Below the pieces are notes generated by a model. The model did no database searches. It saw only the letters and a program-made list of their open reading frames with translations, and was not told where the DNA came from. A stretch of DNA of 64,000 bases from Stigmatella erecta (GTDB taxonomy: Bacteria; Myxococcota; Myxococcia; Myxococcales; Myxococcaceae): NCBI RefSeq assembly GCF_900111745.1, contig NZ_FOIJ01000007.1, positions 62,001 to 126,000 on the forward strand, written 5' to 3'. Of the stretch, positions 1-64,000 are shown piece after piece (positions within the stretch are counted from its first letter, which is position 1; each line of letters starts with the position of its first letter). The translations under genes were made by a program, and so were the position numbers.

Positions 1-411
1 GGGGAAGATGTGGCCGGGCCGGACCAGGTCCCCGGGCTTGGCGTGGGGGGCCACCGCGGCCAGGATGGTGCGGGCCCGGTCCGCCGCGGAGATTCCGGTC
101 GTCACGCCCCGGGCCGCCTCGATGGAGACCGTGAAGGCCGTCTGGAACGGGGAGTTGTTGTCCTGCACCATCAGCGGCAGGTTCAGCCGGCGGATGCGCT
201 CCTCGTTGAGCGACAGGCAGATGAGCCCGCGCCCATGCAGGGCCATGAAGTTGATGGCCTCGGGCGTCACCTTCTCGGCGGCCATCACGAGGTCACCCTC
301 GTTCTCGCGATCCTCGTCATCCGTGAGGATGACCATGCGGCCCTTGCGGATCTCCGCGAGCGCCCGCTCCACCAGCTCGATGACGTCGTGTCCCTGCGTC
401 CCGCGCCCCAT
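1..411 (-). CDS. ribBA: 3,4-dihydroxy-2-butanone 4-phosphate synthase (RibB domain), C-terminus beyond the window
   Basis: This is the N-terminal 137 codons of DHBP synthase, which converts ribulose 5-phosphate to the four-carbon unit of riboflavin. The family acidic-loop motif [10 protein letters not shown] near residues 30-40 and the later GISAADRA motif are visible. The gene runs off the left edge, so a fused GTP cyclohydrolase II domain (RibBA) is likely but cannot be seen. The ATG at 411 is 12 bp after the ribE stop, which places it as the fourth riboflavin-related cistron of a minus-strand run (nrdR, ribD, ribE, ribBA). The domain call is secure; the fusion state is inference. Confidence 0.9.
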
Positions 412-423
412 GCTGCCGTCCCT

Positions 424-1074
424 CTAGCCTTTCACCCCGAAGCCGGCCGCCCTGAGGGCCTCCTCGGTCAGCCCGCTCACCGGGCCCTGGCGCAGCCAGA
501 ACAGCCGCGCCACGTACTTGCCAATCATGTCCGCTTCCAGGTTCACCCGGGCGCCCGCCGCCTTGGCGCGCAGCGTGGTGCGCTCCTGCGTCTCCGGGAT
601 GAGCTGCACGGTGAACCGGTCGGCGAGCACCGCGTTGACGGTGAGGCTGATGCCATCCACCGCCACCGAGCCCTTCTCGATGAAGTAGGGGGCCAGCTCG
701 CCCGGCAGCCGGAAGGCCATCACCCACGAGCCCCCTTCGGCCCGCGTCTCCAGCACCTCGCTCACCGAGTCCACGTGGCCCGCCACCAGGTGCCCGCCCA
801 GCCGGTCCCCCAGCGCCATCGCCCGCTCCAGGTTCACCCGGGAGCCGGGGCGCAGCGCGCCGGCGGTGGTCCGGCGCAGCGTCTCGGGGGCCGCCTGGAC
901 CTTGAACGTCTCCCCACCGCGCTCCACCACCGTGAGGCAGGCGCCATCCACGGCGATGGACTCGCCCAGATCGAAGGTGCCCGCGCCCAGCGAGGTGCGG
1001 ATCCACATGTCCGTCATGCCGCCGGGGACGACTCGCTCGACGACACCCACATCCTGAATGAGGCCGGTGAACAT
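424..1074 (-). CDS. ribE: riboflavin synthase alpha subunit
   Basis: The 216-aa product starts [10 protein letters not shown], the hallmark start of the riboflavin synthase alpha chain. This enzyme dismutates two 6,7-dimethyl-8-ribityllumazines into riboflavin. The two homologous lumazine-binding barrels are visible: the first holds GACLTV, the second begins near GHVDSV and holds GISLTVN. The length is normal for the family. It sits 23 bp after ribD and 12 bp before ribBA, so it is probably cotranscribed with them. No FMN riboswitch leader lies in front of it, as expected for an internal cistron. Confidence 0.95.
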
Positions 1075-1097
1075 CGGCGGGGCTTATAACGGATTCT

Positions 1098-2261
1098 TCA
1101 CAGCCGTGCCTGGAGGAGCAGGTCCTCGCCCAGCGGCTGGAAGGTGAGGTTCTTCAGGGAAAAAGCATTGGCCATGAGCTTGACGCCCAGGTCCCCCGAC
1201 CAGGAGAGCCCTTGGCTGCCAATCAGCTTAGGCGCGAGGAAGAGCGCCAGCGAGTCCGCGAGCTTCTCCCGCAGGAACGAGCCGTAGATCTCCGCGCCGC
1301 CCTCCACCATCACGTGGTTGAGGCCTTCCTGGGCCACACGACCCAGCAGGGCTTTCAGGGAGACCTGCCCTTGCCGGGCGGGCATCTGCCACACTTCCAC
1401 ACCCAGCCGGGTGAAGCGGCGGGCCTTGGCGCCCTGAGGATCCTCCAGCGTGGCGACAATCACCCGGGCCGGGGAGCGCTGGGTGAAGACGGTGTGCGTG
1501 GACTTCAGGCGCAGGTGCGAGTCCACCACCACTCGCACCGGATCCTTGCCCCCGCCGCCGGGCAGCCGGGTGGTGAGCTGCGGATTGTCGCGGCGCACCG
1601 TGTTGGCCCCCACGAGGATGACGTCCACGCGGTCGCGCAGCTGGTGCACCCAGTGCCGGGCCGCCTCGCCCGTCACCCAGCGCGAGTCGCCGGTGGCCGT
1701 GGCCAGCTTGCCATCCAGCGTCACCGCCGCCTTGAGGGTGACGTAGGGCAGCCCCGTCCGCATGACCTTGAAGAAGGGCAGGTTGAGCTGGTCCGCCTCC
1801 TGCTGGAGGACGTGGGTGAGCACCTCGACGCCGGCCCGCTTCAGCCGGGCCACGCCCTTGCCGTTCACCTTGGGGTTGGGGTCCGAGGAGCCGCAGATGA
1901 CCCGGCGCACCCCGGCATCGATGATGGCCTGGCTGCACGGCCCCGTCCGCCCGTAGTGGTCACACGGCTCAAGCGTCGTGTAGAGGTCCGCGCCCCGGGC
2001 CCGGGGCCCCGCGGCCTCCAGGGCCACCACCTCGGCGTGCGCCGTGCCGGCCTTCTTGTGGTAGCCGCGCGCGATGATGCGGCCGCCCTTGACGAGCACC
2101 GCGCCCACGGCGGGGTTGGGGCTGGTGCGTCCCAGCCCCTTGGCGGCCTCCTCCAGCGCGATGCGCATGAAGAACTCGGCCACCGCGCGGTCGAAATCCG
2201 CTGCCCGCTTGGCGCGCGGCGTGCTGGCCGCCTTGAGCTGCGCCCGCGTCAGCAACCTCAT
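1098..2261 (-). CDS. ribD: bifunctional diaminohydroxyphosphoribosylaminopyrimidine deaminase / 5-amino-6-(5-phosphoribosylamino)uracil reductase
   Basis: RibD carries out the deamination and reduction steps after GTP cyclohydrolase II in riboflavin synthesis. The N-terminal deaminase has the zinc site HAE (H75, E77) and a PCxxxxxxxxC box (C100, C109). The C-terminal reductase follows from about residue 165, with the [12 protein letters not shown] strand and the later MVEGGAE motif. The 387 residues include about 25 extra N-terminal residues before the usual deaminase start. The ATG at 2261 overlaps the nrdR stop in an ATGA junction, which supports this start and translational coupling. Confidence 0.95.
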
Positions 2262-2755
2262 GAGGAGGGCCCCTCCTCCTCGGGCTTGGGGCTCGCGGCC
2301 TTCGACTGATCGGCGAGCTCCTTGAGCTCCTTCATGAACTCATCGACGTCCCGGAAGCTCCGGTACACCGAGGCGAAGCGCACGTAGGCCACCACATCCA
2401 GCGCCTGCAGCCGCCGCATCACCTCTTCGCCGATGACGCGCGAGGGCACTTCCTTCTCGCCCATGCCCTGGAGAAGCCGCTCGATGGCGCCCACCGTCTC
2501 CTCGATCTGGTCGGCGGAGACGGGCCGCTTCTCGCAGGCCTTCTTCAGGCCGGAGAGGATCTTCTCCCGGTCGAAGGCCTCCCGGCGGCCGTCCTTCTTC
2601 ACGATGAGCGGGTAGAGTTCCTCGACCCGCTCATAGGTGGTGAAGCGCCGCTTGCATTGCAAGCACTCGCGGCGCCGGCGGATGACGGTCCCCTCGTGCG
2701 ACTCGCGCGAGTCGATGACCTTGTTCTCGGCGTCCTGGCAGAAGGGGCAACGCAC
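2258..2755 (-). CDS. nrdR: transcriptional repressor NrdR
   Basis: NrdR is the zinc-ribbon/ATP-cone repressor of ribonucleotide reductase genes. The zinc ribbon uses C3, C6, C31 and C34 in a MRCPFC...CLQCKRRF frame, followed by an ATP-cone domain (about residues 49-139) and an acidic, Ser-rich tail. The 165-aa length is normal. Translation begins at a GTG (2755), 10 bp after the glyA stop. The pairing with ribD is conserved in many bacteria. I did not find NrdR boxes in the window, and its ribonucleotide reductase targets are not here. Confidence 0.96.
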
Positions 2756-2765
2756 GAAGGAGAGG

Positions 2766-4022
2766 CTACCTCAAGCGCGAGGCATAAAGCGGAAAGGACT
2801 TCGTCAGCTCCTTCACCTGGCCGTGGATGCGGGCCAGCCGGGCCTCGTCCGAGGCATGGTCCAGCGCCTCGCCCATGAGCTGGCCGATGAGCGCCATCTC
2901 TTTTTCCTTCATCCCGCGGGTGGTGACGGCGGGCGTGCCCACCCGGATGCCCGAGGTCGTCACCGGCTTCTCGGGATCGAACGGAATCATGTTCTTGTTC
3001 ACCGTGAAGCCCGCCTTGCCCATCACCGCCTCGGCATCCTTGCCGGTGATTTTCTTGGCGCGCAGGTCCACGAGCATCAGGTGGTTGTCCGTCCCGCCGG
3101 AGCACAGGCGCAGCCCCGCGCGCTGGAGCGCCTCGGCCAGCGCCTGGGCGTTGGAGACGATCTGCCGCTGGTAGACCTTGAACTCCGGGGAGAGGGCCTC
3201 CTTGAACGCCACCGCCTTGGCGGCGATGACGTGCATGAGCGGACCGCCCTGGATGCCGGGGAAGATCTGGCTGTTGACGGCCTTGGCGAACTGCTCGCGG
3301 CTCATCACCATGCCCCCGCGGGGCCCGCGCAGCGTCTTGTGCGTGGTGGTGGTGACGAACTCCGCCAGCGGCACCGGCGAGGGGTGGATGCCCGCGGCCA
3401 CCAGGCCCGCGATGTGCGCCATGTCCACCATCATCGCCGCGCCCACGCGATCGGCGATCTCCCGGAACTTGGAGAAGTCGATCGTCCGCGGGTAGGCGCT
3501 CGCGCCCACGACAATCACCTTGGGCTTGTGCTCCTGGGCCAGGCTGGCCACCTGGGCGAAGTCGATGGTCTCCGTATCCCGGGTGAGCCCGTAGTGGACG
3601 ACCTTGTAGAGCTTGCCGGAGAAGTTGAAGGCCGCGCCGTGGGTGAGGTGGCCGCCGGAGTTCAAGTCCAGGGACAGCAGGGTGTCGCCCGGCTTCATCA
3701 GGGCCATGTAGGCGGCCATGTTGGCCTGGCTGCCGGAGTGGGCCTGGACGTTGACGGCCTCGGCGCCGAACAGCTCCTTGGCGCGCTGGATGGCCAGCGT
3801 CTCCGCCACGTCCACCACCTCGCAGCCCCCGTAGTAGCGCTTGCCCGGGTAGCCCTCGGCGTACTTGTTCGTCAGCGTGGAGCCCTGAGCCTCCAGCACC
3901 GCGGGGCTGACGAAGTTCTCCGAGGCGATGAGCTCGATGCCCTCCTCCTGGCGCTGCGTCTCCTGGCGGAGGACTTGAGCGATCTCCGGATCGATCTCGG
4001 CCAGCGTGCGGGTATTTTCCAT
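2766..4022 (-). CDS. glyA: serine hydroxymethyltransferase
   Basis: SHMT converts serine and tetrahydrofolate to glycine and 5,10-methylene-THF, using PLP. The 418-aa product has the family N-terminal block around [12 protein letters not shown], the [14 protein letters not shown] block, and the PLP-lysine loop [14 protein letters not shown]. The ATG at 4022 follows a GAGGGAA Shine-Dalgarno. It lies between rpiB (137-bp gap) and nrdR (10-bp gap). I see no glycine riboswitch in the upstream gap. Confidence 0.97.
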
Positions 4023-4159
4023 GGGTTCCCTCGGGAGTAGACGGTGCGGCGAAGGCTCACGCGGAGCCTTTCACCTCAAGACTGGAACGCCCAGGCCCGC
4101 CGGAACAAGCACGGCGAGACGGCGGGGGGCAGAAACCTACTTTGTCCTCCAAGCGAGCG

Positions 4160-4603
4160 TCAGCGCTCCGCATCGGCCTCGCGGATCTTCTGCACGCGCT
4201 TCTCATGGCGCCCGCCCTCGAAGGGCGTGGCCAGGAAGGCCTCGAGGATGGTCCGGGCCACGCCCGCGCCCACCACCCGCTGCCCCAGGCAGAGCACGTT
4301 GGCGTCGTTGTGGGCGCGGGCCATGCGGGCCTCGAACTCGGTGGTGCACAGCGCCGCGCGCACGCCCCGCTGCTTGTTGGCCATGATGCTCATGCCAATG
4401 CCGGTGCCACACACGAGCACCCCGAGCGTGTACTCCCCGGCCGCCACGGCCCGGGCCACCTTCGCCGCGAAGTCCGGGTAGTCCACGGACTCACGGGTGG
4501 CAGGGCCCGCGTCCTCGAAGGCAGCGCCCCGCTCCCGGAGCACCGAGACCAGCTCCTGACGCAACTCGAAACCCGCATGATCCGACGCGAGGATGATCTT
4601 CAC
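4160..4603 (-). CDS. rpiB: ribose 5-phosphate isomerase B
   Basis: RpiB interconverts ribose 5-phosphate and ribulose 5-phosphate. The N-terminus MKIILASDHAGFELR carries the substrate-binding Asp-His, and the catalytic Cys lies in the GVLVCGTGIGMSIMANK block, both diagnostic of RpiB/LacAB. The 147-aa length is typical. It starts with GTG at 4603 behind a GGAGG sequence. It follows fabF with a hairpin between them. Its product supplies ribulose 5-phosphate, the substrate of the downstream ribBA enzyme. Confidence 0.94.
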   Translation of the reverse strand: MKIILASDHAGFELRQELVSVLRERGAAFEDAGPATRESVDYPDFAAKVARAVAAGEYTLGVLVCGTGIGMSIMANKQRGVRAALCTTEFEARMARAHNDANVLCLGQRVVGAGVARTILEAFLATPFEGGRHEKRVQKIREADAER

Positions 4604-4630
4604 GCGAGCACCTCCTGCTGGGCCTTCCGC

Positions 4631-4655
4631 GCCCCTCCCGCGCGGCGGGAGGGGC
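4631..4655 (-). terminator. perfect 11-bp GC hairpin between fabF and rpiB
   Basis: Arms 4631-4641 and 4645-4655 are perfectly complementary with a 3-base loop, 12 bp after the fabF stop on the minus strand. No U-tract follows, so it may be an RNA-processing or attenuation hairpin rather than a true terminator. Confidence 0.4.
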
Positions 4656-4666
4656 CAGCGGAGCGC

Positions 4667-5923
4667 CTACTTGAAGCGGCGGAACAGCAGCACCACGTTG
4701 GTGCCACCGAAGCCGAACGAGTTACTCATGGCCGTATCCACGCGCACTTCCCGCGGCTGGTTCGGGACGTAGTCCAGATCGCAGTCCGGGTCGGGCGTGG
4801 TGAGGTTGATGGTCGGAGGCAGCACCCCGCGCGTGATCGCCAGGACGCTGATGACGGCCTCCGCGCCGCCGGCCGCCCCCAGCATGTGGCCCGTCATCGA
4901 CTTGGTCGAGGAGACGGCCACCTTGCGGGCATGGTCGCCGAAGACCGTCTTGATGGCCTTCGTCTCGTTCGCGTCGTTGAAGGGCGTGGAGGTGCCGTGC
5001 GCGTTGATGTAGCCAACGTCCTCGGGCCGCATGCCGGCGGAGGCCAGGGCCAGGCGGATGCAGCGGGCCGCCCCCTCGCCCTCGGGGGCCGGCGCCGTCA
5101 CGTGGTGGGCATCGGAGTTGGCCCCGTAGCCCACCAGCTCGGCCAGGATGGTGGCGCCGCGCTTCTTCGCGTGCTCCAGCTCTTCCAGGACGATGATGCC
5201 GGCGCCCTCGCCCATGACGAAGCCGTCGCGCTCCTTGTCGAAGGGACGGCTGGCGGCGGCGGGGTCGCCGTTGCGCGACGACAGCGCCTTCATCACCGAG
5301 AAGCCACCCATGCCCAGCGGGGTGATGGAGGCTTCGGCACCGCCCGCGATGACCGCGTCACACTCGTTGAGCCGGATGGACTTCCACGCCTCACCGATGG
5401 CGTGGGCGCTGGTGGCGCAGGCCGACACCGGGGACCAGTTGGGCCCCTTGGCGCCGTACCGGATGGAGATGAGGCCGGGCGCCATGTTGATGATCATCTG
5501 GATGATGAAGAAGGGGGACAGGCGGTCGAAGCCCTTCTCCAGCCCCTTCTTGTGCTGCTCCTCGAGCGAGGAAATGCCTCCGATGCCGGAGCCCACGATG
5601 ACGCCCACGCGCTCCGGCTCGTAGCCGTTCGGCTTGTCCGTCCCGACGGGCAGCCCGCTCTCGCGCACCGCCAGATCCGCGGCGGCCAGAGCGTACTGAG
5701 CGAACAGGTCCATGCGGCGCGACTCGCGCCGGTCGATGAACTCCTCGACCTGGAAGTCCTTCACTTCACCCGCGAAACGGGTGTCGAGCTTCGCGGTATC
5801 GAAGCGCGTAATCGGAGCAATGCCCGACTTGCCGGCGAGTAGCGCCTGCCAGTTTTTCTCGGTGCCGGTACCCAGGGCGGTGATCAACCCAGTCCCGGTG
5901 ACGACGACTCGACGGTTTGACAC
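4667..5923 (-). CDS. fabF: beta-ketoacyl-ACP synthase II
   Basis: FabF condenses malonyl-ACP with acyl-ACP during fatty acid elongation. The thiolase-fold Cys-His-His set is present: catalytic Cys in SACATSAH, His in [11 protein letters not shown], and His in [13 protein letters not shown] longer open frame begins at 5950, but I prefer the GTG at 5923. It is preceded by a GGAGAGG Shine-Dalgarno and gives the canonical N-terminus (M)[11 protein letters not shown], 418 aa. It follows acpP by 73 bp in the fab gene order. Confidence 0.96.
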
Positions 5924-5996
5924 GTTCCTCTCCAACAGGGGCGCGGCCATGGAACGCTGGAATCAGCGCTCCACCCACCGGCCGCGCCTGGCTTCC

Positions 5997-6239
5997 TTAC
6001 TTCTTGTGGGTATTGATGTAGTTGATGGCGTCGCCGACAGTCTTGATGTTCTCGGCCTCCTCGTCAGGAATCTCGACCTCGAACTCCTCTTCCATCGCCA
6101 TCACGAGCTCCACGATGTCGAGGCTGTCAGCACCCAGATCCTCAATGAACTGGGACTCCGGCTTGATCTCATCCTCTCCCACCCCGAGCTGGTCGGCGAT
6201 GATGGACTTGATCTTGGTCTCGATGGCTGAGGTCGACAT
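5997..6239 (-). CDS. acpP: acyl carrier protein
   Basis: This 80-aa acidic protein has the phosphopantetheine attachment motif GADSLD with Ser39. It carries acyl intermediates for the fab enzymes encoded around it. The length, negative charge and position between fabG and fabF are typical. The ATG at 6239 follows an AT-containing leader with a GGAGGAT ribosome-binding site. Confidence 0.97.
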
Positions 6240-6346
6240 ACGTTCAAAATCCTCCAGGGAACCATGTGGGGGCCCAGCGTACTTCCCAGGGCGCGGTCAG
6301 AAGCGGGCGCGGTATATCCCACGCCCGCCTGCAATCCAACCGTGGG

Positions 6347-7096
6347 CTACATGTACATGCCGCCATTTACCTTCAGAACTTCTCCGGTAATGTAGGACGC
6401 GGCGTCACTGGCCAGGAAAAGCACGGATTGGGCCACCTCTTCGGCGCCTCCCAGCCGGGCCAGGGGGATGGCGTCCACCATCCGCTTGCGCGTCTCCTCG
6501 GGCAGAGAGGCCGTCATGTCCGTGCCAATGAAGCCCGGAGACACGGCGTTCACCCGGATGTTCCGGCTGGCCAGCTCCTTGGCGATGGACTTCGTCAGGC
6601 CGATGAGGCCCGCCTTGGAGGCCGCGTAGGCCGCCTGCCCGCCATTGCCCGACTCCCCCACGATGGAGGTGAGGTTGACGATGGCCCCGCCCCGCTGCTT
6701 CATCATCGGGCGGCTGACGGCGCGAATGAGGGCAAACGCCCCCTTGAGGTTGGTGTCCAGCTGCTTGTCCCAGTCCTCGTCCTTCACGCGCATGACGAGG
6801 CCGTCGACCGCCACGCCGGCGTTGTTGACGAGCACGTCCAGCCGGCCGTGCGCCTTGAGGATGCCCTCCACGGCGCTGGCGCACGCGGCGGTGTCGGCCA
6901 CGTCGAACCGGAGGGCCTCGCCCTTGGCACCCGCGGCATGGATGAGGCCCAGCGTCTCCTGGGCGGCGGCCTCATTGCCCGCGTAGTTGATGACGACCGT
7001 GGCGGCGCCCGCCTGGGCGAACGCCACCGCGCACGCCCGGCCAATGCCCCGTGAACCCCCGGTAACCAGCACCACCTTGTCCTTGAACCCGCTCAT
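6347..7096 (-). CDS. fabG: 3-oxoacyl-ACP reductase
   Basis: FabG is the NADPH-dependent short-chain reductase that reduces beta-ketoacyl-ACP. It shows the Rossmann motif VTGGSRGIG, the NNAG motif, and the catalytic Ser...YxxxK (TSIVGES, then YAASK). The frame stays open to 7258, but the ATG at 7096 is chosen. It gives the expected start MSGFKDKVVLVTGG, 249 aa, and overlaps the fabD stop by 4 bp (ATGA). Confidence 0.96.
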   Translation of the reverse strand: MSGFKDKVVLVTGGSRGIGRACAVAFAQAGAATVVINYAGNEAAAQETLGLIHAAGAKGEALRFDVADTAACASAVEGILKAHGRLDVLVNNAGVAVDGLVMRVKDEDWDKQLDTNLKGAFALIRAVSRPMMKQRGGAIVNLTSIVGESGNGGQAAYAASKAGLIGLTKSIAKELASRNIRVNAVSPGFIGTDMTASLPEETRKRMVDAIPLARLGGAEEVAQSVLFLASDAASYITGEVLKVNGGMYM

Positions 7097-8031
7097 ACGG
7101 CTCCCAGCGCCGCGAGCGTCTTCTCCAGGCTCGCGGAGTCCTCGATGTTGAACGTCTCGATATCCTTGTGGATGCGCTTGACGAGCCCGGCGAGCACCTT
7201 GCCTGGCCCGAGCTCCACCACGCGCGTGACGCCCTGGGCGTGCAGCGCCTCCACGCATTCGATCCAGCGCACCGGGGCGCTCACCTGCTCCAGCAGGAGC
7301 GGCACCACGCGGGAGGCGTCGCTGTTCGGCTGGGCCTCCACGTTGGTCACCACGGGAATCCGGGGCGCGGACACCTTCACCCTTCCCAGCACCTCCGCGA
7401 GGAGCGGCTTCACCGGGTCCATCAGCGCGCAGTGGAAGGGCGCGGAAACAGGCAGGGGCAGCACGCGCTTGGCGCCCGCCTCCTTGAGCTTCGCCTCGGC
7501 GCGCGCCACCGCGGAGGCATGGCCGGCGATGACCGTCTGCTCCGGGGAGTTGTAGTTGGCCGGCGCCAGCACCTCGCCCTCGGCGGCCGCGTCACAGACG
7601 GCCTTCACCTTGTCCGGCTCCAGGCCGAGCACCGCCGCCATGGCCCCCGTCCCCACCGGGACGGCCTCCTGCATGAAGGTTCCGCGCGCGCGCACCGAGC
7701 GGGCCGCATCGCCCAGCGACAGGGCCCCCGCGGCCACCAGCGCGGAGTACTCGCCCAGCGAGTGTCCGGCGACGAAGGCCGGGGTGGGCCCGCGCTGGGC
7801 GAACACCGCGTGCACCGCCAGGGACACCGTGAGGATGGCCGGCTGGGTGTTGGCCGTGAGCTTGAGCTCGGCGTCAGGCCCTCCGAAGCAACGGGCCGAG
7901 AGCTTGTCGCCCAAGACCTCGTCCACCGCCTCGAAGACGGCCCGGGCCTCGGGGAACTTCTCGTAAAGGTCCTTCCCCATGCCAACCTTCTGACTGCCCT
8001 GCCCGGGGAAGACGAACGCGACCTTCGACAT
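7093..8031 (-). CDS. fabD: malonyl-CoA:ACP transacylase
   Basis: FabD loads malonyl groups from CoA onto ACP. The 312-aa protein has the start MSKVAFVFPGQGSQ, the nucleophile motif GHSLGEYSAL with Ser91, and the active-site His in the APFHCALM segment. It follows fabH by 20 bp and overlaps fabG by 4 bp, so the three are probably cotranscribed and translationally coupled. Confidence 0.97.
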   Translation of the reverse strand: MSKVAFVFPGQGSQKVGMGKDLYEKFPEARAVFEAVDEVLGDKLSARCFGGPDAELKLTANTQPAILTVSLAVHAVFAQRGPTPAFVAGHSLGEYSALVAAGALSLGDAARSVRARGTFMQEAVPVGTGAMAAVLGLEPDKVKAVCDAAAEGEVLAPANYNSPEQTVIAGHASAVARAEAKLKEAGAKRVLPLPVSAPFHCALMDPVKPLLAEVLGRVKVSAPRIPVVTNVEAQPNSDASRVVPLLLEQVSAPVRWIECVEALHAQGVTRVVELGPGKVLAGLVKRIHKDIETFNIEDSASLEKTLAALGAV

Positions 8032-8051
8032 GTGTGGCTACTCCCTCCGTA

Positions 8052-9035
8052 TTACCAGCGCACCACCGAGCAACCCCACGTCATCCCGGCCCCAATGGCC
8101 ATCATGGCGATGACGTCACCCCGCTTGAAGCGGCCGGCCCGGTGGGCCTCGTCCAGCGCCAGCGGGACCGAAGCCGCCGACGTGTTGCCGTATTTGTCGA
8201 GGTTGAGCCAGCATTTCTCCAGCGGGATCTCCAACCGGTGCATCACCGCCTCGAGGATGCGGATGTTGGCCTGGTGGGCGATGACGTGGTCCACCTGCGC
8301 GGGGACGAGCCCGTTGGCGCGCAGGCCCTCCAGCGTCACCTCGGTCAGCGTGCGCACCGCGCACTTGAAGACCTCGCGCCCGTTCATGGTCACCGTCTGC
8401 CGGTGGGCGCGGACGCCTTCCTCCGTCATCGGCTCCCGCGAGCCGCCCCCGGGGATGGCGAGGATCTCCGACAGCGTGCCGTCCGTCTTCAGGTGGGTGG
8501 AGAGGATGCCGCGCCCCTCCTCCTCCGCCGGGGCCAGCACCATCGCGCCCGCCCCATCCCCGAAGAGGATGCAGGTGTTGCGGTCCTCCCAGTTGAGGAT
8601 GCGGGTGAAGAGGTCCGCGCCGATGACGAGCGCCCGGCGGACCTTGCCGTTGCGCAGGAACTGATCCGCCACGGACATGGCATAGAGCGCCCCGGCACAG
8701 GCCGCCCCCACATCGAAGGCAAAGGCGTTGACGGCCCCCAGCTTCGCCTGCACCAGCGCGGCACAGGAGGGCATGGGCATGTCCGCGGTCACGGTGCCCA
8801 CGACGATGAGGTCGATCTCCTCGGGGCGCGTCCCCGCCATGGCCAGGGCTTGACGCGCGGCGGCAAGCGCCATGTCGCTGGTCGCCTCCCCCGGCGCGGC
8901 CCGCCGCCGTTGCTTGATGCCTGTGCGTTCCACAATCCAGGCATCGGAGGTGTCGACAATCTTCTCTAGCTCCTGATTGGTGATGACCTGGGTCGGAGCG
9001 TATGAACCGGTTCCAATGATCTGCGCGAGCGCCAC
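8052..9035 (-). CDS. fabH: beta-ketoacyl-ACP synthase III
   Basis: FabH starts fatty acid synthesis by condensing acyl-CoA with malonyl-ACP; in myxobacteria, branched starters are likely. The triad is Cys113 (DVGAACAGALY), His in VIAHQANIRI, and Asn in YGNTSAAS. An ATG lies 12 codons upstream (9071). The GTG at 9035 is preferred because GGGAG sits about 7 bp ahead and the protein then begins near the family start, MALAQIIGTGSYAP, 327 aa. Confidence 0.95.
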   Translation of the reverse strand: MALAQIIGTGSYAPTQVITNQELEKIVDTSDAWIVERTGIKQRRRAAPGEATSDMALAAARQALAMAGTRPEEIDLIVVGTVTADMPMPSCAALVQAKLGAVNAFAFDVGAACAGALYAMSVADQFLRNGKVRRALVIGADLFTRILNWEDRNTCILFGDGAGAMVLAPAEEEGRGILSTHLKTDGTLSEILAIPGGGSREPMTEEGVRAHRQTVTMNGREVFKCAVRTLTEVTLEGLRANGLVPAQVDHVIAHQANIRILEAVMHRLEIPLEKCWLNLDKYGNTSAASVPLALDEAHRAGRFKRGDVIAMMAIGAGMTWGCSVVRW

Positions 9036-9382
9036 GGGAGACTCCCAAAGTGTCGTCGGACCCCAACGCACCGCAGGCAGTGTTTAATCGGAAATCTTGT
9101 TTTCTGTCGCCCTTTTTCCTCTCTGCTGGGCAAGCATCCAGGCGCGCACTCCGCCGATGCATCGCGTCAGCCCGCCCTGCCCGCCCCACCCAGCACGGCG
9201 AGGCTTATTCGCCCCACCCCGAGAGGAAAATCCCTCTTCACGGCGCACGTCTCCCACAGGCCCCTTGCCAGAGCCCCTGGAAGACGCCTTCAACCCTGAC
9301 ATAGGACGCACGGCCTCCGATGCGGATGAACCCAGGGCTCATCCGAAACAGAGGGCGGCGATGACCGGCAGGAGCCCGGCGG
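9036..9382 (-). other. 347-bp non-coding gap between rpmF and fabH
   Basis: No convincing gene is seen on either strand. plsX, which usually sits between rpmF and fabH, is absent. An AT-richer stretch around 9080-9125 may hold a separate promoter for fabH. A short inverted repeat (GGATGA/TCATCC arms) near 9323-9343 could be a weak stop for rpmF transcripts. Confidence 0.5.
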
Positions 9383-9565
9383 CTACTGCGTGGCGATGAC
9401 CTCGCGGTCGCCGTAGTTGCCGCACGCGGCACAGGCGCGGTGGGGCAACACGGGCTCCTTGCACTTGGAGCACTTGATGACCTGCACAGCCGTCCGCAGG
9501 TTGCTGTTGGCCGCGCGGCGGCGGTCCCGGCGCATCTTCGACGTCCGCTTCTTGGGAACTCCCAC
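9383..9565 (-). CDS. rpmF: 50S ribosomal protein L32
   Basis: This 60-aa basic protein begins MGVPKKRTSKMRRD, the standard L32 start. It keeps both CxxC pairs of the zinc ribbon (CSKC and CAAC), so it is the zinc-binding form. It lies 61 bp after the yceD gene, the usual partner in bacteria. Confidence 0.97.
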   Translation of the reverse strand: MGVPKKRTSKMRRDRRRAANSNLRTAVQVIKCSKCKEPVLPHRACAACGNYGDREVIATQ

Positions 9566-9626
9566 GACTCACCTCGTCATCATCGGCTCCGTCCGCCCTC
9601 GCGGGGTGCGAGGGACATAGGAGCCG

Positions 9627-10208
9627 TCAGTTCAGCTTGATATTCATCAACGGTGCCAGCCGGGGGTCTACAACTTTTGGCTGACAGCCGCACGGCTTCT
9701 CGTTGAGGTTCTGGCCGCACTGCGCACAGAGCCCCTTGCAGTCTTCACGGCAGACCGCACTCATCGGCAGGGCGAGCAATACCTGCTCCCGGACGATCGG
9801 ATCCAGATCGATCGTCTTGCCGTCGAACAGTTCCTCGTCCGTGTCCTCCAACTCGAAGGTCCCGGCACGCTCACCTTGGCCGCGGTCGTCCTCGGTCTCG
9901 CCCTTGCCGACCCCCTCACCCTTGGCGAGGGACTCGGGCACCAGGTTGAGGGTGAAGGACACCGGCACGTCCAGCGCCACGTCCGCCAGGCACCGCTTGC
10001 ACGGTGCCGCCAGGTGGGCGGTGAAGTTCGCCTGCAGCAGCACCCCTCCGCTCACCTTCCGGAAGGAAGCGTGCAGCGTCGAAGGCTGGGCTGCCCGGAA
10101 GCCGGTGTTCTGACCGGCCTCGCCCAATGCCTCCTGAAGGAGCTGGAGACCGAGGGGCTCGTCCAGCTTCAGCCCCGTCTCTAGAATTTGTTCAATCTTT
10201 ACGACCAT
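9627..10208 (-). CDS. YceD/DUF177 family protein
   Basis: This 193-aa protein belongs to the YceD (DUF177) family nearly always encoded before rpmF and linked to 23S rRNA processing in several bacteria. The CKRC pair near the middle and the C-terminal Cys cluster (CREDCKGLCAQCGQNLN...CGC) match the family and suggest a metal site. A central insert rich in Glu, Gly and Asp is not conserved in other families I know. It starts at ATG 10208 and leads the rpmF-fab run. Confidence 0.9.
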   Translation of the reverse strand: MVVKIEQILETGLKLDEPLGLQLLQEALGEAGQNTGFRAAQPSTLHASFRKVSGGVLLQANFTAHLAAPCKRCLADVALDVPVSFTLNLVPESLAKGEGVGKGETEDDRGQGERAGTFELEDTDEELFDGKTIDLDPIVREQVLLALPMSAVCREDCKGLCAQCGQNLNEKPCGCQPKVVDPRLAPLMNIKLN

Positions 10209-10439
10209 CTACAAGGCTTCCAGGCAAAAGGGCGCGCAACATAGAGGGGGGTTTCCCAAAAGTCAACGCGCCGTCGTTGTCACTGCCTCCTCATATAACG
10301 GCCGGGCTCGCCCTGCGTGCGAGGGGGATCCTGCCCCAGTGGAGACCCCTTCTGGCAGGCAGGCCCCTGGCCTCCCTCCGCTCCCCCGGCACGCCATGCC
10401 GTCCAGATGGACGGCTCCCGAGGCCCGGGGCCTCAGCGG

Positions 10440-10457
10440 CTTTCACATCGCTGTCAC
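10440..10457 (+). promoter_or_regulatory. Pho box upstream of the first phoB-like gene
   Basis: Two half-sites, CTTTCAC and CTGTCAC, are spaced at exactly 11 bp, matching the enterobacterial PhoB consensus architecture. They lie 70-87 bp before the response-regulator ATG. The rest of the 318-bp gap between the divergent yceD and this gene shows no other gene. Confidence 0.7.
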
Positions 10458-10526
10458 AATGGGATCTGCTAGTGCTCCCGCGCCAGGGGCCCTGTCCCCT
10501 CCTCTTTCCAGGATGCGGAGAACACC

Positions 10527-11207
10527 ATGGCGCGAATCCTGATCATCGAAGACGAGCAGGACCTCGCCGGACTCATCGAATACAACCTCCGGGCCGCAGG
10601 CTTCGACCCGGAGACGGCGAACACCGGCGCCGGAGGGCTCGCCAAGAGCCGCGCCCGGCTGCCGGACCTCGTGCTCCTGGACCTGATGCTCCCGGACATC
10701 TCGGGCCATGAGGTGCTCCGGATGCTGAAGAACGACCCCGGGCTGCGGGCCGTCCCCGTGGTCATCGTCAGCGCCAAGGGGCAGGAGGCCGACCGCATCC
10801 AGGGGCTGGAGATGGGGGCGGACGACTACGTGGTGAAGCCCTTCTCCGTCCGGGAGCTGATGCTCCGGGTCAAGGCGGTGCTGCGCCGGGCGGACACGGA
10901 GGAGGGGCCCGCCACCCAGCTCACCGCGGGGGACATCCAGCTGGACACCTCGCGGCACCAGGTGCGCGTCCAGGGCGAGGAGGTGGTCCTCACCGCCCTG
11001 GAGTTCCGCCTGCTGCACACCCTGCTGGAGCGCGGCGGCCGGGTGCAGACGCGCGAAGTCCTCCTCTCGGACGTCTGGGGCATCCAGGCGGAGATTCACA
11101 CCCGCACCGTGGACACGCACATCAAGCGCCTGCGCGAGAAGCTGGGCCCTGCGGGCGACATCATCGAGACGGTCCGGGGCGTGGGCTACAAGCTCAATCC
11201 CCCGTGA
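10527..11207 (+). CDS. PhoB/OmpR-family response regulator
   Basis: The 226-aa protein has a receiver domain (1-120) with acidic pair E9-D10 and phospho-acceptor D52 in LLDLMLPDISG, then an OmpR-type winged-helix domain (about 128-224) ending GVGYKLNPP. It is followed 10 bp later by a PhoR-like kinase and is preceded by a Pho box, so I infer autoregulation by phosphate starvation. It is one of two closely similar PhoB-like regulators in this locus, and sequence alone does not settle which is the true PhoB. Confidence 0.92.
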   Translation: MARILIIEDEQDLAGLIEYNLRAAGFDPETANTGAGGLAKSRARLPDLVLLDLMLPDISGHEVLRMLKNDPGLRAVPVVIVSAKGQEADRIQGLEMGADDYVVKPFSVRELMLRVKAVLRRADTEEGPATQLTAGDIQLDTSRHQVRVQGEEVVLTALEFRLLHTLLERGGRVQTREVLLSDVWGIQAEIHTRTVDTHIKRLREKLGPAGDIIETVRGVGYKLNPP

Positions 11208-11217
11208 GGAGCCCGCC

Positions 11218-12576
11218 ATGACCCTGCGCGCCGTGCTCCTCTCCCTCCTGCTCCCCGCGGCCGTGGTCATGCTGCTGCTCGTGGTTCTGGGCCAGCCGGG
11301 CACCGCCGTGGGCGCGGCCCTCGTCACCCTGGCCGGGTCCATCGCGGCCCATGTGGCCAACCGGGACCAGGTCCAGCGGCAGATTCAAGCCCTCGCGAGC
11401 AAGACGCTGGAGCGCGCCGAGGGAAGCCCCCACGGCCCCCTTCCGGACCCAGAACGGCTGGACGAGATGGCCAGCCTGGAGGGCGCGATCGACTCGCTCC
11501 ACTCCCGGCTCACCACCCAGAATGTCCAGCGGACCCAGGAGACGCGCACCCTCACCGCCGTGCTGGATGGCATGATCGAAGGCATCTGGATCACCGATGC
11601 CGAGGGCACCGTCATCCGGCACAACGACGCCCTGCGGGAGATGCTCCAACCGGGCAACGGGCCCATCGTGGGCCAGCGCCCCCTGGCCCTCATCCGCGAC
11701 GAGGCCCTCAATGACGCCGTGGCCCGGGCCTGCCGGGAGGGTGCCTCGTCCCGCCTGGAGCTGACGCTGGAGGGGCTCTTCCCCCTCACGCTCGCCATCC
11801 GGGTGACGCCCCTGGGCCGGGACTTGCCCGGCAGCGCCGCCGTCTTCAACGACGTCACCGAGCTGCGCCGGCTGGAAAATGTGCGCAAGGACTTCGTGGC
11901 CAACGTCTCCCACGAGCTGCGCACCCCCATCACCGCCATCCGGGGCTACGCGGAGACGCTTCAGACCGGGGCCCTGCAGGACCCCGCGGTGGCACCCAAG
12001 ATGGTGGAGATCATCCACCGCCAGTCCGAGCGCCTCTCCGAGCTCGTCGAGGATCTGCTGGAGCTGTCCCGGCTCGAGTCGCGCGAGATGAAGCTCAAGT
12101 TCGCCGACGTGTCCCTCGCCGTCGCCGCCTCCCGCGCCGCGGAGACCGTCAAGCCCAAGGCCGAGGGCAAGAACATCCACCTGGAGCTGCACCTGTCCCC
12201 GGCGCTGAAGGCCCGGGCCGACGAGCGGGCCGTCGAGCAGGTGCTCCTCAACCTGCTCGACAATGCCGTGAAGTACACCCCGGCGGGCGGGCGGGTGGAC
12301 GTGTCGGGAGGCCAGGAGAACGGGCGCTGCATCGTCCGTGTGAAGGACACGGGGGTGGGCATCGAGCCCAAGCACCTGTCGCGCATCTTCGAGCGCTTCT
12401 ACCGGGTGGACAAAGGTCGCAGCCGGGACATGGGCGGCACGGGCCTGGGCCTGTCCATCGTCAAGCACCTGCTGGGGGCCATGGACGGCGAGGTGAAGGT
12501 GGAAAGCCGCCCTAATGTAGGCAGTGTTTTCGTAATTTTTCTTCCCGCCACCCCCTCGGAGGCCACATCTGGGTAG
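11218..12576 (+). CDS. phoR: PhoR-like sensor histidine kinase
   Basis: The 452-aa kinase has two N-terminal membrane segments within about residues 1-45 and almost no periplasmic loop. Next come a PAS-like region (about 110-215), the HisKA box NVSHELRTP with H232, and an ATPase domain with NLLDNAVKYTP, DTGVGI and GGTGLGLSIVKHLL. The lack of a periplasmic sensor domain is typical of PhoR, which senses through PstSCAB and PhoU. It sits between the regulator (10-bp gap) and the phosphoesterase (12-bp gap). The symbol is given by context. Confidence 0.88.
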   Translation: MTLRAVLLSLLLPAAVVMLLLVVLGQPGTAVGAALVTLAGSIAAHVANRDQVQRQIQALASKTLERAEGSPHGPLPDPERLDEMASLEGAIDSLHSRLTTQNVQRTQETRTLTAVLDGMIEGIWITDAEGTVIRHNDALREMLQPGNGPIVGQRPLALIRDEALNDAVARACREGASSRLELTLEGLFPLTLAIRVTPLGRDLPGSAAVFNDVTELRRLENVRKDFVANVSHELRTPITAIRGYAETLQTGALQDPAVAPKMVEIIHRQSERLSELVEDLLELSRLESREMKLKFADVSLAVAASRAAETVKPKAEGKNIHLELHLSPALKARADERAVEQVLLNLLDNAVKYTPAGGRVDVSGGQENGRCIVRVKDTGVGIEPKHLSRIFERFYRVDKGRSRDMGGTGLGLSIVKHLLGAMDGEVKVESRPNVGSVFVIFLPATPSEATSG

Positions 12577-12588
12577 GATGGGGTAACC

Positions 12589-13590
12589 ATGCGGGTCGCG
12601 ATCCTCGCGGACATTCACGGCAATCTCCCTGCCTGCGAGGCCGTCCTCGAGGACATCGAGCGGATGGCGCCCGACTACATCGTGGCCGCGGGCGATCTCG
12701 CGCTGCGCGGGGCCCACCCGCGCGAGACGGTGGAGCTCTTGCTGGACCGCTGTGACTCCGTGCTGATGGGCAACACGGACTGCTACCTCGCGGGCAACTA
12801 CCTGGGCGGCGCCTACCGCGAGCGCGACCACTGGAAGACCGAGCTGCTGCGCTGGACGCGGGACCAGCTGGGCGAGGCCCACCTCAAGACGCTGGGCGCC
12901 CTGCCCTTCTCCATGCGCTACACGCCGCGCAAGGGGCAGGACCTCTTCGTCTGCCACGCGAACCCGAAGAACCTCGAGGAGTCGCTGGACCCGACCCTCG
13001 ATGAAATCTCCATCCGCCGCTTCTTCATGCACCTGGACGCGGCGGCCTGCGCCTTTGGCCACCTGCACTTCCCCTACCGCCGCCGGGTCGGCCGAATGCT
13101 CATCGCGGACGTGGCCAGCGCGGGCATTCCCCGGGATGGCGACCTGCGGCCCGCCTACGGCATCTTCACCTACACGCCCAAGGGCTGGCGCGTGCAGATC
13201 CGCCGGGTGCGCTACCCCGTCCGCAAGGCCACCCAGGCGCTCACCGCGCGCCGGGTTCCCGGCGGCCCCATCCTCATCCACAAGCTGGTGGAGGCCCGCT
13301 ACCGCCACCACCACTCCCTGCTCGAGGCGGCGCGCCGCCACTCGGGCCTGCCCCCCCCGGGGCCCGTGCTGCGGCCTCCCCCGGGGGCCCCGCCCCGGCG
13401 CCCGCCACCTCCGGGCGTGCCTCCCGCGGGGGACCTGGAGACAGAGCCGCCCGTGCCCCGCCAGGACGAGACGGAGGCCGCCGTGCTGCGCATGGAGGCG
13501 CTGGACTCCGTGGAGCTGCCCCCCGTGCAGGACATCGAGGCGGCGGAGGAGGCCTCGCTGTCCACTGGCACGACAGATCTGGACGGCTGA
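12589..13590 (+). CDS. calcineurin-like metallophosphoesterase with proline-rich tail
   Basis: The first ~230 residues are a YfcE-like metallophosphoesterase: DIHGN, AGDLALRG, GNTD (in place of GNHD/E), CHANP and FGHLHFPY supply the metal ligands. The remaining ~100 residues are Pro/Arg-rich and then acidic, and probably unstructured. It is the third gene of a phoB-like, phoR-like, phosphoesterase run, so phosphate scavenging or cyclic-nucleotide turnover is a reasonable inference. No signal peptide is seen, so it is cytoplasmic. The substrate is unknown. Confidence 0.82.
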   Translation: MRVAILADIHGNLPACEAVLEDIERMAPDYIVAAGDLALRGAHPRETVELLLDRCDSVLMGNTDCYLAGNYLGGAYRERDHWKTELLRWTRDQLGEAHLKTLGALPFSMRYTPRKGQDLFVCHANPKNLEESLDPTLDEISIRRFFMHLDAAACAFGHLHFPYRRRVGRMLIADVASAGIPRDGDLRPAYGIFTYTPKGWRVQIRRVRYPVRKATQALTARRVPGGPILIHKLVEARYRHHHSLLEAARRHSGLPPPGPVLRPPPGAPPRRPPPPGVPPAGDLETEPPVPRQDETEAAVLRMEALDSVELPPVQDIEAAEEASLSTGTTDLDG

Positions 13591-13606
13591 CGGAACGGGA
13601 CGCCGT

Positions 13607-13635
13607 TCGTCACGCACTTGTTTCCAGTGAGTCAC
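13607..13635 (+). promoter_or_regulatory. triple Pho box upstream of the second phoB-like gene
   Basis: GTCAC cores at 13609 and 13631 are 22 bp apart, with a degenerate copy (GTTTC) exactly midway at 13620, giving three 11-bp-phased half-sites 38-66 bp ahead of the ATG. Confidence 0.65.
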
Positions 13636-13672
13636 GCAAGCGCCCGCGGGGACGTGGAGATTGCGCGGTGCC

Positions 13673-14362
13673 ATGTCCCACGTCCTCATCGTCGATGACG
13701 AGCGAGATCTCGCCGAGCTCATCGACTTCAATCTCCAGGCAGCCGGATTTTCCACCCGCGTCGCGGACACGGGCGAGGCCGCCCTGGCCGCCGCCAGCGA
13801 ACAGCCCCCCCAGCTCGTCCTGCTGGACCTGATGCTGCCCGACATCTCCGGCACGGAGGTGTGCCGGCAGCTGCGCACGAACGTGCTCACCCGCGACGTG
13901 CTCATCGTCATGCTCACCGCCAAGGGCGAGGAGGCCGACCGGGTGCGCGGCTTCGAGGTGGGGGCGGATGACTACGTCACCAAGCCCTTCAGCGTCCGGG
14001 AGCTGGTCTTGCGCATCAAGGCCGTCCTGCGCCGGGCCCTGCCCTCCAAGGAAGGCACGGCCCCCCTGGCGCTGGGGCCGCTCAAGCTCGATGTGGGCAC
14101 CCACCGCTTCTACGTGGAGGGCAAGGAGGTGCTCCTCACGGCGCTCGAGTTCCGGCTCCTGGAGTACATGATGACGCGGCTGGGCCGCGTGCAGACCCGC
14201 GAGCAGCTCCTGGAGGAGGTCTGGGGCCTGTCCAGCAGCCTCGAGACGCGCACCATCGACACGCACGTGATGCGGCTGCGCGACAAGCTCGGCCCGGCGC
14301 GCCCGTACCTGGAGACTGTCCGGGGGGTCGGCTACCGCATCGTGGACCCCCAGCTCGCCTGA
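13673..14362 (+). CDS. phoB: PhoB-type response regulator adjacent to pst genes
   Basis: The 229-aa OmpR/PhoB-family protein has receiver D52 in LLDLMLPDISGTEV and a C-terminal winged helix ending GVGYRIVDP. I use the ATG at 13673, with GTGGAGA upstream, rather than the in-frame TTG at 13661, which abuts that ribosome-binding site. It is separated from pstS by 99 bp containing a Pho box. Its position next to pstSCAB-phoU favours it as the functional PhoB, but the paralogue at 10527 is the one next to the kinase. Confidence 0.88.
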   Translation: MSHVLIVDDERDLAELIDFNLQAAGFSTRVADTGEAALAAASEQPPQLVLLDLMLPDISGTEVCRQLRTNVLTRDVLIVMLTAKGEEADRVRGFEVGADDYVTKPFSVRELVLRIKAVLRRALPSKEGTAPLALGPLKLDVGTHRFYVEGKEVLLTALEFRLLEYMMTRLGRVQTREQLLEEVWGLSSSLETRTIDTHVMRLRDKLGPARPYLETVRGVGYRIVDPQLA

Positions 14363-14363
14363 G

Positions 14364-14392
14364 CCGTCACCCATTTGTCACCTTCACGTCGT
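14364..14392 (+). promoter_or_regulatory. triple Pho box upstream of pstS
   Basis: Cores GTCAC (14366), GTCAC (14377) and GTCGT (14388) repeat at exactly 11 bp, 70-98 bp before the pstS ATG. Confidence 0.75.
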
Positions 14393-14461
14393 GAAACGGC
14401 CACAGGGCTCCCATAAGCCGCCCTCTCAGTTGCACAGGCCTACCCAGGAGCGATTGTCCCC

Positions 14462-15283
14462 ATGAAGAAGTTCCTCGCGTCGCTGCTCGTCCTCCTCCCG
14501 TTCGTTCTTCCCGCCGCGGCCCAGGCAGGCACCCTCTCCGTCAAGGGCTCGGACACCATGGTCATCCTGGGCCAGCGCTGGGCCGAGGAGTTCATGAAGA
14601 AGAACGCCGCCACCAAGGTCCAGGTCACCGGCGGAGGCTCGGGCACGGGCCTGGCCGCCCTCATCAACGGCACCACGGACATCGCCATGTCCAGCCGCCC
14701 CATCAAGGACGCGGAGAACGAGAAGGTGCGTGCCCAGGCCAAGGCCCCCGCCGAGCAGGTCTCCGTCGCCAAGGACGGCGTCACCTTCTACGTACACGAG
14801 AAGAACCCGCTGAACGCCCTGACGGTCGAGCAGCTCAAGGGCATCTACCTGGGCGACATCACCCACTGGAAGGCCGTGGGCGGTGCCGATGCCCCCATCG
14901 TCCTCTACTCGCGCGAGAACTCCTCCGGCACGTACGTGTTCGTGAAGGACAACCTGCTCAACGGCGAGGACTACGCCCCCGAGGCGCAGACGCTGCCCGG
15001 CACCGCCGCGGTGGTGAACGCCATCACCCAGGAGAAGAACGGCATCGGCTACGGCGGCGCGGCCTATGCCAAGGGCATCAAAGAGCTGAAGATCAAGGTG
15101 GGCAACGACGAGATCGCCCCTTCCGCCGAGAACATCAAGAGCGGCAAGTACCCCCTCTCGCGCGACCTGTACTTCTACCTGCGCACCAAGCCTACCGGTG
15201 AGGTGAAGTCCTTCATCGACTTCGCCCTGTCCTCCGAGGGCCAGCAGATCGTCAACAAAGTCGGCTACTTCCCTGTGAAGTAG
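14462..15283 (+). CDS. pstS: phosphate ABC transporter, periplasmic phosphate-binding protein
   Basis: PstS captures phosphate for the PstCAB transporter. It has a cleavable signal peptide (about residues 1-22, ending AAAQA). The phosphate-binding segments KGSDTM, GGGSGTGLAAL, SSRPIK and SRENSSGTYVF are all visible. The 273-aa length fits the shorter PstS class. It is preceded by a Pho box and followed by pstC after a short gap that holds another one. Confidence 0.94.
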   Translation: MKKFLASLLVLLPFVLPAAAQAGTLSVKGSDTMVILGQRWAEEFMKKNAATKVQVTGGGSGTGLAALINGTTDIAMSSRPIKDAENEKVRAQAKAPAEQVSVAKDGVTFYVHEKNPLNALTVEQLKGIYLGDITHWKAVGGADAPIVLYSRENSSGTYVFVKDNLLNGEDYAPEAQTLPGTAAVVNAITQEKNGIGYGGAAYAKGIKELKIKVGNDEIAPSAENIKSGKYPLSRDLYFYLRTKPTGEVKSFIDFALSSEGQQIVNKVGYFPVK

Positions 15284-15286
15284 GCA

Positions 15287-15304
15287 CCGTCACACGATTG
15301 TCAC
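15287..15304 (+). promoter_or_regulatory. Pho box between pstS and pstC
   Basis: GTCAC cores at 15289 and 15300 are phased at 11 bp in the gap between the pstS stop and the pstC start, which suggests an internal phosphate-responsive promoter. Confidence 0.6.
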
Positions 15305-15339
15305 GCGAGGCTCCGGCACAGATGGATAGAGAGGCCCTC

Positions 15340-16332
15340 ATGCAGCAGAGTCTCGCGGAAACCGTCGTGGTCCCGCAGTTGTCGCCGACGGCCCGGCGGC
15401 GGCAACTCCGGGAAAAAGCCATCGCGGGCATCATCACGTTCATGGCCTTCACCGGCATCGCCGCGCTGGTGTTGATCATCGTCTTCGTCGCCAAGGAGGC
15501 CCTGGCGCTCTTCACGGACGCCCACGCCCAGCAGGAGGCGAGCCCCGCCAAGATGTTCCTGCCCCAGGTGGCCCGTGCAGGGCGGCCCGCGACCTTCACC
15601 TGGCAGCCCGTGTCCTCCATCCCGAAGGTGAGCATGATTCCGCTCTTCATCGGGACGCTGAAGACGACGCTCGTCTCCATGCTGGTGGCGGTGCCGCTGG
15701 GCGTGGCCGGCGCACTGTTCGCCGCGGAGTTCGCCCCCCGCAGGCTGCGGGAGTTCCTCAAGCCCATCATCGAGCTGCTGGCGGGCATCCCCTCGGTGGT
15801 GCTCGGCTTCTTCGCGCTGATGGTGCTGGCCACCTTCCTCCAGGACACCTTCGGCTTCACCTACCGGCTCAACGCGGTGGTGGCGGGCCTGGGGCTGGCG
15901 CTGGCCATCGTGCCCGTCATCTTCACCGTGGCCGAGGATGCGCTCACGGCGGTGCCTCGCAGCTACCGGGAAGCCTCCCTGGCCCTGGGCGCCACCCCCT
16001 GGGAGACCGCCTGGAAGGTGGTGCTGCCCGCGGCGGCCCCCGGCATCCTCGCCGCGTGCGTGCTGGGCTTCGGCCGCGCCATCGGCGAGACGATGATCAT
16101 CCTGATGGCCTCGGGCAACGCGGCCATCGTCTCGGCGAACCTGGGAGACTCGGTCCGCTCGCTGTCGGCGACCATCGCGGCGGAGATGGGTGAGGTGGTG
16201 GTCGGCAGCCCCCACTACTCGCTGCTGTTCTTCATCGGCGTGGAGCTGTTCGTCTTCACCTTCATCCTGAACATGGTGGCCTCCGCCTGGACGAAGCGCG
16301 TCCTCAAGCGGCTCACCGGGGGCGCCTCGTGA
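15340..16332 (+). CDS. pstC: phosphate ABC transporter permease PstC
   Basis: PstC is an inner-membrane subunit with about six membrane spans. The first is near residues 25-50, and the EAA permease loop lies around SLALGATPWETAWKVVLPAA. The region after the first span is long and partly polar, as in other PstC proteins. An in-frame ATG at 15322 is possible; I prefer 15340 because GAGG lies 5 bp upstream. It overlaps pstA by 4 bp. Confidence 0.92.
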   Translation: MQQSLAETVVVPQLSPTARRRQLREKAIAGIITFMAFTGIAALVLIIVFVAKEALALFTDAHAQQEASPAKMFLPQVARAGRPATFTWQPVSSIPKVSMIPLFIGTLKTTLVSMLVAVPLGVAGALFAAEFAPRRLREFLKPIIELLAGIPSVVLGFFALMVLATFLQDTFGFTYRLNAVVAGLGLALAIVPVIFTVAEDALTAVPRSYREASLALGATPWETAWKVVLPAAAPGILAACVLGFGRAIGETMIILMASGNAAIVSANLGDSVRSLSATIAAEMGEVVVGSPHYSLLFFIGVELFVFTFILNMVASAWTKRVLKRLTGGAS

Positions 16333-17240
16333 AGCACGCCACTCGCCGCACGGTGGGGGCCGCCCTCACCTCCCTCACGGGCCTGGCCGCGCTGCTCATC
16401 GTGGCCATGCTCGCCCTCATCCTGCTGGACGTCGTCCGCGGGGGCGCGGGCCACGTCACCTGGGAGTTCCTCTCCCAGCCGCCCTCCGACGGCATGATGC
16501 GCGGAGGCATCTTCCCGGCCCTCTACGGCACGGCCGCCCTGACGCTGCTGATGACCCTGGCGGTGATGCCCGTGGGCGTGCTCACCGCGGTCTACCTGCA
16601 CGAGTACGCCCCGGCGGACTCACGGCTGGCGCGCTGGGTGCGGGTGGCCATCGTCAACCTGGCGGGCGTGCCCTCCATCGTCTTCGGCCTGTTCGGCCTG
16701 GGCTTCTTCATCCACTTCATCGGCGGCGGCATGGACCGCGCGCTGGGCCACCAGACCATGCACTGGGCCCAGCCGAGCATCCTCTGGGCCTCGCTCACCC
16801 TGGCGGTGCTGACGCTGCCCGTGGTCATCGTCGCCACGGAGGAGGCCCTGCGCGCGGTGCCCCTGGACCACCGCACCGCGAGCCTCGCCCTGGGCGCCAC
16901 CCAGTCCCAGACGCTCATGCGGGTGGTGCTGCCGGGCGCGCTGCCAGGCATCCTGACGGGGGCGGTGCTGGCGGTGTCCCGCGGCGCCGGCGAGGTGGCC
17001 CCCATCCTCTTCACGGGCGCGGCCTACTTCCTGCCGGATCTGCCCACGTCGCTGAACTCCCAGTTCATGCACCTGGGCTACCACACGTACGTGCTCGCCA
17101 CGCAGTCCCCCGACATCGAGGCCACCCGCCCGCTGCTCTACGCCACGGTGCTGGTGCTGCTGATGCTCACCTTTGCCCTCAACCTCGTCGCGGTCGTCAT
17201 CCGGACCCGGACCCGCCGGCGCGCCGCGAACGCCCACTGA
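16329..17240 (+). CDS. pstA: phosphate ABC transporter permease PstA
   Basis: This 303-aa membrane permease partners PstC. It begins at a GTG overlapping the pstC stop (GTGA). Several hydrophobic spans and the EAA loop ([23 protein letters not shown]) are clear, and the ALPGILTG segment is typical of PstA. Tight coupling with pstC and pstB supports one transport operon. Confidence 0.93.
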
Positions 17241-17250
17241 GACGCCGTTC

Positions 17251-18027
17251 ATGACCTTCCAGCCGAACAGCCCGCGCATCAAGATGGAGGCGCGGGCCCT
17301 GACCCTCCGCTATGGCTCCAAGGTGGCCATCCACGAGGTGAGCCTCACCATCCCCGAGCACCAGGTGACGGCGATGATCGGCCCCTCGGGGTGTGGCAAG
17401 TCCACCTTCCTGCGGTCGCTCAACCGGATGAATGATCTCATCCCCCACACGCACCACACCGGCACCATCCTGCTGGATGGCACGAGCATCCACGACCGGA
17501 ACGTGGACGTGGTGGACCTGCGCCGCCGCGTGGGCATGGTGTTCCAGAAGTCGAACCCCTTCCCCAAGTCCATCTTCGAGAACGTGGCCTACGGCCTGCG
17601 GGTGGGCGGGCTGAAGAACAAGGCGGAGCTGGCCGCGCGGGTGGAGAAGTCCCTGCGGAGCGCGGCGCTCTGGGACGAGGTGAAGGACCGGCTCGAGGAC
17701 AGCGCCCTGGGGCTGTCGGGCGGCCAGCAGCAGCGCCTGTGCATCGCGCGCGCCATGGCGGTGGAGCCCGAGGTGCTCCTCATGGACGAGCCGGCCAGCG
17801 CCCTGGACCCCATCGCCACCGCGAAGATCGAAGAGCTCATCTACCTCCTGAAGGCCACCTACACCATCGCCATCGTCACCCACAACATGCAGCAGGCGGC
17901 CCGGGTCAGCGACCGGACCGCTTTCTTCTACATGGGTGAGTTGGTGGAGTGCGGCCCGACGGAACAGATTTTCACGAACCCGCGCGAGAAGCGTACCGAG
18001 GACTACGTCACCGGGAAGTTCGGGTAG
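17251..18027 (+). CDS. pstB: phosphate ABC transporter ATPase PstB
   Basis: PstB powers phosphate import and takes part in PhoR signalling. The 258-aa ATPase has Walker [10 protein letters not shown], the signature [14 protein letters not shown], Walker [14 protein letters not shown] and the H-loop VTHNM. The [17 protein letters not shown] block is typical of PstB. The ATG at 17251 is chosen because the upstream open frame overlaps pstA coding sequence. It follows pstA by 10 bp. Confidence 0.96.
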
Positions 18028-18042
18028 GAACGAGGAACACGA

Positions 18043-18732
18043 ATGCCGGCGACCCATACCGACAAAGCATTTGAGCAGGACCTGCGGGATTTGCGCGAGC
18101 GGCTGCTGGCCATGGGGGCCAAGGTCGAGGCGCTCATCGCGGGCAGCGTGCGGGCCCTCACCGAGCGGGACTCCGTGCTGGCCGAGAAGGTCATCCAGTC
18201 CGACAAGGACGTGAACCGCCTGGAGGTGGAGATCGACGATCTCTGCCGCCGCATCCTGGCCCTGCGCCAGCCCGCGGCCAGCGACCTGCGGCTCATCACC
18301 ACGGCGCTGAAGATCGTCACCGACCTGGAGCGCATCGGGGACCTGGCGGTGAACATCGCCGAGCGGGCCAACGACCTGAACCAGGTGCCGCCCCTGGCGC
18401 CCTACGTGGACACGCCGAAGCTGGCGGAGCTGGCCCAGCAGCAGGTGAAGAAGGCGCTGGATGCCTTCGTCTCCAATGACGTGGCGAAGGCGGAGGAAGT
18501 GCTGCGGGGCGATGACCTGCTGGATGCGCTCTTCCTGAAGATCTTCAACGAGCTGCTCGCCTACATGATGGAGGACTCGAGGAACATCCGGCGGGCCACG
18601 GCGCTGATGTTCATCGCCAAGCACCTGGAGCGCATCGGCGACCACGCGCTGAACGTGGCGGAGATGGTCGTCTACATGGTGCGCGGCAAGGACATCCGCC
18701 ATCCGCTGAGCCGGAACCTGACCGTGGATTAG
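18043..18732 (+). CDS. phoU: phosphate transport system regulator PhoU
   Basis: PhoU links the Pst transporter to PhoR and keeps the Pho regulon off in high phosphate. The 229-aa all-helical protein has two PhoU repeats, each with the metal-binding E/DxxxD type motif (DLERIGDLAVNIAERA in the first, HLERIGDHALNVAEMV in the second). It lies 15 bp after pstB and ends the pst run. Confidence 0.95.
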   Translation: MPATHTDKAFEQDLRDLRERLLAMGAKVEALIAGSVRALTERDSVLAEKVIQSDKDVNRLEVEIDDLCRRILALRQPAASDLRLITTALKIVTDLERIGDLAVNIAERANDLNQVPPLAPYVDTPKLAELAQQQVKKALDAFVSNDVAKAEEVLRGDDLLDALFLKIFNELLAYMMEDSRNIRRATALMFIAKHLERIGDHALNVAEMVVYMVRGKDIRHPLSRNLTVD

Positions 18733-18745
18733 CAGCGGCGGCGGA

Positions 18746-18763
18746 GCGTCACTCCGCCGTCAC
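18746..18763 (+). promoter_or_regulatory. Pho box upstream of the GT21 glycosyltransferase
   Basis: GTCAC cores at 18748 and 18759 are phased at 11 bp, about 105-125 bp before the glycosyltransferase start and after the phoU stop. Confidence 0.55.
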
Positions 18764-18869
18764 CCCGTTTTTCCGTGGCCGCCGCGAGCAGGTCGCGGGG
18801 CTGTCGCCGGGCTCTTCTAGCGTTCGGGGCAGGTCGCGCGATGACCGCGTGCCGCTCCGGAAACCACGC

Positions 18870-20084
18870 ATGCCCGTTGCCTCCCTGCTGCTGTTCTCCG
18901 CCGCCGCCCTGGGACTGCTTGCCTTGGCCGTGCAGTTCCTCTTCGTCCTGCGCCACCGTCCCCGCTCCCGCCAGGCCCTACCCCAGACGGAAGCCGCCTG
19001 CCCGGGCATCTCCATCCTCAAGCCGCTGTGCGGCGTGGACGATGACCTGGAGGCCAACCTGGAGCAGTTCGCCACGCTGGACTACCCCCGGTACGAGGTC
19101 ATCCTCGGGGTGAAGGACCGGACGGACCCCGCCCATGCGCTGGCCCGGGCGGCCGTCGCCCGCTGGCCTCACGTGATGAAGCTGGCGATTCAAGAAGGAG
19201 AGCCCGGCCTCAACCCCAAGGTGAACCAGCTCATTACGCTCTCCGCGGAGGCCCGGTATGACCTCTGGGTGATCAGCGACTCGAACGTGCGCGTCTCCCC
19301 GGGCTACCTGCAGGAAATCGCGGACGGGTTCGAGGACCCGGAAACCGGCTGCGTCACGCACCCCATCGCGGGCATCGGCGAGCGGACCGTGGGCTCGTTG
19401 ATGGACAACCTGCACCTGGCGTCCAGCGCGGCGGCCGGGGTGATTACCGCCAAGCACCTGGCAGGCAAGGACATCGTGGTGGGCAAGTCCATGGCCCTGC
19501 GGCGAGAGGACGTGGAGGCGCTGGGAGGCTTCTTCTCCGTCAAGGACGTGCTCGCGGAGGACTTCGTCATCGGCCTGTGGATCACCGGCAAGCTGGGCAA
19601 GCGGGTGGTGGTGGCCCGGACGCCCATCTTCAATGTCTCGCTGCGCAAGCGCGTGGGGGACTTCTTCAAGCGGTACATGCGCTGGAGCGTCATCCACCAC
19701 ATGTCCGTGTCCACGCCCACGTACCTGGCCCAGGGCCTGCTCAACCCGGCCCCCCTGGCCCTGCTGGCCGCCCTGCTCGCCCCCTCCCCGGGGACCTTCG
19801 CCCTGGCCGGCGCGGTGGCTTGCCTGAAGGCGCTGCTCGATGTCGCGGTGTTGCGCCTCCTGCGCCCGGAACCGGTCTCCTGGGGCGCTTTGCCAGTCGT
19901 CTTCCTCAAGGACGCCCTGCTCTTCGTGGCGTGGTGCAATGGCCTGTTCAGCCGGACGGTCCAGTGGCGCGGGACCCGGCTCCGCGTGCTCCCGGGCACC
20001 CGGTTGGCCCCGGAGGCCATCCCCAGCAGCCCTGCCCTCGTCCCGGCGGAGGTGGCGGCACGCGAAGAGCTGCTCGCGGGCTAA
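18870..20084 (+). CDS. GT21 ceramide-glucosyltransferase-like membrane glycosyltransferase
   Basis: The 404-aa enzyme starts with a membrane anchor (about residues 3-27). It has the GT21 layout: the PLCGVDDDLEANL block, Asp in SDSNVRV (D137), Asp in LAEDFVIG, and the (Q/R)XXRW motif as RYMRW. C-terminal hydrophobic spans follow. The family transfers sugar to ceramide or, for HpnI-type members, to hopanoid precursors. A Pho box in front, next to pst-phoU, suggests induction in phosphate starvation to make glycolipids. A GTG at 18849 is an alternative start. The exact lipid acceptor is unknown. Confidence 0.85.
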   Translation: MPVASLLLFSAAALGLLALAVQFLFVLRHRPRSRQALPQTEAACPGISILKPLCGVDDDLEANLEQFATLDYPRYEVILGVKDRTDPAHALARAAVARWPHVMKLAIQEGEPGLNPKVNQLITLSAEARYDLWVISDSNVRVSPGYLQEIADGFEDPETGCVTHPIAGIGERTVGSLMDNLHLASSAAAGVITAKHLAGKDIVVGKSMALRREDVEALGGFFSVKDVLAEDFVIGLWITGKLGKRVVVARTPIFNVSLRKRVGDFFKRYMRWSVIHHMSVSTPTYLAQGLLNPAPLALLAALLAPSPGTFALAGAVACLKALLDVAVLRLLRPEPVSWGALPVVFLKDALLFVAWCNGLFSRTVQWRGTRLRVLPGTRLAPEAIPSSPALVPAEVAAREELLAG

Positions 20085-20239
20085 CCCCCTCACCGTCCGC
20101 CTCTCTGCCTGGCTGCTCAACAGCCAGCCCAGGACTTCCGGCTCCAGGATGCCTGCCCTCCGGACCAGCAAACCCCATTCTAATGAGCCGAATGACGGAG
20201 GGACGGGACCGGGTTCATTTCTTATCGAGGGGAGGTTCT

Positions 20240-20614
20240 TTGAGTCGACCGATGGCGGACGATGCACGCAAGGTCTTGGTCGTGGACGACGACGCGGACT
20301 GGAGAGAATTCCTGAGGGTCTGCCTCGAAGAGCTCGGCTACGAGACCATTGAGGCGGCCGACGGGCACGAGGCCCTGGCCTCGCTCACCCGGGAACGGTG
20401 CGGCGTCATGTTGCTGGACCTGAACATGCCGGGAATGAGTGGCCTGGAGGTCGTCGAGCGGCTGCCCCGGAACGTCTCCCCCCGCATCGTCTTTCTGACC
20501 TCCGCGGCAGCCCAGGACGTGGGAAGCGCGCTGCTCTCCGGCCCCCATTACTATCTGCCCAAGGGCGCGAGCCGGGACGAGCTCTCCCTCCTCCTCCAGT
20601 CATTGGATGCTTGA
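20240..20614 (+). CDS. single-domain CheY-like response regulator
   Basis: This is a receiver domain alone (124 aa). It has the acidic cluster VVDDDADW, phospho-acceptor D60 in LLDLNMPGMSG, a conserved Thr in VFLTS, and Lys in YLPKGAS. There is no output domain, so it probably acts by protein contact. The TTG at 20240 is chosen because GGGGAGG lies 4 bp upstream; the ATG at 20252 is the alternative. No kinase partner is adjacent. Confidence 0.85.
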   Translation: MSRPMADDARKVLVVDDDADWREFLRVCLEELGYETIEAADGHEALASLTRERCGVMLLDLNMPGMSGLEVVERLPRNVSPRIVFLTSAAAQDVGSALLSGPHYYLPKGASRDELSLLLQSLDA

Positions 20615-20646
20615 GGCGCTTGGCGCGGTAAGTCGCCGCCGCGCCT

Positions 20647-21236
20647 TTGAAGCGGCTCGAGCGTAAGAAGCGGCACCTTCAGGAACAGCTGTCGGAGTCC
20701 TCGGCGCTGCTGACACGGGCCCAGGAGGCGGTAGGACTCGCCGTGGGGGGCCGCGGCCGGATGCACTCGGCCTCCGTACGCCAGCAGGTCCACAGCCTCA
20801 TGGACGAGGCCCTGACGCGAGGTTCAAGCCAGCTCGCCGCCTGCCGTCTGCTCGGCCTCTCCCCCGGAGGATCGTCCCAAGGCTCGCGAATCAGGGCCGG
20901 TATCTCGTTAGCGGAGTCCCTCCTCCAGGACACAGCCCATGCTGGAGCGGCTCGCGTCGGCGCCCAACCAGATCTGGATCTGGGACATCACCTATCCGAG
21001 GAGAACACCGGATGAGCCTCCAGTCTGATCCGGTAGGTGCGCCTGAAAAACGGCATCAAGCCCGCGGGCCTCATCCTGCATGCGGACAATGGCAGACCCA
21101 TGAATCGAGTCGCTCTTTGGCAACCTCAAAAGCCGACCCACCTATCCCGGGGAGGTTTCGCCGGCTGGTACAACTGGCACCACCTGCACAGCCAGCTCGG
21201 CGATGTCACACCGGACGACCGGTACTGTCTTGACAC
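20647..21236 (+). pseudogene. decayed IS3-family transposase (OrfA/OrfB remnant)
   Basis: Read across frames, this stretch keeps the order of an IS3-family transposase. A coiled-coil leader resembles the end of OrfA (RLERKKRHLQEQLSESSALL). An HTH-like segment QLAACRLLGLS follows, then an integrase-core start PNQIWIWDITY near 20970. The HADNGRPM active-site strand is near 21080, and the terminal NWHHLHSQLGDVTPDDRY-like block is near 21175-21230. Large internal deletions and frameshifts remove function. I could not identify terminal inverted repeats. Confidence 0.75.
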
Positions 21237-21380
21237 CTATCGGGCAAGCCACATTGCCCCGGTGACGCGGTCTGCCTGGGTGAAACACCTGGCTCTGGCG
21301 GAGAAGGGTTTCCCCACGCTCACGCGTGTCAGAAGTCTGGTCGTCTCGGAAGTCAGCCCTTTCTCTGTGCAGCCAGAAAG

Positions 21381-21800
21381 ATGGACCTGGGCCTCGACTC
21401 CAGGGAGCACGAGATGCTCCGCTCCTGGTGGGAACGGGAAGGCCGCCCCCAGGGCGCCTTCGTGGGCGCGCTGCTGAACCAACCGGAGCAGGACTGGGAA
21501 GCCGCCATTGTCCGACACCCGGCCTCCCACCATCTCTGCTATCACCATCTGGCCCACGAGGTGACCGTACGTGAGTACGCGGGAGTCCTCTTGGAGAACA
21601 CGGCCCACCCTCCCTTCCGATGGTGCTGCGGACGCTCGACGTCGCGGTTTCAGAGGAGGCTCGCGCGGCCATCCTCCGCAGCCTGAGGATGAGCAAGTCC
21701 CCGTTCCCCCCTGCGGACCTGATGCGGCGGTTGTTCTTGGCGGTCAAAGCCAAGGCAGGCATTGACGTGCCGGCCGGGCCCTACCCCAGCCTCGTCAATC
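21381..21800 (+). pseudogene. frameshifted gene of unknown function
   Basis: An open frame from ATG 21381 codes for a plausible protein start (MDLGLDSREHEMLRSWWERE...). It loses codon quality near 21612. A second frame then continues well from about 21618 (MVLRTLDVAVSEEARAAILRSL...) to about 21800. The two halves read as one protein of roughly 140 aa split by a single frameshift. I do not recognise the family. It could instead be two short unrelated frames. Confidence 0.35.
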
Positions 21801-22223
21801 GCATCCTCGTTCTCTATTTGCGGGTATTCCTGCACCTGTTGATTCAGTTCATCGTGATCCTCGCCGCGACACACATTACCGTCTTTCTTTCTGGCCAGGA
21901 AACTGGCTCTCCCGCAGTTTGTGTGGCCCCTGGGCTCCTGCGGGTGGCCACACAAGTGGGGCTCGCCTGCCCGCTGCCTCTGAACCACACGAAGGGCGGG
22001 AGAGCCACAAAACCGGGGCAGGCTCACGCTCCCGAAGAGCCAGAGCTGACCACCGCTCCCGCCGTGCGGCCCGGGCGGATCAGCTCGGTGCCGGGGCGGG
22101 GCACGGCGAGCGCTTACGTTCAATGAGCCTACACGTTGCGCTTGGGCCACAGCCGCGCTTCTATGAACAGGCTTGGTTGTGCGCGAAGCGTAGATTCAGA
22201 GCCCCCAGCGACCAGAGAGAGCG
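21801..22223. other. 423-bp stretch without a recognisable gene
   Basis: The broken frame above stays open into a hydrophobic stretch, but codon use and similarity look non-coding. Otherwise the stretch holds only the leader of the downstream protease gene, with GAGAGAG just before its ATG. Confidence 0.4.
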
Positions 22224-23327
22224 ATGATGGCAAACGCAATGACAATGCGACACTGCGCGACGATTTTGACCCTCTTGTCTTTGACCAATTGTTCTGTCGA
22301 GCCCGCCCCTGGGCCCGAGGCCAGCAGTCTCGGCGAAAACACGAGTGCCATCTATAACGGATGGCTCGCCAACACCGGACAGTACCCTGAGGTCGTCTAC
22401 GTGGATGCGGGAAACTTCATGTGCACCGGCACCCTCATCTCGCCGAGCACCGTTCTCACCGCCGCACATTGTCTCGACCACTACCCCGCCGTCTCGGCCG
22501 TGAGCGTTGGTTTTGGCACCGCGACCACCGCTGGACTCCACTGGTTCAATGCCTCGGCCTATGAACTGCACCCCGACTTTGACATGGACTACCTCTTTGG
22601 CGCCGTGGTGAGCAGCCACCACGACACCGCCCTCATCCACCTCACGTCGCCTGCGCCCTACGCCCTGGCAAGGCTGGTGTCGCCAGCGGAGGAGTCCACT
22701 TATGTGACGGACAATGCGACGGCATGGGTTGCCGGTTTCGGGCAGAACAATATGTCCGGGCAACCGTCCTCGGGCGTGAAGATCTGGGGGCTAGGCTGGG
22801 TCACCAACGTCAAGGATTGGGTCATCCGCGTCGATGCAGGCCCTTCAGCGGCCTGCTCGGGCGACAGTGGGGGCCCGTTCTACGTCTCTGTTCCAGGCGC
22901 GGGCTTGAAACAGGCGGGAGTGCTGAGCTTTGGCACATCAAGCTGCGAGACGTGGAACAAGTATGCCCGGCTTAAGCTCGATCTCTGGTGGATTCACCAG
23001 CAGGCGACGCTACCCTGCGATTCTGGCTTCCCATGTACGCAGCGATGTGGCGACTATAAGTGCGACTCCCAATACGAAAGTTACATGAGTTGTAATGCTG
23101 ATTGTTACTTCCAGGGATGCGGAAATGGTATGTGTGATACGGCATTCGGTGAGTACTCCGATAGCTGCCCTGCCGACTGTTACTGTGGTGACGGCGCTTG
23201 TGATTTTACGGAGCGAAGCTGGGGCTCCTGTGATGCCGATTGTTTCCCGCCAGGGGAGCCCTTGTGTGGCAATGGGGTCTGCGAGCAAGGAGAGGACCGG
23301 TACTTCTGCGAAATCGATTGCCACTAG
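22224..23327 (+). CDS. secreted trypsin-like serine protease lipoprotein with Cys-rich C-terminal repeats
   Basis: The N-terminus is a signal peptide with a lipobox ending LTNC (Cys23), so it is probably a lipoprotein. The S1A protease domain has His82 (TAAHC), Asp134 (HHDTALI) and Ser215 (CSGDSGGP). From about residue 268 there are four or so Cys-rich modules of the type CG(N/D)GxC...CxxDC, a repeat seen in secreted myxobacterial proteins. Base composition is less GC-rich than its neighbours, and it lies among mobile-element remnants. Acquisition by transfer and a role in predation or extracellular proteolysis are inference. Confidence 0.88.
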   Translation: MMANAMTMRHCATILTLLSLTNCSVEPAPGPEASSLGENTSAIYNGWLANTGQYPEVVYVDAGNFMCTGTLISPSTVLTAAHCLDHYPAVSAVSVGFGTATTAGLHWFNASAYELHPDFDMDYLFGAVVSSHHDTALIHLTSPAPYALARLVSPAEESTYVTDNATAWVAGFGQNNMSGQPSSGVKIWGLGWVTNVKDWVIRVDAGPSAACSGDSGGPFYVSVPGAGLKQAGVLSFGTSSCETWNKYARLKLDLWWIHQQATLPCDSGFPCTQRCGDYKCDSQYESYMSCNADCYFQGCGNGMCDTAFGEYSDSCPADCYCGDGACDFTERSWGSCDADCFPPGEPLCGNGVCEQGEDRYFCEIDCH

Positions 23328-23539
23328 AGCTGGTCTCTAAATTGAGCGAGGGCGAGTAGACCGGCGTGGCGGCCCTCGAAATGCGCGGATACCTGCCGTG
23401 CGGTGCTGGCCCTCGGTCACCCGCAGCGCACGGGCCTTTACGCGTCGGTGCCGCTGGCTGCTTAACCCACCTGTCCACGGAACCCGGGCAAGCTCACACG
23501 ACTGCTGCCCTCCTCCTCCCGGCAGGTGTCCCGCGAGCC

Positions 23540-23655
23540 GGCGTCCCGAAGATCCTGCGGCGCGGGGAGCCACGCATCACCGTCGGGGTGTGTACGGCCA
23601 CCTGACTCCGGGCTATCTCCGCGAGGAGGTGGACAGCCTCAACCTCGGGCTACAC
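23540..23655 (+). pseudogene. C-terminal remnant of a tyrosine recombinase (frameshifted)
   Basis: Frame one encodes PKILRRGEPRITVGV. After a one-base shift near 23590, frame two continues YGHLTPGYLREEVDSL, the ending of a phage-type integrase around its Tyr nucleophile. No upstream catalytic domain remains. It lies about 175 bp from tRNA-Arg, a typical integration target, so this is probably the scar of an old element. Confidence 0.6.
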
Positions 23656-23769
23656 GTCCGGTTCAACGGCCACCAAGCCACCCAAGCGGACCTTGCCCTA
23701 CCGATGCAGGTGTCCCACGCCGAGCCAGCCCCGTTCGCGCTTGCTGCACCCCTGCTGCAAGCTCCGCGC

Positions 23770-23822
23770 GGAAAAAGGAAAGGGCCCGGAATCAGCCAGG
23801 TTTCCCCAGCGATTCCGAGCCC
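23770..23822 (-). terminator. intrinsic terminator of tRNA-Arg
   Basis: On the minus strand, a perfectly positioned 12-bp stem (arms 23811-23822 and 23782-23793, one wobble) is followed by a T-rich run (TTTCCTTTTTC), just after the tRNA 3' end. Confidence 0.75.
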
Positions 23823-23828
23823 TTCCAC

Positions 23829-23904
<76 letters not shown>

Positions 23905-24120
23905 AGGAGGCCGACAACGAGGGGACAAGTAGCCGAGATCCCGGGCCGACGCAAGCACGCTTCAAGCTCTTTTTTACTGTCACCTTCTGAACGGCCCAGT
24001 GCGCGCATGGTCCCTCGCCCTCATGGCCATGCCCCGAAGGACCGCTCTGCCGCTTGGACCGCAGACGGGCCCATCCTCGGGGTCATGGCCGCCCGGCGCC
24101 TGGCCGGACATTGAGTGACC

Positions 24121-25032
24121 ATGCGCTTCCAGCCCCTGGTGATCCTCTGGCGTCGCGGCCCGCATCTGGCCGCAGCTGTCGCGACCGGCATGGCCCTCGT
24201 GGCCGCCTGCTCCCCCTCCGGGACAGCGCCCCTGTCGGAGCAATGGGCTCCGCTGGAGGCCACTTCGCAGTTACCCCCTCGTGCGACGGTCATCAGCCTG
24301 ATCTTCTCGGACACGCTGAAGAGCCAGAAGCGCGCCGGCCCTCTGTTCGCGCGACACGGCCTGCACGCCGCCTTCTATGTCAACAGCAGCCGCATCGATT
24401 CGCACAGCGCCTACCTCTCGCGGGAGGACCTGCAAGCGCTCGCGGAAGCAGGGCATGAGGTGGGCAGCCACACGGCCGGCCACAAGAACCTGGAGGACAT
24501 GCCCCTGGCGGAGGTGCGGCAGCAGGTGTGTGACGACCGCGCCGCCCTGATGCACCTGGGCTTCTCCGTCACGTCGTTTGCCTACCCCTTCAGCTCGGAC
24601 ACCCCCACCGTCCGTCAGGTCATCGAGGACTGTGGGTTCCGCAGCGCCAGCGCCACGGGCCTGATCCGTCATCCCCGTGGATGCGCGAAGTGTCCGCTCG
24701 CGGAGACCCTGCCCCCCTTGGACCCTCTGCGCATCCGTGCGGTCGCGTCCGTGCAGGAGCATTGGACGCTGAAGGACCTGCAGAGCCTGGTGCTCCAAGC
24801 CGAAGGCGCGGGCGGCGGGTGGATCACGCTCTCCTTCCACCAGATCTGCGATGGGTGCGCGGAGTACGGCATCTCCGAGACGAAGCTGGCCGCGTTCCTC
24901 GCGTGGCTGGCCCCCCGCTCCTCCAGGGGCACCTATGTGAGAACTCCGCACGAAGTCATCGGCGGACCGGTCAATCCCCCTGTCCCAAGCAATGACGGCG
25001 TTGCCCAGGAAGGCCCCGCACCTGGCAGGTAG
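24121..25032 (+). CDS. polysaccharide deacetylase-like lipoprotein with altered first motif
   Basis: The 303-aa product has a signal peptide with a lipobox near LVAACS and a NodB-type fold. The metal-binding HTAGH motif and an AAFYVNSSRI strand are clear. The first motif, normally TFDDG, reads IFSDT, so the catalytic-base Asp is replaced by Ser while the metal-binding Asp remains. Cys pairs in the second half (CAKC, CDGC) may be structural. The enzyme may be inactive or use a different substrate. It stands alone between the two tRNA loci. Confidence 0.75.
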   Translation: MRFQPLVILWRRGPHLAAAVATGMALVAACSPSGTAPLSEQWAPLEATSQLPPRATVISLIFSDTLKSQKRAGPLFARHGLHAAFYVNSSRIDSHSAYLSREDLQALAEAGHEVGSHTAGHKNLEDMPLAEVRQQVCDDRAALMHLGFSVTSFAYPFSSDTPTVRQVIEDCGFRSASATGLIRHPRGCAKCPLAETLPPLDPLRIRAVASVQEHWTLKDLQSLVLQAEGAGGGWITLSFHQICDGCAEYGISETKLAAFLAWLAPRSSRGTYVRTPHEVIGGPVNPPVPSNDGVAQEGPAPGR

Positions 25033-25162
25033 GTGCAGAAGCGGTCTGACGCGCCCAGTCCGCGTTCACCGGCGAACGCGCTGAAAGTTCTTCTTGGCTT
25101 CAGGGGCTTTCGGTTCTGAGGAGCCATCCCTACCTGCTGGTGAAGTCCAGAGAGGAGCCACC

Positions 25163-25369
25163 ATGGCCGCGAAAAAGAAGACCAGTGCCGCCCGCAAGGG
25201 GGGCGCCGCGACGAAGAACCCGCGCCAGTACAAGGCGCTCAAGCGCAAGGGCATGCCCAAGGTCCGCGCTGCGAAGATTGCCAACGCGGGCAAATCCGCC
25301 AGCCGCAAGGGCGGCAAGAAGGGCGGGACCCGCAGCCGCACCACCCGCAAGACCAGCAGCAAGAAGTAG
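25163..25369 (+). CDS. small Lys/Arg-rich DUF7218-like protein
   Basis: This 68-aa protein is very basic. Its core KNPRQYKALKRKGMPKVRAAKIANA matches a small family of unknown function, and the Lys/Arg-rich, Ser-rich tail resembles histone-like tails. The ATG at 25163 follows AGAGGAG. Nucleic-acid binding is inferred from charge alone. It lies 144 bp from tRNA-Leu, outside the integrated element. Confidence 0.75.
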   Translation: MAAKKKTSAARKGGAATKNPRQYKALKRKGMPKVRAAKIANAGKSASRKGGKKGGTRSRTTRKTSSKK

Positions 25370-25512
25370 GTCCGGCCCCCTGGCTTCGCGAGAACGCTGG
25401 AGAGGCTGCCCCCGAGTTCCCTCGGGGTGCCCCGTCCGAGTGCTCCCGGGGCAGACCGGGGCTCATGGGCTGGGTTGAGATGCAATACCCAATGAAATCC
25501 AGCAGTTGAAAG

Positions 25513-25598
25513 TGCACGAGCCGGGGATCGAACCCGGACGGTCCTTGCGGACCAACGGATTTTAAGTCCGCTGCGTCTACCTGTTCCGCCACTCGTGC
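25513..25598 (-). tRNA. tRNA-Leu(UAA), hosting the integrated element
   Basis: The minus strand gives a class II cloverleaf: acceptor GCACGAG/CTCGTGC, anticodon loop CTTAAAA (anticodon UAA), a long variable arm (TGGTCC/GGACCG) and T arm CCGGG-TTCGATC-CCCGG; the discriminator is A. Its 5' half (25560-25598) is the left attachment repeat. Everything upstream of the gene is therefore element DNA rather than the original promoter. Confidence 0.94.
25560..25598. repeat. attL, 39-bp core within tRNA-Leu
   Basis: This is identical to 36345-36383. It covers the anticodon loop through the 5' acceptor strand of the tRNA. Flanking bases differ on both sides (A versus C on the left, G versus C on the right). 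Confidence 0.93.
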
Positions 25599-25635
25599 GT
25601 GTCTTTTCCAGCACTTACTGGCCCCATGTGGCCCC

Positions 25636-25658
25636 CCAAAGTAGGGATAGAGTAGGGA
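25636..25658. promoter_or_regulatory. left arm-type integrase sites
   Basis: GTAGGGA occurs at 25641 and 25652, 11 bp apart. The first lies within CCAAAGTAGG (25636-25645), whose reverse complement recurs near attR. Binding by Int or the excisionase is inferred. Confidence 0.5.
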
Positions 25659-25760
25659 CAACCTGCTCTCATGGGCCGCATGTTCACGGGCTCCCGCAAC
25701 GTACTCTGGCCCGGCGCCGACGCAGCGCCAAATCGCCCGTGTGCTCGCTGCGCGACGGCG

Positions 25761-26090
25761 CTACTTCTTCGCCCGCTCGGCCTTCAGCTGCGCAAGCGCG
25801 AGTTCGCCGAGGATGGTGCCCGGCGACTTGGCCGCCTTGCCTCCCACGCCCGAGGCGTAGACCCGCGCTAGAACCTCGCCCCAGTCGGCGCCCATCGCTT
25901 TCTGAGCGTCCCGCCCTACCCTGAAGCCCTCCTGGAGGGCATCCGTGATGCTGTGGCCGGCCGCCTTCGCCTCCTGAAGCGAAGCCTCCACGTCATCGGC
26001 AAGGCGGATGCCCGTCTGCCGCTTCTTGTGGCCTTTTTTGCGGCCATGGCCGGAACCGGCTGGGATCACTCGCTGCCTCGCGGCCTGCAT
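25761..26090 (-). CDS. hypothetical protein of the element
   Basis: This 109-aa basic protein has a Lys/Arg-rich N-terminus (HGRKKGHKKRQTG) and a helical remainder (RLADDVEASLQEAKAAGHSITDALQEGF). The start at 26090 is set by AAAGGAGG 10 bp upstream, although the frame is open to 26171. I do not recognise the family. A DNA-binding or ribbon-helix-helix-like role is possible but unproven. It is the leftmost gene of the element and is divergent from the lipoprotein gene. Confidence 0.65.
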   Translation of the reverse strand: MQAARQRVIPAGSGHGRKKGHKKRQTGIRLADDVEASLQEAKAAGHSITDALQEGFRVGRDAQKAMGADWGEVLARVYASGVGGKAAKSPGTILGELALAQLKAERAKK

Positions 26091-26242
26091 GGGTGCCTTA
26101 CCTCCTTTAGGGGCTGGGACTGTGCCGGTCAATGTCCGACGATGGTTATACAGACTACCTGCGCACCACACTAAATTTCAACGCTCGCCAACGTATAACC
26201 ACTGTGTTACGGCTGCGGTCCCAATCAAGGGGGAGGTGCCTA

Positions 26243-27205
26243 ATGCACGTACGGATGCTTGCGGTGGTGATGCTGGTGTGCTTGGCGGGGTGCGGTCCCC
26301 GGGAGGTGTTCGAGGCCCCGCCCCCTCCCGCCCAGGTTCAGGAGACGCGGCCCGAGGAAGAGGTGCTGAAGTTCTGGCCGGCGGTGCCGTCGCTCGGGGC
26401 GCTCACCGTCCAGGAACCATCCGCGGCGAACGACCTGTCCAATTGGTACTACCGGGACCGGTGGCACCTGAGCGAGTGGTCTCAACCGACTGCGGGGGCG
26501 CTGGGGCTGATCGACGGTCTGACCGCGGGCATCATGCCTACGATGACAGCGACGCGCGCGGTCTGGCAGACGGTCCCGGGGATGGGTACGCGGACACTCT
26601 GGCGCTTCACCGTGGACCTGGACGGCCCCGGCTCCTGGCGCTTCCGGCTGGAGGCGAAGGAGAAGTCCGCCGCTGATGCTGCCTTCCTCAAGCTGATTGA
26701 AGGGAAGCGGACCTTCCAGGGGGGCACGGACACAGGAGAGCTCAGCGTTGATGGCTCAGTGCTGAAGACCCTGCCCGAGCGGCCCAGCATGCTTTTGCGC
26801 ACGATGGCGCTTCACTACAGCATCAGCGAGGCCGAGCACACCGTATCCGGCAGCATGGGCGAGGGACTCTCAATCTGGACGGTGGATTCAATCCAGCGCG
26901 CCAAGAGCGGCGGGGACCTGAAGACCTTCATGGGGGGGTGGGACGGCGCCTGGATTTCGCTGAACGCCCGATGGACCGCGGCAGGCGCGGGGCGGGCAGA
27001 CATGCACACCGGCAAGCCTGATGGGCGCCACCGGCCAACACAGGCGATGTGCTTCGTCCCCGATGCCAAGGCCGTCCAGATCCAGCCAACCTGGGAGGAG
27101 ACGCGAAACGCCTGGACCGACGAACCGCCCTTCGTCTGGGGGGATCCTGCCACGTGCGTTCTCACTGAGGCCCTTCCGTTCATCCCCTCCCCCACCATCC
27201 CATAG
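26243..27205 (+). CDS. hypothetical lipoprotein carried by the element
   Basis: The 320-aa protein has a signal peptide with lipobox LAGC, then an acidic Pro-rich linker and an all-beta-looking body with many Trp residues. I do not recognise the family. A strong GGGGGAGG site fixes the ATG at 26243. It is on the strand opposite to the capsid genes, just inside the left end, a usual place for cargo (moron) genes. A surface-changing or superinfection role is only a possibility. Confidence 0.7.
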   Translation: MHVRMLAVVMLVCLAGCGPREVFEAPPPPAQVQETRPEEEVLKFWPAVPSLGALTVQEPSAANDLSNWYYRDRWHLSEWSQPTAGALGLIDGLTAGIMPTMTATRAVWQTVPGMGTRTLWRFTVDLDGPGSWRFRLEAKEKSAADAAFLKLIEGKRTFQGGTDTGELSVDGSVLKTLPERPSMLLRTMALHYSISEAEHTVSGSMGEGLSIWTVDSIQRAKSGGDLKTFMGGWDGAWISLNARWTAAGAGRADMHTGKPDGRHRPTQAMCFVPDAKAVQIQPTWEETRNAWTDEPPFVWGDPATCVLTEALPFIPSPTIP

Positions 27206-27217
27206 CCGGAGGACACC

Positions 27218-27433
27218 ATGCACTTCAATGCGAACAAAGGCGACCGCGTCTGTGCGGCCTCAATGATCACCGAAGAGAACTTCATGGGCAGGGGGCGCCA
27301 TGTTCACGCGCGCCAGGGAGACTTGGGCGTTGTCCAAAAGGTAGACGGTGAATGGCTCACGGTTACGTGGGTGCTCACCGGCACCACCTACGACAGCCAC
27401 ATCAGCGATCTGCAAGCGTCGCAAGCGAATTAG
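27218..27433 (+). CDS. small hypothetical protein, SH3/KOW-like
   Basis: This 71-aa protein follows the lipoprotein by 12 bp with a GGAGGAC ribosome-binding site, so the two are probably cotranscribed. The segment QGDLGVVQKVDGEWLTVTW resembles a small beta-barrel strand pattern. No function can be given. A strong terminator follows. Confidence 0.6.
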   Translation: MHFNANKGDRVCAASMITEENFMGRGRHVHARQGDLGVVQKVDGEWLTVTWVLTGTTYDSHISDLQASQAN

Positions 27434-27452
27434 AGCTGCGAGCTCTCTGCAT

Positions 27453-27486
27453 GAGGGGCCTGATACCAAGCGGTGTCAGGCCCCTC
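27453..27486. terminator. bidirectional hairpin terminator between convergent genes
   Basis: 15-bp arms (27453-27467 and 27472-27486, one wobble) with a 4-base loop sit between the plus-strand cargo pair and the minus-strand tail-fibre gene. The plus side continues GTCTTTG. Confidence 0.75.
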
Positions 27487-27497
27487 GTCTTTGATAC

Positions 27498-28232
27498 CTA
27501 CTGGCGCCCGAACACCCGGAAGGTCACGGTGAAGCCCGTGAACGCCGGGCTCACCAGGTCGTTGACGGAGTTGAACGCGGAGATCTTGAATCCGGCGGTC
27601 GTCTTCGAGTGCGAGCCCGCAGACACGTTCTTGGTTGTCGCCGCGCTGATCTCCTGCTCCACGCCAGCGTCATACAGCGCGTTGGCCATGGGCGCGGCGA
27701 AGTCCACCTGGACGTGCGAGCCGGACACGGACACGCTGGCCACGTTAGCCCCATCGTTCAGCGTGGCGATGCCTCCCGACACGGTGATGGTGCCCCATGC
27801 TTTGCACGTCAGCTCCTTGACCAGCTTGTTGGAGAGCGGGACCGACGGCGCGGTGGTCGGCGCTTGGAGGAACACCAAGCCATCCTTCGTGCCGAGGGTA
27901 CCGTCTGCGGTGATGGCGCCGGAGCTGGCGATCTCCCCGTCTGCGGTGATGGGACCATCGGAGTTGATGAGTCCGACACCTCCGGGGAACGTCTGCTTCC
28001 CCTCCCACGCGTTCGGGACGTCCTTCCTCCCATACGCCTGGTCCAGCGCGTCGCCGAGCTGCGTGTCATCCCCCTTCACGAGCGTGATTCCCTCCCGCTC
28101 GATCACCGTGCAGATGCTCTCCTGAATCGCGTTCATGTGGTCCGCGTCGGCCACCGTGGCCTCCACGTCGTTGATTTCGTCCCCGTTCGTGTACTTCCCG
28201 GCGATGCTGCCTTCGCTGTCGATGCGGTGCAT
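27498..28232 (-). CDS. phage tail-fibre-like protein
   Basis: The 244-aa product has the phage receptor-binding/tail-fibre N-terminal pattern: MHRIDSEGSIAGKYTNGDEI, then VEATVADADHMNAIQESICTVIEREGITL, then a TQLGDALDQAYG-like segment. A Gly/Thr-rich repetitive middle and beta-rich end follow. The ATG at 28232 follows CAGGAG; the frame upstream is open to 28337 but looks non-coding. It lies after the capsid gene across a 266-bp gap that holds GC hairpins but no gene. Confidence 0.75.
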   Translation of the reverse strand: MHRIDSEGSIAGKYTNGDEINDVEATVADADHMNAIQESICTVIEREGITLVKGDDTQLGDALDQAYGRKDVPNAWEGKQTFPGGVGLINSDGPITADGEIASSGAITADGTLGTKDGLVFLQAPTTAPSVPLSNKLVKELTCKAWGTITVSGGIATLNDGANVASVSVSGSHVQVDFAAPMANALYDAGVEQEISAATTKNVSAGSHSKTTAGFKISAFNSVNDLVSPAFTGFTVTFRVFGRQ

Positions 28233-28459
28233 GTGCTTCTCCTGCAGGTTGACCCGGCGCGCCGGGATTGAAAGGTGCGGAGCGCCCAGCCGCCCGGGAG
28301 ACCACGCGGAGAAGGACGCGTTGGGCGACGGCGGCATGGGCTTGTTTTGTGCGGGCGCTCCGCGCGCCCCGTGTTGGGTGTCGCCCCGACAGGGGTTCAG
28401 CCCGCGAGGACTGCTTCACGGACTTGGAGCACCCGGGCTGCGATGCTCACGAAGCTTCT

Positions 28460-28478
28460 GGGGGCGGCTTGCGCCCCC
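28460..28478 (-). terminator. GC hairpin after the capsid gene
   Basis: A 7-bp perfect stem (GGGGGCG/CGCCCCC) with a 5-base loop lies about 20 bp past the capsid stop. No U-tract is present, so termination is uncertain. Confidence 0.35.
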
Positions 28479-28498
28479 GGTGATGGCGGCCACGGTGC

Positions 28499-30388
28499 TC
28501 ACTGGGTGATGGGCACCTTCACCAAAGACCGGAAGTCGAGCGCCTTGACGCCCACCACATGGCGGCACTTCCAGGAGGTGGCGTCCCGGATGAACGCGTC
28601 CTCACGCTCAATGTACGGGCCGCCCTCGTTCTCTGCCAGACGCGCAACCACCAAGCCGTCCACGGGCTTGCCCGGCGCGCTGGCGATGTAGAACGCGGTG
28701 CCGCCGAGCCGGTTCTCGATGATGGGCACCAGGCTGGACACCCAGGTGGGCTGGGCCGAGTCCAACCCGGCGGACTGGGGGCGGCTGCCGAGGGCGAGGA
28801 CGCGCTCCGCGGCGCCCTCCAACTCCGGGCCGCAGATCAGGAAGCGCGGGGCCGCAGAGAGCTGGCCACCGCCCAGCGCGGTCTGACGGCGCAGCAGGAG
28901 CCGGGCCGAGTCGAGCGAGGTGGCATCCAGTTGCCCGGCCACGGGCGCGATGTTCTTGTGATCCGCGTGGAAGAGGGCCTTCCCGTCCGCCATCGTAGGG
29001 CCCGCTCCGCCGTTCTCCGCGAAGAGACCATAGAGCAGGTCGGCCTCCTTTCGGCGCGCGACCTGGCCCAGCCCAGGCTGCACGCGGAGCCAAGCCCCCA
29101 GGTCGTCGTTGAGCAGGAGCTCCCAGCTCAGATGGATCGCCACGCCGTACTTCGAGACCCGGTAAGTCGCGGCGGCCTCGGACATGGGGCCGGACTTGTA
29201 CTCTCCCAGCTCGGAAACAGGCATCAGCTCGGGGACTGAGGAGAGCACCGGGCGCAACACGGGCCTGAAGTCGGGCACCGTGTCGGAGGAGGTCCACTCA
29301 CGGAAGGTGGCGGGCTCCTCCTCGTAACCAGCGCCGATGCTCTTGCGGATGGAGTTCTCCAGCAGAAGCGGGAAGTCACTGGTTGACATGGACCGCTGGA
29401 TCAGCCGCATCCCCACCAGCTCGGGGGCGCTCTTTCCGCCCGAGCGGGACAGCGCGGTGCGCGCCATCTCCAGCACGGACGTGCGGTGCAGGTCCCCCGC
29501 GGCGGCGTGCGGCTTCTTCACGGTAATGCCAGCGCGCATCACGAGAGCATCGCTGGCGGCCTCGATGAAGTCACCGTGGGCGCCGCGCTGACCGCGGATC
29601 TCGTAGTCGTGGGCCGGGGCGTATTCGTTGACCGGCGTCGCCTCGGAGCGCTGAACCAGCGCCTCCAGCACCTGGGCGCGGGCGGCCTCCAGCGCCGCTC
29701 CCGAGTTGATCAACTGCTCCGCCAGCGTCTCGGGCAGTTGGGCGCGGCGCACCAGCGTCGTGATATCGCCGCACCGCTGGCGCTCCAGGGCGCGGATCTC
29801 CTCGGGGGTCTCGTGCTGGGTCTTCTCGTTCGGCAGGGTCATGCGCGTTCCTTCATGGGTGGGGTTACTTCGGATGATGCTCTGTGGGTCCGCAGGGATT
29901 GCGACGGGGGAGATCTCCAGGGGCTCCCAATCGACGACACGAAAAACCGGAGGCTGCCCCTCGCCCTTCTCCGTCTGGATGGCCTTGTGAACCGAGTAGC
30001 CCACGCTCACGCTGCGCAGGATGCCCTGCCGGACCTTGTTCCACACCCGCTCCGACTCGTCGTCGTCGCGGGCGAAGCGCAGCACCGCGCGCCCCTCGCC
30101 GTTGGAGATCCACGCGCGCTCCACCACACCGACGTGGGCCGTCGGGCTGTAGACGTTGTGGCTGTTCAGCACGGGCGCGCGGCCCGAGGAGAGGCGCCCC
30201 ATGCGGACGTGCGCGGGGTCAAGGCTCAACTCCTCGAAGAACGGCCCATCCCAGCTGAAGCGCTTCACACGGTGGCCCGTGGCGAAGACGACTTCGACGG
30301 TGCGCGTGGCTTCATCCAGCGAAGACGGCACGAGTTCCGCGACAGCTGCGCGGGTGCCGACGCCGGGGGTGACTTTGGTTGCGTCCAT
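28499..30388 (-). CDS. fused prohead protease and major capsid protein
   Basis: The N-terminal ~170 residues match the HK97-type U35 prohead protease, with catalytic His in VLNSHN and Ser in LRSVSVGYSV. After an acidic linker with a likely delta-domain, the C-terminal ~300 residues match the Mu gpT-like/HK97-fold major head protein (for example TYRVSKYGVAIHLSWELLLNDDL and KALFHADHKN). The fusion, 629 aa, would make its own scaffold-protease and shell subunit. It is the only head gene I can identify in the element, with no portal or terminase next to it. Confidence 0.82.
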   Translation of the reverse strand: MDATKVTPGVGTRAAVAELVPSSLDEATRTVEVVFATGHRVKRFSWDGPFFEELSLDPAHVRMGRLSSGRAPVLNSHNVYSPTAHVGVVERAWISNGEGRAVLRFARDDDESERVWNKVRQGILRSVSVGYSVHKAIQTEKGEGQPPVFRVVDWEPLEISPVAIPADPQSIIRSNPTHEGTRMTLPNEKTQHETPEEIRALERQRCGDITTLVRRAQLPETLAEQLINSGAALEAARAQVLEALVQRSEATPVNEYAPAHDYEIRGQRGAHGDFIEAASDALVMRAGITVKKPHAAAGDLHRTSVLEMARTALSRSGGKSAPELVGMRLIQRSMSTSDFPLLLENSIRKSIGAGYEEEPATFREWTSSDTVPDFRPVLRPVLSSVPELMPVSELGEYKSGPMSEAAATYRVSKYGVAIHLSWELLLNDDLGAWLRVQPGLGQVARRKEADLLYGLFAENGGAGPTMADGKALFHADHKNIAPVAGQLDATSLDSARLLLRRQTALGGGQLSAAPRFLICGPELEGAAERVLALGSRPQSAGLDSAQPTWVSSLVPIIENRLGGTAFYIASAPGKPVDGLVVARLAENEGGPYIEREDAFIRDATSWKCRHVVGVKALDFRSLVKVPITQ

Positions 30389-30438
30389 GGCTCATAGAAG
30401 AACCATGGGCGCCTTTGAAGTCTCCAGTGGGCGGGACT

Positions 30439-30822
30439 TCAAACCTCGATGGGCGGTTCGTCCTCGTCCAGCTCCGGATCCAGCAGGGTGTGGAATTGCC
30501 TCCAGCTCGTCGGCATTTTCACGCCCGTGGCAACGGCATCCAGCACGGCAGCACGCACGCCGGTTGGATCCGGCGGCAGCGAGATGCGCCCCGGGCGGAG
30601 GGCGGAGGTAGTCTCCTGCGCAAGGCGTTGGGCCTTCGCATAGAGACTTCCGCTCATGAACCCCGCAGCGCGGCGCAGGTGTTGGTCCCGGACGGCGCGG
30701 CGGCCCGCGGCGGGGGCCAGTCGCACCAGCGCCGCTTCCAGCTCGGAGGCCAGGTCAGCGGTGATAACGCCCGTCTCCCGAGCAACGCGGAGGCGGACAA
30801 CCAAGTCAACGATCTTGGCCAT
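30439..30822 (-). CDS. hypothetical protein upstream of the capsid gene
   Basis: The 127-aa helical protein is rich in Arg and Ala, with a C-terminal segment PTSWRQFHTLLDPELDEDEPP. It lies 11 bp after the 166-aa gene and 50 bp before the capsid fusion, in one apparent operon. I do not recognise it. A packaging or head-size role is conceivable by position only. Confidence 0.6.
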   Translation of the reverse strand: MAKIVDLVVRLRVARETGVITADLASELEAALVRLAPAAGRRAVRDQHLRRAAGFMSGSLYAKAQRLAQETTSALRPGRISLPPDPTGVRAAVLDAVATGVKMPTSWRQFHTLLDPELDEDEPPIEV

Positions 30823-30833
30823 GGGGCGCTGAC

Positions 30834-31334
30834 CTAGTTGACCGCCTCGCGTCCCCCAGGGACGTGCTGGGCGGCAAGAACCGCGTCACGGATGGCGCGC
30901 TCGAGAAGCTTGACCACCTCTTCGTCCGTCCGCTCGTCGAAGGAAAGTTCCCGGGCTTTCTCGCACGCGAAGTCGCGGATGCGAGCGGCCTTCAACCCAT
31001 CAAGCGGGTGGAGACCGGAGCGGGTGATGACAGCCAGGTACTGAGCAGCGGCTGCCGTGAGGACGAACACGCGGCGGCATCGCGCGGCGCCCAGGAAGCG
31101 ATGCCCCACCACGATTCCCCGGGCCACGTCCAGGGACACGAGTCGGGTCAGCGCGGCCAAGGCTTCCGGCTCCATGTCGGGGGTGGCCGCAACCACGTCT
31201 GCCAGCTCCGCGGACACCTCCTGGATGAACCTCTCTTCGTGGGCCTGTCGCAGTTCTGGCCAGCCGCGGGCCTTGTGGACGCCACGCACGTAGACCAGCG
31301 ATTCTGCAGCAAGCTTCTCCATGGTGTTCTCCAT
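30834..31334 (-). CDS. hypothetical protein, first gene of the capsid operon
   Basis: The 166-aa protein is mostly helical and acidic overall, starting MENTMEKLAAESLVYVRG. The ATG at 31334 has GGGAG 7 bp upstream. It is the first gene after the non-coding region with repeated GTTAACCA sites, so it may be under their control. No family recognised. Confidence 0.6.
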   Translation of the reverse strand: MENTMEKLAAESLVYVRGVHKARGWPELRQAHEERFIQEVSAELADVVAATPDMEPEALAALTRLVSLDVARGIVVGHRFLGAARCRRVFVLTAAAAQYLAVITRSGLHPLDGLKAARIRDFACEKARELSFDERTDEEVVKLLERAIRDAVLAAQHVPGGREAVN

Positions 31335-31407
31335 GTCCTGTCTCCCTCACGTCAGAAGTGACGTGTTTCATTCACACTCTCATGATCGGCCGGGGCGTCA
31401 ATGATGG

Positions 31408-31502
31408 CCTGTTAACCAGAGTGACCACACGTGTCAGCGCGCAGGCTCTTGAAACTGCTACGGATTCACCCCGAGCGACCACCTGTTAACCAAAGTGACA
31501 AC
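31408..31502. repeat. two operator-like direct repeats
   Basis: CCTGTTAACCA(G/A)AGTGAC occurs at 31408 and again at 31482, 74 bp apart, about 75-170 bp upstream of the capsid-operon start. The copies differ at one position within the core. They could bind the element's repressor or an initiator. Confidence 0.6.
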
Positions 31503-31621
31503 CCCTCCCAGGATTTTTCCCCAGGGTAATCCTGCGATTCTTCGCACCCTCAGGTGGCTGGGTGTGGGGAAGAACCTACAGGCATGGGGGTGGGGGCACA
31601 TGCGCGACAAGGCTAGCCGCG

Positions 31622-31754
31622 CTTCACACCCTTCACGCTGGACACCCCACTTTCCAAATACCCCTGGGGCTAGGTGATGCTCATTTTCATGGCGCCTGCC
31701 TGTATCTCTATCCCCCTATCTAAATCCCACCCAGAAGGTGTGAAGGGTGTGAAG
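31622..31754. other. candidate replication origin: 15-bp inverted repeat with GTGTGAAG iterons
   Basis: CTTCACACCCTTCAC at 31622-31636 has its exact reverse complement at 31740-31754, where GGTGTGAAG is tandem. The ~100 bp between is the most AT-rich stretch of the area. It lies just after the primase/VapE gene, the place of satellite origins in related systems. The 31335-31811 gap holds no gene. Confidence 0.5.
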
Positions 31755-31811
31755 GTGGGGAGGAATCTAAGAGCAATAAGGGGTTAGGAGCTTCCCACCC
31801 CCGGGACACCT

Positions 31812-34115
31812 TTACACCGCAGGCCGCTCCCACACCCGCTGCTTACGCCCATCAGCCCACACGTCCCGCTTGTGCCAACCGAGACAAGCAAGGATTGCTG
31901 CGGCGCGCATCTCCGCGTGTTTGTCCTGCCGGTGCCTCTCAAGACCCAGGGCGCCCGACAGAACGTCAGGGACACGCACGGTGGCCGCTTGGGGGACCGT
32001 CTCGGCAAGGAACTGAGCAATGTGGGTCTCCCAGGGATCACCCGGGCGCCGCTTCTCCTGCTCCTGCCTGGCTTCTGTCTCGGGCACCTCGTGCCAGCTC
32101 TCCCCGGCTTCGACGCGCGCGAGGGCTTCGGCAAAGAGCTGGAGCCGGTTGGCCCGAATGTATTCCACGTCCGCCCGGACGCACGCGACAGGCCAAAAGC
32201 GCCGGGCGCCAGTCTCGTCTCGAGCCCAGTCGCTTCGGTTCGTGGTCCCGGCGAACACCCCGCGGCGCGGGTAGTCCTTGCTCGTGCGTGCGTAGGGCGC
32301 GCGGTACCTGTCCGTGGCGCAGCTCAGCACCCGCTTGACCGCAGCCACGTCCGCCCGGCTGAAGCTGTCCATCTCGCCCACCTCCACGAGGAGCTTCCCT
32401 TGCAGCAGCATGAAGAAATCCTTCGTACTGGGACTCTCCGACGCCTCCGCGAAGAAGTGCGCCGTGACGATCTCTTGCAGGCTCGTGCTCTTGCGGATGC
32501 CCTGGGCTCCCTCCAAGACAACCATGGTGTCCAGCTTGCAACCGGGGCGGGTAGCGCGGGCTACGAGCCCCTTCCAGAAGTTGGCGCTCACAGCCCGCGT
32601 GTATGCGCTGTCCGGCGTCCCGTAGACGCGCGACAGGAAGCCATCCAGGCGGGGCGTGCAGTCCCAGACGAGCCCGACGAAGGCTTCCTTCACTACGTCT
32701 CTAGACCGAGCCTGCGCGTAGTGCTCCACCGCCTGCCTCACGGTCTGCTGGGTCATCTTCGCCAGCCCCAGCGAGGCTTGCATGTGCCGCATCAACTCCA
32801 GGTCGTCCGCGTCGGACCATTCCCGCCCATCGAACATGATGCGCTGGCTGAACTCCTCGAAGTAGATTGGCTTCTTCTCGTGCTCCAGCACTCGCACGGC
32901 GTTGTCCATGTTGGAGTGCGCAGCTCCCCCCGGACCCAGCATCAATCCGTAAGCCGTCAAGCTCGCCGCCTCCGTGGATACGACACGAGGCACCGCAGGC
33001 TTCACGGGGCGCGGCAGGCCCAGGGCCTTGACGCCCAACCCCGTGGCGCCCGCGAGCTCCTTCTGGATGATGGCGTGCTTCGTGGGGTCGCCGGAGATGG
33101 CGGCCAGGGGGCGGATGGACTCCACAAGTTGCTGCATGCCCTCGTCGGTGTGGGGCCCTGCGGCGCGCCAGTCCTCGATGCGCTTCCGCGCAGCCGCAAC
33201 GGCGTCCATGGACCTTCGGCACCCGTACTCGGCCTTGCCGTACTTGGCGCCCCGGCGGAGCCGCTCGCGCAGTCCCTCCGGGCCAGAGATTTCCGTGTCC
33301 CAGGGGGTGGGGTTGCTCTCGTTCCACTCGCACAGGAGAGGCCAGGCTTCCTCCTCGCTCAGGGCGAAGTCGTGCGTGAGGATGGCCGCCGCCTGGATGG
33401 TGTGCTGCCCCCCACCCTCCCCGTTCTCTCGCGCGGGCGCCGGACCGTGCTCTTCCAGCGCCTCCCGCGCGGACTGCAGGACAGCAGGCGAGGCCGGCGG
33501 GAAGTAGCCCCGTGCAGTCGCGCCCTGTGCAGCAGAGGTGCTCCGCGCGGACGGACGCCGAAGGAGGCTGAGCAGCCACGCGGGCGCCTCGGCAACGTCT
33601 GTGTCCCAGGGCGAGTTGACCCAGGCGTACTGCCCCTTGGCAGACCGCGACGGGGCCACCACAATCTGGCCTCCGTTGCCGCGCGTGTCGAGGCCGGGGC
33701 CCAGGCGCCCCGCAGTGTTCGTGAGCTCCACACCCTCGGGCATCAGGAAGAGGTAGTGCGCGCCCCCAGAGCCTGTGCGCTGCTGCACCGTGCGTGGCAG
33801 CTTCCCGTGTTCGGCCTCCAGGCGCGCGAGCGACTCGAAGCCCCCCTTGTCCGGGTCCACGTCCAGGGCGAAGAACCCGGAGACTTCTCCGGTGGCGATA
33901 CCGATGTTCCCGGTAGGCCACGCGGCCTGCCACTCGGCAACGCGTTGCAAGTCCTCGGTGGCCTGGGCGACCCAGTCGTTCAGCCGGGGGTGCTTGGCCG
34001 CGCTCTTGCCACAGGCGGGGCCCTTCGCGCAGCTGCAGGCGCCGTCGGAGCGCAGGGAGTGGATGGGCACCACGGCCCAGCCCAGGCGCTCGGCGTACAG
34101 GGAAGCCGACTCCAT
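31812..34115 (-). CDS. primase-polymerase / VapE-type helicase fusion
   Basis: This 767-aa replication protein has an N-terminal bifunctional primase-polymerase (AEP) domain (about 5-190) with the acidic LDVDPDKGG motif and later GSGGAHYLF and GNGGQIVVAPS blocks. A C-terminal VirE/VapE-like P-loop ATPase (about 440-690) follows, with EGAQGIRKST as Walker A and VEVGEMDSF as the Walker B region. This combination is typical of autonomously replicating phage satellites and islands. Its start overlaps the excisionase-like stop (TGATG), so the two are translationally coupled. Confidence 0.85.
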   Translation of the reverse strand: MESASLYAERLGWAVVPIHSLRSDGACSCAKGPACGKSAAKHPRLNDWVAQATEDLQRVAEWQAAWPTGNIGIATGEVSGFFALDVDPDKGGFESLARLEAEHGKLPRTVQQRTGSGGAHYLFLMPEGVELTNTAGRLGPGLDTRGNGGQIVVAPSRSAKGQYAWVNSPWDTDVAEAPAWLLSLLRRPSARSTSAAQGATARGYFPPASPAVLQSAREALEEHGPAPARENGEGGGQHTIQAAAILTHDFALSEEEAWPLLCEWNESNPTPWDTEISGPEGLRERLRRGAKYGKAEYGCRRSMDAVAAARKRIEDWRAAGPHTDEGMQQLVESIRPLAAISGDPTKHAIIQKELAGATGLGVKALGLPRPVKPAVPRVVSTEAASLTAYGLMLGPGGAAHSNMDNAVRVLEHEKKPIYFEEFSQRIMFDGREWSDADDLELMRHMQASLGLAKMTQQTVRQAVEHYAQARSRDVVKEAFVGLVWDCTPRLDGFLSRVYGTPDSAYTRAVSANFWKGLVARATRPGCKLDTMVVLEGAQGIRKSTSLQEIVTAHFFAEASESPSTKDFFMLLQGKLLVEVGEMDSFSRADVAAVKRVLSCATDRYRAPYARTSKDYPRRGVFAGTTNRSDWARDETGARRFWPVACVRADVEYIRANRLQLFAEALARVEAGESWHEVPETEARQEQEKRRPGDPWETHIAQFLAETVPQAATVRVPDVLSGALGLERHRQDKHAEMRAAAILACLGWHKRDVWADGRKQRVWERPAV

Positions 34116-34363
34116 CAGGACACACCGAGATCTAGATCCGCGATGGAGCCACCGGCACGCTGTCTTTGCGGCTTCACCTTCGGCGCACGAACCTCACCAT
34201 TCCGAGCAAGCTCTTCGAGTTGCGCGCGGGGGATATACTGCCGCCCAAGCAACGTCACCGGGCGGAGAAGGCCGCGACGGATGAACTCGTGAAGCGTTTT
34301 GTTCCGCCCGACGCCAAGCGCTCGCGCCGCCTTCCTGAAACTACAGAGGAGTGGCTCGCTCAC
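34115..34363 (-). CDS. excisionase-like HTH protein
   Basis: The 82-aa protein has a MerR/Xis-type helix-turn-helix: SFRKAARALGVGRNKTLHEFIRRGLLRPV, then the winged strand GRQYIPRAQLEELAR. Such proteins act as excisionases or as small regulators in prophages and satellites. It overlaps the HTH gene before it by 4 bp and the primase gene after it by 1 bp. Confidence 0.75.
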   Translation of the reverse strand: MSEPLLCSFRKAARALGVGRNKTLHEFIRRGLLRPVTLLGRQYIPRAQLEELARNGEVRAPKVKPQRQRAGGSIADLDLGVS

Positions 34364-34602
34364 GGCTGCCTCCGAATAGAGGCGGCTTGCGACAAGCCGA
34401 GACGAACGAGTGCAATAGTGCCGGGATATACGCCGAGCCCACTGAGCGCGCGTGCAAAAGCGCCCCGGCTCAGGCCGATGTGCGACCGCACCTTGGCCTC
34501 CCCATGCTCCTTCACCAGATCGGCAAGGGGGCGTCGAAGTTCTTCAGGGAGGGGCGAGGAGCCGCGCGATGCTCTCGAGGTGATTGATGTCCCATGGACC
34601 AT
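34360..34602 (-). CDS. small HTH regulator
   Basis: The 80-aa protein has a predicted HTH in the segment VRSHIGLSRGAFARALSGLGV followed by GTIALVRLGL, a pattern seen in small phage-type regulators. It begins at ATG 34602 and overlaps the excisionase-like gene (ATGA). It is a candidate for the factor that binds the repeated sites at 31408 and 31482; this link is inference. Confidence 0.6.
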   Translation of the reverse strand: MVHGTSITSRASRGSSPLPEELRRPLADLVKEHGEAKVRSHIGLSRGAFARALSGLGVYPGTIALVRLGLSQAASIRRQP

Positions 34603-34670
34603 GCGTATTGGGTCTCATGGTTCGGCTCGACGTGCTCACCCGCCAAATCGCAGCTTTTGGCGGGGCCCGC

Positions 34671-35225
34671 TCAACTTTCATCCTCTCGGAGAATCTCGTC
34701 GACCTTAACCTGGTGGGCGTTCATCGCCGGCAGACGCTCCTCGTACCAGCGCCGCGCCTCACGCTCCGAGCAGCTTCGGCCCCCTTGAGTTGCCCACTTG
34801 CTCACGATCTCGAACACAGTAGGAGTGCCGTTGCTGTTCAGCTTCGTCGGACCTTCTTTGGCCCGCACAGCCCGAAACACAGCCCAGGCAACTTGGTCCT
34901 TGAATGCCTCACCTTGCAGACGGGCATGCATGTCGTCTGCGTCGTCGGGCTGTCTTCCGCGTCCGGCGGCCACTCGAAGCAACTCACCAGCGCGCGCGGG
35001 CTCGTCACAGATAGCCTCAAGCCTCGTGGCGAGCCACGTCCTGAGCGTCTCCGGCAGAGGTTGTTTGCCCCGAAGACACCGCGAGGCCAAGTAAGCCAAG
35101 CGGCGCCCAGCGTCAGTGTTCCCTTCATCCGCAAGCCGGATCATCTTCTCGATATTCTTTTCACCGGCGACAGACCAAGGGGGCGGCTCGGCGCTAGGAA
35201 TCCTGCTCTTGCGCTCGGTGCTCAC
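34671..35225 (-). CDS. hypothetical protein coupled to the integrase
   Basis: The 184-aa protein starts at a GTG (35225) that overlaps the integrase stop by 4 bp (GTGA), which decides the start although the frame is open much further upstream. It is helical and charged, with no recognised domain. Tight coupling to int suggests an accessory role in integration or regulation, but that is only positional evidence. Confidence 0.6.
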   Translation of the reverse strand: MSTERKSRIPSAEPPPWSVAGEKNIEKMIRLADEGNTDAGRRLAYLASRCLRGKQPLPETLRTWLATRLEAICDEPARAGELLRVAAGRGRQPDDADDMHARLQGEAFKDQVAWAVFRAVRAKEGPTKLNSNGTPTVFEIVSKWATQGGRSCSEREARRWYEERLPAMNAHQVKVDEILREDES

Positions 35226-36253
35226 GCTGCACTCTCCGCCTTCTGCTTCGGCTCCATGTCCGCCAGCGTCGGGACCTTCGCCGGTACGGCATGCGTGGCG
35301 TAAAAGCGTTTGGTGGTAGCCGAGCTCTTGTGTCCCAGGAACGCCGCCACACTCGCCGGGTCCGCCCCCGCATTGATTGCCCACGTGGCGACGGAATGCC
35401 TCAAGAATCCGGGGTTGAACGTCGCACCGACCCCCTTGAGTGCATCCCGGAACCGGAAGTAGTCCACCCCGCCGCGGTCCCGAAGCCTCTTCGCTGCTGC
35501 GGCGACAGCCGGACTGACCTGCGTCCGGAGCGGAGCTCCACCCTTCGTCTGCGGGCACACCAAGACGGGCGCCCCGCTCAGGGGGTGCGCCTCGATGTCG
35601 CCCGTCTTGGCGAATCGCTCCAGCTCTGTGACGTGCCAGCCGGTACCACCAAGCACCTCGAGCGCGTCGCGAGGCCATCCCTCAAGCGCGGTCAACGCGC
35701 GCTCGTACTCCTCGCGACCAATCGCCTTGATCTTCTCCAGCTGCTTCGGCTGGGCCTGGGGCACCTTCACCTGGCCGAAGGTCGGATCTTCCGCCGTGGT
35801 GATGAGATGCCGCTCGGTGCGCAGCCACGCATAGAACGTCTTGAGCGTGGCGATCAGCTGCTTACGGCCCGTCGCTCCATCGAGCTCCGTCAGGATGCGC
35901 GAGGTCTTCAGCGTGCGGAGGTCCACGCCTGACAGGCGACCCTCCCACCAGGCGAGCGCCCGCTGCTGGTCCTTCACCCACTTTACCGTGTTGCCCTTCT
36001 CGTCCCGGCTCCAGAAAAGGAACGCTCTACCGAGCTCTTGGTCGAGCAGAAGAGCGCCTCGTGGGGCCTCTCCCTCTGGCTTATACCCCTCGGGGCTGAC
36101 CTGGAACCTCACCAGGTGCTCGTTGGCGGCCCGGCTTGAGGTCGCCCGGGTGCTCACCTCGTAGAGCTTGCCGCAGACCCGCTTGTAGATGACGAAAACC
36201 CCGGCGGGCGTGATGTACCCGCCGTCCCAGCGGCGCGACCTATCTGACGGCAC
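35222..36253 (-). CDS. int: tyrosine-family integrase of the element
   Basis: The 343-aa protein has an N-terminal arm-binding region, a core-binding SAM-like domain around residues 90-170, and a catalytic domain with LGHKSSATTKRFY (His and Tyr nucleophile) and FLRHSVAT (box II Arg). The box I Arg appears to be His (GTGWHVTEL), and the box II His is not in its usual place (FNPGFLRH). It starts at GTG 36253, less than 100 bp from attR, with possible Int arm sites upstream. It integrates into tRNA-Leu(UAA). Confidence 0.85.
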   Translation of the reverse strand: MPSDRSRRWDGGYITPAGVFVIYKRVCGKLYEVSTRATSSRAANEHLVRFQVSPEGYKPEGEAPRGALLLDQELGRAFLFWSRDEKGNTVKWVKDQQRALAWWEGRLSGVDLRTLKTSRILTELDGATGRKQLIATLKTFYAWLRTERHLITTAEDPTFGQVKVPQAQPKQLEKIKAIGREEYERALTALEGWPRDALEVLGGTGWHVTELERFAKTGDIEAHPLSGAPVLVCPQTKGGAPLRTQVSPAVAAAAKRLRDRGGVDYFRFRDALKGVGATFNPGFLRHSVATWAINAGADPASVAAFLGHKSSATTKRFYATHAVPAKVPTLADMEPKQKAESAA

Positions 36254-36262
36254 CAGTTGGCT

Positions 36263-36318
36263 CCTACTGGTCCGCGATGACCAGTAGGGAAACAGTAGGG
36301 GAAGAGGGCCTACTTTGG
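36263..36318. promoter_or_regulatory. right arm-type sites and int promoter palindrome
   Basis: A perfect 10-bp inverted repeat (36263-36272 and 36279-36288, 6-bp spacer) sits just upstream of int. GTAGGGA-type repeats lie at 36284 and 36295, 11 bp apart, and CCTACTTTGG at 36309 is the inverted copy of the left-end CCAAAGTAGG. Confidence 0.5.
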
Positions 36319-36344
36319 CAACGTTCCCTCTGGAGAGCAGCCGC

Positions 36345-36383
36345 TTTTAAGTCCGCTGCGTCTACCTGTTCCGCCACTCGTGC
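36345..36383. repeat. attR, 39-bp partial tRNA-Leu copy
   Basis: This is a perfect copy of 25560-25598. Only the 5' half of the tRNA is present, so it is not a functional tRNA gene. The DNA to its right (36384-36480) holds the original tRNA upstream region, shared with the divergent ffh leader. Confidence 0.93.
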
Positions 36384-36480
36384 CCGAAGCCGTGGGTGTC
36401 GGGACCTTCTCTCAACTGCCGGACGGCCGCAATGCGCGCAACGGTCGATTCTGCCCCGCCCCTGGTATAAAGCGCCCGCC

Positions 36481-38121
<1,641 letters not shown>

Positions 38122-38150
38122 GGGGGAGGCCCGGGGGCCCTCACGGTCCC

Positions 38151-39248
38151 CTACTTCCGCTTGGGCACCACCAAGCCTCTGGCCAAGCGCCGGAGGACCC
38201 GGCGCTTCTGGCGGCGCTTGTAAAGCTTGTGGGCGTTGTCTCCCTCCTCGTTGAGGAGGGAGGTCTCCTCGTCGACGATCTGAAACTCCACCAGGGTGAA
38301 GACGATGCGCCCCTTGCGCGGACGGTTGTCCTCTTCCGGCGCGGGAAGAAAGCCATCCATTCGCAGCGGCATGTCCACGACGAAGTTGAGCGCCCGGTAG
38401 GTATTGCCTGAGAATTGATTGGCCGCCGGGTCTTCGCGGGCCTCGTAATCCCTGTCCAGGTGGAGCTGCGCCGCGAAGTGCTCGAAGTGAGGGTTCTCCG
38501 CCAGGACCGTCTTGAACGGCATGAGCGAGTTGTCGGTCTGGCCGGGAACCACGAAGTTGAAGGGGAACAGCCGCTGTATCAGGAGATACAGGATGGGGAG
38601 GATGTCCTCCCGGCTCTTGGTGATGATCCGGAAGCGGGTGCGGTCGTAGACCTGAGCCGCCACCGTCTCCTTCTTGGCGATCAGCTTCGTCACCAGCGAG
38701 TCGCGCGTCTTGATGGAGTGCGCGAACTCCACGACGGGCAGCCCCTTGGCCTTGATGTCCTGAGCGACTCCCAGCACCTTGGACATCACCAGGTTCGCCA
38801 GATCCGCCTCGGACACCGCCAGCCGGAAGAGCAGGTCCCGCCCCTCGATGTGCTGGATGACGTGCATGACCTTCAGCACGATGCAGGCGATCCGGCGGTA
38901 CTTGGGGGGCCCCTTCACCCCCGAGGCGAACAGGAAGAGATCATGGATCTCCTCTGGCTGAGCCACGACTTCCGCGACGCGGTAGTCGAACGTCTTCCGG
39001 AGGTACTCGACCGCATCCCCCAGCACCGTCCGGGCCCACGCCTCGTCATACGGCCGGGAGGTGTCGATCTGGCACAGCCGGAGGAAGTGGTCGACCTCGT
39101 CGCGGGACTGGAAGTGCATTCGCCGCCAGTCGATGACCGAGCCGCCCCGGAGGATCAGCCGGAGGCGCTCCAGCTCCCGCAGCCCCATCTCCGCCACGGT
39201 GCGGACCGGGAGATCCGGGATTTGGGGGACGAGAGAGGCGACCTTCAC
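38151..39248 (-). CDS. TIGR04552-like conserved myxobacterial protein
   Basis: The 365-aa protein is of a conserved deltaproteobacterial family of unknown function. The stretch FAHSIKTRDSLVTKLIAKKETV followed by QVYDRTRFRIITKSREDILPIL resembles the synthetase core of RelA/SpoT-type nucleotidyltransferases (K...D.xGxRI), but I cannot confirm catalytic residues. It ends in a very basic tail. It starts at GTG 39248 and converges on ffh with a 29-bp gap. Confidence 0.6.
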   Translation of the reverse strand: MKVASLVPQIPDLPVRTVAEMGLRELERLRLILRGGSVIDWRRMHFQSRDEVDHFLRLCQIDTSRPYDEAWARTVLGDAVEYLRKTFDYRVAEVVAQPEEIHDLFLFASGVKGPPKYRRIACIVLKVMHVIQHIEGRDLLFRLAVSEADLANLVMSKVLGVAQDIKAKGLPVVEFAHSIKTRDSLVTKLIAKKETVAAQVYDRTRFRIITKSREDILPILYLLIQRLFPFNFVVPGQTDNSLMPFKTVLAENPHFEHFAAQLHLDRDYEAREDPAANQFSGNTYRALNFVVDMPLRMDGFLPAPEEDNRPRKGRIVFTLVEFQIVDEETSLLNEEGDNAHKLYKRRQKRRVLRRLARGLVVPKRK

Positions 39249-39290
39249 AACGGCGCTTCTAGCCGAGCAGGAGGTTTGAGGGCAACGTGC

Positions 39291-39330
39291 CCCAAAGCAA
39301 AGGGCCCCTTCCGTGCAGGAAAGGGCCCTT
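39291..39330 (-). terminator. intrinsic terminator of the MORN-like gene
   Basis: On the minus strand a GC-rich stem of about 12 bp (39301-39312 with 39318-39330) with a 5-base loop is followed by TTTGCTTTG, about 30 bp past the stop at 39359. Confidence 0.8.
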
Positions 39331-39358
39331 CTGCTCGAGCGCCGGACTGGAAAACGGG

Positions 39359-39874
39359 CTACTTGCTGGCGACCGGCTTCCCGTTCTCGAACCGCTGCTC
39401 CTTCACCACGCGGTCGGATTGGAACTGCGTCTCGGCCACCTTCTGACCATCCTCGGAGTAGGCGACGGAGAGCCCCTCACGCTTCCCCTGGTTCCACTGC
39501 TGCTCGGTCTTCTTCTGACCGTTGGCGTGATACTCGATGCGGGTGCCGTGGTAGCTGCCGCCCGAGAAGTTCGTCTCTCCGGCCTTCGCACCGTTGGCGT
39601 CCCAGAAGGTCCAGAGGCCAGAACGGAAGCCGTCCTGGTACTGGCCCTCGGCCATCTTCTTCCCATTGGGGTGGAGGTCCACATAGGGCCCGTGGTTCTT
39701 GGGCTCGCCGGCTTCCGCCTGCGCCTTCACGCAGTAGACGGCCTCCTTCTTGTGCTCCTTGCGCACTGTTCCCGCGGGGCAGTTGAGCCGCACGGTGTCT
39801 CCGGCGAAGGCGGCAGGAGCGGCAGCGACGGCAAGGACCATGACCAGGGAACGAGAAGGCTTGCTGAAAAACAT
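39359..39874 (-). CDS. secreted YwqK/MORN-repeat-like protein
   Basis: The 171-aa protein has an N-terminal signal peptide (to about AAFAGD) and about five repeats of the MORN-variant type: HGPYVDLHPNGKKMAEGQY, SGLWTFWDANGAKAGETNF, HGTRIEYHANGQKKTEQQW and so on. Such repeats occur in the YwqK family and in surface proteins. The ATG at 39874 has AAAGGAAG upstream. It is a single-gene transcription unit; the role is unknown. Confidence 0.72.
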   Translation of the reverse strand: MFFSKPSRSLVMVLAVAAAPAAFAGDTVRLNCPAGTVRKEHKKEAVYCVKAQAEAGEPKNHGPYVDLHPNGKKMAEGQYQDGFRSGLWTFWDANGAKAGETNFSGGSYHGTRIEYHANGQKKTEQQWNQGKREGLSVAYSEDGQKVAETQFQSDRVVKEQRFENGKPVASK

Positions 39875-40002
39875 GGAAGCTTCCTTTCTAGGCGACACAG
39901 AAGACCCTCTGCATCACTGCTCCATTGGAACGATGCAGGGCGCCACAAATTCAAACAGGGCTTTTCCGCCCTTTACCTGAGCGGCTGGCCGCTCACCGGC
40001 CC

Positions 40003-40075
40003 GGAACAACAAAGCCCCACCCCAGAGAAGGGATGGGGCTTGAGACAACGTTCTTTCCAGACCTCGGAAAGAACG
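40003..40075 (-). terminator. tandem terminator hairpins after the Cys-rich lipoprotein
   Basis: A perfect 10-bp stem (40049-40075) lies just past the stop at 40080. A second, 12-bp stem (40012-40023 with 40030-40041, one wobble) follows, with a T-rich run (TTGTTGTT). Confidence 0.75.
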
Positions 40076-40079
40076 CTGG

Positions 40080-40928
40080 CTACTTGTTGATCTGCGCGCA
40101 GATCTCGTTGCCGTTATCGAAGTACAGGCCGATCGAGAGTGTGGTGGAGCTCTGCCCCGGGCAGAAGTTCATGATGAAGTCCACGGTCTTCCCATCCGAC
40201 GAGCGGGTGTACTCAGACTGCCGAATCAGCGCGTCGCCGTCCTGCGGCTGGCCATTGACCGTGACGTAGAACAGGCCCGGCAGGGCGCTCTTCTGATCGG
40301 GGAAGGTCAGCGTGGAGGACGAGGGGATGTACGCCTGCACCCGCGCCTTGGCCGTCGTGTTCCCGCTGCAGAACGAGTCACCGCTGTAGGACTCGCGGGT
40401 CACCGAGTAGATGATCGGGCCCGAGGAGGTGGAGGCGTTCCACACCGGCGTCTTGCCACCCTTGGTGGGATCGAAGTTGGCGCAGGTGGGCGCAGGAACG
40501 GCCGTGCACGTGCCGGAGCTGCAGAACTGGCCGTAGCCGCACGTGGACTGGGCCGTTCCGGAGCAGGAGCCGCCCGGGTTCGGGTTCGGGTTGGTGTCAT
40601 CATCGTCGGTGCAGACGCGGGTCGAGGCCGAGCAGGTGAAACCCTCGCCGTACTCGTCGGCGCAGAAGCTGGTGCCGACCGTGCACTTGCAGACCTTGCG
40701 GGTATCAGTCGAGCTCAGCGGCTCGCAGTTCTTCGCGCTGTCCGGACAGTCGCTGGCCTGCTCACAGGTCTGAACACATACGCCGGCAGCCGTCTGGCAA
40801 ACCTCGTCCTCGCTGCACTGCGAGTCGCTGGTGCAGCTCGCGATCTCGTCGTCCCCACCGCAAGCCGTCATCATCAGGCTCATCGCGCTCAGCGCAGTGA
40901 GCATCCACATCGTCTTCCGAAGCTGCAT
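40080..40928 (-). CDS. Cys-rich lipoprotein
   Basis: The 282-aa protein has a lipobox (MMTACGG) and a long run of Cys-rich modules (CTSDSQCSEDEVCQ..., CEQASDCPDS...). These are the disulfide-rich repeats seen in many myxobacterial exported proteins. A DDDTNPNPNPGG linker leads to a C-terminal beta-rich domain. The ATG at 40928 has GGGAGGAAG upstream, better than the start 19 codons earlier. It is exported to the outer membrane or the surface. Function unknown. Confidence 0.8.
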   Translation of the reverse strand: MQLRKTMWMLTALSAMSLMMTACGGDDEIASCTSDSQCSEDEVCQTAAGVCVQTCEQASDCPDSAKNCEPLSSTDTRKVCKCTVGTSFCADEYGEGFTCSASTRVCTDDDDTNPNPNPGGSCSGTAQSTCGYGQFCSSGTCTAVPAPTCANFDPTKGGKTPVWNASTSSGPIIYSVTRESYSGDSFCSGNTTAKARVQAYIPSSSTLTFPDQKSALPGLFYVTVNGQPQDGDALIRQSEYTRSSDGKTVDFIMNFCPGQSSTTLSIGLYFDNGNEICAQINK

Positions 40929-41089
40929 GTTGGACTTCCTCCCGTGGTGCTTCGCTCGGGGCTTACCGGCCCTCACAAGCCCCATCCATCCCTTGCAAGC
41001 GGGCGTGGCTTTAGTCCCGCCGCTCCGGAGGTGTCAACGGTTGTCGACCGCGCCTGGGACGCGAAGCCTTCGAGGAAATTCAACGCATA

Positions 41090-41138
41090 CAAAAACGGAC
41101 AATGTCACGAGCGATAGACATGCTCGTGACACTGTCCG
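41090..41138 (-). terminator. strong intrinsic terminator of the glt operon
   Basis: 17-bp arms (41096-41112 and 41122-41138, one mismatch) lie 13 bp after the gltJ stop and are followed on the minus strand by TTTTTG. Confidence 0.88.
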
Positions 41139-41151
41139 CGTGAGATTCCGC

Positions 41152-43119
41152 TCAGAAGGTGAACGGGAAATCGATGGGATCCCCTTGCTTCCGGTGTTTC
41201 GGGAACGTCCATCCCTTGATGAGTCCCGAGATGCACGTCGCCAGGTACGTCTTGCGGAACTCCTCGGTCCGCACCGCCACCGCGGTCGTCCTGCCGCTCG
41301 TCTGGATCACCCAGCGCATCACCAGCTTGCCGCTGCTGCCAGGCTCCCGCTTCTTCTGCTCGTTCACGCACTTCACGATGGCGGGCCGGTTCGCGAGCAC
41401 CACTTCCATCACGTCGGACTGAGCCAGCTGCTCACGCACGCTCCCGCCGCTTCCCGGCGCCGGAGGGATGTACGTCGAAGGCGTGCTCTCGGCCGCCTTC
41501 TTCGGCTCCGCCTTCTTCGACGAGCCGAACAGCGCGTCGAAGTCGTCATCCGAAGGAGCAGGCTCGGGCTTCGAGCGCGAGACGCTCGCCACCGGCTCGC
41601 TCTGGCTCGGACGCGGCTTGCTGGCCGTCCGGGCAGGCTCCTGGCGCGCCACGGCGGGCTCGGTCCTCGCGGGCTCCGCGGGCTTCGCCGCGGCGGGCTC
41701 GACCGCTGCCGGGGGCGGAGGCGTCACCGCCGCCACGGCGGGAGGGGTCGCCGCCGCAGCCGGAGCCGAGGGCGCCGTGGCCGGTGCCGTGGGCGCCGCC
41801 GGTGCCGCTGCCGCGACCGCGGGGGGCGTCTGGGCGGCGGGAGGCGGCGCCGCGGGCTCCGGGGGCTTCGTGGCAGCAGGCTGAGCCGCCGCCACGGGCG
41901 GAGGCGTCGCGGGCTGCTCCGAGGGCTTGAGGGCGAAGAAGAGCCCCACGCCCACGACCGCGATGGCCGCCACCGCGATTCCCGCGATCAGCCCCGTCTT
42001 GCTGCCTCCCTGCTGCGCGGGAGCAGGCGGAGGCGGATACCCCCCGTACCCCGGCTGGGGATAGCCCGCGGGCGCGTAGGCAGGCTGCGGGTACGCCGGC
42101 GCCGGCTGCGCGTACGCCGGCGCCGCGGGCGGGGGCGCATAGGGCATCGGCGCAGGCTGGGGCGCATGCTCGGGGGCCGCCGCCATCATCGGGGTGGCCC
42201 GTGCGGCCGGCGCGGCCTCGGGAGGAGGCAGATCCAGCAGCCCCGCGGCCGCGGGCTTCTCCGCCACCGGCGCGGGCTTGGGCGGCTTGGACAGCGCGTC
42301 GTTCTCCTCCTTCACCAGCGAGGCCAGCACGCTCGCGGCGGAGGGCTTCCAGCCCGAGGAGGGCGGCTCGGCGCCCAGCGCCGGGGCCGGGGGAATCTCC
42401 GCCCGGGCGCCCTTCGAGGAGCCTCCCGCGCTGAACGCGGACTCCACCGGTGCGGGCGTGGACGACGACTGGCCCATCGCCGCGGGCGCGACGATGACCG
42501 GCTTGGCGGGGCGCGGCGCCAGCGCCGGGGCCAGCTCCGTCGCATCGGAGAGCGGAATCCAATCACTGAAGCCCTGACGCCAGCACAGGCTGTCCGGCCC
42601 CACCTCGCCGCGGTCCCAGTAGTCCTTCACCTTCTCCACGGTGAGCGGACCCACCTGCTTCTCGTCGATGGCGACGAACCACTCGTGCGCGGGCGCGGAA
42701 GAGGCCTGCGGCTCATCGGGCTCCGACTCGGCCTCCGCCAGCTTGCGCACCGCCGCCGCCGAGGCCTTGGCCTCGCCGCCCGCGGAATCCCCCGAGGGGA
42801 TCTTGTTCGAGCCCGAGTTGAGCACCTGGTCGAAGACGGCGCCGATCTCGTCCTCTTCCACGTCCGTGAAGAGACCGCCCTCAGGCGGCGTTCCCAACGA
42901 GGCGGGCAATCCGGCGGCCGGGGAGTTCATCCCCCCATTGCTCGCGGCATTCGCCGCGGGCGTCTCCTGGGCCTCATCAGCCTGGGGCGCCGTGGCGCCA
43001 TCAGGACGCACCAGGATGACATGGCCGCACTTCTTGCAACGAACCTTGACGCCCTTCGCGCCAACCTTGTCGTCGCTAATCATGTACTGCGCGCGGCAGC
43101 TGTCGCAGACGAAACGCAT
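41152..43119 (-). CDS. gltJ: gliding motility protein GltJ (AgmX-like)
   Basis: The 655-aa inner-membrane protein has a zinc ribbon (C5, C8, C28, C31), a GYF-like domain (about 145-195), a long Pro/Ala-rich linker, one membrane span (about 373-395), another Pro/Ala stretch, and a C-terminal AgmX/TonB-like domain (about 555-655). This is the architecture of GltJ. In Myxococcus its cytoplasmic head contacts the MglA/AglZ polarity system and its tail reaches the periplasm. ATG 43119 is used. It is the last gene of the operon. Confidence 0.85.
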   Translation of the reverse strand: MRFVCDSCRAQYMISDDKVGAKGVKVRCKKCGHVILVRPDGATAPQADEAQETPAANAASNGGMNSPAAGLPASLGTPPEGGLFTDVEEDEIGAVFDQVLNSGSNKIPSGDSAGGEAKASAAAVRKLAEAESEPDEPQASSAPAHEWFVAIDEKQVGPLTVEKVKDYWDRGEVGPDSLCWRQGFSDWIPLSDATELAPALAPRPAKPVIVAPAAMGQSSSTPAPVESAFSAGGSSKGARAEIPPAPALGAEPPSSGWKPSAASVLASLVKEENDALSKPPKPAPVAEKPAAAGLLDLPPPEAAPAARATPMMAAAPEHAPQPAPMPYAPPPAAPAYAQPAPAYPQPAYAPAGYPQPGYGGYPPPPAPAQQGGSKTGLIAGIAVAAIAVVGVGLFFALKPSEQPATPPPVAAAQPAATKPPEPAAPPPAAQTPPAVAAAAPAAPTAPATAPSAPAAAATPPAVAAVTPPPPAAVEPAAAKPAEPARTEPAVARQEPARTASKPRPSQSEPVASVSRSKPEPAPSDDDFDALFGSSKKAEPKKAAESTPSTYIPPAPGSGGSVREQLAQSDVMEVVLANRPAIVKCVNEQKKREPGSSGKLVMRWVIQTSGRTTAVAVRTEEFRKTYLATCISGLIKGWTFPKHRKQGDPIDFPFTF

Positions 43120-43254
43120 CGTTCCCCGCAAGTCTCAGAAATGGCGGAAGAAATTCCGCCAAAATCGTAGAGGTGGCTGTCGGAGGGGTCAAGGATGCGT
43201 CCCCTGCCCGCCCGGTCACCGTTCAACGGTTGAACTCCCTCGGAGTTCTCCCAG

Positions 43255-46200
43255 CTACTTTCTCACCTGCACTTCCACGTGTGTGCCGACGGCGACACGC
43301 AGATCATGTAGGTCCTCGGAAGTTGCGAATACCATGAGTTCCCGCAGCTTGGTACTCGTGGGCACCCGGAAGGCGGAGCCCGTCTCCCCCAGCATCATCC
43401 GCTTGACCGGCTCCATCTCGCCCGCGGCGAACAGGCCCGCCCGGGCCGCGGTGAGCTCGGCCCCTTCCAGCCAAGCGCGCAGGTCCCCAGGGGTGGCGGC
43501 CGGCAGGTAGGTGCGTGCCACCTTCGTCAAGGCGGCACGGGCCGGCTCGCTGAGGCCCTTCTCCAGCATCCGCCGGGCCTCATCGAAGTACCGGGGATCC
43601 GCAGTCGGACGGATCTGCCCCACCATGCTGAGCGCCGCTTGCAGCAGGGCCTCGAGGCGCTCGGGCGCCAGGCGCTGGCTGAAGGCGAGCTCCGGCCGGG
43701 CCAGGGCAAGCGCCCGGCCCAGCAGGTAATACACTTCCTTCTGCCCCTGCTCCGCGAAGAACTTGCCGCCCACCCGGACGCTGGCCGGGTGCGTCTGCAG
43801 CAGCTCCACGTTGATGAGCGGCTCGGGGACCGGATCATTCGAGCGGCGGTTCATGCGCTCGCGGGTGGCCACCAGGAACGGCGAGTAGAGCTCCACCGAC
43901 TCCATGCCCAGCAGCCGCGCCACGTAGCGGTAGTGGTGGACGTGGTACTCCTGCGCGCTGCCCACGTCGATGCGGTGCTTCTTCGGCACGAGCTGGTACT
44001 GCGGGAAGGCCACCGCGTACTGGTGCCCCACCTGCTCGAAGAGGATGCCCAGGAACTCCGAGAGCGGCCCGCGGACCTTGGGGTGGAACAGGTGCGCCTG
44101 CCAGAGCCGGTCCGTCAGCGGGCGCTGCGCCACTTCCTTGCGCTTCGCGTAGGGCCCCAGCTTGGTGAGGATCTCCTTCTCGTCGTCCCCAGGCTCTCCA
44201 ATGAGCCCGGCGACCACCTGAGCGGCCAGCCACGCCTCGTCGTACTCCTTGCGCAGCGCGGACAGGCGGACGATCTGGCTCGCCACCTTGCGGGGGTCCT
44301 TCGTGTTCGGCAGGGCGCGGCGGAGGGCCGCGAGCGCCTCCTGCTCCTTGCCGGGCGTCTGCGAGGCCACGTCCGCGAAGGTCTCCTGCACCGCCGCGTC
44401 GTCCGGGAGCCCCTTGGCCACCACGCCGTAGGCGGCCACCGCCCCTTCCGTGTTCTTCAGCACCTGGAGGTAAAGGTCTCCCAGGGCCCGCCACAGCGCC
44501 ATGCGCGCCGTGTGGGTGTCCGGGGTCTTCGGGATGCGCGAGAGCATCCGCGCGTAGTTGTCCTCCAGGGCTTTCCACTGGCTCGCGCCGCCGAGCATCG
44601 CCTCCAGCGCGCTGAAGGCCTCGACGAAGCGCGGGTCCACATCGAGCGCGCGGTTGAACGCATCCGTGGCCCCTTCCACATCGCGCAGCTCGTCGCGGCG
44701 GATCTCTCCGAGCGCGAACCACACCCGCTTGGCCTTGTGCGGCTCGGCGTTCAGCGCGGGCAGCGTCAGCATCCGCGCCAGCACGTCCGCGGCCTTCTGG
44801 CCCTGGCGCGTCTCGCGCAGCAGCACGTAGAGCGAGTCCATCACCTCGAGCGCATCCGGCTGGACCTTCAGGGCGCCCGTGAAGGCGTCGATGGCCATGT
44901 ACGGGTCCTTGAGCTTGTCCCGGGCGATCTGCCCCAGCTCCAAGTACACCCGCGCCTTGGCCTCCCCGTCCACCACGCTGACGAGCTGCTGGCGCAGCTC
45001 GGCCGCCTTCTCGTGGCGGCCCGCCTTGTCCATCAGCGCCACCAGGGCCCGCAGGGACGGCTCGTGGCCCGGATCGATGGCCAGCGCCTTCTCGAAGTGG
45101 TTCTGCGCACGGTCCGAGTGGCCCAGCGCGGCCAGCACGTCGCCGAGCTGCCAGTAGACCTCCACGACTTCCAGGTCCGTCAGGCTCTCGCGGTGGTGCA
45201 CCAGGATGGCCTGGAGCACCTTGAGCGCGTCGTCATAGCGCTTGGCCTGCACGAGCAGGTGGCCGTAGCTCTCCAGCGTGGCCAGGTACCGGGCATCCAG
45301 GCCGTACGACTTCTCGTAGGCGTCGAGGGCCTTCTCCCGCTTGCCCAGCTTCTCCGCCACGTAGCCCAGCCGGTAGAGCTGCCGGGACAGCTCGAGGGTG
45401 AGCGCCCCGTCCTTCTCGGCGATGGCCTTCTCGGCCATCTTGCGCGTGACGATGTCGAGCATCCGCTCGCCCGCCGTCCAGTCCTCCCGCGCGACGTAGA
45501 CATCCGCCAGGGGGCGCGCGGCCTCCAGGCTGTCGTGGACGTGCTTGAGGACCTGCTCGTAGTAGTGCGTGGCCGTCTCGCCGTCCTCGCGCGTCTCCGC
45601 GTGGTACTTCGCCACGTCGAGCAGCGCCTTGGCCTTGGCCTGAGGATCCTCCGTCTGCTGCGCCTCCTGCAGCAGCGTCTGCTCGTAGCCGCCCCAGTCC
45701 TTCTCCTGCTCCTGGATGCCCTTCAGGGCGCGGATGCTGGCCAGGTGCCCCGGATCGATCGCGAGCGCCTGCTGGTAGCAGGCCTTCGCGCTGCCCGTGT
45801 CCATGAGCATGTCTTCGTTGATCTTGCCCGTGCGGTGCAGCAGCTCCACCGCGTCCTGCGTCTGGCCGGCAATCTGGGCCTCGCGCTGCAGCATCTCCAG
45901 GGCGAAGGGCCAGTTGCCACTGCGCTCGTAGAGGTTGCCCAGCGCGTGGAGCGCAGGCCTGCAGCTGGCATCCGCGTTGAGCGCGTAGTGGAAGGTGTCC
46001 GCTGCCCGGTCCACCAGCCGGAGCTGCTGGTAGTAGACGTTGCCGATCTCCACGTACAGCTCCGCCTGCTCCTGGGGGCTCGTCACCAGCGCGAGCTGGC
46101 GCTCGTAGGCCTCGATGAGCTCCTCCCAGCGCGCCTGGGCGCGCCGCAGCCGGATGAGCGTCTTGATGGCCTGGAGGTTCTGCGGATCGATGGCCAGGAT

Positions 46201-49200
46201 GGCCTCGATGCAGGCATCCGCGTTGGCCGGGTTCTGGTACTTGTCCTCCCAGATGCCCGCGCTGCGGAAGAGCACACGGACGCGCTCGCGGTAGTCCGTG
46301 CTCAACTCCAGCATCCGCTCGTACACCCCCAGCAGCTCCGCCGGCTGGTCGAGCTTCGTGTGCAGCCGCTCCAGGGACTCCAGCGCCTCGCTGTTGTTCG
46401 GATCGAACTCCAGCGCCTGCCGGTAGGCCACCACCGCGGCCTCTTCGTCCCCGATGTCCCGCTCGTAGACGCCCGCCACCTCGACCTGGATGCGCGCCCG
46501 CTCCTCGACCGTCGCCACCAGGTCGCGGGTCCGCATCAGCGAGGAGGCCACGTCCGCGTGGGCGTTCTGCCGGCGGTAGAGCGCCGTGAGCACGCCCAGC
46601 GTCTCCACGTCCGGCTCGAGCTCCAGCGCCCGGAGCAGCGCGGAGGCCGCCTCCTGCGGGTCCCCGATGCGCGTGTCGTAGACGTGGGCGATCTCCTTGA
46701 GGATGCCCTTGCGCGCCTCGATCGAGCCCGCCGCCTCCAGCTTCTGCTCCAGGGACACCACGTACTCGCGGTCCCGGCCGCGGCGCTGGAACATCGCCGC
46801 CAGCCCATCCAGGGCCGTGGCGTTGGTCGGGTCGAACTCGAGGATCTTCCGGAACGCCCCTTCCGCCGCCGGCGCGTCGTCCAGCCGCGTGTCGTGGACC
46901 CGCGCCAGCGTGGCGTAGAGCCGCTCGGCGAGCCGGCCCCGCGGCAGCGCGTCCGCCACTTCCTCGTACACGGCGGCCAGCTCCTCGTGAGAGCCCGTCT
47001 CGTCCGCCAGCCGCTCCACCTCCTCGCGGAGGGTGTCATCGGCCACGTCGATCTGCAGCGCCCGGCAGAGCGCCAGGAACGCTACGTCCTTCTGGCCGAG
47101 CCGCTCCTCCTGCACCCGCGCCAGCTCGCGCAGCCAGGTGAGCTTCTCCTCGTCCGTGACGAGGTGGGGCATGTACCGGTCCACCACCCCGGCATAGGCA
47201 CGCCAGTCGTTGTGGCCCCGGTACAGCGTGGACACGCGCTCGAAGGCCGTCCGGTTGGCCGGATCCAGCTCCAGCACCTTCTCCAGCGCGCTCGCGGACT
47301 GCTCCGGCTTGGCGCCGGCGCCCTCCCACAGGTCCGCCACCGCGAAGTACGTGAGCACCGCCTGCTCGCGCTCCTCGGCCGCCAGGTGCACCTGCACCTT
47401 CAGCTCCAGGGCGCGCACCGCGTCGTTATAGGCGCGCAGCGAGACGAAGAGCGCGTGCACCCGGTCCAGGTCCGGCACCGTGTGCGGTTCGACTTCCAGC
47501 GCCCGGCGGGCCGCGTCCAGCGCCTCCTCGCGGCGGCCCTCCTCCGCGAGCACCTCGGCCAGGCGCAGGCGCAGCGCCTTCACGCCCTCGGACGACTCCT
47601 GCAGCGGCACGAGCCGCCGCAGCACGCTGACCAGCTCCTCGCGCGGGCCCGTCTCCTCGTACAGCTCGCGCAGGGTGTCCAGCACGCCCCGGTGGCGCGC
47701 GTCCCGGTCCAGCGCCGCCTTGAAGTACGGCACCGCCGCCTCGGGCTGCTTCAGCAGCCGGTACACCACCCGGCCCAGCCGCTCGTTGAGGCGCACCATC
47801 TCGCGCGGATCCAGCGTCTGCGCCAGCCGGTCCGCCAGCAACGTGCGCAGCTCCTCCGGACGCTCCGCGCGCTCCAGCAACGACTCCAGCGCCGAGAACG
47901 CCTGCTCGTTGCGCGGGTTCTTCGACAGCAGCTCCCGGTACAGCTCGATGGAGCGTCCCAGGTCGTTCAGCCCCTCGGCGGACACCTGGGCCATCTTCGA
48001 GAGCACCCGCTCCCGCTCCTGGCCGGTGACGCGGTCGGACTGGTGCTTGAGGATGGCGTACAGCTTGTCCGAGGCGCCCGCCGCCTCGTACAGCCCCTCG
48101 AGCAGGCGCGCCGAGGCCAGGTGTCCGGCATCCAGCGTGAGGATCTGCTCATAGGCCGAGGCCGCCCGGTCCGGGCTGTCCAGGCGCTCCTGGCACAGCT
48201 GGCCCAGGCGGAACAGGAAGCCGACCTTGTCGGCCACCCCCGTGGCCCCCGTGGCGAGCGCCTCCAGCACGCCGCCCAGCTCCGGCCACGCCTCCAGCTC
48301 CACGTAGAGCCGGTCCAGCGCCACCAGCGCCCGGTCCTGCACGGCCAGGTGCAGGCCACGCGCCCGCTCGTAATAGATGATGGCGCGCTCCGGCTCCCGC
48401 AGCCGCGTCTCCAGCATCTGGCCCAGCTTGAGGCAGATCTCCGCCGTGTCGGCCGCCTCGGCCACGCGCGGCAGCGCCTCCTCGTAGGCCACCACCAGCT
48501 CGTCGTACGACTGCGCCGCGTCGGTGGCGCTCTCCAGCCGGCGGCGCAGCTCGCCGTCGTTGGGGTCCTCCTTGAAGGCCCGGAAGAGCGCCAGGAAGGC
48601 CAGCTCCGCCTCGCCTTGCGTCTCGCGCAGCGTGGCCAGCTCTCCGAGCAGCGCCTTCTTCTCGAACGCGTCCGTGGACACGCCCACGCGCGTCTCGATG
48701 AGCTGCGCCAGCCGGAGGATGTCACCGCTGGCCCGGAAGGCCCGCAGCAGCGTCTCCACCGCGAGCAGGTTCTGGGGCTCGCGGGCCACCCACGCCTCCA
48801 TCCGCGCCACCGCGCCGGCGTGGTTGGGCTGCAGCGAGAGCACCTCGCCGTAGAGCGCCAGCGCCCCGGACTTGTCGAGCAGCTTCGCCTCGCGCACGGA
48901 GCCCAGCCGGAACTTCAGCTCCAGCGCTTCCTCCGCGGGCAGCAGCGCGATGCGCTTGGCCAGCACGTCCGCCAGCTCCGGCCACCGCTCCTGCTTCTGG
49001 CAGAGGCCCTCCATGCGGGCCAGCGCCCCCGCATCGTCGGGCTTGATCTCCAGCAAGCGCCGGAAGGTGGCCAGCGCACCCAGGTTGTCCTTGAGCTGGT
49101 CCTCCTGGAGCACGCCGATCTGGAACAGCACCGCGGCCCGGCGGAGGGGGTCCTCGGCCATCGCCAGCTGGCGGCGGAGCACTTCCAGCAGCTCCGCGGG

Positions 49201-52200
49201 CTTGCCCTCCGAGGTGAGCAACCGGCCCACGCTCTCCAGGGCCTCCACGTCCGTGGGGCGCACCTCCAGCACCTTGCGCCACGCGGCGAGCGCCTCGGCG
49301 TCCTCGCCCATGCGGGCCTGGAGCTGCGCCAGGGCCCGGTACAGCTCCGCTCGCGCCGCATCCCCCGCCTTGGGCGCGATGTTGGAGAGCATGTCCGCCA
49401 GCTCTTCGTGCGTCGACGCGGCATCCACCAGCGACAGGCACAGCTCCAGCGAGCGATGCTCATCCGGCAAGTCCTGGAGCGCCCTCACGGCGTACACGAA
49501 CGCCAGCTCCGCGTTCTCCATGGGCCCGGCGTAGGTCTCCGCGATGCGCCGCAGCAGCGCCGCGCGCTCCTGAGGCACCGGCTCCACGGAGGCCCGGGCC
49601 TCCAACATCTGCACCTGCTTGAGGTGGTCTCCCACCCCCGCGAACACCGGCTCCAGGGCGCTGGCCGCCGCGCCGCGCAGCGGGCTGTCCGAGCGCGCCA
49701 TCTCCTCCAGCGCGCCCACCGCTCCGGCATGGCCCGCCCGGCGCGCCAGCACCGACTGGTAGAGCTCCAGCGCCCCGCGCGGATCCTCCAGCCGGGAGAG
49801 CTTCAGCCGGCCCAGGCGCACGCGCAGCTCCGAGGCCTCCTCCAGGGCGTTGCGCTCGTCGGCGATCTGGATCTCCCGCTCGATGTGCTGCGCCAGCTCT
49901 GGCCAGCGCTCCATCTCCGCGAGCACCTTGCCGAGCAGCTTGAGCGCGTTGGCGTTGTCGGGCCTGCGCTCCAGCACCTCGCGGTAGGCCTGCGAGGCGA
50001 GCGCCTTGTCCGACAGCGTCTCCTCCGCCAGGTGGCCCAGCTCGAACAGCAGGTTCACCTGCGAGCTGGGGTTGGGGTCGGCGGCCACCTGCCGGCGCAT
50101 CACCAGCGCCAGCTCCCGGTGCGCGCCCGTGCGGCGATGCACGCGCGCGATGGACTCCAGCACCTGCCGGTCCTTGGGGTCCCTGCGGCTGACCTCTTCG
50201 AGTGCGCGGACGGCCAGGTCGTACCGCTTCAGGCGCCCGTCATAGAGCGCCGCCAGCCGCTTCCACAGGTCCCCGGCCAGGGGCTCCTGAACGTCGCGGT
50301 CGAGCTGGTCCTCGTAGGCGGCCGCGACTTCCTCGAAGGAGCCGGAGTCCGCCGCGAGCCGCTCCAGCTCATCCCGGACGCTGGCCTCCTGCGGGTTCTC
50401 GTTGAAGGCGCGCAGCCGCGCGGCGAAGGCGAGCGAGGTCTGCCCCAGCCCCTCGCGCAGGACGGCGATCTCCTGGATGCGCTCCAGCCGCTGCTCGGGC
50501 GCCGCCGAGCCCTGGAGCACCTCCAGCACCTCCACCAGCTTCCGGGTGTCGTTGATGCCCCGGTAGAAGGCCTCCAGCGACCGGGCCGCCTCCAGGCGCT
50601 GCGCCTCCTGGGCGAACAAGCGCTCCAGGCCCGCGATGGCCTGAGGGTCTCCCGGCACCATCTCCAGCAGCCCCCGGTAGGCCAGGAGCGCCTCGGAGGG
50701 GCTCCCCTCCTTCTCCAGGAGCTGCGCCCGGCGGACGACGAAACCGCGCCGGGACTCGGGGTCCGGGGCCTGCTCCGCCAGCTGGGCCAGCACATCCGCC
50801 TGCTCCTGGACGCGCCGCCCCTTGGCGAACAGCTGCTCCAGGGCCAGGAGCCCCTCGGGCACCTTGCGGATGGCCAGCGCCGAGCGGTAGGCCTCGATGG
50901 CCTTCGCATCCTCACCCGCGCTCGCACACGCCTCGCCGGTCTTCAGCAACAGGCCGAGCCGCGTCTCCGGATCCGTCGCGATGCGGGCCTGGGTCGCATA
51001 CACCTCGGAGAGGTTCTTCGCGTTCTGGCCCTTCTCGTACAGGCGCGACAGGGCATCGAGGGCCTGCTTGTCCTGCGGAGCCTCCTCCAGCAGGCTCTTC
51101 CACAGGCGCGTCGCATCCTCGGGCTGGTTGAGCTGCTCGCGAAGCTCCGCCGCCCGCCGGATCAGCTGCAGCGCAGCCGGATCCCCCGAGGGCAGGTCCG
51201 CGATGGTGTTCTCGTAGATCTCCGCCAGCACCTCGTGCGAGCCCGTCTCGCGCGCCAGCCGCTCCAGCTCGGGGCGCAGGCCGTCCCGGTCGATTCCCGC
51301 CGCGAACGCCTTCACCGCGGCCATGAAGGCCAGCGACGGCTGCTGCATCTCCTGCTCGTAGATGCGGCGGATCTCCCCAGCCAGGATGACCTTCTCGACG
51401 GTGAGCGCGGCCTCCATGCGCGCCTCGCGCAGGGCCACGCGGCGGGCATGGTCGCCCACCTTCTGGAGCACCGGATCCAGCACCTCCAGCGCGGTGCCAC
51501 TCGTCGGCAACGCCGCCTTCACCCACGTCTCCAGCGCGGCGAGCGCGCCCGGGTGGCCCGGGTCCTCGGTCAGGATGCGCTCGTAGAGCTTGAGCGCGGC
51601 GTTGGGATCATTCAGCTCGGTGCGCAGCAGCTCCGCCAAGCGGAAGGAGACCTCACGCCCCTGCGGGCTCTGGCCTTCCTGGTTGCGCCGCAGCGACAGC
51701 GCCCAGGCCAGCTCCTTGGCCTGCGCCAGGTCCGTATAGAGCCGGTCCAGCGCAACGGCGGCCTCCCGCTGGAGCGGATCCCGCTCCGCCAGCGTGCGCC
51801 ACGCGGCGGCCGCGCGCGCCTTGTTCGCCAGCTTCGTCTCGTGCAGCAGCGCCGCCTCGCGCAGGTAGGCCACCTGCTCCGCGGGCTCCGTGGCCACGGA
51901 GGCCAGCCGCTCGAGGACTTCCGCCAGCTCGGCCCACTGCTCACCGGCCCGGTGGAGCCGCTGGAGGGACTTGAGGCAGTCGATGTTGGAGGGCTCCAGC
52001 ACCAGCAGGGCACGCAGGGCCTCGACGGCCCCCGCCTTGTTGTCGAGCTTCTTCTCCTGCACGTCGGCCAGCTCACGCAGCAGCGACGCCCGCGCGGCCC
52101 CCACGCTCCCCTCCTCCGTCAGCTCCTGGAGGATCTCGGCGTAGCTGTCGAGCGAGTCCGCGTCCTCCGCGGCCTGGCGGGCGGTGACGCGCAGGGCGGC

Positions 52201-55200
52201 ATCCGCCGGCACCATGCGCAGGGCCCGCGCCAGCGAGGCGAAGGCCAGCTCGGGCTGGCGCAGGTGCGTCAGGTGGACCTGCGCGGCCTGGCGAAGCGCC
52301 TGGGCGCGCGCGGCATCGTCCCGCGCCACCTCGGCGAGCACGTCCAGGGCCGCCACCAGCTTGCGGTGGTCCTTCGTGAGCTCATAGGCCGGCAGCAGCG
52401 CCCGCGCGGCCTCCTCCCGCGCGGCGCCCGAGGCCAGCATGCCCTCCAGCGCGGCCAGCGCGTCCGGGTCGGACGGACGCTGGCGGAGGATGTCCGCGTA
52501 GCTGCGCACGGCTTCCGCCTGGTCTCCTCCGGGCGAGTCCTGGAGGAGCTGGGCGCGCTTGAGCTTCAGGCGCGCCACCTTGTCCGCGTCGCCGGCGGTC
52601 TCCGCCAGGGCCACCATCCGGGCCAGCGTCTCGTTCAGCTCCCGGGGACGGTTCGCCTTCTCGTACAGCTCGGCGAGCCGGGGCAGGTGCTTGCCCTCCT
52701 CCGCGCCATGGGACAGCGCGGACTGGAGCGCTTCGGCCGCCTCCAGGGGCCGGTTGGTCTGGGTGTTGAGCTCCACCAGCTGGAGCAGCAGCTTCAGGCG
52801 CTCGGCGCCCTTGGCCCCCTGGATGCGCTTGCGCAGCAGCGCCTCGGCATCTCCCACCCGGCCGGCCCGCCAGTACGCGCGCAGCAACTTCTGGAGCAGC
52901 TCCGGCGAGTCCGGAGACCGGCCCAACGCCGATTGCAGCGCATCGGTGGCATCCTCGTGCGCGCCCGCCTCCTCGGCCAGCGCCGCCGCGTCCGAGAAGA
53001 GCTGCACGGCCACCGCCAGCTCCTCGGACTGCGCCGCGAGCGTCTTCAGCACGCGCACCAGCTCCGCCTGGGCGGAGAGATCCCTCGACAGGCGCAACGC
53101 CTCGGCCCGGCTCGCGTCATCCTTCGGATCCTCGCGCAGCGCGCGGACGCGGCAGTCGAAGGCCGCCCGGCTGTCGGCGAGCTGCTTTTCGTAGATGTCC
53201 GCCAGCAGGCCCACCAGCCGGTGGCGCGCCGCAGGCTCGGACGTGACGTCGAGCTGCTGCTGGATCGCCGCCACCTGGCGCTGGTGGTCTCCCGTGCGGC
53301 CGTAGTGGCCGGCCAGCGCCTCGGTGATCTCCGCCGTGCGCACACCCGCCGCCGCCAGCCGGTCGAGGCCGCCGACCACCAGGCCCGTGGACACGTTCTC
53401 CGACAGCAGCTTCAGGAAGAGCTGGGCCGCGTCCTGCGTCCGGTTCAGCCGCTCCGCGTACAGCTTGGCCTGGCGCGCCGTCCAGTCGCTGCGCTCCACC
53501 TGGGTCTCGGCCAGCGTCGCCAACCGGGCCGCCAGCGCCGCGGCCTCCTCGAACTTGGAGAGCGCCACGCACAGCGCCTGGAGGCGCACCAGCGGGGAGG
53601 GCTCATCCGGGGCCAGCGCGACGAGCTGCCGCGCCAGGGGCTCCAGCTCCTCGGGAGACGTGCCCGCGGCCTCCTTCTTGACGATCTCGCCTTCCAGGCG
53701 CGTGCGCGGATCATCCGCGAGCGCCGCGGCGGCCTTGAGCTCCTTCACGGCCTCCTGGGCCATCGAGTCGCCCGGCGCGCGCGCCAGCACCTCCTGCCAC
53801 GCGGCCTCGGCGCCCACGGGATCCGCGAGGAACCCCTGGAGCAGCTGCGCCAGCTGCCGCCAGATGGCCAGCGCGTGCGAGTCCGGGGCCACCATGGCAG
53901 CGCGCTTCAGGGCCTTGGCCAGCGGCGCCTGGGCCTGGGCCGTCTCCGCGTGCTCGACCACCGTCTCGAGCAGCAGCGGCTTCGCGGGCTCCAGCACCAG
54001 CGCCCGCGCCAGGACCTCGAAGGCCCGGCGCGAGTCCTCGCGCTCCTCGAACATCAGGGCGAGGGCCTCGCAGAAGGCGACGCGCTCCGAGAGCGGCCGC
54101 GGCGCGAGCATGGCCAGCTCCAGCAGGGGCTCCGCCTCGTCCAGCTTCTCGTCCTCCACGAGCAGCTTGGCGAGCTGGAACGCCGCCAGGGCGTTGGCGG
54201 GGTCCGCCTTGAGGGCGGCATCCAGGTGGGCGCGCGCCGCGTCGGCGTCCTTCACCTGGTTCAGGCACAGCTCCGCCAGCCGCAACCGCAGCGAGGACTG
54301 GGCCGTCCGCTCCTTCACGCTGCCCACGTGGCGCTCGAGGACCGCGACCGCCTCGGCCGCCTTCCCCTGCTCCAGCAGCGCCTCGGCGGCCACGTTCGCG
54401 GCGTCCGCCCGCGAGGGGTCCGCCGCCGTGGCCTTCTCGAAGGCCCCGAGCGCGCCGACGGAATCATTGAGCCGCTTCAGGCGGCAGGTGCCCACCCGGA
54501 GCCACAGGTCCACTTGGGCCGTCCGGTCCTTGGCCTCCCCGGCCATCGCCTCGAACTGGGCCACGGCGGGCGCGAAATCGCCCGCGCGCTCCGCCAGCCG
54601 CTCGATGAGGTTGAGGGCCTCGGGCATCCCGGGCCACAGCAGGAAGCTCCGGTCCAGCGCCTCCTTCACCTTGCCGCCCGATGCCGGATCGTACCAGGCG
54701 AAGAGCTTCGCCACGAGCAACGACAGCCGCGCCGCGCTCTTGCGGTCCCGCTCCTCCAGCGACATCCCGCGCAGCACCCGCACGCGGTCACGCCACGTCT
54801 GCTCGAAGCGCTGCAGCGCCTTCTGCGTCTTGTCCACCCGGGCGTTCTGAGGCTCCAGCCCGCGGGCCACGTCCAGCGTGCGTCCGGCCAGCGCATGCTC
54901 GGTGGGGTCATCCACCAGCCGCTCGGCGAAGGCCGCATACTCGTCGGCCATGCCCTCCACCCCGAGCGCCTCCCGCTCGCCCTCCAGCGCCTCGAAGGCC
55001 GCCTGGAAGCGGTCCTCGGACACCAGCAGCTGGCGCATGCGCCGGAAGGTGGCCCGGTCCGGCGCGGCCTTCACCGCCTGCTGAAGGCACGCCACCGCGC
55101 GGTCCCGCCGGTAGAGCTTGGTCTCGTAGAGGTCCGCGGCCTTCACATAGAAGGCGGCGCCCTCGGGACCGGAAGTCAACGCCCCCAGCCGCTCCAGCAC

Positions 55201-55524
55201 CTCCGCGAGCGAGGCCACATCCTGCTTCGCCTCGTAGAGCGCCTTCAGCCCCCGCAGCACCGGCAACGGCTCCGGCGCCATGAGCAGCGCGCGGCGCAGC
55301 AGCTCCTCCGCGCGGGCAGGGTTGCGAAGCCGCTCCAGCACGAGGTCCGCCGCACGCGTCAGCAGACGCGCGGCGTCCGGGGCGGGCACCTCCTTGCCGC
55401 GGCCTTCGTAGAGCCGGATGAGCTCTTCGACGCGACCTGCCTTCTCCAGCGCGGCCTCGGTTTCGATGAAGGACCGGTCATCGGTCGCACGCGTGGAGAG
55501 TCGCGAGAAGGAGGTCTGTTCCAT
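43255..55524 (-). CDS. gltI: giant TPR gliding protein GltI (AgmK-like)
   Basis: A single open reading frame of about 4,089 codons, built almost wholly of tetratricopeptide-like repeats (A..E..L...P.....A...L segments). There is no signal peptide or membrane span, so it is cytoplasmic. The C-terminal ~500 residues depart from the repeat pattern. In the Glt machinery the corresponding protein, GltI/AgmK, links the inner-membrane GltG/J pair to the cytoplasmic motor and polarity proteins. The ATG at 55524 is preferred; a GTG at 55563 is possible. Symbol by size, repeats and position. Confidence 0.8.
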
Positions 55525-55640
55525 TGAAAGGCGGGGCCTCGTGGGAAAAGGGGCACAACGCACGGAGGCGCCAGAGGCCGCAACTCTAGCGACCGCAAGC
55601 GCCTCCGATCAATTGAGCAAAATTCGCCAACCGGCGAGAT

Positions 55641-57536
55641 TTATTGACTTTCTTGCTCTCCGGACGAGGAGTCAGGCGCCGGGCTGTCCCCGGAGTCGGA
55701 CTCCTTGGACGCCGAGCCAACAGAGGGAGGCGGCGCCTCGGGCAGGGCGTTGGCGCGCTCGACCCCCGCAGCATCGTTGAGGCGGGTGTAGAGCTCGATG
55801 GCCTTGGCGCGCTGCTGCAGCTCCTCGGCGAGTTGAGCGGCACGGCCCAGGTTGCCCAGCTGCTCGTACAGCGGAAGAGCCTTCTCCTTGCGGCCTGCCT
55901 GCTCCCAGGTTTCGGCCGCCGCGGCGGTCTCCCCCAGCAGCTCCAGCCAGCGGGCACGCCCGGCGGGCTTCTTCTCCTCCTCGGCACGGGCCAGCTCGCG
56001 CTGCGCGAGCGTCTTGGCCTCTTCATCCAGCTTGAGGCGCTGCATGAAGTGGAACGCCTTGGGGGGCGGCAACGGGCTGAGGATCTCCACGGCCTCCCGG
56101 CGCTGTCCCGCCGCGGCCAGGAGGGTCGCCGCACCCAGCCGGTCCCCGCGCTCCACGAGCGACTTCACCTCGAGTGACCGGACGCGGTTGGCCCCGGGGA
56201 GATCCCGGGCCCGCTCGTAGGCCTTGCGGGCCTGGGTCAGCTTGTTGGCCCGCTCGTACGCCAGGGCGGCCTGGTCGAACTGACGCGCCCGCTCGTACAG
56301 ACGGGCCACGTTCTCGAAGTCGCTCTTGGCGACGTAGTGCTCCATCAGCAACTCGTACGCCCCCGCCTTCTCCAGCGTGGGCGCGATCTGATCGGCGGGC
56401 AGGCCCGACACGAGCCGGCGTGACGTCTCCTGATCCTTGCCCTGGAGCGCCGCGCGCAGGGCGCTCTTGAGGTCGCCCCCCGCCTCGAAGAGCCGCGTGG
56501 CCTCCGCGAAGGAGTTGTTGCGCTCGTGCAGCCGGCCCGCGTCGCGGGTACGGCCCAGGGTCTCGAGCTGCTTGGCCTGCTCGGACCAGTCTCCCGTCAG
56601 CTCCGGCATTGGACGGCGCTCGGGGCGCTCGCCGCGCTCCGGACGCTCGCCCCGCTCGGGGCGCTCCGGACGGGCCGCCCGCTCGGGCCGGTCCCGGCGC
56701 TCGCCACGCTCCGGACGGTCCCGGCGCTCGCCACGCTCACCCCGCTCGGGGCGGTCCCGGCGCTCGCCGCGCTCCGGGCGATCCCGGCGCTCACCTTCCG
56801 GACGGGCAGGAGGCTCCTCCTGCTCCGGGCCCGGCTGGCGGCCGCTCACCCCAAACGCCACCTCGGCCCGCTCACGGTCTCCCGCGGCGCGCCACACCTG
56901 TCCCACGAGGAACATGACGTTCAGGTAGGCCGTGTGCTTCTCGCGAGCCGGATCCACGGCCGGGGCCGCCGGAGCGCCCTCGGCGGCAGGAGCCGCTCCC
57001 TCGGGAGCCGCGGCGGAAGCAGCGCCTTCCCCTTCGGCGGCAGGAGCCGCCTCGGAAGAGGCCGGTGCCTCGGCGGCGGGCGCGGCCTCGCCCTCGGGGG
57101 CTGCCGCCTCGCCGGCCGGTGCCTCGGCGGCGGGCGCGGCCTCGGGCGCGGGAGGCTTCGGCTGACGCTGCACGCGCAGCATCGTCGTGATGAGGCGGCC
57201 CCTCGTGTTGAGGTCCAGGTCCTCCAGCGACTTGACGCGCATGGGACGCAGCGCGCGGACAATGGCTTCGAGCGAACCCTTCTGCGCCGCCAGGTCCCCC
57301 TTGGAGAGCGCCTTCTCCAGCACGCTCAGCTCCGAGATGACCCGCTGCCCCGGCCCTCCAAAACCCGGCTCCTCCCGGTCCCGGCCACGGCCACGGCCCG
57401 GTCCATCTCCCCGGCCACGGCCTCCGCCGTCACGGCCCCCGAAACCTCCGGGCCCCTCACGACGAGGACCTTGTCCAGGCCCACCACCACGCGGTCCACC
57501 ACCGCGCGGTCCACCGCTTCCATTCTCCTGAGGCAC
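55641..57536 (-). CDS. TPR-type protein with charged repeats, within the glt operon
   Basis: The 631-aa protein starts with a Gly/Arg-rich low-complexity leader, then an Ala/Glu-rich segment (about 130-205). A tandem run of RDRPERGE-type repeats (about 240-310) follows, then a C-terminal TPR-like domain (about 330-600). The GTG start at 57536 has GGGAGAG upstream and lies 12 bp after gltH. The extra gene between gltH and gltI fits the Myxococcus cluster, but I cannot assign it a symbol. Cytoplasmic location is inferred from lack of a signal. Confidence 0.8.
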   Translation of the reverse strand: MPQENGSGGPRGGGPRGGGPGQGPRREGPGGFGGRDGGGRGRGDGPGRGRGRDREEPGFGGPGQRVISELSVLEKALSKGDLAAQKGSLEAIVRALRPMRVKSLEDLDLNTRGRLITTMLRVQRQPKPPAPEAAPAAEAPAGEAAAPEGEAAPAAEAPASSEAAPAAEGEGAASAAAPEGAAPAAEGAPAAPAVDPAREKHTAYLNVMFLVGQVWRAAGDRERAEVAFGVSGRQPGPEQEEPPARPEGERRDRPERGERRDRPERGERGERRDRPERGERRDRPERAARPERPERGERPERGERPERRPMPELTGDWSEQAKQLETLGRTRDAGRLHERNNSFAEATRLFEAGGDLKSALRAALQGKDQETSRRLVSGLPADQIAPTLEKAGAYELLMEHYVAKSDFENVARLYERARQFDQAALAYERANKLTQARKAYERARDLPGANRVRSLEVKSLVERGDRLGAATLLAAAGQRREAVEILSPLPPPKAFHFMQRLKLDEEAKTLAQRELARAEEEKKPAGRARWLELLGETAAAAETWEQAGRKEKALPLYEQLGNLGRAAQLAEELQQRAKAIELYTRLNDAAGVERANALPEAPPPSVGSASKESDSGDSPAPDSSSGEQESQ

Positions 57537-57548
57537 GTGTCTCTCCCG

Positions 57549-58184
57549 CTAGAACGCGTAGCGAAGGTTCGGCGACACCGCGAACCCGAACGATCCCGAG
57601 GAGACCAGATAGCTGGCCGTTACCTCGAGGCCCACCGAGAAGTGGCGCAAACGCGTGTAGTACTCCACTCCAGGTCCCGCGAACACCAGAATGTCGGAGT
57701 CCGGCAGGAGCAACTTGGGCGAAAACAGGGTGTAGCCCACGCCGCCGCGGGCGTAAATCCAGGTCCGCTTCACGTCCTGGTTGTCCTCGAAGCCCACCAG
57801 GTGCATCCGCGCCACCGCGCCCGGCACCAGGTAGGAGAAGTCACCGGAGGCCGCCCCACCAGAGTTGCCGGTGTAGTCGGAGCCCGCGCGGTTGGCCGCC
57901 CCCATCAGGAAGATGCCCAGCGACAAGCGATCCCCGATGTCGACGCCCACCTCCACCTGGGCCATCTGGCCCGAGGAGAAGGGCCGCTCGCCCTCCTCCG
58001 CCGGCGGGTTCACCAGGAAGGACGGCCCTCCCTGCACGGAGAAGTAGAAGCCGCGCTCGATCTCATTGAACGTCACGGCCGGCCGGTCCTGCACCGAGTT
58101 GGTCTCCGCGGTGGACTGCTGGGCACCTGCGAGCGTGGGCGCGGCCAGCGCGGAGAAGAGGACGAAGGGGGCGAGAGCTTTCAT
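57549..58184 (-). CDS. gltH: gliding motility outer-membrane protein GltH (CglE-like)
   Basis: The 211-aa product has a signal peptide (ending AGAQQ), alternating beta strands and a C-terminal aromatic residue (PNLRYAF), the signature of an outer-membrane beta barrel. It lies between gltG and the TPR gene, the place of GltH/CglE in the gliding cluster. In Myxococcus, GltH is one of the outer-membrane parts that couple the motor to the surface. Symbol by position and topology. Confidence 0.75.
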   Translation of the reverse strand: MKALAPFVLFSALAAPTLAGAQQSTAETNSVQDRPAVTFNEIERGFYFSVQGGPSFLVNPPAEEGERPFSSGQMAQVEVGVDIGDRLSLGIFLMGAANRAGSDYTGNSGGAASGDFSYLVPGAVARMHLVGFEDNQDVKRTWIYARGGVGYTLFSPKLLLPDSDILVFAGPGVEYYTRLRHFSVGLEVTASYLVSSGSFGFAVSPNLRYAF

Positions 58185-58224
58185 GCGGATCGTGACGTTA
58201 TCGCGTCGGAGGCGTTGCGCGCCG

Positions 58225-58264
58225 AAAAAGCGACGCGGGCGGCCCCGATCCCGGGACCGCCCGC
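58225..58264 (-). terminator. hairpin with T-run between gltG and gltH
   Basis: An 8-bp GC stem (58235-58242 with 58257-58264) is followed on the minus strand by GTCGCTTTTTC. It may attenuate transcription from gltG into gltH. Confidence 0.5.
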
Positions 58265-58286
58265 GCGCACAGCCGTCAGTCCCGCG

Positions 58287-60194
58287 CTAGTCGCCGGACT
58301 GCTTGAAGATGAACGGACAGGTGACGATCACCACCCCGCCGCCCTTGGGCTTGGGGAACTGCCAGGTGCGCACGCGGCCCGCCACGCAGCTCTCCAGCTC
58401 CGCGTTGCCCGCGGTGGACTGGGCCACGTCGGAGGAGACCACCCGGCCCTCGGCGTTGATGACGAACTTCACCGCCACCTTGCCGCCCAGCTTCGGGTAC
58501 TTGGTGAGCTGGCTCTCGTAGCAGAACCGGATCTGGCTGCGGTTGCGCTGAATCACCTGGCGGATGAGTTCCTTGTCCAGCGAGCCCATGACCAGCGGCT
58601 CCGACGAGGTGATGCCCACGTCCACGCTCTGCTTGCCGCCGAGCACACCTACACCGGAGCCATAGCTGGCGGTACCGCCGCCACGGCCCTTGGTGCCGAT
58701 GCCGCCGATGCCGACGGTGTCACCCGTGCCGCCGCCGCCACCACCGCTGCCGCGGATGCCCAGGCCGCCGAACCCGCCCGAGACGCCCGCCTTGGCACCG
58801 AACATGTTGCCCATGGCGTTCTTGAGGTCACCGCCCAGGCCCGCGCTGCCGAAGATGGCGGCCGCGCCACCCTTGCCGCCGAAGATCTTCTGCGTCAGGG
58901 CCTTGGCCTCCGCGGTCTTGTCCTTGGTCGCGGTGCGGTTGTTCGTCTTGACTTCGTCCTTCTTGCCCATCTGGCCTTCGTCTTTTTTCTGCTTGGCGGC
59001 CAGCTCTCCGCTCTTCTTCTTTTCCTTCTCGGCCTTCTGCTGGTTGAGCTTCTCGAGGAACTTGTTCTTCTGGGTCTCGGGAGGCTTGATGATGAGCTTG
59101 GCCAAGCGCGCGTTGTTGCCCGCCAGCTCGTCGGCGAACGCCTCGCCGTCCCCGCTCCGGTTGGCCGCGCTGATGACGAACATCGTCCCGGCGAAGAACG
59201 TCAGCAGGAAGATGTTCAGCGTGCGGTAGTCCACCGAGTCGGCGAACGGCACGTGGACCTTCTTGGGCACCGGCTGGAAGGACACCTCCAGCGTGACGCC
59301 GCCCAGGTCCACCCAGCAGAAGTCCTCGGACTCCAGCGTCAGCCCGTACATGCCGCCGTCGTTGGAGGCCTTGCCGGACTCGATGACGCCCTTGAGATCC
59401 AGCGTCTCGTCCTTGCGGACCAGCTCACCCTTCATCTTCCCCGTGAAGAGCAGCGTGAAGGACTGCCCATCCGTGCGCATCACCTCCATGCGCGGGCTCT
59501 CCAGCTTGGAGTCGCCCATGACGAAGTTCACGCCCGCGGCGCTGCCCACCGTGAAGGACTGCTTCTTGCCGGGGGCCAGGAGGAACTCGCCCACCCGCTG
59601 ATCGCCCCACATGAAGCGCAGGGACACCCCGAGTGGACCGTTCGACTTGCTCCGGCGCACGGTGCGCACGCGCTCGACGGGGGCGGCCGGCTCGGCCACC
59701 TGCGGCTGCAGCGTCTCCTGCTTCTGCGTGGCCAGGAACGACGCGTCCACCGCCGGCGCGGCCTCGGGCGCCACGGCCGCCTGGGCCAGGGATGAGGCCA
59801 GCGGGGCCTCGGCGATCGGCGCGGGCGCCGCAGCCACCGCCGCCGCGGACTCCGTGCCGGACACCGCGGCCGCCAGGTTCACCGCGGCCATGGCCGCCGG
59901 GTTCTCCAGGCGGATGGTGGTGCCACCCACGCGGATCTCGTCGCCGAAGGCAATGCGCCCCTTGTTGACGCGCTTGCCGTTGACGTAGGTGCCCTCGACG
60001 CTGCCCATGTCGATGATGGACAACGAGCCGTCCGCCGCCGCCTCGATGACGGAGTGGATGCGGCTGACCTTCTCGTCCTCCAGGCACAGGTGCGCCGAGG
60101 ACAGGCGGCCGATCTTGATGATGTCCCGGTCGAAGTCCTTCGACGAGACCAGGGTTTCGTTCTTAAAAACTTTGAGCGTCAGAGGAACGGCCAT
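58287..60194 (-). CDS. gltG: gliding motility protein GltG (FHA and AgmX/TonB-like domains)
   Basis: The 635-aa inner-membrane protein has an N-terminal FHA domain (about 20-95: IIKIGRLSSAHLCLEDEKVSRIHSVIE..., GTYVNGKRV). A second cytoplasmic domain follows, then a membrane span (about 321-341), a Lys/Glu-rich periplasmic coil, a Gly-rich stretch and a C-terminal TonB/AgmX-like domain (QIRFCYESQLTKYPKLGG...). FHA domains bind phosphothreonine, so control by a Ser/Thr kinase is possible. The ATG at 60194 is chosen with GGGAG upstream; a GTG 12 codons earlier is less likely. Confidence 0.85.
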   Translation of the reverse strand: MAVPLTLKVFKNETLVSSKDFDRDIIKIGRLSSAHLCLEDEKVSRIHSVIEAAADGSLSIIDMGSVEGTYVNGKRVNKGRIAFGDEIRVGGTTIRLENPAAMAAVNLAAAVSGTESAAAVAAAPAPIAEAPLASSLAQAAVAPEAAPAVDASFLATQKQETLQPQVAEPAAPVERVRTVRRSKSNGPLGVSLRFMWGDQRVGEFLLAPGKKQSFTVGSAAGVNFVMGDSKLESPRMEVMRTDGQSFTLLFTGKMKGELVRKDETLDLKGVIESGKASNDGGMYGLTLESEDFCWVDLGGVTLEVSFQPVPKKVHVPFADSVDYRTLNIFLLTFFAGTMFVISAANRSGDGEAFADELAGNNARLAKLIIKPPETQKNKFLEKLNQQKAEKEKKKSGELAAKQKKDEGQMGKKDEVKTNNRTATKDKTAEAKALTQKIFGGKGGAAAIFGSAGLGGDLKNAMGNMFGAKAGVSGGFGGLGIRGSGGGGGGTGDTVGIGGIGTKGRGGGTASYGSGVGVLGGKQSVDVGITSSEPLVMGSLDKELIRQVIQRNRSQIRFCYESQLTKYPKLGGKVAVKFVINAEGRVVSSDVAQSTAGNAELESCVAGRVRTWQFPKPKGGGVVIVTCPFIFKQSGD

Positions 60195-60264
60195 GAAGGC
60201 TCCCGGTTGACTGTCCGCGGTGTTGGACACCGCGTGCGGTAGAAGGTTCCCGTACGGCGCGGAA

Positions 60265-60531
60265 TTACAGCTCTCCCACCGACTGCATCACCTTGTCCTG
60301 AAAATCCTCGCGGATGCGGATGAGGTTGGAGTGCTTCACCTTCTTGCGCGCCTCCACGTACTCACCGTCCGGCTTCGTGAGGTCACCCTCGATGGTGTCG
60401 TCCTCGAAGTCGATGCTGGTCGTCTTGTTGTAGCGCACATTGCCCTCACCACCCTCCGCGGCACCGCCCTCATCCTGGGCAAAAGCCGGAGCCATCGAGA
60501 GCATCACGCACGCCATCACGAGCTTCCGCAT
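60265..60531 (-). CDS. gltF: small gliding motility protein GltF (CglF-like)
   Basis: The 88-aa protein has a cleavable signal peptide (MRKLVMACVMLSMAPAFA) and a short, charged mature part of about 70 residues with a helical end. Its size, signal and place between gltE and gltG match GltF/CglF. The ATG at 60531 has GGAGGC upstream. The symbol rests on position. Confidence 0.72.
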   Translation of the reverse strand: MRKLVMACVMLSMAPAFAQDEGGAAEGGEGNVRYNKTTSIDFEDDTIEGDLTKPDGEYVEARKKVKHSNLIRIREDFQDKVMQSVGEL

Positions 60532-60655
60532 TACTGCCTCCACGGGCCGGTTGGCCCGAATACGTCCACCGATTCTTCCACTATTTCAGGAATCCAAGCG
60601 CGGATCATCTGGCGAGGCCCTTCGGTCCTTCCGGGCCCCCCCAGCGCTGACCGCC

Positions 60656-62080
60656 CTACATGAAGTCGTCTTCAGGCTCGTCGGAATCCGCCTGGGCTGG
60701 ATTTTTGGGCTCTGCGGCCCCAGCCCCCGGATCGGCCGCCCCGGCCCCTGCGGCAGGCACCGCCTGGGGTGCCTGCACGTTGCCCGCGGTATTGGCCGCC
60801 GCCCCGCCCGCGGCCTTCTGCTTGGCCTCCTCGGCCTGCAGCTGCTTCTGCTGCTCGGCCTGGAGCGCCTCCATCTGCTTGGCCTGGGCCTCGGCGGACT
60901 TGGCCTCGTTCTTGGCCTGGATCACCAACTCCGCCTCGCGCAGCAGGTTGAAGACGGGCGCCTCGGCGTTGAGGGCCACGTCGCCGCCGGCCATGCCGAT
61001 GTACTTCTTGTAGAGCTCCACGGCGCGCTCGGGGGCGTCCTTGGCGCGGTGCAGGATGATGGCGCGGTTGAGGTAGATGGCGGCCAGCTTCGGGTCCAGC
61101 TTCTCGGCCGCGTCATACTCCTGCATGGCCTTGTCGTACTGGCCCTGGCCCTTGTAGGCGATGCCCAGGTTGAGGTGCGCGGGGGCGCTCTTGGCCCCCG
61201 CCTGGAGGATGCGGCGCAGGTGCTCCTCGGCGCCGGGGTAGTCCTCGGCCTCGAGCGCCAGCTGCGCCAGGATGACGTGCGAGGGCACGTAGTCGGCGCG
61301 GGCCTCCAGGGCGCGCTTGAACTGGAGCCGCGCACCGTCGGCATCGCCCTCCTGCTCGAGGATGAGGCCGATGGTGTGGTGCAGCTCGGGGTCGTTCTCG
61401 TCGAGCTTCAGGGCGCGCAGGGCCACCAGCTTCGCCATCGCCAGCTGCTTGCGATCGAGGTAGCTGCGCATCATCACCTTGAGCGCCGTGGTGGACTGGG
61501 GCTCGCGCATGAGCGCCGCCCGGGAGAACTCCATGGCCCGGTCGTGGTCCCCCGTCTGACGGTAGATCTCCGCCAGGCGGGCCCGGCTCTGGGCATCGTC
61601 CGGGTAGCGCTTGAGCACATCCTGGTACAGGGCCACCGCGCCGCCGATGTCCCCCTCGTTCTGGAGCAGGACGGCCATGTTCTCGGAGGCCTGGCGCAGC
61701 GACGGCTTCTTCTTCAGCGCGGACTGGTACCAGGCCTTCGCCTCATCCTTCTTGCCCTGCCGCTCGGCGACGACGCCCAGGTTGTAGTCCGCCTCGGCCA
61801 CGTTCGCGTCCGCCTCCAGGGCGGCCTTGAACTTGCGCTCCAGCGCCGGGTAGTCGAACGCCTTGGACTTCTTCTGCGCGTCGAACGCCTTCACCGCGTC
61901 CTCGAAGAGGAGCTTGGCGCGGTTCGAGATGGACACAGGCTCGTTGTTGGCCTGCGGCTGCGGGGTGAGGTTCTTCGGGCCCGTGGGGCCCGTGGCCGAG
62001 GAAGAGGCACAGCCCGTGGCGAGCAGCACCACGGCGGCCATCCACAGCGACGTACGGAGGCAACGGGTAGGGTTCATCAT
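60656..62080 (-). CDS. gltE: TPR lipoprotein GltE (AglT-like)
   Basis: The 474-aa protein has a lipobox (LLATGC) and about eight TPR repeats (residues ~60-370), then a Gln/Ala-rich tail ending in an acidic DEPEDDF motif like that of the upstream gene. It begins at ATG 62080, which overlaps the gltD stop (TAATG). In Myxococcus, GltE/AglT is a periplasmic or outer-membrane-linked TPR protein that partners GltD. Confidence 0.85.
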   Translation of the reverse strand: MMNPTRCLRTSLWMAAVVLLATGCASSSATGPTGPKNLTPQPQANNEPVSISNRAKLLFEDAVKAFDAQKKSKAFDYPALERKFKAALEADANVAEADYNLGVVAERQGKKDEAKAWYQSALKKKPSLRQASENMAVLLQNEGDIGGAVALYQDVLKRYPDDAQSRARLAEIYRQTGDHDRAMEFSRAALMREPQSTTALKVMMRSYLDRKQLAMAKLVALRALKLDENDPELHHTIGLILEQEGDADGARLQFKRALEARADYVPSHVILAQLALEAEDYPGAEEHLRRILQAGAKSAPAHLNLGIAYKGQGQYDKAMQEYDAAEKLDPKLAAIYLNRAIILHRAKDAPERAVELYKKYIGMAGGDVALNAEAPVFNLLREAELVIQAKNEAKSAEAQAKQMEALQAEQQKQLQAEEAKQKAAGGAAANTAGNVQAPQAVPAAGAGAADPGAGAAEPKNPAQADSDEPEDDFM

Positions 62081-64000
62081 TACAGGAAGTCCTCAGGCTC
62101 TTCGTCGTCCGCGGACGCGTTCTTGGGCGCGGAGCCGTCCTGGGCCCCCGCCGGCCGGGCACTGACGTCGGTCGCCGTCTGCTCACGCAGCTTCTTGGTG
62201 AGGTCGGCCAGGTCCTCGCGAAGCTCCTCGGTGCGCGCCTGCTGGGCAGGCTCGTCCTCCACCGCGGGCGGCGGGACGTCCTGAATGGCCACCAGCACAT
62301 CGCCCCCGAGGGCCAGCTCCGCGCCCTTCTTCAGGGACACGCGCTCCTCGTGCACCTCCGGGTACTGATCCGGACGGTACGTGGTGCGCAGCATCTTCAG
62401 GCTCTCGCGCGAGCAGTCGTTGAAGAAGTCTAGCTCCTGGCTCTTGCCCACCGCGGTGGCGAAGGCCTCGGTGGCCTTGTCGCGCAGCGGCGTGGCCTGG
62501 TTGGAGAACTCGTCGCGCAGCGCCTGCTCGGTCTCCGCGTCGATGCCCGGGGGCATGGGCGCGTTGTTAATCTTGTCGGCGAACTCGTGGTAGGCGAGGC
62601 CGATCCGGTGCAGCGCGCAGATGGCGGACTCGGGGGCGCCGAAGGACACCGTCTGCACGTACTTCTTCTGCACCACGTCCAGCGCGCGGCCCTTGTCGGC
62701 GATGGAGGCCTTGAAGCGCTCGGGGCTGGCGGGCCGGCCCCAGGAGAACTTCAGGCGCAGGTACTCCCGCCAGTCCGGCTCCACGCTCAGGAACTGGGCG
62801 CGCGCCACGGGCGACAGGGCCGTCTTCTCCAGGCTCTTCTGCATGCGGCTGGGCAGCTTGTCGTAGTACTCGAAGATGCGGTCGTAGAGGCGCTTGGTGT
62901 CCTTGGCCCGCTTCAGCTTGTTCTCGAAGATGTCGACGATGAGGCCCTCGGCCGCCAGCACCTTGCTGGGCGAGCGCAGGTTGTCCTTCTCGTAGTCCTC
63001 CAGCATCTTCATCGCCTTGCCGTAGGCGCCGTTCTTGCCGTGCAGGGACACGATGGACAGGTAGATCTGCTCGGCGTCCTTCGCCTTGGGCCACGTCTCC
63101 AGGTAGCGCTCGCGGTTGCGCAGCGCCTGCTTGTACTGGCCCAGACCCTCGCGGTAGGTGGCGGCGTTGAACAGGGCGATCTGCGCCTTGCTCTCCTCCC
63201 ACTTCTGGGGGGCGGCCGTCTTGTCGTCCGCGGCGCCCTTCTTCGCGTTCTTGGCCGGCTTGGCCTTGCCCGCGCCTTTCTCGGCCAGGCTGCGCTCGTA
63301 GCCCTTCACGTACAGCTCGTACGTGTCGGCGGCCTGCGAGAAGTCACCGATGGCCTCCAGCGCCTCGGCGTTCGCGTAGATGGAGTCCGGCACGAAGCGC
63401 GAGCGCGGGTACTGGGAGATGAGGTTCTGGCGGACCTCGATGGCCCGGTCGAGCATCTTCGCTTTGAAGAAGTCCACCGAGGCGTTGTAGAGCGCCTGAT
63501 CCGCGATGGTCGTCTCGGGGAAGTCCTTCACGAAGGCCAGGTAGGCCTCGGCCGCCTTGGAGAACTGCTTCTTCTCCTCGAGCTGGGCCACCAGCGCGAA
63601 CGAGGACTGCTCGATGAGCTTGGAGAGGTCCTCGCGGAACTTGCCCACCGCCAGCTTGTCGTTGGCGTAGAACTTCCGCGCCCACTCGTTCACCTTCGCG
63701 TAGTCCTTCTGGAGGTTGTACGAGTCGAGCACCAGGTTGGCGGCCACCTCGCCGGCGCGCTCGCCGGTGTCGAACTTGTAGTCCGGCTGGTTGAGCGCGA
63801 TGTCGCTGAAGCGGGCCACCGCCTCGTCGAAGTGGTTGTAGCGGTAGTAGATGTTGGCGGCCTTGAAGTTGATCTCCACCCGCTTCTCGGCCTTGACCAC
63901 GTACTTGAGGTAGCGCTCACACGCCTCGAGCAGGCCCTTGCGCGGCTCGGGGATCTCGATCTTCTTCTTGCTGTCCCCGGTGGCCGGATCCTTGAGCGTG
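62080..64000 (-). CDS. gltD: gliding motility TPR protein GltD (AgmU-like), N-terminus beyond the window
   Basis: About 640 C-terminal residues are visible; the frame stays open to the right edge and continues beyond. Repeated helical TPR units and a Lys-rich insert (about 63,190-63,290) are seen. The protein ends in an acidic motif (DDEEPEDFL). AgmU/GltD is a large TPR protein of the periplasm/cytoplasm fraction and the first gene of the Glt cluster. The stop overlaps the gltE start, so the two are coupled. Confidence 0.82.
   Translation of the reverse strand, partial: TLKDPATGDSKKKIEIPEPRKGLLEACERYLKYVVKAEKRVEINFKAANIYYRYNHFDEAVARFSDIALNQPDYKFDTGERAGEVAANLVLDSYNLQKDYAKVNEWARKFYANDKLAVGKFREDLSKLIEQSSFALVAQLEEKKQFSKAAEAYLAFVKDFPETTIADQALYNASVDFFKAKMLDRAIEVRQNLISQYPRSRFVPDSIYANAEALEAIGDFSQAADTYELYVKGYERSLAEKGAGKAKPAKNAKKGAADDKTAAPQKWEESKAQIALFNAATYREGLGQYKQALRNRERYLETWPKAKDAEQIYLSIVSLHGKNGAYGKAMKMLEDYEKDNLRSPSKVLAAEGLIVDIFENKLKRAKDTKRLYDRIFEYYDKLPSRMQKSLEKTALSPVARAQFLSVEPDWREYLRLKFSWGRPASPERFKASIADKGRALDVVQKKYVQTVSFGAPESAICALHRIGLAYHEFADKINNAPMPPGIDAETEQALRDEFSNQATPLRDKATEAFATAVGKSQELDFFNDCSRESLKMLRTTYRPDQYPEVHEERVSLKKGAELALGGDVLVAIQDVPPPAVEDEPAQQARTEELREDLADLTKKLREQTATDVSARPAGAQDGSAPKNASADDEEPEDFL

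Follow-up and report, generated by a model that had tools for sequence, protein, structure and literature searches.

Organization and integration site of the Stigmatella erecta element

The element described here, from the soil bacterium Stigmatella erecta, is intact, 10,824 bp (∼10.8 kb) long, bounded by perfect 39-bp repeats, and inserted in a tRNA-Leu(UAA) gene (25512..25598, minus strand, identified with ARAGORN); all coordinates are those of the window, by which we mean the whole 64,000-nucleotide stretch of DNA that was analyzed. The plus strand of the window contains only two copies of the 39-mer, one at 25560..25598, which lies inside the tRNA-Leu gene and constitutes its 5′ half, and the other at 36345..36383, which is a displaced 5′ fragment of that gene. 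The target, the one full tRNA-Leu(UAA) copy found in the assembly, stays intact, and the DNA upstream of it is now element DNA. Use of the 5′ half of a tRNA gene is the rarer type of tRNA integration, accounting for 159 of the 3919 islands listed by Islander (PMC4383910). The perfect att repeats that a first-pass annotation had placed around the element are borne out by the identity of the two copies, by their location in tRNA-Leu, and by empty sites in all six of the other same-genus genomes searched, where tRNA-Leu adjoins the same flank without an insert; in one of these (G003) the right flank is 99% identical, and the joined left and right flanks align over 1002 bp at 94%.

The 12 predicted proteins of the element were compared with Pfam and PHROG families. 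A tyrosine integrase of 343 residues is encoded at 35222..36253 on the minus strand (PF00589, E 1.1e-8; phrog_1, E 2.4e-12) and is 44–48% identical to the integrases of the related loci L175 and L177 described below. It is followed on the same strand by p11 (184 aa; 34671..35225), an open reading frame and start call in which a GTG start overlaps the integrase stop codon, and by p10 (80 aa; 34360..34602). Neither has a Pfam or PHROG match; p10 resembles sequences found in the L174 and L179 elements, and p11 has no relative among the other elements compared. Next are an excisionase- or regulator-like HTH_17 gene (34115..34363, minus; phrog_66, E 6.5e-7), whose PF12728 match (E 1.3e-5) falls slightly short of the curated cut-off, and a 767-residue PrimPol-VapE primase/helicase (31812..34115, minus; PF09250 Prim-Pol, E 3.5e-47; PF05272 VapE, E 7.9e-63).

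Immediately 3′ of the primase is a 477-bp gap (31335..31811) with inverted 15-mers at 31622..31636 and 31740..31754, which none of 40 shuffles equaled. Ten such regions following replication genes were compared; inverted repeats outscore all 40 shuffles in the window, L174 and L179, L175 has a short hairpin, and comparable repeats are absent from the other six. The PICI description in PMC6092414 places the replication origin immediately 3′ of the replication gene, and the gap, lying in the corresponding place, is a candidate origin.

Read from the sequence, the map order is primase-helicase, origin-like gap, p7, p6, capsid-protease fusion and fibre. The p7 gene (166 aa; 30834..31334, minus) sits where relatives carry a small terminase-like gene, a p7-like gene, or both; this correspondence is one of position, as its comparison with the small terminase profile gives E 0.99 and homology is not established by comparison with the relatives' genes. 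The fibre-like protein (27498..28337, minus) matches phrog_2617 at its N-terminus (E 1.8e-13), and an alignment of six members shows a conserved N-terminal part from Met36 and a variable C-terminus. Three accessory or uncharacterized genes complete the element: p3 (71 aa; 27218..27433, plus; open reading frame only) and p1 (136 aa; 25761..26171, minus; open reading frame), both without a Pfam, PHROG or PADLOC match, and p2 (357 aa; 26132..27205), an open reading frame on the opposite (plus) strand that appears lipoprotein-like from a lipobox recognized by eye. No Pfam or PADLOC family matches p2, and its single, marginal PHROG spanin match (E 0.042) is the only hint of lysis; no clear lysis gene is present among the element's predicted proteins. 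The integrase, Xis-like, primase/VapE, protease-capsid and fibre-like genes proposed initially all have matching Pfam or PHROG families, and none of the listed frames has an internal stop.

The capsid-protease fusion and p6

The structural gene at 28499..30388 (minus) encodes a 629-residue fusion of a prohead protease and a major capsid protein. Residues 14–625 match phrog_4523, 'major head and protease protein' (E 1.6e-162), with Pfam matches to PF25209 (E 2.4e-46) and PF04586 (E 1.5e-6). Alignment columns show that the triad His77-Ser128-Glu158 is kept, where we presume that the S78 triad residues correspond to those of HK97-type proteases. A structural model (pLDDT 69) resembles the T4 gp21 protease over residues 7–164 (Z 13.0) and HK97-fold shells over residues of about 330–629 (Z to 12.9). 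The full-length match, the triad and the HK97-like capsid domain together place the predicted protein in the phrog_4523 capsid-protease family.

Encapsulins match the C-terminal part of the model about as well as phage capsids do, as would be expected of a domesticated shell, either an encapsulin-like compartment or a gene-transfer agent, and not of a mobile satellite. We regard this as extremely improbable, given the prohead protease fused to the shell protein, the att repeats, the fibre, the integrase, primase and Xis-like genes that the element itself carries, and the empty sites in the six congeneric genomes searched.

Directly upstream of the capsid gene lies p6 (127 aa; 30439..30822, minus; defined by its own profile), a helical hallmark protein whose model (pLDDT 87) has no clear fold match in structure comparison. 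The p6 profile matches ahead of the capsid in 11 loci, weakly in L178 (5e-5), and finds nothing in either of two comparison sets, 80 viral contigs and 24 alphaproteobacterial loci.

Relatives in the Myxococcota and the missing packaging genes

The original proposal that the element has no packaging or tail machinery holds up: large-terminase, portal and tape-measure profiles have no match at E≤1e-3 among window open reading frames of at least 40 aa, nor do the 12 predicted proteins match these functions in Pfam or PHROG, although a portal or large terminase too divergent for all of the profiles would go undetected. As a control, viral contigs that include 1.5 kb or more of sequence ahead of the capsid were examined, and a portal was detected in 67 of 67. 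A small terminase is also not recognizable in the element. The host genome contains no phrog_2 large terminase and no Phage_portal_2, and no helper was found in it. We rejected a complete prophage, as no large terminase, portal or tape measure was found between the att sites.

A search of myxobacterial genomes for the same compact gene set, as had been suggested, recovered ten relatives of similar plan. The resulting 11 loci with p6 and capsid are in 10 of 195 Myxococcota genomes, with p6 occupying the portal's place ahead of the capsid, and none of the 11 has a portal or large-terminase profile match. Eight are att-bounded elements of 9,246–12,166 bp, which use seven different repeat sequences and in all of which capsid and p6 are present with open frames. 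Among the 712 open reading frames of these eight there is no large-terminase match at E≤1, and the best portal and gpW-type connector matches have E-values of 0.061 and 0.068 respectively. Full-length phrog_57 small terminases are present in three of the 11 loci (E 2.9e-20 to 3.3e-22) and are possible in four further ones from N-terminal similarity only; the fibre N-terminus is in six. Replication genes vary, and p6 plus capsid is the most constant module. The full-length intact satellite capsids are 34–49% identical to the window capsid. Six satellite capsids, representing three families of the order, group in a single clade that contains no phages (SH-aLRT 100).

These relatives speak against a deletion remnant, the refuting outcome that the first-pass annotation had itself named, and from the sequences the element is probably not one. 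A decayed prophage that had lost portal, terminase and tail genes could have a similar map, since phage S1 has a row of primase, small and large terminase, portal and capsid from which deletion might yield it, and a broken capsid copy does exist in genome G005. Nevertheless, eight att-bounded elements with seven different repeats share the omission and retain open capsid and p6 frames, and the p6 they share has no profile match in the viral contigs or alphaproteobacterial loci; we thus consider decay very unlikely.

Comparison with known satellites

Capsid genes are familiar in phage satellites. A major capsid gene is reported in 21 of 29 gram-negative PICI reference elements (PMC10111431), capsid and decoration genes are both found in EcCICFT073 (PMC6092414), and SaPIbov5 encodes a capsid homologue, Ccm (PMC5052747, PMC8569155). 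The earlier view that satellites of this lifestyle carry more packaging genes is therefore not borne out in that form, as capsid-bearing PICIs with little packaging are described (PMC10111431, PMC6092414, PMC5052747). The suggestion of a distinct type in myxobacteria survives in part: within the literature searched, in whose open-access full texts we found no description of PICI-like satellites in Myxococcota, the protease fusion, p6, a fibre (in six of the 11 loci) and hosts among the Myxococcota are apparently new, whereas capsid PICIs without a packaging set are known in Gammaproteobacteria.

The closest parallels are EcCICFT073 and PmCI172, described in PMC6092414 as small elements with an integrase, regulator, primase-replication gene and origin 3′ of it, followed by encapsidation genes, sometimes terS, and a capsid without the full head-and-packaging set. 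In the elements described here, by contrast, the capsid is fused to a prohead protease behind p6, a fibre is present in six of the 11 loci, and the hosts are Myxococcota. The EcCICFT073 capsid is dispensable for transfer. The PICI definition in that source includes an arrangement of integrase, replication module and master regulator, which is seen here with the regulator represented by the HTH_17/phrog_66 match only; a size of about 12–15 kb, against 10,824 bp and 9,246–12,166 bp; an att site that is unique and that prophages never occupy; helper-induced excision, packaging and interference; and no phage structural or lytic genes. The capsid-protease and fibre genes depart from the last of these, as do the capsid genes often carried by accepted gram-negative PICIs.

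Like cf-PICIs, the element encodes both a major capsid protein and a protease for head maturation, and it presumably uses helper tails. However, cf-PICIs are defined as carrying portal, connectors, both terminase subunits and an HNH nuclease beside the capsid (PMC10690885), while we find no portal, gpW-type connector or large terminase in the eight att-bounded elements, a small terminase being confined to some of the relatives; a cf-PICI identity was rejected on these grounds. SaPIbov5 is similar in having an HK97-fold capsid homologue and possible size control by its own capsid protein, but Ccm is described as a capsid protein homologue (PMC5052747, PMC8569155), whereas here protease and capsid form one protein with p6 ahead of it. 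In the general family comparison, the window's proteins have no Pfam or PHROG match to sid, psu or delta, the markers of P4-like satellites.

A probable helper-dependent satellite with its own shell

The similar architecture of ten relatives makes it probable that the element is a parasite of viruses with its own shell. Specifically, we favor, with a probability of roughly 65%, a tRNA-integrated, helper-dependent, PICI-like satellite that assembles its shell alone or with the helper, with large terminase, portal and tail borrowed from the helper. An infecting helper phage would trigger excision, and replication would start at an origin within the element. The fusion protein and p6, alone or jointly with helper capsid protein, would build a shell suited to about 10–12 kb and matured by the element's own protease. 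The helper's portal and large terminase would fill it, with a small terminase added by some relatives and, for the Stigmatella erecta element, supplied by the helper or by p7. The helper would also provide the tail, onto which the element's fibre may dock.

A capsid gene alone is no proof of a shell, since the EcCICFT073 island gene could be deleted with transfer kept (PMC6092414) and SaPIbov5 Ccm is described as forming no capsids on its own (PMC5052747). In place of building a shell by itself, the fusion might act as a Ccm-like redirector that co-assembles with the helper's related capsid protein, as pentamers for example, makes the helper head smaller and blocks helper growth. Ccm sits in the pentamers of small procapsids (PMC8569155) and requires helper capsid protein (PMC5052747), the uniform element sizes would be expected under a size limit, and L181, whose capsid is without the protease part, suits redirection better. 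Redirection has no evident need for a complete protease active site, yet the triad is kept in all nine satellite fusions that are full length and have the protease part, and the six satellite capsids group by themselves and do not track phage capsids; we judge it unlikely. The kept triad and the separate clade are both still compatible with mixed shells.

Another reading makes the capsid gene a captured late gene that the satellite can do without, moving wholly in helper heads and often as concatemers. It has its precedents in EcCICFT073, whose transfer did not need the gene (PMC6092414), and in the frequency of capsid genes in gram-negative PICIs (PMC10111431). It seems quite improbable, as capsid and p6 stay constant while replication genes are swapped, and the divergence of the intact capsids points to long selection.

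Also counting against the satellite reading are the lack of a recognizable small terminase here, the missing protease part in L181, and L176, at a contig end, where no integrase was found and a tape-measure-like gene follows.

Should the helper-dependent satellite be confirmed, it would represent another division of virion labor, with shell and fibre from the satellite and no portal or motor; P4 and SaPIs remodel the helper shell, and cf-PICIs provide both head and motor. It would become directly testable whether the shell of one element can be started by the portal of another, a satellite-encoded fibre would allow the parasite to determine its host range while using a borrowed tail, and PICI-like satellites would be added in Myxococcota.

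Related capsids in plasmids and tailed phages

Two small replicons, a 7.8-kb plasmid of S. elongatus (which we take to be pANS) and the Rhodovastum plasmid RHOAph, resemble the element in combining a replication gene with a protease-capsid fusion. Neither has a portal or large-terminase profile match, and the S. elongatus plasmid has a full-length phrog_57 small terminase. They differ from the element in having no annotated integrase or p6 match, and their capsids are only 26–30% identical to that of the element. A satellite reading would offer an interpretation for such small capsid-gene plasmids. More tentatively, and less likely than not, the Myxococcota elements may form a separate satellite class providing a whole shell (capsid, protease and p6), sometimes a small terminase, and their own fibre. 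The helper would contribute tail, portal and large terminase, and its portal would have to start the foreign shell; plasmids of the S. elongatus 7.8-kb type would then be the plasmid form of this strategy.

Homologous capsid-protease fusions, 33–39% identical to that of the element, are also encoded by the tailed phages Stenotrophomonas S1, Bordetella PBb002 and Rhodobacter RcKemmy. Unlike the element, these phages have the order small terminase, large terminase, portal, capsid, and possess tail genes; the PBb002 small terminase is an unannotated gene similar to that of RcKemmy.

Integration into a tRNA-Leu gene

The first-pass annotation described the element as enclosed by perfect 39-bp att repeats, and this holds: positions 25560-25598 and 36345-36383 are identical, with no third copy on the plus strand of the window. 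The left repeat (25560-25598) forms the 5′ half of a tRNA-Leu(UAA) gene (25512-25598, minus strand), and the right repeat (36345-36383) is a displaced tRNA fragment about 100 bp before a putative ffh gene, which was read by eye as that of the signal recognition particle. In all six other genomes of the same genus that were searched (G001-G006) the tRNA-Leu gene is intact and adjoins the flank of the right repeat, and in one of them (G003) a composite of the left and right flanks gives a 1002-bp alignment at 94% that runs through the junction. The element is therefore a precise insertion, and it is missing from its closest relatives among the genomes searched.

The element is a 5′-fragment island, a rarer kind that accounts for 159 of 3919 entries in the Islander database (PMC4383910), while in five of the related loci in other genomes (L013, L174, L175, L177 and L178) the 3′ half of a tRNA is used. 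No second full copy of the tRNA-Leu(UAA) gene at 25512-25598 was found in the assembly, and its upstream region now consists of element DNA; because that DNA replaced the original upstream sequence, transcription of the tRNA may depend on a promoter borne by the element. A scan for sigma-70-type promoters across 25480-26200 found none. A role of this rare tRNA as a developmental switch was considered and rejected, as just one TTA codon (in p2) occurs in the element's 12 frames.

Gene content and the capsid fusion

The genes first proposed for the element (integrase, HTH protein, PrimPol-VapE, capsid fusion and fibre) were all identified, and the listed element frames contain no internal stop; a home-made gene caller was used in the analysis. 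On the minus strand, read from the far side, the order is integrase, p11, p10, HTH protein, PrimPol-VapE, a 477-bp gap, p7, p6, capsid fusion and fibre; p3 and p2 follow on the plus strand and then p1 on the minus strand. Neighbours among the first five genes overlap or are at most 70 bp apart. PADLOC gave no match for p1, p2 or p3 as defence cargo, and a relationship of p2 to the accessory gene common to L174, L179 and L180 was rejected (BLASTP E 0.43).

The fusion protein matches phrog_4523 across residues 14-625 (E 1.6e-162). In a structure model built from nine satellite sequences, with a middling pLDDT of 69, residues 7-164 resemble the T4 gp21 protease (Z 13.0, rmsd 2.7 over 141 residues) and residues ∼330-629 resemble HK97-fold shells (Z up to 12.9; cf-PICI EcCI2 at 11.8). 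His77, Ser128 and Glu158, which we take to be the S78 triad, are invariant both in a five-sequence alignment with phages and among nine full-length satellite fusions.

A family of elements with p6 and a capsid gene

The capsid profile has matches in 14 of 195 Myxococcota genomes, of which ten carry p6 next to the capsid gene (11 loci), three carry prophages, and one (G005) has a broken remnant. The 11 loci are the window element, L013 (genome G036), L014 (G027), L174 and L180 (both G103), L175 (G084), L176 (G091), L177 (G089), L178 (G160), L179 (G155) and L181 (G105); they were chosen by p6 adjoining the capsid gene, and the presence of p6 in all of them is so by definition. Every ORF of at least 40 aa in the surroundings was searched with profiles trained on phages having a related capsid, and neither the portal nor the large-terminase profile has a match in the 11 loci; training took two rounds on phages and loci analysed here, and the E-values of those members lean high. 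The prophages are those of G145 and G074 (L173 and L182, with a portal found by our own profile) and of G067 (L183, by PHROG). L183 was at one stage counted as a portal-less locus and was reclassed as a prophage when PHROG matches to portal and large terminase were found. The G005 remnant is a broken capsid piece, 86-93% identical, and its 20-kb surroundings contain no other element gene at E≤1e-3 (integrase matches being considered only to 1e-20).

Direct repeats of 21-48 bp lie at the ends of eight of the 11 loci, which measure 9,246-12,166 bp including the repeats, and in six of these eight elements the repeats fall within predicted tRNA genes (Leu, Pro, Glu, Met, Met and Pro); for L014, L176 and L181 an att pair was not found or the locus ends with the contig. 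Among the 712 ORFs of the eight bounded elements there is no large-terminase match at E≤1, no portal match better than 0.06 and no tape-measure match better than E 0.59; capsid and p6 are matched in all eight. In agreement with the first-pass annotation, portal, large terminase and tape measure were not detected in the window element, which is one of these eight. The elements are probably not deletion remnants but a family.

Phages and other bacteria with related capsids serve as a control, and portals are indeed detected in them. Among the best 80 of 590 viral contigs with such a capsid, a portal is present in all 67 whose capsid gene is preceded by 1.5 kb or more of sequence; the other 13 have less than 1.5 kb there, and five of them are without a portal match. 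The p6 profile has no match on these 80 contigs. Five of six named genome contigs have a portal match, and the sixth (L009) has a large terminase without a portal match. In the Alphaproteobacteria, 21 of 385 genomes have a capsid match, giving 24 stretches: 17 with a portal match, three on contigs shorter than 4 kb, and four without a portal in 20 kb. No p6 match occurs in the 24 loci. A further contig, G195:C39, lies outside the 24 and is the same as L010, which has a portal. The four alphaproteobacterial loci without a portal match in 20 kb are L213, L217, L218 and L219.

In the tree of capsids (108 rows), from which the partial capsid of L014, the G005 remnant and other frames shorter than ∼400 aa were left out, the window element, L174, L013, L175, L176 and L177 form one phage-free clade (SH-aLRT 100) spanning three families of the order. 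L179 and L180 form a separate clade, and L178 and L181 are placed among phages. The satellite label changes four times on this tree (the forced minimum being three) versus a mean of 9.7 when labels are shuffled. Capsids have thus been acquired or exchanged more than once, and p6 remained linked to them throughout. Identity to the window capsid is 34-49% among full-length capsids of the satellites, which argues for long-lasting selection.

Constant and exchanged modules

The constant part of the 11 loci is p6 with the capsid fusion, L181 being without the protease part. The capsid frame of L181 (9429-10682) lies directly 3′ of p6. An integrase is present in 10 of the 11, recognized by Pfam in eight (the window, L013, L014, L175, L177, L178, L180 and L181) and by BLAST similarity to the window's integrase alone in L174 (30%) and L179 (26%); none was found in L176, its upstream DNA included. 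Replication genes are exchanged between elements: PrimPol-VapE in the window and L174, PrimPol in L014, L179 and L181, D5_N in L013, PriCT-2 in L175, PriCT-1 in L178 and AAA_25 in L180; L177 gave a weak match to DnaA_N, and L176 matched no family.

L014, L178 and L181 have a full-length small terminase (phrog_57). Possible ones are seen in L013 (E 0.004), L176 and L177 through N-terminal similarity to phrog_57, and in L175 through a BLASTP link to L176 and L177 alone, without a PHROG match; none was found in the window, L174, L179 or L180. The small-terminase profile was seeded partly with position-chosen genes and then retrained on its own matches, and the reading of these elements as PICI-like satellites does not rest on these counts. 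A fibre-like protein, conserved in its N-terminal part and variable at its C-terminus, is present in six of the 11 loci. A PHROG tally of 67 accessory proteins covers 25 of 87 families, and no claim of absence is based on it. L177 carries kinase-like cargo (11112-12173) similar to PD-T4-6 defence proteins (8.7e-12). In the G091 locus, L176, a tape-measure-like gene (11184-12794; phrog_8125, 8.8e-28) follows the capsid gene near the contig end; this element may be longer, or of another kind, or have its own tape measure.

The small proteins p6 and p7

Profile-profile comparison gives a probability of 1% that p6 is a lambda gpW-like connector, and of 0.2% that it is related to part of the capsid fusion, and both proposals were rejected; several p6 proteins are among the top matches of the gpW profile (best E 0.068). 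The structure model of p6 is helical and confident, and fold searches found no structure that clearly matches it (best E 1.9 with Foldseek among viral structures; one PDB row, Z 2.1), a result that is no proof of a novel fold. For p7, identity as a diverged small terminase is unsupported (E 0.99), and comparison with the p7-like genes of other elements did not establish homology. A separate p6 search of the Myxococcota genomes returned 11 matches in 10 genomes, missing the weak p6 of G160 and adding one in G129 (L195, 10047-10406); there the capsid profile has no match in 12 kb, and this p6 probably belongs to a decayed element.

Relationship to known satellites

Gram-negative PICIs are the nearest kind, with a gene order similar to that of the window element; of 29 reference elements, 21 are reported to have a capsid gene (PMC10111431), and that of EcCICFT073 is dispensable (PMC6092414). 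The suggestion of a distinct type in myxobacteria stands in part: capsid-bearing gram-negative PICIs are already known. No description of myxobacterial satellites was found among the matches listed from open-access full text. A cf-PICI has genes for capsid and protease, for portal and connectors, for the two terminase subunits and for HNH (PMC10690885); searches here for a portal, a gpW-type connector and a large terminase found none of the three, and the element is therefore not a cf-PICI. A strict definition of PICIs allows no phage structural genes; the element has them, as do many accepted PICIs, hence our label 'PICI-like'.

Three elements outside the Myxococcota also carry a capsid fusion. 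A 7,842-bp plasmid of S. elongatus (L168) encodes CyRepA1, a full-length small terminase (phrog_57, 2.9e-17) and a capsid fusion with the triad, has no portal or large-terminase match, and is a possible plasmid satellite. Besides its capsid fusion, the Rhodovastum plasmid RHOAph (L167; 10,690 bp) encodes ParA, a DUF3987 replication protein and a toxin-antitoxin pair; the portal and terminase profiles have no match on it. An island of Sphingomonas paeninsulae (L169) has an annotated integrase and AlpA, along with a capsid fusion, an ORF resembling a small terminase and a short stretch resembling a large terminase, with no match to the portal profile. None of the three has a p6 match and their capsids are 26-30% identical by BLAST, so that we treat them as leads to what may be the same strategy and not as family members.

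A proposed cycle and the question of a helper

From the anatomy, insertion and family observed here we infer a cycle in which a helper would trigger excision of the element, replication would start from the gap 3′ of the primase, the fusion protein and p6 would build a shell, the helper's portal and large terminase would package element DNA, and a helper tail would be joined with the element's fibre. The gap 3′ of the window primase contains inverted 15-mers 103 nt apart, scoring above 40 of 40 shuffles, and the PICI origin has the same position, after the primase (PMC6092414). Origin-like inverted repeats exceed shuffles in four of ten regions (the window, L174, L179 and L175, the last with a short hairpin only); they are not above shuffles in the other six, and were rejected as a general feature.

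The least certain step of this cycle is shell assembly, in which the fusion protein may form the shell itself or enter that of the helper. The Ccm protein of SaPIbov5 occupies the pentamers of small procapsids (PMC8569155) and is described as unable to form capsids by itself (PMC5052747). For the window element a shell of its own is favoured, mainly because the protease has been kept; L181, without the protease part, is the exception. As to the source of a helper, searches of the host genome for two families, the phrog_2 large terminase and Phage_portal_2, were negative, although the same searches are positive in control genomes (11 of 14 for phrog_2 and 3 of 14 for Phage_portal_2); a helper would therefore probably come from outside.
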